A program made the position numbers and the translations under genes. A DNA stretch of 23,668 bases, taken from positions 1 through 23,668 of IMG/VR virus record IMGVR_UViG_3300044904_000059; one strand, 5' to 3'. Position 1 is the stretch's first letter; every line of letters begins with the position of its first letter. Under the pieces are notes generated by a model, which worked only from the letters and a program-made list of their open reading frames with translations, was not told where the DNA came from and did not search any database. The DNA is from a virus. Positions 1-23,668 of the stretch are shown here, piece after piece.

Positions 1-127
1 TTATAAATCTCAATTATTTTGAGGATTTTATTACCTTTTTTTTTACTTTGGGTTCTTCTTCAAGTATTGTTGCACTGTCAATTAAATACTGATTGAACTT
101 ATCTACTGCATTAATATCAGTATCAAG
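1..127. repeat. Left copy of the 127-bp terminal overlap of the circular contig
   Basis: Bases 1-127 are identical to 23542-23668. This is the usual mark of a circular molecule assembled with one overlap-length repeat, and it lies inside the tail-chaperone gene. A true terminal repeat of a linear phage is possible but less likely, because the reading frame runs meaningfully through the join. Unique length is therefore 23,541 bp. Confidence 0.95.
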
Positions 128-331
128 TATATCTACGAATTTTAAATAATCGAAATCAATGACATTATTGGCTTTGACTATGCAATAGAAAAGCATTAAC
201 ATATCATATAAACTTTTCTGCATTTCTGAAATTGGTTTTTTTGTCTGTTCTTCGAATAACAACATACTACGATAAGACTTTTTTATAAGGTAGTCGTGAC
301 CTGCGATTTTGATTGTGGTTTCTTTTAACAT
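14..331 (-). CDS. Tail assembly chaperone, short form (gpG-like)
   Basis: A 105-residue protein between the major tail protein (upstream) and, across the circular join, the tape measure protein. That position is the signature of the lambda G/GT-type chaperone, which keeps tape measure protein soluble during tail assembly. The sequence is helical and acidic near its end (EEEPK), followed by a lysine run. Codons 97-99 read AAA AAA AAG on a nine-A run (plus-strand 36-44), giving the classic A AAA AAG slippery heptamer in the correct phase. A -1 slip there enters a second open frame. ATG 331 lies 8 bases after a copy of the repeated CGTATTTATAA element. Function is from position and frameshift layout; sequence similarity was not tested. 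Confidence 0.82.
   Translation of the reverse strand: MLKETTIKIAGHDYLIKKSYRSMLLFEEQTKKPISEMQKSLYDMLMLFYCIVKANNVIDFDYLKFVDILDTDINAVDKFNQYLIDSATILEEEPKVKKKVIKSSK
36..44 (-). other. Programmed -1 frameshift site (A AAA AAG) of the tail chaperone
   Basis: Plus-strand T9 at 36-44 reads as A9 on the coding strand, followed by GG. In the gpG frame the codons are GTA AAA AAA AAG GTA, so A AAA AAG sits exactly as X XXY YYZ. After slipping back one base the next codons are GGT AAT AAA ATC CTC, open until the stop at 23235 when the genome is read as a circle. A second copy of the run is at 23577-23585. Confidence 0.85.
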
Positions 332-339
332 AATTTGAT

Positions 340-354
340 TTTATTATAAATACG
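340..354 (-). promoter_or_regulatory. Repeated late element CGTATTTATAATAAA, site 1 (before gpG)
   Basis: Exact consensus copy, 8 bases before the gpG ATG and directly downstream, in the direction of transcription, of the terminator hairpin at 383-406. This placement supports a promoter that restarts transcription rather than a translation signal. Confidence 0.7.
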
Positions 355-372
355 AACATCTGAGAAAAACAT

Positions 373-406
373 AAAAAAAGAAGGGGTTAAGTGTGAACTT
401 AACCCC
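373..406 (-). terminator. Terminator after the major tail protein gene
   Basis: Perfect 9-bp stem (GGGGTTAAG / CTTAACCCC, 383-391 with 398-406), loop of 6, followed on the minus strand by TTCTTTTTTT. It lies between the major tail gene and gpG and fits an intrinsic terminator. Confidence 0.85.
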
Positions 407-451
407 AATGACAAGAACCAAAACCAACCAAATATGAAATAAAGAAGAAAA

Positions 452-919
452 TTATCCTATTGATAATGCACCTGTGCCTTTAGCACCGAATGTATAAGTT
501 GCTTCGGTATTATCTGCTGCAGTTATATCCATCGAGTTAATCAATGCACAACCAGTGAATTTTAACTTACCTGCTGCAACTGTCCAAGAAGGAGTTGAAC
601 CTGCTGTTACACTGAATGCAACATATACAGGTGTTTTTGTTATAAATGCAGTATATACTTTCTTTGTTGAAAGGGTTGAACCTGTAACACCAGACAGAGA
701 AAGTAATGCATCTGTGGTGACGTTCCAATTAAACTTGTTGCCCAAAAACTCTGACCAGTCGCCTGAGTCCTTACTTGAAATTTCACGGTCAGTCAATGCT
801 ATAGTGATTTTTGCGTTTGTGCTGAATGCTGCAGGTAATGCACCTACTGCGGTTTGTCCTGTTGGGTTCAAAAAAACCATCATCGAACCACCGTACTGTA
901 CCATTGTTGAGTTAACCAT
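452..919 (-). CDS. Major tail protein (tube subunit)
   Basis: A 155-residue, Ser/Thr/Ala-rich, beta-type protein. The stretch ITIALTDREISSKDSGDWSEF (residues about 38-58, shown here in part as SSKDSGDW) resembles the TP901-1-like major tail protein family, where a 'SKD.G.W' segment is common. It should form the hexameric rings of the tail tube. Context agrees: it follows the tail terminator gene and precedes the frameshifting tail chaperone. The end of the gene is followed by a strong terminator, as expected for a highly expressed structural gene, and a copy of the late element lies 35 bases upstream of the ATG. An in-frame internal ATG at codon 6 is a possible alternative start. Confidence 0.8.
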   Translation of the reverse strand: MVNSTMVQYGGSMMVFLNPTGQTAVGALPAAFSTNAKITIALTDREISSKDSGDWSEFLGNKFNWNVTTDALLSLSGVTGSTLSTKKVYTAFITKTPVYVAFSVTAGSTPSWTVAAGKLKFTGCALINSMDITAADNTEATYTFGAKGTGALSIG

Positions 920-953
920 TGTTGTATATTTTTAATTATAATTATTATTTAAC

Positions 954-968
954 TTTTTTATAAATACG
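954..968 (-). promoter_or_regulatory. Repeated late element, site 2 (before major tail protein)
   Basis: CGTATTTATAAAAAA on the coding strand, 34 bases before ATG 919. The larger spacing here argues that the element acts on transcription, not as a ribosome-binding sequence. Confidence 0.6.
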
Positions 969-976
969 CTGAAAAA

Positions 977-1348
977 TTATAAGTTTTTCAACTCGTAGGT
1001 AATATTCTGTATGAACTCATTCTCATTATACTCTTCATTACAATCCGTAATTCTACAGGTCTTGATATTATTACCACTTGCATAAAAGTTCAGTATGCCA
1101 TCTATTATCTGTGCTATCTGTATTGATTGATTATACGTAGTTGCAAATATTTTAATTTCAACTGTACTGGCAAAAAAAGCACCACCATCTTTACTGTAAT
1201 CTTCATTGAAACTTCTTCGAAGTATTACCAATGGTGCTACCACCAATTGTGGTGCTACTAACGGATAGATGTTCTGACCAACAATTGCTGTTAAACCAGT
1301 GCTGACTTTTAATAATCCGTATATTGTATTTGTTAATGTTATGCTCAT
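977..1348 (-). CDS. Tail terminator / tail completion protein (gp17-like, DUF3168-type)
   Basis: A 123-residue protein. The pattern (N-terminal helix of an 'IYGLLKVSTGLTAIVGQNIYP' kind, then alternating strands such as APLVILRRS and TVEIKIFATT, then a helix IQIAQIIDGILNF and closing strand ITYELKNL) matches the small alpha/beta tail-terminator family of HK97-like siphophages. This protein caps the tail tube and meets the neck. Its place directly before the major tail gene is the usual one. Stop and next element are only about 8 bases apart, and it begins one base after the HNH gene's stop, so translation is probably coupled. Family call is from pattern and position. Confidence 0.72.
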   Translation of the reverse strand: MSITLTNTIYGLLKVSTGLTAIVGQNIYPLVAPQLVVAPLVILRRSFNEDYSKDGGAFFASTVEIKIFATTYNQSIQIAQIIDGILNFYASGNNIKTCRITDCNEEYNENEFIQNITYELKNL

Positions 1349-1349
1349 T

Positions 1350-1676
1350 TTATTTTTTATTTTCTGCTACTGTTATTTTATGATGACAATCCCGACACAG
1401 TGACTTTAAATTGTTTGTGTCAAAGCCTATCATCTGTTTTTCTGCTATTGTCTTACCATTTGATATTGCGTACTTATGATGCACTTCTTCTGCCAAAACA
1501 TATATTTCATCCTTCTCGCATTCTTCACAAAGTGGGTGATTTTGCAAATAATATAAACGAATTTCTTGCCATTTTCTGGTATGATAAACGTACTTATATA
1601 TCTCATTATCTTGTGTTTTATCATAGTTGTATACTTTTTTTTTCGTCTTTTTTCCAAGATTAATTAGTGGACACAT
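1350..1676 (-). CDS. HNH endonuclease
   Basis: A 108-residue HNH nuclease. Two zinc-knuckle pairs are visible, C50-x2-C53 (PLCEEC) and C94-x2-C97 (SLCRDC), around the catalytic EVHH (H66/H67) and the closing CHH (H98/H99); the preceding WQEIRLYYLQNHPLC block is typical. In HK97-type phages a closely similar HNH protein works with the terminase and its gene usually sits beside the small terminase. Here it lies within the neck/tail-completion genes, far from the terminase, and its start overlaps the end of the GIY-YIG gene by 17 bases. It may be the packaging cofactor in an unusual place, or a free-standing homing nuclease. Confidence 0.88.
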   Translation of the reverse strand: MCPLINLGKKTKKKVYNYDKTQDNEIYKYVYHTRKWQEIRLYYLQNHPLCEECEKDEIYVLAEEVHHKYAISNGKTIAEKQMIGFDTNNLKSLCRDCHHKITVAENKK

Positions 1677-2217
1677 TGATATATTTTTTATTTCTTTTTA
1701 CGTTATTTACTAATTGACTTATATATGGTCGTCCAACATTAAATATTTTTGCAATTTCATATTGTTTATACTCACCACTGTTCCACATATCTTTTATTTT
1801 CTGTATATCTTCTGGTGTTAATATTTGCTTTGATTTAGATATATTATAGCATTGCTGTTCAGTACATTTTTTACCTAATCTGCTTTTCATTTTTTTCATT
1901 TTTACAATTGATGTATATTTATATTTCACACCAGAGATACTTCCAGCAGTCTTACTTATATTAAAATAAGTGTCACAAGCATCTAAATACATTTGTTCAA
2001 CTTTAAATAAATCTTCTTTTCTACATTGTGCTAATACTGAAAATTTTAAATCATCAATACCATATTTATTAAAATGATTCTGAAGTATAATTGAATGATG
2101 TCTATTATTATTTAAATTACTTTGATGTCCTTTCCATCGCTTATTTATATCAATAGCACTACCGATATAAATTCTATCTGGCTTACTAATTGATTCTATT
2201 TTATATATACCTGTCAT
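1660..2217 (-). CDS. GIY-YIG homing endonuclease with C-terminal HTH
   Basis: A 185-residue protein. The N-terminal GIY-YIG nuclease core shows G3-I4-Y5, then Y17-I18-G19, R27 in NKRWKGH, E74 in KVEQMYL and an FN at 85-86, all expected catalytic positions. Residues about 133-175 (LTPEDIQKIKDMW ... YEIAKIFNVGRPYISQLVNN) form a helix-turn-helix of the kind that gives homing nucleases their target site. It is wedged between the gp10-like neck gene and the HNH gene. It probably is a mobile gene that spreads by cutting phages lacking it; no intron or intein is evident around it. More AT-rich than the flanking structural genes by eye. Confidence 0.9.
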   Translation of the reverse strand: MTGIYKIESISKPDRIYIGSAIDINKRWKGHQSNLNNNRHHSIILQNHFNKYGIDDLKFSVLAQCRKEDLFKVEQMYLDACDTYFNISKTAGSISGVKYKYTSIVKMKKMKSRLGKKCTEQQCYNISKSKQILTPEDIQKIKDMWNSGEYKQYEIAKIFNVGRPYISQLVNNVKRNKKYINVSTN

Positions 2218-2221
2218 AATT

Positions 2222-2701
2222 TTATATACTATATCTCTTATTATATTTTGCCACTGTTTTCTCCATTGCTAATATTACATTTTCTTCAATTGTTGCTTCT
2301 GCTTGTCCTTGTTTTGCTTCAACTGCTTTTTCAAAAAAATGTGTAGCAGGTAATACACCAGAATTACCACGTCTTGATTTATACTCTCTTACTTGTCCTT
2401 CATTGTTATCAAGAAATCTGTATATGTAACCTTTCTTCTTATCCTGCACACCGACAACTACACCTACTTTATTACGCATTACTTTTGTTTTAAACATACT
2501 TGCAAAACCCCTGTAATTATCTTTGCTTTTGTCCTTCTGTACTGCTCTAAAATTTGTCTTTGCTTGGTCATTAATAATCTTACCTGCTAATCGAAATCCT
2601 TGCATTACGACCTTATTTTGTTGCTTTGGCTCAAGTTCTTTTAACATTTGTGCAAAGTCTTGAGCATTTAATAATTTCATTCTACCAATTGCTTCTGCCA
2701 T
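2222..2701 (-). CDS. HK97 gp10-like tail completion / neck protein
   Basis: A 159-residue protein matching the HK97 gp10 family by pattern: 'NAQDFAQMLKEL' helix, then KVVMQGFRLAGKIINDQAK, a basic loop, and the late hallmark LPATHFFEKAVEA. Proteins of this family link the head-completion proteins to the tail. It is two bases from the upstream head-tail joining gene and four bases from the GIY-YIG gene downstream, in the canonical order connector, joining protein, gp10, tail terminator, if the two nuclease genes are set aside. Confidence 0.78.
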   Translation of the reverse strand: MAEAIGRMKLLNAQDFAQMLKELEPKQQNKVVMQGFRLAGKIINDQAKTNFRAVQKDKSKDNYRGFASMFKTKVMRNKVGVVVGVQDKKKGYIYRFLDNNEGQVREYKSRRGNSGVLPATHFFEKAVEAKQGQAEATIEENVILAMEKTVAKYNKRYSI

Positions 2702-2703
2702 AA

Positions 2704-3045
2704 TTATACTCCAATTAATTTTTTACATATTATTGTCAGACCTTCTTTATAACCAATTTCACCCAACATTACTATTTCATAAGTATTGGTATTATATACA
2801 ATTCTGTCTGTCTCATTAATATCTCTGTAATGACAAGTAAAACTTATTGTATCCTTGTTTGCAAGAATATCATTAACAACTTCTTTTGCGCCTCTTTTTG
2901 GTACATAATCAACCTTGTCAGCCAATAAATTATATTTAAGTGTATACGTTGGCGTAATACTACCATTATTTGGGTCTTTAACATTTGTTAAACCCATTAC
3001 TGCTATCGGATGTCTGTAATCACCTATCATTATATTTTTTGCCAT
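2704..3045 (-). CDS. Head-tail joining (head closure) protein
   Basis: A 113-residue all-beta protein. The N-terminal IGDYRHPIAVMG segment, the central LLADKVDYVPKRGAKEVV and the strand DTISFTCHYRDINETDRIVYNTNTYEI follow the SPP1 gp16 / 'phage head-tail joining' family: the sequence typically runs 'R..I..q ... w~~~~~~ ... f~~r~~~~i~~~drv~~~g~~y~I'. It closes the connector pore and presents the tail attachment surface. Position after the gp6-like adaptor and before gp10 fits. Confidence 0.78.
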   Translation of the reverse strand: MAKNIMIGDYRHPIAVMGLTNVKDPNNGSITPTYTLKYNLLADKVDYVPKRGAKEVVNDILANKDTISFTCHYRDINETDRIVYNTNTYEIVMLGEIGYKEGLTIICKKLIGV

Positions 3046-3056
3046 TGTCGTATGTT

Positions 3057-3359
3057 TTAAGCCACAGTGAAATATTTATATGGTTGCAATAACCATTCAA
3101 GAGTGTACGGGATAACATAAGGTTGTCCAAATGATACAGGTGTTCTATTAATGTATAAATGTGCTGCCAATATCAGAATTGCTTGTTGTATTGGCATTGG
3201 CATAGTGCTACCAGTTATGCCAGATGTGCTACCTGTGAAATAATTAAGAAAATTAATTGCTGCAGGTTGTGCTACATCTAAGTAGAATTGTAAAATCGCA
3301 TCCTCTGATGTATAAGTATCTTCGATTTTTAACTGGCGTTTAAGTTGAGATATATTCAT
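3057..3359 (-). CDS. gp6-like head-tail connector (adaptor) protein
   Basis: Read from ATG 3359 the product is about 100 residues, beginning MNISQLKRQLKIEDTYTSED. The all-helical pattern 'ed..L..yl..A...i.~y~~' and the later AILILAAHLYINRTPV is that of HK97 gp6-type adaptors, which form the ring under the portal. I prefer this start over the longer in-frame ATG at 3416, because the longer version would run back through the late element (3367-3381) and the terminator stem (3391-3425). ATG 3359 has the late element at the usual 7-base distance. Confidence 0.8.
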   Translation of the reverse strand: MNISQLKRQLKIEDTYTSEDAILQFYLDVAQPAAINFLNYFTGSTSGITGSTMPMPIQQAILILAAHLYINRTPVSFGQPYVIPYTLEWLLQPYKYFTVA

Positions 3360-3366
3360 AATGAAT

Positions 3367-3381
3367 TTTATTATAAATACG
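3367..3381 (-). promoter_or_regulatory. Repeated late element, site 3 (before gp6-like gene)
   Basis: Exact CGTATTTATAATAAA copy, 7 bases before ATG 3359, immediately after the terminator of the capsid gene. Hairpin, element and start codon follow in that order, as in site 1. Confidence 0.7.
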
Positions 3382-3390
3382 CCAAAAAGC

Positions 3391-3425
3391 AAAAACCCTT
3401 GAAGAACTTTCTCCAAGGGTTTTTT
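3391..3425 (-). terminator. Terminator after the major capsid gene
   Basis: Stem AAAAACCCTTG / CAAGGGTTTTT (3391-3401 with 3414-3424) with a short loop; A-tract on one side and T-tract on the other, so it could work on both strands. It follows the capsid stop codon by about 20 bases. Confidence 0.85.
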
Positions 3426-3446
3426 ATATGTATTATAATATCTCTA

Positions 3447-4682
3447 TTATGAAAGTGCTGCTTTACCGAATGCTACTGTACGTCTTTGTTCTATGTCTAC
3501 ATAGAAGTTTGCAACAACTCTTACCATACCATTAATTGCTTGACTGTAAGGGTCTATGGTGAGGTCTAATCCACCCCATTGTCCCATAACTAATGAACTG
3601 AAATCTCCAAAAAGTGCTGCTTTCTTTGTTGAAAGTACTGTTGGCAAGTTAGTAGTTGTGTAATAACTATAACCATTAACTAAACTGTTTTCTGCAATGA
3701 AACTGTTACCATAAGTAGGTGTACGTGGAGTACCTTTTAATACACCGATTGTAGAAGGGTGGAAAAGGTAACTTGCACCATTTTTCAATGCATTTGCTGC
3801 TGTTACTGCTGACTCCATTGATATAATACCTGCGAAGGTAGAAGCACCTGTGAATGCGTAAGTAGGTAAATAGAACATACCAACTGGCTGTGTTGCAGAA
3901 CCTACTGCTGTACCGAGTGCTGTTTTTTCAAGTAAGTCCATTAGAGATGCCATTAAATCCTGTTGAAGCATTCCTTCTGCATCACCACTTGACTGTTGCA
4001 AGAACTGTTTTGATACGTCATAATATGCTGTGATTCTCTTAGGTGAAAGAGTAATTGTTGCGAAACCTTGACCTGCTACTGATGCTGCTCCAGATTCTGT
4101 CTGCCAGATTGCTGTTGCACCTGTTGAAATAAGAGGTATCTGTATGTTGCCAGTTAAATTGCTAAGAATTGTCATACCTGCCTTTGCAAGTACAAGATTA
4201 GCACGTAAATAAGGCAATAATTGAAGAATGTTTGTTGCTACGATTTCTTTACCTTCATTAGTTGTACCAGCCAAGATAAGAGTGTTAGCACGTGTTTCCA
4301 TTGCTTCCATTGGGATTGCAATTTGTCCACGATAATTTACGCCAGAATCTCTAAATGATAATTTACCTGCTTCAAGAATTGACATATCTGCTTCGTCTTG
4401 TGGACGACCTTCAACCACATTTCTGATGGTTCTGATAAGACTGAATTTATTGTTATCCATTGTATTGTTTGTTTTTATAATTATGTTATTTTTATTTTTT
4501 AAATTTCTTTTTTCTTCAAGTTGCTTGTCAATTTCAACAATTTCAACTTGGAGTTTTGCAAAATTGTCACCTTCATCAGTATCAAGTTTACGATTCTCAG
4601 TCTTGCCTTTAGCAGTTATTGCTTCAAGTTCTGCGACTTTGACTTTTCTTTCTTCAAGAAGTTCATTCATATCTTTAGCCAT
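3447..4682 (-). CDS. Major capsid protein, HK97 fold, with N-terminal delta domain
   Basis: A 411-residue protein. Residues 1-65 are a charged coiled-coil-like region (ELLEERKVKVAELEAITAKG ... EIDKQLEEKRNLK), the scaffolding delta domain of HK97-type capsids. The later part has the expected HK97 pattern, including PVGMFYLPTY, FHPSTIGVLKG and a C-terminal AINGMVRVVANFYVDIEQRRTVAFGKA (seen here in part). The protease gene directly upstream is expected to remove the delta domain, leaving roughly residues 75-411 in the mature shell. An in-frame ATG at codon 75 falls near that boundary and could also start a delta-less product. A late element lies 11 bases before the start and a terminator follows. 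Confidence 0.9.
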   Translation of the reverse strand: MAKDMNELLEERKVKVAELEAITAKGKTENRKLDTDEGDNFAKLQVEIVEIDKQLEEKRNLKNKNNIIIKTNNTMDNNKFSLIRTIRNVVEGRPQDEADMSILEAGKLSFRDSGVNYRGQIAIPMEAMETRANTLILAGTTNEGKEIVATNILQLLPYLRANLVLAKAGMTILSNLTGNIQIPLISTGATAIWQTESGAASVAGQGFATITLSPKRITAYYDVSKQFLQQSSGDAEGMLQQDLMASLMDLLEKTALGTAVGSATQPVGMFYLPTYAFTGASTFAGIISMESAVTAANALKNGASYLFHPSTIGVLKGTPRTPTYGNSFIAENSLVNGYSYYTTTNLPTVLSTKKAALFGDFSSLVMGQWGGLDLTIDPYSQAINGMVRVVANFYVDIEQRRTVAFGKAALS

Positions 4683-4693
4683 ATGATTATTAT

Positions 4694-4708
4694 TTTTTTA
4701 TAAATACG
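4694..4708 (-). promoter_or_regulatory. Repeated late element, site 4 (before major capsid)
   Basis: CGTATTTATAAAAAA on the coding strand, 11 bases before ATG 4682. A separate start here would let capsid protein be made in excess of protease. Confidence 0.65.
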
Positions 4709-4719
4709 CAGTTTTTTAT

Positions 4720-5394
4720 TTATTTTTTAAGAGTATTAATAATACCATCATACTTTTTATAATATTCTGCCAACTCCTTTGCATCAGTAACTTTTTTCTG
4801 TGCTTCGAGTTTCAGTTTTTCTTCAGCAGAACGTTGTTCTTGTTCTTTAATAAGTTTATCTGCTTCTTCTTTCTGCTTGAGTTCGTCAAGACCACGAAGA
4901 CTTACTACTGAATCTTCATACGCTGGCTCGACAACAATGCTAAACTCACCAACCTTATTGAATTTTGAAATGGTTCTATAATAACCATCACTGCGTTTCT
5001 CCCACTTCTCTGAACCACTATCAGTGCCAACTTTAAATCCGAATGATGCTGCTGATATATCACCATTGGCAATATCTTCAAGTAACCACTGGTCTTTTGC
5101 TTTTGCTCTGAACTCGAAATCAACACCATTTGGTGTTACATTCCAACGTAATGAATTTCTCTGTGCATCTGGCTTATAACGAGCAAGAACATAATCCTGT
5201 TGATGATTATAAGTCATACGAATTTCTTGTGTCTTTAAGAAATCTTCTGTTGCTGCCTGTGGCAATATGACTTCTGTAAACTGTCCACCAATTTTTATTG
5301 ATGGCTTATTGAATGTTATTGCAGTACCAGTAATTGTACCAGTTTCTTTGTTTGCTCTAACCTCTGTTAAATATCTGTATTCTAAATTTTCCAT
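4720..5394 (-). CDS. HK97-family prohead protease
   Basis: A 224-residue protein. The N-terminal ITGTAITFNKPS and GQFTEVILPQA blocks, the catalytic-type histidine H64 in MTYNHQQDYVLAR and serine S117 in GDISAASFGFKV match the S78 family of capsid maturation proteases, followed by the conserved EFSIVVEPAYEDS. It cuts the delta domains of the capsid protein inside the prohead. Residues about 170-210 form a charged coiled-coil-like tail (EELKQKEEADKLIKEQEQRS), which may bind the capsid delta domain. It is placed canonically between portal and capsid, 8 bases after the portal stop. Confidence 0.9.
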   Translation of the reverse strand: MENLEYRYLTEVRANKETGTITGTAITFNKPSIKIGGQFTEVILPQAATEDFLKTQEIRMTYNHQQDYVLARYKPDAQRNSLRWNVTPNGVDFEFRAKAKDQWLLEDIANGDISAASFGFKVGTDSGSEKWEKRSDGYYRTISKFNKVGEFSIVVEPAYEDSVVSLRGLDELKQKEEADKLIKEQEQRSAEEKLKLEAQKKVTDAKELAEYYKKYDGIINTLKK

Positions 5395-5402
5395 ATTATT
5401 TC

Positions 5403-6752
5403 TTAATTATTATTAGTGTTATTTACTTGTGTATCTGCATTTTGCGGGGTCTCTGAACCTGGCACAGTGCCTTTTACTACGGGATTCTGTAGGTCTTGTA
5501 AATTCGTACTGATGAATGCTTTATTACCACCAGCCACAGGAAAGTTTGAATTATACTGTGCACGTGCTTCGTTTGGAGTCTTAGCACCAATACCAACCAA
5601 TTTTGCAAGTGTGTCTGCTTTAGTTTCTGCATCGAGTCTCATAATGTTTTCAGTGTCGAATTTTAAATCAGTGGTTGACCATTCTGATGGTAAGTAAATC
5701 TTACGTCTGAACTCATTCTCGATTATCTCGATTTGTGGTAGTAAACCATTATTTAAAAAGTCCAATGATTGCTGTTCTGATGTGCTGTATTTTGCAGTTT
5801 CACTGAATGCTAAACTTGGTGGTACTCCGAAGAACCTGCATATTTCTAATACGTTGAATGCTTTGTTCTCAAGCAGTAATGAGTCACGTGGGTTTACACT
5901 TATTGGGTTATACTCAAGTCCTGCATCAAGTGCTACTATACCATTTGAAAGACCACCCATTATTGGGTTTGTCTGAGCAATGAAATCTTGCTTTGCCTTT
6001 GCAGCTTGACCTTGTTGAAGTTGTGCTCCTGCCTTTGGTGATAATACACCCGAAAGGTTTGCACCACCTAAGAAGAAGTTGTTACTATGTTGGTTTGTAT
6101 TGTAAGTTGCTCCGAGTGCATCCGCAGCATATTGAATTGTTGATACACCTAATATACCATCTGACTTAGTGTAGTTTGGTATATGAATTATCTGTGACTT
6201 GTCATAAACTCTGTGATTAAGTGCATTATAGTATGTTATGTTAACATCACCACCTGCAATTAATGTAGTTAAGTCAGTGTTTTCAGTGATGATAACACCA
6301 TTAACATATATGAATACGTAATCAGAATTTAATAGTGTCAGTGAAAGTACAATGCCTGAGTTTGATTTTTCAATTGCTATGAACGCATTACCTTTAGTAT
6401 GCTTGTTAATAACAATCATTTTCTTAAACATAAAAGCACTCTGATAACTGTTTGGCTGTATGTTTAAAAGATTATTTAAAATGTTTGTATCGTCTCTGTA
6501 TTTCCAACCATTATTAATAATGTATGGGTACATTGGTAATGATGCAATGCTGTCACTGAGTAATGCCAGACATCTGTAAACTGTTGATAAATTAGTTGCT
6601 TTATCACTTCTAAAATTTGAAGTATTGTTATAAGACATTGTACCTGTAACTGCATCGGCAAGAGTATATGATGAATCACGAGTTTCAAGTTTTTCTTCTG
6701 CTTGTGGTGCTTCGGTTTTTTTACCGAAAATATTCTGAAAGAAATTAGCCAT
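5403..6752 (-). CDS. Portal protein (HK97-type)
   Basis: A 449-residue protein. Hallmarks are STVYRCLALLSDSIASLPMYPY (seen from about residue 56, given here in part), the NILNNLLNIQPN block, KGNAFIAIEKSNSG and, later, the VLEICRFFGVPPSLAF and NNGLLPQIEIIENEF segments of the HK97 portal family. Twelve copies should form the ring through which the terminase pumps DNA. The C-terminus is low-complexity and polar (PGSETPQNADTQVNNTNNN). Late element 8 bases upstream of the ATG; terminase large subunit lies just upstream. Confidence 0.92.
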   Translation of the reverse strand: MANFFQNIFGKKTEAPQAEEKLETRDSSYTLADAVTGTMSYNNTSNFRSDKATNLSTVYRCLALLSDSIASLPMYPYIINNGWKYRDDTNILNNLLNIQPNSYQSAFMFKKMIVINKHTKGNAFIAIEKSNSGIVLSLTLLNSDYVFIYVNGVIITENTDLTTLIAGGDVNITYYNALNHRVYDKSQIIHIPNYTKSDGILGVSTIQYAADALGATYNTNQHSNNFFLGGANLSGVLSPKAGAQLQQGQAAKAKQDFIAQTNPIMGGLSNGIVALDAGLEYNPISVNPRDSLLLENKAFNVLEICRFFGVPPSLAFSETAKYSTSEQQSLDFLNNGLLPQIEIIENEFRRKIYLPSEWSTTDLKFDTENIMRLDAETKADTLAKLVGIGAKTPNEARAQYNSNFPVAGGNKAFISTNLQDLQNPVVKGTVPGSETPQNADTQVNNTNNN

Positions 6753-6760
6753 ATCTGTAT

Positions 6761-6775
6761 TTTATTATAAATACG
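6761..6775 (-). promoter_or_regulatory. Repeated late element, site 5 (before portal)
   Basis: Exact CGTATTTATAATAAA copy, 8 bases before ATG 6752, in the gap after the large terminase gene. Confidence 0.65.
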
Positions 6776-6813
6776 CTAATCCTTTCTTAATTTTTATTAA
6801 TTTTTCTTAACTC

Positions 6814-8436
6814 TTAATACACACCAAATGAGTATCTTGGAGACTCCAAATATGCACCGAGTGAATTGAGCATTGAAGCAACACCATCAATTTTTTTGCT
6901 CCTTGAGGACTTGTCAATGCTTTGGTTACCCATTGAATTTGTCTTAATAATTGCATTCGAAATCATCCACTTGGTTATGATATTATTCTGCAAGATGATA
7001 TTACCACTGAGTATAAGTCTTTGAAATTCTTTTATTGGCTTGTTAAGACTACCAGCATTCTGTGAGTAAGGTTGCATAATGAAAAATTGTGTTGAATTGA
7101 TTACAAACTGTGTACTATTCCACTTATCATAACTAATCATCTGTACTGCGTGACTCATATTGACCTTCTGAATATCTGCAAGTATTCTGTCATAGTCACA
7201 CACATTACCAGATGTTACGTTCATTTGTCCAAGTGCAGCAGCATTTCTGAACTTATCCTTATTTATGTTGGTATTCACCGAATCTTCGGGTACGTAATAT
7301 TCATTGAAAAAATATATCTGATTTTCTACGGGTATCATATAAGTCACCGAAGTACAGTCAGAAACACTTGAAAGGTCAACACCTACCCACACAGGCATTT
7401 CTTTAAACATCGGGTCAGATAATGTTATGTTCTGCATACTTGCAACAACAACATCTTCTGATAACCAGTCTTCATCACTATTTGCTTTTAACCATCTGTT
7501 GAAGTTCTTTACAAGCACACCATTACGTTCTGCTTCGAAGTTCGTTGCTTTGTTAACTTCTGACTCAATGAAATCGGGATAAACACTGATTGAAAGGTTC
7601 GGGTTGGCTTTTCTCCAACAGTCTTTATTTGTGTAATCATCATCATCATCAAGTGTAAATATTATGGCAAACTGTGATGGGTCATCAGCAATGCCACTAA
7701 GAATATCAGTGCAATAAGTTCTGAGTTGATAACAGAAACTCTGTTGGTCAAATCCTGCTGTTGTGATGCAAACAAATAATGGTTGCTCTCTTGAACCCAT
7801 TGATGACTTGATAACATTATACATCAAGTTATTCGGTGCTTCGTGTAGTTCGTCAATGATTGCGAAACTTGTATTAAGTCCATCGAGTTTTGATGCATCA
7901 CTTGCAGTTACTATTAGTTCACTGTCCTTGTATTTCAAACTGCTGTAATAATGTCTGATATGTTTTTTCTTTTTGTCAATCTGACTTGCAAAGGATTTGC
8001 ATTTTTTAAAGTTGACGTTCTTCGCTTGGTCTTTACTGTTGGCTGATACTACAACCTGTGCATCAACATCTGCAAGCAAATGATAAATAGCAAGAGCATC
8101 TGCCCATTGTGACTTACCATTCTTTCTTGCCATTTCAAGATATGCGTAACGTATTTTACGGGTGTTGTTGCTTACTCGGTATAGTGAATATATGGCTACA
8201 GTTATGAAAATCTGCCAGTCTTCGAGTATGAAATGCTTCTTGATTGTTTGTTCTGTAAGATAAAGTGTCTGTATGAAAGTTATAACAGCATCAACTTCTG
8301 ACTCATTATAATAATAGTCGGGATTACCTAAGTCATTTAACCACCTTTTACAAGCCAATTTGACCCAATGGCAAGCAGTGATACCACTTGATAAAACATC
8401 TTCTGCATATCTGATTGCTGTTTCTTTATTGATCAT
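6814..8436 (-). CDS. terL: Terminase large subunit
   Basis: A 540-residue DNA-packaging motor. The ATPase half has a Walker A-type loop ARKNGKS (residues 103-109), Walker B IIDE (193-196, in FAIIDELHEA) and the coupling motif ITTAG (224-228). The nuclease half shows the acidic positions D354 (VGVDLSS), D437 (SYDKWN) and D517 (KIDGVASM). This is the Terminase_1-type family of HK97-like phages. The start codon overlaps the stop of the preceding gene as TAATG, which suggests coupled translation with the probable small subunit. Confidence 0.96.
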   Translation of the reverse strand: MINKETAIRYAEDVLSSGITACHWVKLACKRWLNDLGNPDYYYNESEVDAVITFIQTLYLTEQTIKKHFILEDWQIFITVAIYSLYRVSNNTRKIRYAYLEMARKNGKSQWADALAIYHLLADVDAQVVVSANSKDQAKNVNFKKCKSFASQIDKKKKHIRHYYSSLKYKDSELIVTASDASKLDGLNTSFAIIDELHEAPNNLMYNVIKSSMGSREQPLFVCITTAGFDQQSFCYQLRTYCTDILSGIADDPSQFAIIFTLDDDDDYTNKDCWRKANPNLSISVYPDFIESEVNKATNFEAERNGVLVKNFNRWLKANSDEDWLSEDVVVASMQNITLSDPMFKEMPVWVGVDLSSVSDCTSVTYMIPVENQIYFFNEYYVPEDSVNTNINKDKFRNAAALGQMNVTSGNVCDYDRILADIQKVNMSHAVQMISYDKWNSTQFVINSTQFFIMQPYSQNAGSLNKPIKEFQRLILSGNIILQNNIITKWMISNAIIKTNSMGNQSIDKSSRSKKIDGVASMLNSLGAYLESPRYSFGVY

Positions 8437-8765
8437 TACTTCGGTTCAACATTCTTCTTAGCAACAAACCCTATTACGGGTGCTGCCTTATTTTTACTTA
8501 TTGCTTTGACAACAGCATTGAAATCATCATCATCAACACCATCACCTTGCAGTTTCTGATTCAGTTTCTTTAGGTCTTGCAACATTTTAAATGTCTGTTG
8601 TTTTAATTGATAGCATAAATATTGCTGACGTTTTTCATCATTATTATAATCATCCACAAGGTCATTATGGTGTTCAACAGTACTTATTACAATTTCTGTG
8701 CTTGCAGCATCAGCATTTATAGCAATAAGTTCTTTTTTTATTTTAGCCATTGATATCTTTTTCAT
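8436..8765 (-). CDS. Probable terminase small subunit
   Basis: A 109-residue, mostly helical protein directly before terL, sharing a TAATG overlap with it. The size, helical pattern (STEIVISTVEHHNDLVDDYNN, then QQTFKMLQDLKKLNQKLQ) and position fit small terminases of the P27 type, which bind the packaging site and load the motor. No clear HTH is visible, so the call rests on context. An internal ATG at codon 6 (MAKIKKEL, 8750) is an equally plausible start. The 5' end overlaps the endonuclease VII gene by 23 bases. Confidence 0.5.
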   Translation of the reverse strand: MKKISMAKIKKELIAINADAASTEIVISTVEHHNDLVDDYNNDEKRQQYLCYQLKQQTFKMLQDLKKLNQKLQGDGVDDDDFNAVVKAISKNKAAPVIGFVAKKNVEPK

Positions 8766-9204
8766 TGTGTTTATTTAAATATGCTTCGAATAATTCTTTT
8801 TTGGTCTCATATGTCCCAAGGTCAGTATTACATTTATAGCATAATAATCCTCTGACTTTACCTGTCTCGTGGTCGTGGTCAACATATAATGCTTTACCAT
8901 TTTCTTTTGCTGTCTTACCACAAATACTGCAACCACTAACTTGAAGTGTTAACATTTCATTGTAATCTTCTATAGTAATACCATATCTATATTTTAATCG
9001 GTGTGATTTCATTTTATCGGGATTATTTTCTTGCCACTCCTTATTACGACTTCTTGATAATTCTTTATGATTAAAATAATATCTCTTAGCAACTGCTTTT
9101 ACCGTTTCAGCATTCTTAGTTTTATATTCTTTACTGAAATTTTTCATATACGCTTTTCTTTTTTCAGCACTGATGACTTTTTCTTCTGGTGTTAATGTTC
9201 TCAT
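8743..9204 (-). CDS. Endonuclease VII family protein, copy 1
   Basis: A 153-residue protein with the endonuclease VII (His-Me finger) core: zinc pairs C92/C95 (GCSICGK) and C122/C125 (LLCYKCN), catalytic-type DHDH at 109-112 in YVDHDHETGKVRG, then N126. Residues 74-88 (YGITIEDYNEML) are the usual lead-in. In T4 the enzyme resolves branched DNA during packaging; in small phages such genes often behave as homing nucleases. Its place before the terminase genes fits a packaging role. The N-terminus MRTLTPEEKVISAEK closely matches that of the second copy at 21051-21482. Confidence 0.92.
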   Translation of the reverse strand: MRTLTPEEKVISAEKRKAYMKNFSKEYKTKNAETVKAVAKRYYFNHKELSRSRNKEWQENNPDKMKSHRLKYRYGITIEDYNEMLTLQVSGCSICGKTAKENGKALYVDHDHETGKVRGLLCYKCNTDLGTYETKKELFEAYLNKHNEKDING

Positions 9205-9216
9205 TTTTATAATATT

Positions 9217-9345
9217 TTATAATATAATAAGTGTATTTTCTACACTATACCCCACCCCAAGACCATATTTTTTAAGCCTCTGCTGGGGGTGTGATTCACA
9301 GGCAGTTACGAAAACTTCACCAAGGGGCGGGGTTAATACATTCAT
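9217..9345 (-). CDS. Very small ORF, 42 residues, unknown function
   Basis: An open frame of 42 codons that fills the gap between the lipoprotein gene (its stop ends two bases before this ATG) and the endonuclease VII gene. It reads MNVLTPPLGE... and contains KKYGLGVGYSVENTL near the end. It explains the locally GC-rich composition of this stretch. I do not recognise it. The same DNA can fold: ACCCCACCCC (9249-9258) is complementary, with one mismatch, to 9324-9333, so an RNA or DNA structure is an alternative explanation. Confidence 0.45.
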   Translation of the reverse strand: MNVLTPPLGEVFVTACESHPQQRLKKYGLGVGYSVENTLIIL

Positions 9346-9347
9346 AA

Positions 9348-9530
9348 TCAATGATTTATATTATATATTATGTGTGGCTTCTTAGGCATAACAATACTAT
9401 CATACTTAATACGTCCAGCACGATAGCAACTATCTGTCTTGATGTAATCGTAATGATGTTGATGTTCATACTCTTCTTTAGTACAACCTATGATTGTAAT
9501 TAAGAATACTATTAATATTATCTTTTTCAT
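9348..9530 (-). CDS. Small lipoprotein
   Basis: A 60-residue protein with a typical lipoprotein signal: MKK, hydrophobic core IILIVFLITI, then the lipobox I-I-G-C with the lipid-bearing cysteine at residue 16. The mature part is about 45 residues, polar, rich in His and Tyr (EYEHQHHYDYIKTDSCYRAG) and holds one further Cys. It should be anchored in a membrane of the infected cell. Small phage lipoproteins often block superinfection or alter a receptor; that role is inference here. It starts directly at the stop of the 55-residue gene before it. Confidence 0.75.
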   Translation of the reverse strand: MKKIILIVFLITIIGCTKEEYEHQHHYDYIKTDSCYRAGRIKYDSIVMPKKPHIIYNINH

Positions 9531-9698
9531 TTAGTTTAATTTTATTTTAAAGACTTCGAACTTCTTTATTGCTGCATATACTTCATCAAGAGTATAACAT
9601 TCTTTCTCCTTGCAATACATCAGTACTGCCTTGTATTGTTCATCAGTTATTGTTACTGTGAATGTTTGAATTATATCTACCTTAATTGTTTTCATCAT
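9531..9698 (-). CDS. Small conserved-looking protein, 55 residues, unknown
   Basis: Open frame from tandem ATGs (9698 or 9695) to a stop adjoining the lipoprotein start. The product MMKTIKVDIIQTFTVTITDE... has two predicted beta strands followed by helices (EQYKAVLMYCKEKE, LDEVYAAIKKF). I do not recognise the family. The late-type element CGTATTTATAA abuts its start codon, so it may be expressed together with virion genes. Confidence 0.6.
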   Translation of the reverse strand: MMKTIKVDIIQTFTVTITDEQYKAVLMYCKEKECYTLDEVYAAIKKFEVFKIKLN

Positions 9699-9709
9699 TT
9701 ATAAATACG
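9699..9709 (-). promoter_or_regulatory. Repeated late element, site 6 (short form, before the 55-residue gene)
   Basis: CGTATTTATAA directly joined to ATG, lying at the end of the sigma-like gene. The A-rich tail of the consensus is replaced by the start codons, so this is the weakest of the nine sites; if used as a promoter the transcript would be nearly leaderless. Confidence 0.4.
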
Positions 9710-9710
9710 A

Positions 9711-10373
9711 TTATAATTTTTGTTTCTTATTTTTCTTGTCCTTGAACACTCCCGACTTCAGTCCGAGTGTATAGTTAATCTGATAAAAATTTTCTTTAGT
9801 TATGCCCATAGTCTGCAAGATGTATGATTGAAATCCTTCACCATTACAGTTGTTGTTCTCAAGGTATTGTTTGAGTTGCATCAGATAAAATGCATTGGTT
9901 CTGACCTTCTCTTGTTCAATAATCTTACGGTCAAGTTCTGTGTATATAATCTCTCGTAGTTTATCTTGGTCAATGTCCAGTTCTTCATCATAATCATCAG
10001 TGGGTGTATCTTCACAAAACATATATTCAATCTTGGGTTTCTTTACTCTCAGATGTTGTCGTGTTACAGATATTAATGCGTTATTCACAACTATCCACAG
10101 GAATTGTAATACTGCTTTAATCTTCTTATCATCGAGTTTGGTTGATAGTACTTGCCAGACTTTCAGCATTGCATCTTGATGTGCTTCTTCTTTATCTTCT
10201 AAACTCCAAGATGACATATTTGTATTTACGGCATTATTAATAAGGTAGTTCAATTTGGGTTGCAATTGTCTGAATATCCTGTTACGAGTACTTGCTGATG
10301 TACAAGCAGTATAACAATAGTAGAACAGTCTTATGAGTTCGTTGTCTTCTGATGTCCAATAGTGATTACTCAT
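9711..10373 (-). CDS. Sigma-70 region 2-like protein (candidate phage sigma factor)
   Basis: A 220-residue protein. Residues about 30-108 follow the sigma region 2 pattern: IFRQLQPKLNYLINNAV, then EEAHQDAMLKVWQVLSTKL (as in 'eDavQevflrlw..l'), then FLWIVVNNALISVTRQHLR (as in 'wLyrIarNlaidylRr'). The middle (about 117-145) is acidic, and residues about 175-205 (LQTMGITKENFYQINYTLGL) could be an HTH in the place of region 4, though not a standard one. If it binds RNA polymerase it could direct it to the CGTATTTATAA elements before the virion genes. It overlaps the upstream HTH gene by 8 bases. The family call is tentative. Confidence 0.55.
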   Translation of the reverse strand: MSNHYWTSEDNELIRLFYYCYTACTSASTRNRIFRQLQPKLNYLINNAVNTNMSSWSLEDKEEAHQDAMLKVWQVLSTKLDDKKIKAVLQFLWIVVNNALISVTRQHLRVKKPKIEYMFCEDTPTDDYDEELDIDQDKLREIIYTELDRKIIEQEKVRTNAFYLMQLKQYLENNNCNGEGFQSYILQTMGITKENFYQINYTLGLKSGVFKDKKNKKQKL

Positions 10374-10653
10374 TTGCCAACATTTTTATTATGCCTGTAA
10401 TTCGTGTCGGTGTCATACCGTACTTCTGTGCTAATTCTTCTGTAGTCAACAAATCTTTATCTTTTTCTATACCCAAATACATATCTTGTATTCTCCACAG
10501 AGGAAATTTTTCGTCATCCAATAACCTATTAATATATATTTTGGCTTGCACATTAGTCATTGGATTATCTCCATAATTTTCTATATGCTCGCCTTCAATA
10601 TGACTCATTGCTATTTTCGGCTGAATTTCCTCTTGTGGCTCAACATAATCCAA
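10366..10653 (-). CDS. Small protein with C-terminal HTH
   Basis: A 95-residue protein. The last 30 residues (LTTEELAQKYGMTPTRITGIIKMLANE) have the form of a helix-turn-helix: a helix, a G-M turn, and a recognition helix. The first half is acidic and looks disordered (EPQEEIQPKIAMSHIEGEHIENYGDNP). It probably binds DNA. The stop overlaps the start of the sigma-like gene, so the two are likely made together; it might help that protein or act as its regulator. A small-terminase role is a less likely option, given the distance from terL. Confidence 0.65.
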   Translation of the reverse strand: MDYVEPQEEIQPKIAMSHIEGEHIENYGDNPMTNVQAKIYINRLLDDEKFPLWRIQDMYLGIEKDKDLLTTEELAQKYGMTPTRITGIIKMLANE

Positions 10654-10661
10654 GTACTTAA

Positions 10662-11072
10662 CTACTTTTTCGTCTTTTTTTTTAACTTAATATGTGCCCA
10701 GATAGAACGATATGCCCATTGTGGATAGTCTTCACATATAAGTGCAAGACTTTCATCACCATCATCATAACGACTTTGAATCTCTGCAATGATGCTATTT
10801 GGTATCAATTGATTCTGATGACTGAATTCCGGCTTTTTCTTTATTACCGGAGTTTTTTGACTTATTTCTGGGACTTCTACGACCTTAACTTTTTCTGGTA
10901 ATGGTATTGTATCACCCATTTTTTCGGCTGAACTAAGTTCTGCCTTGATTCTGCTGATTCTGTCATTAACATCACTTTTTATTGATGTTATCAATCCTCT
11001 GAGGATTTCTGTTTTTTGTTCTACGGTCAGTACATTCAGTATTGATTCCGTCAATTCTATTGATATTTTCAT
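10662..11072 (-). CDS. Protein with N-terminal helices and C-terminal Myb/HTH-like domain
   Basis: A 136-residue protein. Residues 1-50 are helical (LTVEQKTEILRGLITSIKSD), 55-90 are a Pro/Lys/Val-rich linker, and 91-130 (IIAEIQSRYDDGDESLALICEDYPQWAYRSIWAHIKL) look like a short HTH of the Myb/SANT type, with a basic end KLKKKTKK. DNA binding is likely; the target is unknown. It lies 8 bases before the next HTH gene in the same direction. Confidence 0.6.
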   Translation of the reverse strand: MKISIELTESILNVLTVEQKTEILRGLITSIKSDVNDRISRIKAELSSAEKMGDTIPLPEKVKVVEVPEISQKTPVIKKKPEFSHQNQLIPNSIIAEIQSRYDDGDESLALICEDYPQWAYRSIWAHIKLKKKTKK

Positions 11073-11084
11073 AATGATTATTTA

Positions 11085-11243
11085 TTAATTTTCTCCGGTT
11101 GTTCTAAAATATTCTTGTTCAATGAGTTTTCTTATAAACTCACTATAGTTAAGTCCAGCCATAAATTGTAACTTAGTCAAAATCTGAAGGCTGATGCGGA
11201 TTGCGATTCTCTCGGTTAATTTTTCTGTTTCTAACTTTTTCAT
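11085..11243 (-). CDS. Ribbon-helix-helix DNA-binding protein, 52 residues
   Basis: An open frame of 52 codons from ATG 11243. It has the Arc/CopG layout: a short strand RIAIRIS (residues 12-18), helix LQILTKLQFMAG, a turn at GLNYSE, and a second helix FIRKLIEQE. Such proteins bind palindromic operators as dimers, usually as repressors. Candidate targets in this genome are the palindromes at 12835-12852 and 13649-13672; that pairing is inference. It is 12 bases before the Myb/HTH-like gene. Confidence 0.72.
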   Translation of the reverse strand: MKKLETEKLTERIAIRISLQILTKLQFMAGLNYSEFIRKLIEQEYFRTTGEN

Positions 11244-11264
11244 TTTTTTTGGTTTTTTTAAAGC

Positions 11265-11303
11265 AGTCTTGGAGTATTTTTTTTTCTCCGAAGACTTTTT
11301 TTA
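11265..11303. terminator. Hairpin between the KilAC and RHH genes
   Basis: AGTCTTGGAG (11265-11274) pairs with CTCC-G-AAGACT (11286-11296, one bulged G) over a T-rich loop. The T7 run follows on the plus strand, so it would stop rightward (antisense) transcription best; for leftward genes it might weaken or time expression of the RHH protein. Confidence 0.5.
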
Positions 11304-11310
11304 TTATTTT

Positions 11311-11673
11311 TTAGCATACATCTGATAATTTGACTGTATACTTATTTTTTTCCACTCTCTTAGTAAATCCTATCTGAAACTCCTGTGTTTCAATCCTGCG
11401 TTTTATAAAGGCAATTCCCCTCTCTGACCATAAAGGCATCCCGACCTTCTTGTATCTACGATTGACCAAGTGCCAACGCATTAAGCCAAGACTGATTTGG
11501 CTCTGCTTTGGCTGGTTCGAGTCCAACATTATCAGACCCCAAAAACGACAACACTGTAAAAATTTGTTCCTGCCCAAGATTTTCTTACCATCCTTTAACA
11601 TAAGTACTTTTGCAACATCTGATGCATCGTACCAATAATCGTGTCTTCCTAATTCATTTTCAAATAGTATCAT
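11311..11673 (-). CDS. KilAC-type antirepressor domain protein
   Basis: A 120-residue protein that is essentially a stand-alone KilAC domain: WYDASDVAKVLMLKDGKKILGRNKF (residues 14-38), QCCRFWGLIMLDSNQPKQSQI (40-60), and LWSERGIAFIKRRI (81-94), matching the family's 'l.~~elak.l~..~~ig~nkl~~~Lr~~g~l......P.q~~~~~g~~.......T~~G~~~i~k~l'. In most phages this domain follows a KilA-N, Bro or Rha half; here no such half is present. It probably binds DNA or a repressor. It lies 21 bases downstream of the 154-residue gene. Confidence 0.75.
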   Translation of the reverse strand: MILFENELGRHDYWYDASDVAKVLMLKDGKKILGRNKFLQCCRFWGLIMLDSNQPKQSQISLGLMRWHLVNRRYKKVGMPLWSERGIAFIKRRIETQEFQIGFTKRVEKNKYTVKLSDVC

Positions 11674-11694
11674 TTGGTTTTGGTATTAATATAA

Positions 11695-12159
11695 TTATTT
11701 ACATATTTTCATTCTATCACAGACGTACATATCAGTAGTATAAGCCAGAAATATTACGTCTTTATCTTTCAGACCATTATCAACTGATGTTGTGCAGGGT
11801 AATTGCATTACACCTTGATTGTCCAGACCTACTCCATACTTAATTCTACGTGTAATATCAAAGGCAATCCAGTCATCGAAATAATAGTTGAAGTATAACT
11901 GGCAGACTGTTTTATCTTGCCTGTAGGCTTCCCGAAATGCGTCTAACTTGATTTTTTCCAGTATGGTTGCACCACTAATATCATTAATGCAGTAATACCT
12001 TTTCTTTAGTTCAACATTGTAACGGCATCCCGAAGTGCAGGCAGTCATCCGTAAATCGGTATGGTCAAATTCATTGGTATCTTCGAACTTATAAAGGTGT
12101 CCGAAGTCCGTCTTGAACTTGTTGCGTCCTATTGCGTCATCTGATTGAAAGTTGTCCAT
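11695..12159 (-). CDS. Protein of unknown function, 154 residues
   Basis: I do not recognise this protein. It is polar, mixed alpha/beta, with six scattered cysteines (TACTSGCRYN, RYYCIND, VCQLYF, QLPCTTS, YVCDRMKICK among them) and several aromatic segments (CQLYFNYYFDDWIAFDI). No signal peptide, membrane segment or known catalytic motif is visible. It is the first gene after the terminator at 12191-12231 and comes before the KilAC gene, so an early regulatory or host-takeover role is likely. I saw nothing that would make it a replication protein or endolysin. Confidence 0.7.
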   Translation of the reverse strand: MDNFQSDDAIGRNKFKTDFGHLYKFEDTNEFDHTDLRMTACTSGCRYNVELKKRYYCINDISGATILEKIKLDAFREAYRQDKTVCQLYFNYYFDDWIAFDITRRIKYGVGLDNQGVMQLPCTTSVDNGLKDKDVIFLAYTTDMYVCDRMKICK

Positions 12160-12190
12160 ATTGTCTGTATTTCTTGTTCTTGTAATTTTT

Positions 12191-12231
12191 AAAAAAAGGT
12201 GCAGGATTCTCGCACAGTCACCTGCACCTTT
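12191..12231 (-). terminator. Strong terminator in the early leftward block
   Basis: 11-bp stem AAAGGTGCAGG / CCTGCACCTTT (12195-12205 with 12221-12231), loop of 15, followed on the minus strand by a T run. It follows the 49-residue gene and precedes the 154-residue gene, so readthrough or another promoter must supply the genes beyond. Confidence 0.85.
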
Positions 12232-12246
12232 AAAACGGGATTGTTT

Positions 12247-12396
12247 TTAGAAAGAATCTATTGTTACTAATTTAACTTCACCCTTATGTTTTCCTTTTTT
12301 TATCGTAACCAATTTGGTACGGTCCGCAGATATCTGCGGACCCCCTTCAGCTATTTGAGTTTTTATTTCATTTTGCTTTACTGTTATCTTTTTCAT
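12247..12396 (-). CDS. Very small basic protein, 49 residues, unknown
   Basis: Open frame from ATG 12396 giving MKKITVKQNEIKTQIAEGGP... and ending KLVTIDSF. It is lysine-rich (KKGKHKGEVK) and strand-like, with no family I know. A perfect 22-base DNA palindrome (12321-12342) lies inside the gene, encoding EGGPQISADRT, so the same stretch is both coding and a strong inverted repeat. The gene sits between the hairpin at 12415-12437 and the terminator at 12191-12231. Confidence 0.6.
   Translation of the reverse strand: MKKITVKQNEIKTQIAEGGPQISADRTKLVTIKKGKHKGEVKLVTIDSF
12321..12342. repeat. Perfect 22-bp palindrome inside a small gene
   Basis: Arms GGTCCGCAGAT and ATCTGCGGACC with no spacer. It is much more GC-rich than its surroundings. 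Possible roles are an operator, an RNA hairpin or a recognition site for a nuclease; none is shown. Confidence 0.9.
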
Positions 12397-12414
12397 TGTC
12401 TTTGAGTTTTAATA

Positions 12415-12437
12415 TGCATCCCCCTACGGGGGATGCA
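12415..12437. other. GC-rich intergenic hairpin
   Basis: 10-bp perfect stem TGCATCCCCC / GGGGGATGCA with loop TAC, between the 76-residue and 49-residue genes. There is no good T run on the minus strand (ATATTAAAA follows), while the plus strand has CTTTGTTTTAATTTTT, so it is either a poor terminator or an RNA-stability or processing element. Confidence 0.75.
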
Positions 12438-12451
12438 CTTTGTTTTAATTT

Positions 12452-12682
12452 TTAGAGTAGGTTGCTTTCGTCTACCACTTGCTTGAGTTCACTCTGGTCT
12501 GCGAGTACTAAACTCTGTAGGTAATTGATAACCTTGCTGTGGGTAAGGAACTCTTGTCTGATATCCATTTTACCATCTTCTAAGTCTTGAAGCAATCCCA
12601 TTGTTGTTTCAATGAGTGCCTGTTTGTCCTCTAATAACTTCTGAAGTCTGTGAGGGTTGATGTTCATTGTCTGTGCTGCCAT
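12452..12682 (-). CDS. First early leftward protein, 76 residues, helical, unknown
   Basis: A 76-residue all-helical protein (HRLQKLLEDKQALIETTMGLLQDLEDG, then KVINYLQSLVLADQSELKQVV). No family is recognised. It starts about 35 bases after the leftward host-type promoter at 12722-12751, with an A-rich sequence (AAAAGAAAGAATCAA) before the ATG, so it is probably the first gene expressed leftward. ATG at codon 6 is a possible alternative start. Confidence 0.75.
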   Translation of the reverse strand: MAAQTMNINPHRLQKLLEDKQALIETTMGLLQDLEDGKMDIRQEFLTHSKVINYLQSLVLADQSELKQVVDESNLL

Positions 12683-12721
12683 TTGATTCTTTCTTTTGTC
12701 GGCTTCTGGTATCCAGTTGCT

Positions 12722-12751
12722 CGAAAATAAATACTAAAGTGGTACAGCAAA
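12722..12751 (-). promoter_or_regulatory. Leftward early promoter, Bacteroidota type
   Basis: On the minus strand: TTTG (12748-12751), 18 bases, then TATTTTCG (12722-12729), one base off TAnnTTTG. The preceding CTTTTGCTGTACC and the AGTATTTAT just before the -7 box are shared with the rightward promoter at 13987-14016, in mirrored orientation. Confidence 0.6.
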
Positions 12752-12815
12752 AGGATAAATTTTTTCAATTATTTTTTACTAACCTCTGTAAGTTGCTGAT
12801 ATATAAAGAAATAAT

Positions 12816-12960
12816 ATTTTCGAATAATGTATATCTGTTATTCGAATAACAGTATAGTGATATATATCATCTAATGTATTGATATATATCAATTACAGTA
12901 TATTTATTTGATATTCAATATCTTGCTATTTTTATCTATATATCTATATATCTATCTGAT
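12816..12960. other. AT-rich cluster of palindromes (operator field or replication origin)
   Basis: Perfect palindromes: CTGTTATTCGAATAACAG (12835-12852), TGATATATATCA (12858-12869), TTGATATATATCAA (12879-12892) and GATATT-C-AATATC (12910-12922); a half copy TTCGAATAA lies at 12819-12827, and ATCTATAT repeats follow to about 12955. No gene is present. This density of inverted repeats in AT-rich DNA suits an origin or repressor sites. Confidence 0.6.
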
Positions 12961-13076
12961 ACTGAACGCTAATATGTTATACATAGTACAGGGTTATACT
13001 ATAGTCGTCTGCGTTTAAAAGTACTGAAATTTACTTAACTCATTGATTATCAAAATAAATTTATTTTTACAGATTT

Positions 13077-13610
13077 CGTATTTATTTACAATCGCAGGAG
13101 ATAGCGTAAAAAGAATCTGGAGAACAGACATAAGACCAACAATCCCATAAGCCGATACTGAAGTAACACCTACTGGAAAGCATCACACTGAAACAACTCT
13201 TACTGAAGCATCCTTGACATACCAACGGGTATAACGCACCAAGGGACAAACAAACACAGCAGTTTTAACTAACACTGTTTACGGTACAGGAAAGTACTTC
13301 AGTAAGGATAAAAATTAGTATAAAGTGTTTGAATGGTGATGACAAGTTCTCTGTAGTGGCAAACAAAAAATAGCCTATGCAATGTTTCAAAAGATATCAT
13401 AGGACACGATATGGCTTCAGAGAATGCTATAAAAAACGCATATACTTACTATCAAATATGCTACGTATGAAATGTACGTGTGGAGTTATGAGCAGTTATC
13501 ATCTTGCCTGTTTTCAAGTTTTCTGGGTTGATGCAGGACATATCGTGGAGTTAAGGACTTTACTATGTCCTATAGTGAAAAATACCTAAAGTAATACTTG
13601 AGATAGAATA
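13077..13610 (+). ncRNA. Candidate structured non-coding RNA region
   Basis: A plus-strand CGTATTTAT element (13077-13085) precedes about 500 bases without a convincing ORF. Long-range complementarity: TACTGAAGTA (13156-13165) with TACTTCAGTA (13295-13304), 10 bp perfect; ATAGGAC + ACGATATG (13399-13413) with CATATCGT (13539-13546) and GTCCTAT (13567-13573). A competing local stem AGGACATA / TATGTCCT (13535-13542 with 13564-13571) reuses the last strand. No terminator is evident, so ends are approximate and the RNA itself is inference. Confidence 0.3.
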
Positions 13611-13620
13611 TTAAAAAGTC

Positions 13621-13651
13621 TTGCATATATAAAAAATTATTTGTACCTTTG
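13621..13651 (+). promoter_or_regulatory. Rightward promoter, Bacteroidota type
   Basis: TTG (13621-13623, preceded by C), 20 bases, then a perfect TAnnTTTG box TACCTTTG (13644-13651). It should start a transcript near 13656 that reads into the 55-residue plus-strand gene, with a leader of about 135 bases. Confidence 0.65.
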
Positions 13652-13672
13652 ATGTCATTACAATGACATCAA
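13649..13672. promoter_or_regulatory. Operator-like palindrome over the rightward promoter
   Basis: Perfect 11-base arms TTGATGTCATT and AATGACATCAA around AC. It overlaps the TTTG of the -7 box and the expected start point, the ideal place for a repressor dimer. Candidate binders in this genome are the ribbon-helix-helix or HTH proteins. Confidence 0.75.
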
Positions 13673-13790
13673 TATTTACATTACTCCTACCCCATTTGTA
13701 CTTGACAATAATATTAATTATAGGCTTTTAAATCTGAAAAAATAATTGAAATAATTGAATTTTTTTTCTATATTATTACGTATAAGCATT

Positions 13791-13958
13791 ATGAAAGCAG
13801 TTATTAATGTATGTTACGCAGGAAAGGAGTTCAAGCAAGACCAGATGGCAATAATGAAAAGGATTGCTATGGTACTTGCAGAACACGACCTTTCTGTAGT
13901 AATAAACATTAAAGAGAAAAAGGTTAAGCACCTTAATATTAAACTCCGTGTAGTCTGA
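13791..13958 (+). CDS. Only convincing plus-strand gene: 55-residue protein, unknown
   Basis: Starts at ATG 13791, preferred over an in-frame TTG at 13755. The product begins MKAVINVCYAGKEFKQDQ and is basic, with a helix MAIMKRIAMVLAEHD and strands DLSVVINIKEKKV and LNIKLRVV. I do not recognise it. It lies behind a repressible-looking promoter and opposite to all other genes, the place a lysogeny or copy-control gene would take; that role is inference. The strong plus-strand terminator at 14051-14083 lies about 90 bases downstream. Confidence 0.65.
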   Translation: MKAVINVCYAGKEFKQDQMAIMKRIAMVLAEHDLSVVINIKEKKVKHLNIKLRVV

Positions 13959-13986
13959 TGAAAAATAAATATTAAGAAATTTGACT

Positions 13987-14016
13987 TTTGCTGTACCTGT
14001 TCAGTATTTATCTTTG
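13987..14016 (+). promoter_or_regulatory. Rightward promoter, near-perfect Bacteroidota type
   Basis: TTTG (13987-13990), 18 bases, TATCTTTG (14009-14016), which matches TAnnTTTG exactly. CTTTTGCTGTACC and AGTATTTAT are shared with the leftward promoter at 12722-12751. No gene follows before the terminator at 14051, so the likely product is a short RNA. Confidence 0.7.
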
Positions 14017-14019
14017 TAA

Positions 14020-14083
14020 AAGTCCCATAACTTTTCGTTTATTAATGTTCGAGTGCTGGTAGCCAATGACCAGCACTCTTTTT
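14020..14083 (+). ncRNA. Candidate small RNA of about 64 bases
   Basis: Defined by the near-perfect promoter at 13987-14016 and the strong terminator ending at 14083, with no ORF between. The 5' part (AAAGTCCCATAACTTTTCG) looks unstructured and could pair with other RNA. The 5' end is an estimate from promoter geometry. Confidence 0.4.
14051..14083 (+). terminator. Strong plus-strand terminator
   Basis: Perfect 10-bp stem GAGTGCTGGT / ACCAGCACTC (14051-14060 with 14069-14078), loop of 8, then TTTTT. It ends the short-RNA and 55-residue gene transcripts before they meet the leftward late genes. Confidence 0.9.
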
Positions 14084-14092
14084 ATTATATAA

Positions 14093-14221
14093 CTATGATG
14101 TTATTGTGGCTTTGTGTCTTGAAAGATTGTTATTGCTGTCGTCAAAGACTAATATTAATAGGAAGTGATAAATTAATGATATAATTATCAATGTTGAAAT
14201 GAAGAACAATGTGAAACTCAT
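14093..14221 (-). CDS. Small membrane protein, 42 residues (lysis candidate)
   Basis: Open frame from ATG 14221. Residues 1-25 (MSFTLFFISTLIIISLIYHF) form one long hydrophobic segment; the rest is short, polar and slightly basic (DDSNNNLSRHKATITS). It is the last leftward ORF of the fibre/tail operon, next to another membrane protein. A holin-like or single-gene lysis role is possible but only inferred. A partial late-like sequence, TTTATAATAAAAT without the leading CGTA, lies about 18 bases upstream. Confidence 0.5.
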   Translation of the reverse strand: MSFTLFFISTLIIISLIYHFLLILVFDDSNNNLSRHKATITS

Positions 14222-14314
14222 AGTGTTAATTTTATAGATTTTATTATAAAATTAATATATTATTAGAAATACATCACTTGTGGTTTTAACATAATAAAAT
14301 TGATTTATAAAAAG

Positions 14315-14334
14315 AGGTGGTAATTAAACCACTT
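14315..14334 (-). terminator. Probable terminator of the late tail/fibre operon
   Basis: Short stem GTGGT / ACCAC (14317-14321 with 14328-14332) with loop of 6, followed on the minus strand by CTCTTTTTATAAATC. Weaker than the other terminators, but it directly follows the stop of the 93-residue membrane protein. Confidence 0.6.
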
Positions 14335-14339
14335 TCATA

Positions 14340-14621
14340 TTACTTTTTACTTATATGCTCTATAAGCAATTGTTCAATATTATCCAATTTTTTATAAATT
14401 CGGTCAACATCGGATTTTTCTGCTTTATTTTGTTCAAGTTGTTTTATCTCACCGTTTTTAAGTTCTATTAGTGCCTTACTATTTATATTAACATTACTCT
14501 GTAAAGCACTATAATTACCTGCAAATGTGATTGAATAAACAAACAATCCAACGATAGCACTTAATATAAGTGTAAGTAGCCATACTGGTAACTGTACCTT
14601 TTCTTTTATCTTTTCTGTCAT
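14340..14621 (-). CDS. Membrane protein with coiled coil (holin- or spanin-like candidate)
   Basis: A 93-residue protein: a short basic start (MTEKIKEKVQ), one membrane helix at residues 11-34 (LPVWLLTLILSAIVGLFVYS...), then a long helical, coiled-coil-like part with heptads (LIELKNGEIKQLEQNKAEKSD, YKKLDNIEQLLIEHI). At the end of a tail-fibre operon this layout suits a lysis membrane protein, such as a holin partner or inner-membrane spanin. No endolysin neighbours it, which weakens the call. It starts six bases after the 98-residue gene. Confidence 0.6.
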   Translation of the reverse strand: MTEKIKEKVQLPVWLLTLILSAIVGLFVYSITFAGNYSALQSNVNINSKALIELKNGEIKQLEQNKAEKSDVDRIYKKLDNIEQLLIEHISKK

Positions 14622-14627
14622 CTGATT

Positions 14628-14924
14628 TTATATTAAACTTGGTTGCACAGTATAAGTGCTTTTAGCAATTGTGTATTTTAATGCACCTTTAATAATATAT
14701 GCTTCGTAAAAATATGCTCGTTCTGGTATGTTATTTTGTGTTGCACTGATGTTTACAATTGCAATTTGATTTGTAATTGTAACTCCTGATATTGTAAAAA
14801 GTATTGATGCATCGTTATACTCAGTATCATCAACTATGAATGTCAGAGTATAACCACTATAACCTGCTGGTACACTTATTGATATTACCTTTGTGTTGCC
14901 TTTATATGTACTAATTTCGTTCAT
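14628..14924 (-). CDS. Small beta-sandwich baseplate/fibre protein (BppU N-terminal-like)
   Basis: A 98-residue all-beta protein. The pattern KGNTKVISISVPAGYSGYTLTFIVDD, then a strand pair, then AYFYEAYIIKGALKYTIAKSTYTV, is that of the small 'r.gdt..~~~~~... Y.yei.~~~~~~~~Ti~~G~~~v' proteins found among baseplate and fibre genes, including the N-terminal domain of BppU. It probably attaches a fibre. Late element 6 bases before the ATG. Confidence 0.6.
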   Translation of the reverse strand: MNEISTYKGNTKVISISVPAGYSGYTLTFIVDDTEYNDASILFTISGVTITNQIAIVNISATQNNIPERAYFYEAYIIKGALKYTIAKSTYTVQPSLI

Positions 14925-14930
14925 TTCGAT

Positions 14931-14945
14931 TTTATTATAAATACG
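14931..14945 (-). promoter_or_regulatory. Repeated late element, site 7 (before the BppU-like gene)
   Basis: Exact CGTATTTATAATAAA copy, 6 bases before ATG 14924. Confidence 0.65.
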
Positions 14946-14958
14946 TCCTTAATATTAT

Positions 14959-16338
14959 TTAATTTGAACTGCCTGTTAAATTCTCACTGATGATTTTACC
15001 AATAATATTTACAGGTGTTTCACTACCTGTGATATTATCACTCACAATATTACCGAGTAAATTAACTGCTAAGATGTTACCTGTTATACTGTCAACTGTG
15101 ATAGTGCCTATAATTGCTTGTGAAATAACAACTGAATTATTATTATAAATATTACCGATAATATTAAAAGTTAATGGTGAAGTACCACTAAGTAAACCTT
15201 TACCTTTAATTGCTGTTGAACTACCAAATGTCAGTGTGGTATTTGCACCAATTAAGCCTTTACCTTTAATGACTGTTGAACTATTAAATGCTATTGGTGA
15301 TGTACCTTTAATAAGTCCTTTGCCTTTAATAACAACATTGCTACCAAATGTCAATGGTGATGTGCCGATAACCAAGCCTTTAACTTTAAAAAAAGCATTA
15401 CTTGCAAATGTCAATGGTGAAATACCTTTAATAAGTCCTTTACCTTTAATTGCAACATTACTTGCAAAAGTTATTTGTGACGTGCCTGTGACAATACCTT
15501 TACCTTTTATTACTGTTGAACTACCAAATGTCAATGGTGAAGTACCTATTATATAACTTGCTGTTGCACCAGTTGTATTTTTAATATTATTTACAAAGTA
15601 ATTTAGTATTGTTTCAAATGCTGCACGCTTGGTACTATCCATTGCAGAACCAAAGCCATAATATTTATATCTTGTATGGTGACCCCACACCAAACTGCCA
15701 CCATAATTCATAACACCTAATGTATACGTTTGATTTGGTGGTGTACCAGAAGTATATGTATAACCTGTTTCTACACCGTTTATTCTTGTAATTAAGTCAT
15801 TTGAAGTAGTTCTGACAAACATCGAACTTCCAGTAATCCAAATAGGGTCAGGTGTAATATTATTACCTTGATTTATATAGTTAGATGAATAGGCATTATA
15901 ACCTACCAAAACAGCATTCCAGTTATTTGTATCATATGCACCATCAGCACCACCAGTAGTATCACCATTTTTATTTATATTGAAATATATACCTGCATTA
16001 TTTTGGGTGAATTTTGTTGCTAATGATGGATTAAAGCCAGTATCAATATGACTATAATTAACACCGTTATTATTACCTGTAATTTCTGTTGCAGTATATG
16101 CAGAAAATGAAACTGGTTGTGTATCTGTATACCAAGTTTGAGTATTGCCACTGCCTTTGATATTCAGTTTACTTGCTTGTGCTGTATGAAGGTTCATAAA
16201 CCAGAAAGCATCAAGTTCTGCCCAAATGCCAGCACTTGTCATACCAGTAATGGTATTATTAATAAGATTTTTTAATGCAGTGGATGGTTGCACATCCATA
16301 CGGGCAAAATATGCCAGTGCTTCTGTACAATATGCCAT
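14959..16338 (-). CDS. Tail fibre / receptor-binding protein with 20-residue repeats
   Basis: A 459-residue protein. Residues 1-255 look like a globular adhesin domain: MAYCTEALAYFARMDVQPS, WAELDAFWFMNLHTAQ, GVNYSHIDTGFNPS, and the segment LVWGHHTRYKYYGFG, a pattern I associate with phage fibre or concanavalin-like modules. Residues about 265-390 are six full tandem repeats of 20 residues with consensus KGKGLIKGTSPLTFGSSTVI. A second, looser repeat (GNIVSDNITGSET, GKIISENLTGSSN) forms the end. The repeats should build an extended beta shaft, and their number could vary between related phages. A role in host binding is inferred from position and architecture. Confidence 0.7.
   Translation of the reverse strand: MAYCTEALAYFARMDVQPSTALKNLINNTITGMTSAGIWAELDAFWFMNLHTAQASKLNIKGSGNTQTWYTDTQPVSFSAYTATEITGNNNGVNYSHIDTGFNPSLATKFTQNNAGIYFNINKNGDTTGGADGAYDTNNWNAVLVGYNAYSSNYINQGNNITPDPIWITGSSMFVRTTSNDLITRINGVETGYTYTSGTPPNQTYTLGVMNYGGSLVWGHHTRYKYYGFGSAMDSTKRAAFETILNYFVNNIKNTTGATASYIIGTSPLTFGSSTVIKGKGIVTGTSQITFASNVAIKGKGLIKGISPLTFASNAFFKVKGLVIGTSPLTFGSNVVIKGKGLIKGTSPIAFNSSTVIKGKGLIGANTTLTFGSSTAIKGKGLLSGTSPLTFNIIGNIYNNNSVVISQAIIGTITVDSITGNILAVNLLGNIVSDNITGSETPVNIIGKIISENLTGSSN
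15161..15555. repeat. Tandem 60-bp repeats within the fibre gene
   Basis: Six full 60-bp units (15181-15540) plus flanking partial units. Each holds variants of CCTTTACCTTTAAT and ends near GTCAATGGTGA. Units differ at many positions, so the array is old or under selection at the protein level rather than a recent expansion. Confidence 0.95.
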
Positions 16339-16363
16339 TTGAAATATATATTAAATCCTGTAA

Positions 16364-16807
16364 TTAATCTATTGAAATACAAAGTGTACCTGCTGCAAAA
16401 GTCGGTACTACACCAACAGTTACGTTTAATGGTGTTGTAATTGTACCATTTGCAAGCATATTACCTGCTGTTATGCAATCATAGACTGCGAAGTAACAAG
16501 CACAGTTAGTACCACTGGTATTTTGACCAAATACAACATCTGCTGTATTAGAAGCAACACCCTTACTTGCTGTTGTTGCTACTGTCCAAGCAGCACTACG
16601 ACATACACCAACTCTTGCATATCCTGCATAGTTTGCTTCAGTCCAACTCGGTACTTTTGCATCTGACATTGCAGTACCAATTGCAATATAAACACATCCT
16701 GCTGCTGCACTTGCTAATACACCGTTTGTATCACCCAGACCACTTATTGCGGTATTTTGAAAGATATGCTGTGATAATTTACCGTCGAAATAATTTGTTG
16801 CTGCCAT
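16364..16807 (-). CDS. Fibre-associated virion protein
   Basis: A 147-residue protein. The pattern YIAIGTAMSD ... YAGYARVGVCRSAAWTVA ... ADVVFGQNTSG ... YFAVYDCITAGNMLANGTITTPLNVTVGVVPTFAAGTLCISID follows a small phage structural family found beside tail fibres ('YaRv.v ... n...v.F ... i.da..gGn.l~~g~l...~~v~~Gd~~~f.aG~l~i~~d'). It probably is a fibre or head-fibre-like decoration protein. Six cysteines, fewer than in the next two genes but still many. Late element 25 bases upstream. Confidence 0.62.
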   Translation of the reverse strand: MAATNYFDGKLSQHIFQNTAISGLGDTNGVLASAAAGCVYIAIGTAMSDAKVPSWTEANYAGYARVGVCRSAAWTVATTASKGVASNTADVVFGQNTSGTNCACYFAVYDCITAGNMLANGTITTPLNVTVGVVPTFAAGTLCISID

Positions 16808-16832
16808 ATTAATATATTTTTAAATAAATTTA

Positions 16833-16847
16833 TTTCTTATAAATACG
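16833..16847 (-). promoter_or_regulatory. Repeated late element, site 8 (before the fibre-associated gene)
   Basis: CGTATTTATAAGAAA on the coding strand, 25 bases before ATG 16807. A small TTGTT/AACAA stem lies just upstream. Confidence 0.6.
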
Positions 16848-16864
16848 TTGTTTTTAACAATAAT

Positions 16865-17446
16865 TTATCCTGTATACATTTGACAATTTGTGCAAGTACT
16901 GCCATTACTAAAGCCACCTTTAATATTGGTTGCAGTAATATAAGTAAGAACTGCTGCATAACCTGAACATAAAGTTGAAGTTGTAACAGCATATATTATA
17001 ATACAAACAGTATTACCATAATTAACTTGTAAACATTTGCACATACTCGGTATACAACTGTTAGCAGGTGCAGTACAACAATAAATTGATGTACCATTAC
17101 AAATTACCTGCATACAACCACAAGAACTTGCACCTTGACCAGTAGTACTTATATTACCACCAACACATAATGTGAAACATTCACCTGCTACCATTGCAGG
17201 TGTAACACTAACAGAAATATTAGCACAAGCAGTTGCAGCACCACAACCAGTTGTACTTATTTGAGTTAAATTTACATCACCACCACAATAACCTCTGAAA
17301 TTTGATTGTCTGTCTTTACTGCCTTTATATGCACTACAAAATTTACTATCAGTAGCATTAGTAAATGCCTGTGATAATGTTGTGCCACCAACAACAGCAG
17401 TAACATTAGTTAAACAATAAGTCGAGGTATTTGGTACATTTGCCAT
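16865..17446 (-). CDS. Very cysteine-rich virion protein, unknown
   Basis: A 193-residue protein with 19 cysteines by my count (about 10%), many as C-x-C, C-x3-C or CC: TTGCGAATACAN, SSCGCMQVICNG, SIYCCTAPANSC, SMCKCLQV. The rest is Thr/Ser/Gly/Ala-rich and strand-like. No signal peptide. It starts within the stop of the S74 fibre gene (TAATG), so it is probably part of the same fibre. The cysteines may form disulphide ladders after release or bind metal; neither is shown. Confidence 0.7.
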   Translation of the reverse strand: MANVPNTSTYCLTNVTAVVGGTTLSQAFTNATDSKFCSAYKGSKDRQSNFRGYCGGDVNLTQISTTGCGAATACANISVSVTPAMVAGECFTLCVGGNISTTGQGASSCGCMQVICNGTSIYCCTAPANSCIPSMCKCLQVNYGNTVCIIIYAVTTSTLCSGYAAVLTYITATNIKGGFSNGSTCTNCQMYTG

Positions 17447-19062
17447 TAGTATCTACTGTTATAATTTTTATAATAATTTAAGTCATTCTGTAGGTCTTTT
17501 ACTTGACATTTTAATGTTGCAATTTCTCTTGCAAATAATGATGTGTAGTTAACACCAAGCATACAATCTGAACCAGCATTTACTAATTCGGGATATTTTT
17601 CTTGTAGGTCTTGTGCCACAACACCATAATGTTTTTTATTTGGGTCAGCACAGAGTTCATATTCTTTATATTGAACATTAACTGCAGATACTGTTATTGG
17701 CTTTATATTAGTTTTTAAACGACAATCAGATGCTAATATATAATCCATTGCTATTGCACATCCGCATACACAAAGATTCAAGTTCATTGTTGAACAACAT
17801 CTTACATTAAGACTACCGAACATATCAATTAAATGACAAGAACCAACAATTGATAATAATGTATTTTGTTTACCATCACCAAAATATGCATCCCTGTATC
17901 GAGTTGTGCCACCATTATAACCAGTCCAATTGAAAACAATTGAACCGTGTTCATCATTAACACTATTTTCCCACATACAGTTACCACACATTGCTATGTT
18001 TTGTTGACAACCACCATACGCTTGTTTACAAGTACCAAAAGATAAAACACCAGCCAAGCCAATATTACCACTTAAATATACATTTTGACTGTATAGACCA
18101 TATCCACTGAGTGCACCAAAGTTAGCATCTGTAATACCTGCAAGATTACCAATTCTCACACCTTGTTTGCCTGAGAATGTACCAGCATTAACACCACAAA
18201 GCATATCAATATATGGGTTATTGGTATCTGAACTTGTAATATATATTAAATTCTGTCGGCTGGCTGTAACACAGTTACCTGCCTGTACTAATTTCATATT
18301 TGCCCAAGGTGAACCACTAACAGTTGTTGCTACCACATAAGCACTACCAAGTGTTGCACTTTGATTGACTGCTGTTACAAGTCCTAAATAATTTGCTGTA
18401 CCACTACCAGTAAATTGTTGTGCACATATATAATCATTTACTACGAAGTTTATTGGATTAGTATTGTTATTAGTATCAAAGTAAACACTTGTACCGTTGA
18501 TACAATATGCACAACCATTTGCAGCACTAACCATAAGACTACCATTGACAGTATTTATTGTATTTATTTCTAATTGTGATGTAGTAAGAGCACCACGAAC
18601 TTTTAAACTATCAACTTCTAAACCATAACTACTACCGTTCTTATTGAGTTTCCACCCACATCCAGCATAACCACTAACATAAGTAGTACTACCTGCAATA
18701 TTGGCTAAAATCAAGTCACAACCATATAAGCAAGTGGTTGAACATACTATTGGTGAAACAGTACAAGTTGTAGCACAAATAATTGGTGCACATAATGTAC
18801 CAGTTGCAATAGGATTTGCTACAGGTAAATAAACACCAGTATGTAAGTGTGAACCACAAGCAACAGTTGTACTTGTAGAACCAAAAATTACACTAATAGT
18901 TGTACCAGTTATACTAATACCAGTACCACCACTATAAACTATAGCAGTACCACCACCACCAGAACTACTGCTGGCAAAACCAATGGCAGAACCTACTGAA
19001 CTGCTTATTTGTTTATCCCTTCTAATTGGTAAGAGACTTGTTGTTGTTGTTGTAATTGCCAT
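17446..19062 (-). CDS. Cysteine-rich tail fibre with C-terminal S74 intramolecular chaperone
   Basis: A 538-residue protein. Residues 1-60 are a Ser/Gly-rich lead with STGISITGTTISV, typical of fibre N-termini. The middle is a long Thr/Gly/Cys-rich beta region with about 27 cysteines in total (ICATTCTVSPIVCSTTC; KQAYGGCQQNIAMCGNC). From about residue 445 comes a clear S74 chaperone: SDCRLKTNIKPI, HYGVVAQDLQEKYPELV, VNYTSLFAREIATLK, and a coiled-coil end. In other phages this domain trimerises the fibre and then cuts itself off. It lies directly after the large distal-tail gene and is the best candidate for the main host-binding fibre. Confidence 0.88.
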   Translation of the reverse strand: MAITTTTTSLLPIRRDKQISSSVGSAIGFASSSSGGGGTAIVYSGGTGISITGTTISVIFGSTSTTVACGSHLHTGVYLPVANPIATGTLCAPIICATTCTVSPIVCSTTCLYGCDLILANIAGSTTYVSGYAGCGWKLNKNGSSYGLEVDSLKVRGALTTSQLEINTINTVNGSLMVSAANGCAYCINGTSVYFDTNNNTNPINFVVNDYICAQQFTGSGTANYLGLVTAVNQSATLGSAYVVATTVSGSPWANMKLVQAGNCVTASRQNLIYITSSDTNNPYIDMLCGVNAGTFSGKQGVRIGNLAGITDANFGALSGYGLYSQNVYLSGNIGLAGVLSFGTCKQAYGGCQQNIAMCGNCMWENSVNDEHGSIVFNWTGYNGGTTRYRDAYFGDGKQNTLLSIVGSCHLIDMFGSLNVRCCSTMNLNLCVCGCAIAMDYILASDCRLKTNIKPITVSAVNVQYKEYELCADPNKKHYGVVAQDLQEKYPELVNAGSDCMLGVNYTSLFAREIATLKCQVKDLQNDLNYYKNYNSRY

Positions 19063-19066
19063 AATA

Positions 19067-21049
19067 TTAAATTGTATCTCTTGTACTTATTATTTCTATT
19101 GCTTGTACTTGCATACTTTCAGTTTCATCATCATAAGTGCCGTTGACAATATAAAATGCTTTACCTGCTTGATATTTATTATCTTTTATTAATTTAAGCC
19201 AGATATCCAGAAGATAATTTTTAACATTAAAATTTGCAGTTAATTTGACTCGTGGTGTTTTATACTGACTAAGAAAACTTTGTAATATTAGTTGTTCTGT
19301 AGTATAACTACCGCCTCTATATAGACCATAAATAATTGTATTACTTGTATCTCTGAACGCACCGTTTGAAACACCGTAAACGCCTGTACCATTTGTTGTG
19401 GTTATTTCAGTAACATTACTTTTATAAATTATATTTGTACTAATATTACCACGTTTTAAAACTCCTGAATTATCAATAGGTTTGCCAGTATTGGTATTAA
19501 TAATTGATATCTGTAGATTCTTTAACAGAATACCAATTACAGGCGAAAAGTTTTTACGTGTTGTTACGGATTGACTACCATCCCAAAAATCATATACACA
19601 GAACTCAATATTATTACTACCGATTAAACTATTGTCAAGTGGTATAATTGTACTCGCTGTTATCCACGTATCATTTACAGTTGAATTTAAATTTTTTGCT
19701 GCATATTGTGCATTAGTGCAACTTATAACAGGTATTAAATTATGGGTAAATCCAGTTGTCCAAGTATTGACATTATAATATTGAGTACCTACTTTAAGAC
19801 TGGTTTGAACATAATAACCATATACTTGATTACCAGTTGCAGGACTGAATATGTTCCAGTTATTTTCTTTTGTTTGAAACCAACAGTCAAATGATATTTT
19901 TACTGATAAACTACCATCTTTATATAAATTTGCAGTTATACCAGTTAATTTTAAAACAGGTTGATTGTTTACATCCGTATTAGTTAGCCATAACATATAA
20001 GTCGGGTCACCATTACTTGTTTGTTTAGCACCAACAAAATGACCACTCGTTGTCTGAGTCCAACCACTGAAAGTAACGGTACTATTATTATACCATTCAC
20101 TTGGTGAAGTAATATGACCCCAACCACCAACATTTGCTAAATTTTCATTAAAATCATAACTATAGCCTAAAAAGGTATATGGGTCGTATTTCACATCAAC
20201 TTCGTCAACTTGTGGTTCAATATCTAATGATTGACCTGTCTTAAAATATGTAAGTGTGCCACCAGATAAATCAACATAACCACCAACACTTGTTGTACTT
20301 TCACTAAATGCTGGCAATGTATATACTTTACCTTTTGATGTATCATTTAAATTAATCGGGTCAATAATATATATTGAATCTGCTTTAAATATTACTGATA
20401 AACCCAATCCTTGAAAAATTGAATTAAGTACGTCTCGACAAGTCATTGCAATTCTCGATTCATCAACATAATTATCTTGATTAACTATAATATTTGAAAA
20501 TAAATTATAATTACTACCATTCGTACTAATATCATTCGAAGTATAAATATTTGAAAATGTAACACCGAGTTTACCCAAAATATTATTTATCACTATAGCA
20601 ATACTCGTACAGCCAGTATAAAAATTACCATTAGATTGTTTATACCACAGAGTATCAAGAACAGCCATCCCATCATTACAATTAATACTTATAGGCACTG
20701 GCTTACTACTACTATAATCTTCTTGATAAATATTAGCATTGACAAATCCTTGCCAAAACAATCCTGTTGTTGTACCTGTTGAATTAAAGCACTTTACAAT
20801 AAACTTCTGTGGGTTATTGGTAAAAAGTCCTAAAAGACTTAATGGACTTGCAATTACATTTACAACAGCACCACTACCAAGAGTACTGGCAAATATGTTA
20901 GCAACATCCCCTGCTGTTGATATTTGAAGTGGTGAAGTATCACCAGTTAAAGCAACAATACCACCACCGTAGTTATTTTCATAAATACCGATAGTTGTGG
21001 TGTTTTTACTATACCTTTTATATTGTATTTTATAATGTAATCCGTACAT
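19067..21049 (-). CDS. Large distal-tail / baseplate hub protein
   Basis: A 660-residue protein following the tape measure (and the inserted nuclease) and preceding the fibres, where siphophages place distal tail and hub proteins. The N-terminus (YKIQYKRYSKNTTTIGIYENNYGGGIVALTGDTSPLQIS, cited in part) and the following FIVKCFNSTGTTTGLFWQGFVNANIYQEDYSSSKP fit the hub-like family I know from Bacteroidota phages, with a conserved 'lfwqGfv..d.~~e~y'. The middle carries ISINCNDGMAVLDTLWY and CRDVLNSIFQGLGLSVIF, typical of such hubs; the last third is less familiar. Confidence is moderate because this family is diverse. Confidence 0.65.
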   Translation of the reverse strand: MYGLHYKIQYKRYSKNTTTIGIYENNYGGGIVALTGDTSPLQISTAGDVANIFASTLGSGAVVNVIASPLSLLGLFTNNPQKFIVKCFNSTGTTTGLFWQGFVNANIYQEDYSSSKPVPISINCNDGMAVLDTLWYKQSNGNFYTGCTSIAIVINNILGKLGVTFSNIYTSNDISTNGSNYNLFSNIIVNQDNYVDESRIAMTCRDVLNSIFQGLGLSVIFKADSIYIIDPINLNDTSKGKVYTLPAFSESTTSVGGYVDLSGGTLTYFKTGQSLDIEPQVDEVDVKYDPYTFLGYSYDFNENLANVGGWGHITSPSEWYNNSTVTFSGWTQTTSGHFVGAKQTSNGDPTYMLWLTNTDVNNQPVLKLTGITANLYKDGSLSVKISFDCWFQTKENNWNIFSPATGNQVYGYYVQTSLKVGTQYYNVNTWTTGFTHNLIPVISCTNAQYAAKNLNSTVNDTWITASTIIPLDNSLIGSNNIEFCVYDFWDGSQSVTTRKNFSPVIGILLKNLQISIINTNTGKPIDNSGVLKRGNISTNIIYKSNVTEITTTNGTGVYGVSNGAFRDTSNTIIYGLYRGGSYTTEQLILQSFLSQYKTPRVKLTANFNVKNYLLDIWLKLIKDNKYQAGKAFYIVNGTYDDETESMQVQAIEIISTRDTI

Positions 21050-21050
21050 T

Positions 21051-21482
21051 TTAATTATAAATTAATTCTTGAATCATAAATCTTCTTTCAATTATTCTTT
21101 TTAAGTAAATTTCTCCAACATTATATTTATTTAAATATTGAATTGCTGAATTTAAATACAATATATTATCATATAAATAGCCAATTGCTCGATTACAATT
21201 TGAACATAATAAACCTCTTATTTCACCTGTTTTATGACAATGGTCAACTGCAAATGCTTTTTTAAATTTTTTTTGATGCTTACCACAAATTGCACAACAA
21301 CCATTTTGTTTTAAAAACATTTCATTATATTTTTCTGTTGTTATATTAAATCTTTTATTCAATTGGTATTGTTTATCATATATTTTCTTTTTTTCAATAT
21401 TATTATGATACCATTTTATTGATTTTTGCCTCACTTTATCAGCACTAATAATTTTTTCTTCTGGTGTTAATTTTCTTCTCAT
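21051..21482 (-). CDS. Endonuclease VII family protein, copy 2 (probable homing nuclease)
   Basis: A 143-residue protein with zinc pairs C63/C66 (CCAICGK) and C93/C96 (LLCSNCN), catalytic-type DHCH at 80-83 in AVDHCHKTGEIRG, and N97. The lead-in FNITTEKYNEMF matches copy 1. Its first residues MRRKLTPEEKIISADK nearly repeat copy 1's MRTLTPEEKVISAEK, so the two are paralogues. It is inserted between the tape measure and hub genes, joined to the former by a TAATG overlap. Position among virion genes and high AT content suggest a mobile gene rather than a packaging enzyme. Confidence 0.9.
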   Translation of the reverse strand: MRRKLTPEEKIISADKVRQKSIKWYHNNIEKKKIYDKQYQLNKRFNITTEKYNEMFLKQNGCCAICGKHQKKFKKAFAVDHCHKTGEIRGLLCSNCNRAIGYLYDNILYLNSAIQYLNKYNVGEIYLKRIIERRFMIQELIYN

Positions 21483-23200
21483 TATCTATATGAATTTATT
21501 TTTCTCTGTGCATTATTTAAAACAAAAATCAAATCACTGCCACTTACCCTTGTTGTGAGTTCTCCACCACTGAACATATTATTTTGTTGTTGTCTATTTA
21601 AAATCATTTCACCACTGTTAACCATTACAGGTACTTTATCACCAGTAAAACTATTACCACCAACAATACCACCATTTGCAAATGCAGGTACTTTTGCTGC
21701 CCAGAATGCTGTAAGTGCAGCAACACCTACTGCTGCTAATGCGAGTCCAATAACAGGTACATCAGCATCACCTGCAATTGTTGCTGCAATTGCTGCTGCT
21801 AAATAACCATCAATAAGTTTTTGTAAACCACTTAAAACTACTGTTACCATATCTTTCATTGCACCCTTTGTACCAGCAGCAAGATTACCAAAAGCAGAAC
21901 CAAGGTCTTTAACTGTATCTACCGCAGCATTAAGTAATATTGATTGCTTTATTTGTGTATCATTCATTTCTTTTGCCTTTGCTTTTGCAATATTCATTTT
22001 GTCAATATAAACTTGTATTGCTTTAGCACCTGTTATCCATTGTCCACCCAAATCCATCCCGACCCCTGCTAAATCATTTGGTAATACATTTGGACTACCT
22101 AATGTTGGCGCAGAACCACCACTAATTTTTTTAAGAGGATTTTTTGCATAATCTGCTTTACCTTTAGCCATATCAGCAGCCAATGCATAATTATTAATTG
22201 CTTCAATATTCTTTTTCCAACCAGTTACTTGATTTTCTAATGATATTATTAATCCTTTATCAATAGTTTCATCTAAACTTTTTATTTGGTTTTCAGCCTC
22301 TTTTATTTTTAATTCATAATTTTCAATTGATTTTACTTCTGCAGGTTTTGCACCAGCACCCACTGAAGGTAATTTACCATTCATATCACTTAAATTTGTG
22401 CCAAATCCAAATGCACTTTTTTCTAATTTATTACCTTTTTGCCATTCAAGATATTGCTTACCAGACCACATTAATTTCTCCCAAAAATTTAAATCGGGGT
22501 CTGCAAGTCTTTTCAGTGTTAAAGCAGTACCTGTAAGCATATCCTGAGCAACTTTACTATTTACTAAATATTCACCCCAAGCAACTTTAAGATTTGCAAC
22601 ATTTGCATTCATTTGCTGTAGTTTTACTCCTGCGGTATTAACAGCATCACCCATTTCTTTAAGTTTCTCTGTAACTAAACCTATCATAGTGGCGTGAGAT
22701 TGAAGCCATTCTTTACTTTCTTTTATTGAAATGCCCAAAGCAACAAATGACCTTGGTGAATTTCTACCAACACCATTTATTATTTTTTCAGATAATTCGT
22801 CAACAGATTCTCCTGTTTCTAATGCTCTTGCTGTTGCAAATTGTAAATAAACTGCCAAATCTTTCATTGGTATATTAAATTGTGTTGCTTTATTAGCCAA
22901 TGTTTCAAGACCCATATTACTTATTGTATCACGAGTTGCAGTTTTTAAATTCTCCAATACTTTTTGAGCATCACCAATTTTCATAAAAGCATTACGAACA
23001 CCTTCTGCTGCACCTGCTAATTTCATACATTCTGTACCAAAATCAACAATTGCTTTTACACCAAAAGCAATACCCATAGCACCACCAACCATATTAAGAG
23101 TACTTGTGAAATCTGTTACTGTTGCTTGTACTTTTTTTAAATTACCTGTGAATCCTGCAATTTCTAACGACATAGTCGTTAAGAGGTCATATTTTGCCAT
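21482..23200 (-). CDS. Tape measure protein
   Basis: A 572-residue protein. Layout is typical: N-terminal hydrophobic segment (MVGGAMGIAFGVKAIVDFG), long helical middle, hydrophobic segments near residues 465-500 (GYLAAAIAATIAG, IGLALAAVGVAALTAFWAA) and the hallmark FANGGIVGGNSFTGDKVPVMVNSGEMILNRQQQ (cited in part) near the end. By the usual 1.5 A per residue it predicts a tail of roughly 85 nm. It directly follows the GT chaperone, as expected. Late element 6 bases before the ATG. Confidence 0.92.
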   Translation of the reverse strand: MAKYDLLTTMSLEIAGFTGNLKKVQATVTDFTSTLNMVGGAMGIAFGVKAIVDFGTECMKLAGAAEGVRNAFMKIGDAQKVLENLKTATRDTISNMGLETLANKATQFNIPMKDLAVYLQFATARALETGESVDELSEKIINGVGRNSPRSFVALGISIKESKEWLQSHATMIGLVTEKLKEMGDAVNTAGVKLQQMNANVANLKVAWGEYLVNSKVAQDMLTGTALTLKRLADPDLNFWEKLMWSGKQYLEWQKGNKLEKSAFGFGTNLSDMNGKLPSVGAGAKPAEVKSIENYELKIKEAENQIKSLDETIDKGLIISLENQVTGWKKNIEAINNYALAADMAKGKADYAKNPLKKISGGSAPTLGSPNVLPNDLAGVGMDLGGQWITGAKAIQVYIDKMNIAKAKAKEMNDTQIKQSILLNAAVDTVKDLGSAFGNLAAGTKGAMKDMVTVVLSGLQKLIDGYLAAAIAATIAGDADVPVIGLALAAVGVAALTAFWAAKVPAFANGGIVGGNSFTGDKVPVMVNSGEMILNRQQQNNMFSGGELTTRVSGSDLIFVLNNAQRKINSYR

Positions 23201-23206
23201 AACAAT

Positions 23207-23221
23207 TTTATTATAAATACG
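23207..23221 (-). promoter_or_regulatory. Repeated late element, site 9 (before the tape measure)
   Basis: Exact CGTATTTATAATAAA copy, 6 bases before ATG 23200, just after the GT stop codon. Confidence 0.65.
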
Positions 23222-23234
23222 ACATTATATTAGT

Positions 23235-23576
23235 TTATTGAACTGGCTTATATTCAGTCTTGTTGGGGTTGTTAAAAGCACTTATAAGGTCATATTGGGT
23301 CTGAACAAGTTGTTCACTTGTAAGTTTCTGTTCTTCTTCATCCCAAGGAAATCTTACTAAGTCTTGTGCAGTGTTAAATTTTGCTCCCGCAGTTTGTGCT
23401 TGAACATAACTTATAAATCTGACTTGATTCCACCTATCTTGATAGTCTTCATATTGTGCTTCAAGTAATACCCCAACTTCTTCTTCTGACATCTGGTCTA
23501 AGAAGTACAGGGGTTCAATATGACTCTTACCAACTACGAGTTTATAAATCTCAATTATTTTGAGGATTTTATTACC
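23235..23576 (-). CDS. Tail assembly chaperone extension (T part of gpGT), made by -1 frameshift
   Basis: Open frame of 113 codons from GGT (23574-23576), directly after the slippery A run, to the stop at 23235. It has no start of its own at its 5' end; an internal ATG at 23492 would drop 28 codons. Read with gpG through the circular join, the fusion is about 212 residues. The T part holds YKLVVGKSHIEPLYFLDQMS, DYQDRWNQVRFISYVQAQ and FPWDEEEQ; the last resembles the '.l..fpWd...' ending common in GT-type chaperones. In lambda the T part recruits tail tube protein. Linear annotation would wrongly report an 85-residue orphan. Confidence 0.85.
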   Translation of the reverse strand, partial: GNKILKIIEIYKLVVGKSHIEPLYFLDQMSEEEVGVLLEAQYEDYQDRWNQVRFISYVQAQTAGAKFNTAQDLVRFPWDEEEQKLTSEQLVQTQYDLISAFNNPNKTEYKPVQ

Positions 23577-23668
23577 TTTTTTTTTACTTTGGGTTCTTCT
23601 TCAAGTATTGTTGCACTGTCAATTAAATACTGATTGAACTTATCTACTGCATTAATATCAGTATCAAG
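23542..23668. repeat. Right copy of the 127-bp terminal overlap
   Basis: Identical to 1-127. It includes a second copy of the gpG 3' end (stop at 23555, cut by the window end) and of the slippery run (23577-23585). These are the same gene, not duplicates. Confidence 0.95.

Follow-up and report, generated by a model that had tools for sequence, protein, structure and literature searches.

A putative phage sigma factor and a recurrent -10-like element before the virion genes of a 23.5-kb siphovirus

The gene, its neighbours and its relatives

The window, as we call the whole stretch of 23,668 nucleotides analyzed here, is a circularly closed contig with an end repeat of 127 bases. It represents an HK97-type siphovirus of 23.5 kb with a Bacteroidales-type host. 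The gene under study, 9711-10373, starts with an overlap of 8 bases with the stop of its upstream neighbour and is followed directly by the first copy of a recurrent element. The features are listed in Table 1.

Table 1. Genes, protein regions, candidate late promoter elements and terminators of the window phage
Feature	Position	Strand	Remark
Putative sigma-factor gene, 220 aa, ATG start	9711-10373	(-)	
Region 2 of the sigma-like protein	about residues 8-114		
Acidic linker of the sigma-like protein	about residues 115-135		about 20 residues, low confidence
C-terminal four-helix domain of the sigma-like protein	about residues 136-205		possible region 4
Small gene with C-terminal HTH-like stretch, overlapping the start of the sigma-like gene	10366-10653	(-)	conserved in L044, partly in L039
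Gene in the same early unit as the sigma-like gene	10662-11072	(-)	conserved in L044
Terminase large subunit (TerL, HK97-type)	6814-8436	(-)	served to find related phages
Portal gene	5403-6752		
Maturation protease gene	4720-5394		
Major capsid protein gene	3447-4682		
Major tail protein gene	452-919		
Tape-measure-like gene	21482-23200		
Candidate late promoter element CGTATTTATAA, immediately after the sigma-like gene	9699-9709	(-)	first late element; position relative to the sigma-like gene shared with L039, L047, L053, L069, L070
Candidate late promoter element before the portal gene	6765-6775	(-)	
Candidate late promoter element before the major capsid protein gene	4698-4708	(-)	conserved in L002
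Candidate late promoter element before the head gene starting at 3360	3371-3381	(-)	intrinsic terminator precedes
Candidate late promoter element before the major tail protein gene	958-968	(-)	
Candidate late promoter element before tail gene 14-331	344-354	(-)	
Candidate late promoter element before the tape-measure-like gene	23211-23221	(-)	
Candidate late promoter element before gene 16364-16807	16837-16847	(-)	
Candidate late promoter element before gene 14628-14924	14935-14945	(-)	
Intrinsic terminator closing the capsid-gene unit	3391-3424	(-)	just 5' of the next late element
Intrinsic terminator after the major tail protein gene	383-406	(-)	just 5' of the next late element

Close relatives were gathered by TerL alignment. 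With an HMM of the 9711-10373 ORF, homologues were detected in 12 phages other than the window phage (L038, L039, L044, L047, L052, L053, L063, L065, L066, L067, L069 and L070). Those of L038, L039 and L044 are 44-53% identical to the window protein, and those of eight more phages 23-30%. Wherever both are visible, the homologue lies upstream of TerS/TerL in the order seen in the window. Because homologues are found in related phages with the same gene order, we regard 9711-10373 as a real gene. The L070 homologue is in two pieces separated by a TGA. In this phage TGA is read as tryptophan (2400-3130 and 3623-5242); two invariant tryptophans of its TerL are TGA codons, and the sigma-like gene is continuous only if TGA encodes tryptophan. 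The L052 homologue (1862-2530) is apparently split or frameshifted near its C-terminus.

An earlier note, made from the sequence of the window, had described the two genes immediately upstream as HTH-like. This held weakly for 10366-10653, whose C-terminal stretch matched HTH_24 (E 0.1), Mor (E 0.16) and a late-activator PHROG (E 0.14), and did not hold for 10662-11072, for which Pfam/PHROG-type searches gave no significant match. L044 keeps homologues of both genes in unchanged order. It is possible that the 10366-10653 product is a partner or regulator.

Several other features of the window were recorded. Putative homing-type endonuclease genes (HNH and GIY-YIG-like, translations judged by eye) lie among the virion genes at 1350-1676, 1660-2217, 8743-9204 and 21051-21482, and by eye the last two appear to be paralogues. 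Tandem-like repeats with the motif SPLTFGSN-VIKGKGL occur at 15160-15560 in the product of 14959-16338, a probable tail or fibre protein. A stretch of about 1.6 kb (12690-14330) that is nearly free of ORFs separates the early unit from the last virion genes and may hold the origin and early promoters.

Relationship of the protein to sigma factors

The earlier note had seen region 2-like features in the translation of 9711-10373 and had proposed profile searches and structure comparison. As a single query, the window protein did not reach the curated cut-off in any search. Its match to the PHROG sigma family had an E-value of 0.018, and Pfam, PHROGs, tblastn in phages and a scan of viral contigs returned nothing usable. 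The family profile did better: it matched three PDB sequences, ECF sigma factors only, over regions 2.1-2.4 (E 0.19-0.58), and with 12 sequences in the profile the best E-value was 0.048. One family member matched the PHROG sigma family (E 8.3e-6) and two matched Pfam Sigma70_r2 (best E 0.0033). No Pfam family passed its cut-off for the sigma-like family, and no library named the family above cut-off. The A3 sigma scan of the genomes found none.

We compared the family by HHalign with Bacteroidota ECF sigma factors taken from two Bacteroidales genomes. The alignment had an E-value of 7.1e-5 and a score of 38.7. This score was reached by 0 of 200 column shuffles, the highest of which scored 16.9; the reversed alignment scored 14.4, and the TerL and capsid controls scored 14-21. 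The signal came from the N-terminal half (E 3e-5). For the C-terminal half the E-value was 0.097, and 1 of 100 shuffles scored higher. The sequence relation of the family to T4 gp55 was not significant.

The AF2 model from the single sequence was poor (pLDDT 39). The model from 12 sequences had a pLDDT of 78 and a pTM of 0.45, with C-terminal helices at residues 136-153, 158-173, 181-189 and 193-203. When it was searched with Foldseek against the PDB, the first 12 chains were all sigma factors, at weak E-values (0.2 and above). The top named viral match was a phage ECF sigma factor (E 0.008). VIA-align ranked the T4 late sigma factor gp55 (7d7c_F) first, with a Z-score of 10.3 over 127 residues. 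The rows covering both domains had an rmsd near 20 A, indicating that the model does not fix the relative placement of the domains.

Weak Foldseek E-values, a lack of Pfam families above cut-off and the ease with which helical models yield middling Z-scores would also be expected if the protein were not a sigma factor but some other helical DNA-binding protein, unrelated to sigma factors and similar to region 2 in fold. This is very improbable, since independent methods agree on both the family and the region, and the HHalign score stands far above its shuffles. The region 2-like features were thus borne out by the profile matches, by HHalign, by the predicted model and by the structure searches made with it, and sequence and fold together support the assignment of the N-terminal half to sigma region 2. 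That the C-terminal domain corresponds to region 4 is, as judged from the model, plausible but unproven.

The recurrent element and late transcription

The uniform promoter-like element that the earlier note had placed before the virion genes was confirmed. TTATAAATACG, which is CGTATTTATAA on the coding strand, is present in 9 exact copies in the window, all in one orientation and each before virion or packaging genes, and the early unit has no exact copy. With up to 2 mismatches there were 41 matches (18.7 expected), a count that 0 of 100 shuffles reached. The shorter GTATTTATA occurs 9 times in the sense and 0 times in the antisense direction, compared with an expectation of about 0.3. An imperfect element, GTATTTATTTT, lies on the minus strand at 12723-12734 before the first early gene (12452-12682); it has no A-run and may be a chance match.

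We collected 100 element sites. Among the relatives GTATTTA forms the core, the next base is T (74%) or A, and an A-run stands at +11 to +13; the core recurs at equivalent places in related phages. In relatives with a TerL identity of at least 55%, the elements are on the sense strand, at most 45 nt before ORF starts, and almost never antisense; the only exception is L068, a 5.5-kb fragment. No position of a -35 element is conserved among the 100 sites, which show only an AT preference 13-16 nt upstream. An intrinsic terminator was found within 75 nt upstream of 30 of the 100 sites, compared with 28 of 2000 random positions (1.4%), a contrast that is somewhat flattering as the random positions include coding sequence. 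Positions 1-12000 of the window yielded two minus-strand terminators, each of them immediately ahead of an element.

The genomic distribution was also examined. The pattern GTATTTATA-NN-AAA-ATG has 6 sites in a 4-Mb Bacteroidales genome, and 6 of 6 lie inside a prophage carrying the sigma-like gene; a permuted control pattern had none. The pattern is absent from a Proteiniphilum genome, whose related prophage has neither the motif nor the sigma-like gene. A scan of viral contigs for the motif returned mostly chance matches and one true relative, L009.

Bacteroidales-type hosts make little use of Shine-Dalgarno sequences, and most elements lie 13-20 nt before an ATG. An RNA or translation signal, acting in ribosome binding or processing, could therefore occupy such a place without being a promoter. 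However, the distance to the ATG ranges between 1 and 45 nt and clusters a second time at 30-42 nt, the element at 9699-9709 abuts an ATG, and genes inside the late units lack the element. Moreover, many sites are directly behind terminators, where a new start is needed. We consider a translation signal quite improbable. The orientation, the terminators and the prophage-only sites fit a phage-specific promoter and disfavour a host promoter or a translation signal. From these sequence contexts, we argue that the nine CGTATTTATAA elements would behave as phage-specific late promoters.

Given the earlier note's claim that a phage sigma factor could read the late element, we compared the occurrence of the gene and the motif. 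Among motif-bearing phages of the group, 14 have sequence upstream of TerL, and 13 of these, the window phage included, also have the gene. Neither is present in Proteiniphilum-type prophages or in more distant TerL relatives. In the window phage, L039, L047 and L053 the first late element follows the sigma-like gene directly; in L063, L069 and L070 the two are slightly further apart. The motif edge bases (-2, -1 and +7 to +10) were compared across 12 taxa of one clade in an exploratory analysis whose tests are prone to be liberal. They co-varied with the protein's region 2 half when distances in GC, TerL, portal and capsid protein were partialled out (r 0.36, p 0.005). The correlation was r 0.42 (p 0.0005) for the -2/-1 bases alone and vanished for +7 to +10 alone, indicating that the signal comes from the -2/-1 bases. 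The edge bases did not co-vary with the C-terminal half.

The fourteenth phage is L050, which is near-complete, has a TerL 55% identical and carries at least 8 good element copies; both ends of its contig lie in neighbouring head genes. No sigma homologue was found in it by HMMs over all ORFs of at least 40 aa, Pfam, PHROGs or a search in any frame. The earlier note had held that related phages keeping the motif without the protein would refute its claim, and L050 is a phage of this kind. Either its sigma factor is too diverged to be seen or another factor can read the element. In the latter case the elements might be late promoters read by a host alternative sigma factor, or by an unrecognised phage activator with the host holoenzyme, and the sigma-like protein would regulate elsewhere. 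The neighbouring HTH-like genes could supply such activators. Nevertheless, the restriction of the pattern to the prophage within the Bacteroidales host genome, its absence from Proteiniphilum, the motif variation that follows the region 2 half, and the conservation of the sigma-like gene beside the first element all make another reader unlikely. The late-promoter behaviour and the near-complete co-occurrence speak for the earlier claim, and the exception of L050 speaks against it; the link between protein and motif, drawn from comparison of genomes, is circumstantial but good.

We therefore favour the reading that 9711-10373 encodes a phage sigma factor of the sigma-70 superfamily directing host RNA polymerase to the late elements, with a probability of about 0.77; our confidence that the protein reads the element stays below 0.8 because of L050, which has the motif but no homologue that could be detected. 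According to this sigma-factor reading, the early unit (12682 to 9711) would be expressed first and yield the sigma factor, which would bind the host core enzyme via region 2. The core would then be taken over to the -10-like element GTATTTATA with its downstream A-rich stretch and no conserved -35, and nine late units would start, covering packaging, portal, capsid, head-tail, major tail, tape measure and further virion-region genes. As intrinsic terminators end some late units just before the next element, these units would start their own transcripts. If the T4 geometry applies, the start sites would lie 5-12 nt before most ATGs, and leaders of this length fit the low Shine-Dalgarno use of the host group. 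The element at 9699-9709 probably serves the TerS-TerL unit, because the predicted start falls inside ORF 9531-9698. The earlier note had also assigned host-type promoters to the early genes. This part was not supported: the Bacteroidota -33/-7 pair occurs once in the window, on the other strand and at chance level, and Bacteroidota consensus promoters overall are no more frequent there than chance predicts.

Comparison with known systems and a sister clade

T4 late promoters consist of a single 8-9-bp -10-like AT box with AT-rich sequence downstream and no -35, and the box, located at -13 to -6, precedes the start by about one helical turn (PMC2988020). Like gp55, the window protein is small and belongs to the sigma-70 family with only region 2 recognisable, and in both phages -10-only elements precede virion genes. 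However, the T4 box is TATAAATA, whereas that of the window phage is TATTTATA preceded by G (coding strand). The window protein has an extra C-terminal four-helix domain; late sigma factors of the gp55 type have a sliding-clamp-binding C-terminal epitope and the co-activator gp33. The window phage also differs from T4 in being a 23.5-kb siphovirus of a Bacteroidales-type host.

phiEco32 and 7-11 combine a phage sigma factor with short extended -10-like motifs before structural genes, and their promoters were predicted from genome sequence (PMC4331800). Their 9-bp promoters (tAATGTAtA) belong to another phage group and differ from the window motif. No anti-sigma factor was identified in the window phage, where each of many single late units carries an element of its own. 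The ECF (group 4) sigma factors of Bacteroidota resemble the window protein in region 2 (E 7e-5) and in the two-domain layout of the model, but have regions 2 and 4 joined by a short linker, whereas the window protein has a long acidic linker and a possible region 4 without sequence support. The element sites of the window phage, in contrast to ECF promoters, have no conserved -35. These comparisons suggest a T4-gp55/phiEco32-like strategy that would be run by a new sigma family.

In the literature and libraries searched, we found no description of the family, the motif or its drift and no paper on a late sigma factor of a Bacteroides phage; a literature search for the GTATTTATA string gave unrelated matches among those listed. 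We give about even odds to the full proposal, namely that an undescribed, region-2-dominated phage sigma family underlies a minimal early-to-late switch in phages of 22-24 kb with Bacteroidales-type hosts. In this proposal, a -10-only promoter would stand before each of many late units, often immediately after a terminator, late mRNAs would be almost leaderless, and specificity would drift with the sigma factor within the clade and be swapped in L054/L055, where TGTCTATATA stands for GTATTTATA.

In the sister clade L054/L055 (TerL 47%), TGTCTATATA takes the place of GTATTTATA: it precedes TerS, portal and further virion genes at homologous positions. In L055 it occurs on the sense strand only (for example at 2350, 4289, 5523, 7619, 8976 and 9854), and some of the TGTCTATATA elements lie right behind terminators. 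A short region-2-like ORF (3636-4016; HMM E 0.009-0.018) was seen in L115, a phage with the TGTCTATATA element. Its HHalign comparison with the sigma family was not significant, and as a candidate sigma factor of the L054/L055 clade it is only a lead.

The sigma-factor reading would provide a complete, testable transcription programme for a Bacteroidales-type phage group without a named regulator, and an independent case of a small phage sigma factor serving -10-only promoters. Natural promoter-sigma variants, such as those of GTATTTATA and GTATTTAAT phages, could be swapped to map specificity. The pair, being absent from one 4-Mb host genome, is a possible orthogonal expression tool in Bacteroidota. 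For experiments, a lysogen might be reached through L063 (WXFD01000075.1, contig C75, about 41-63 kb), an intact-looking integrated prophage with a tyrosine integrase, flanked by recA and other host genes. It is integrated in a contig of a Bacteroidales MAG, which suggests Bacteroidales-type hosts for the phage group.
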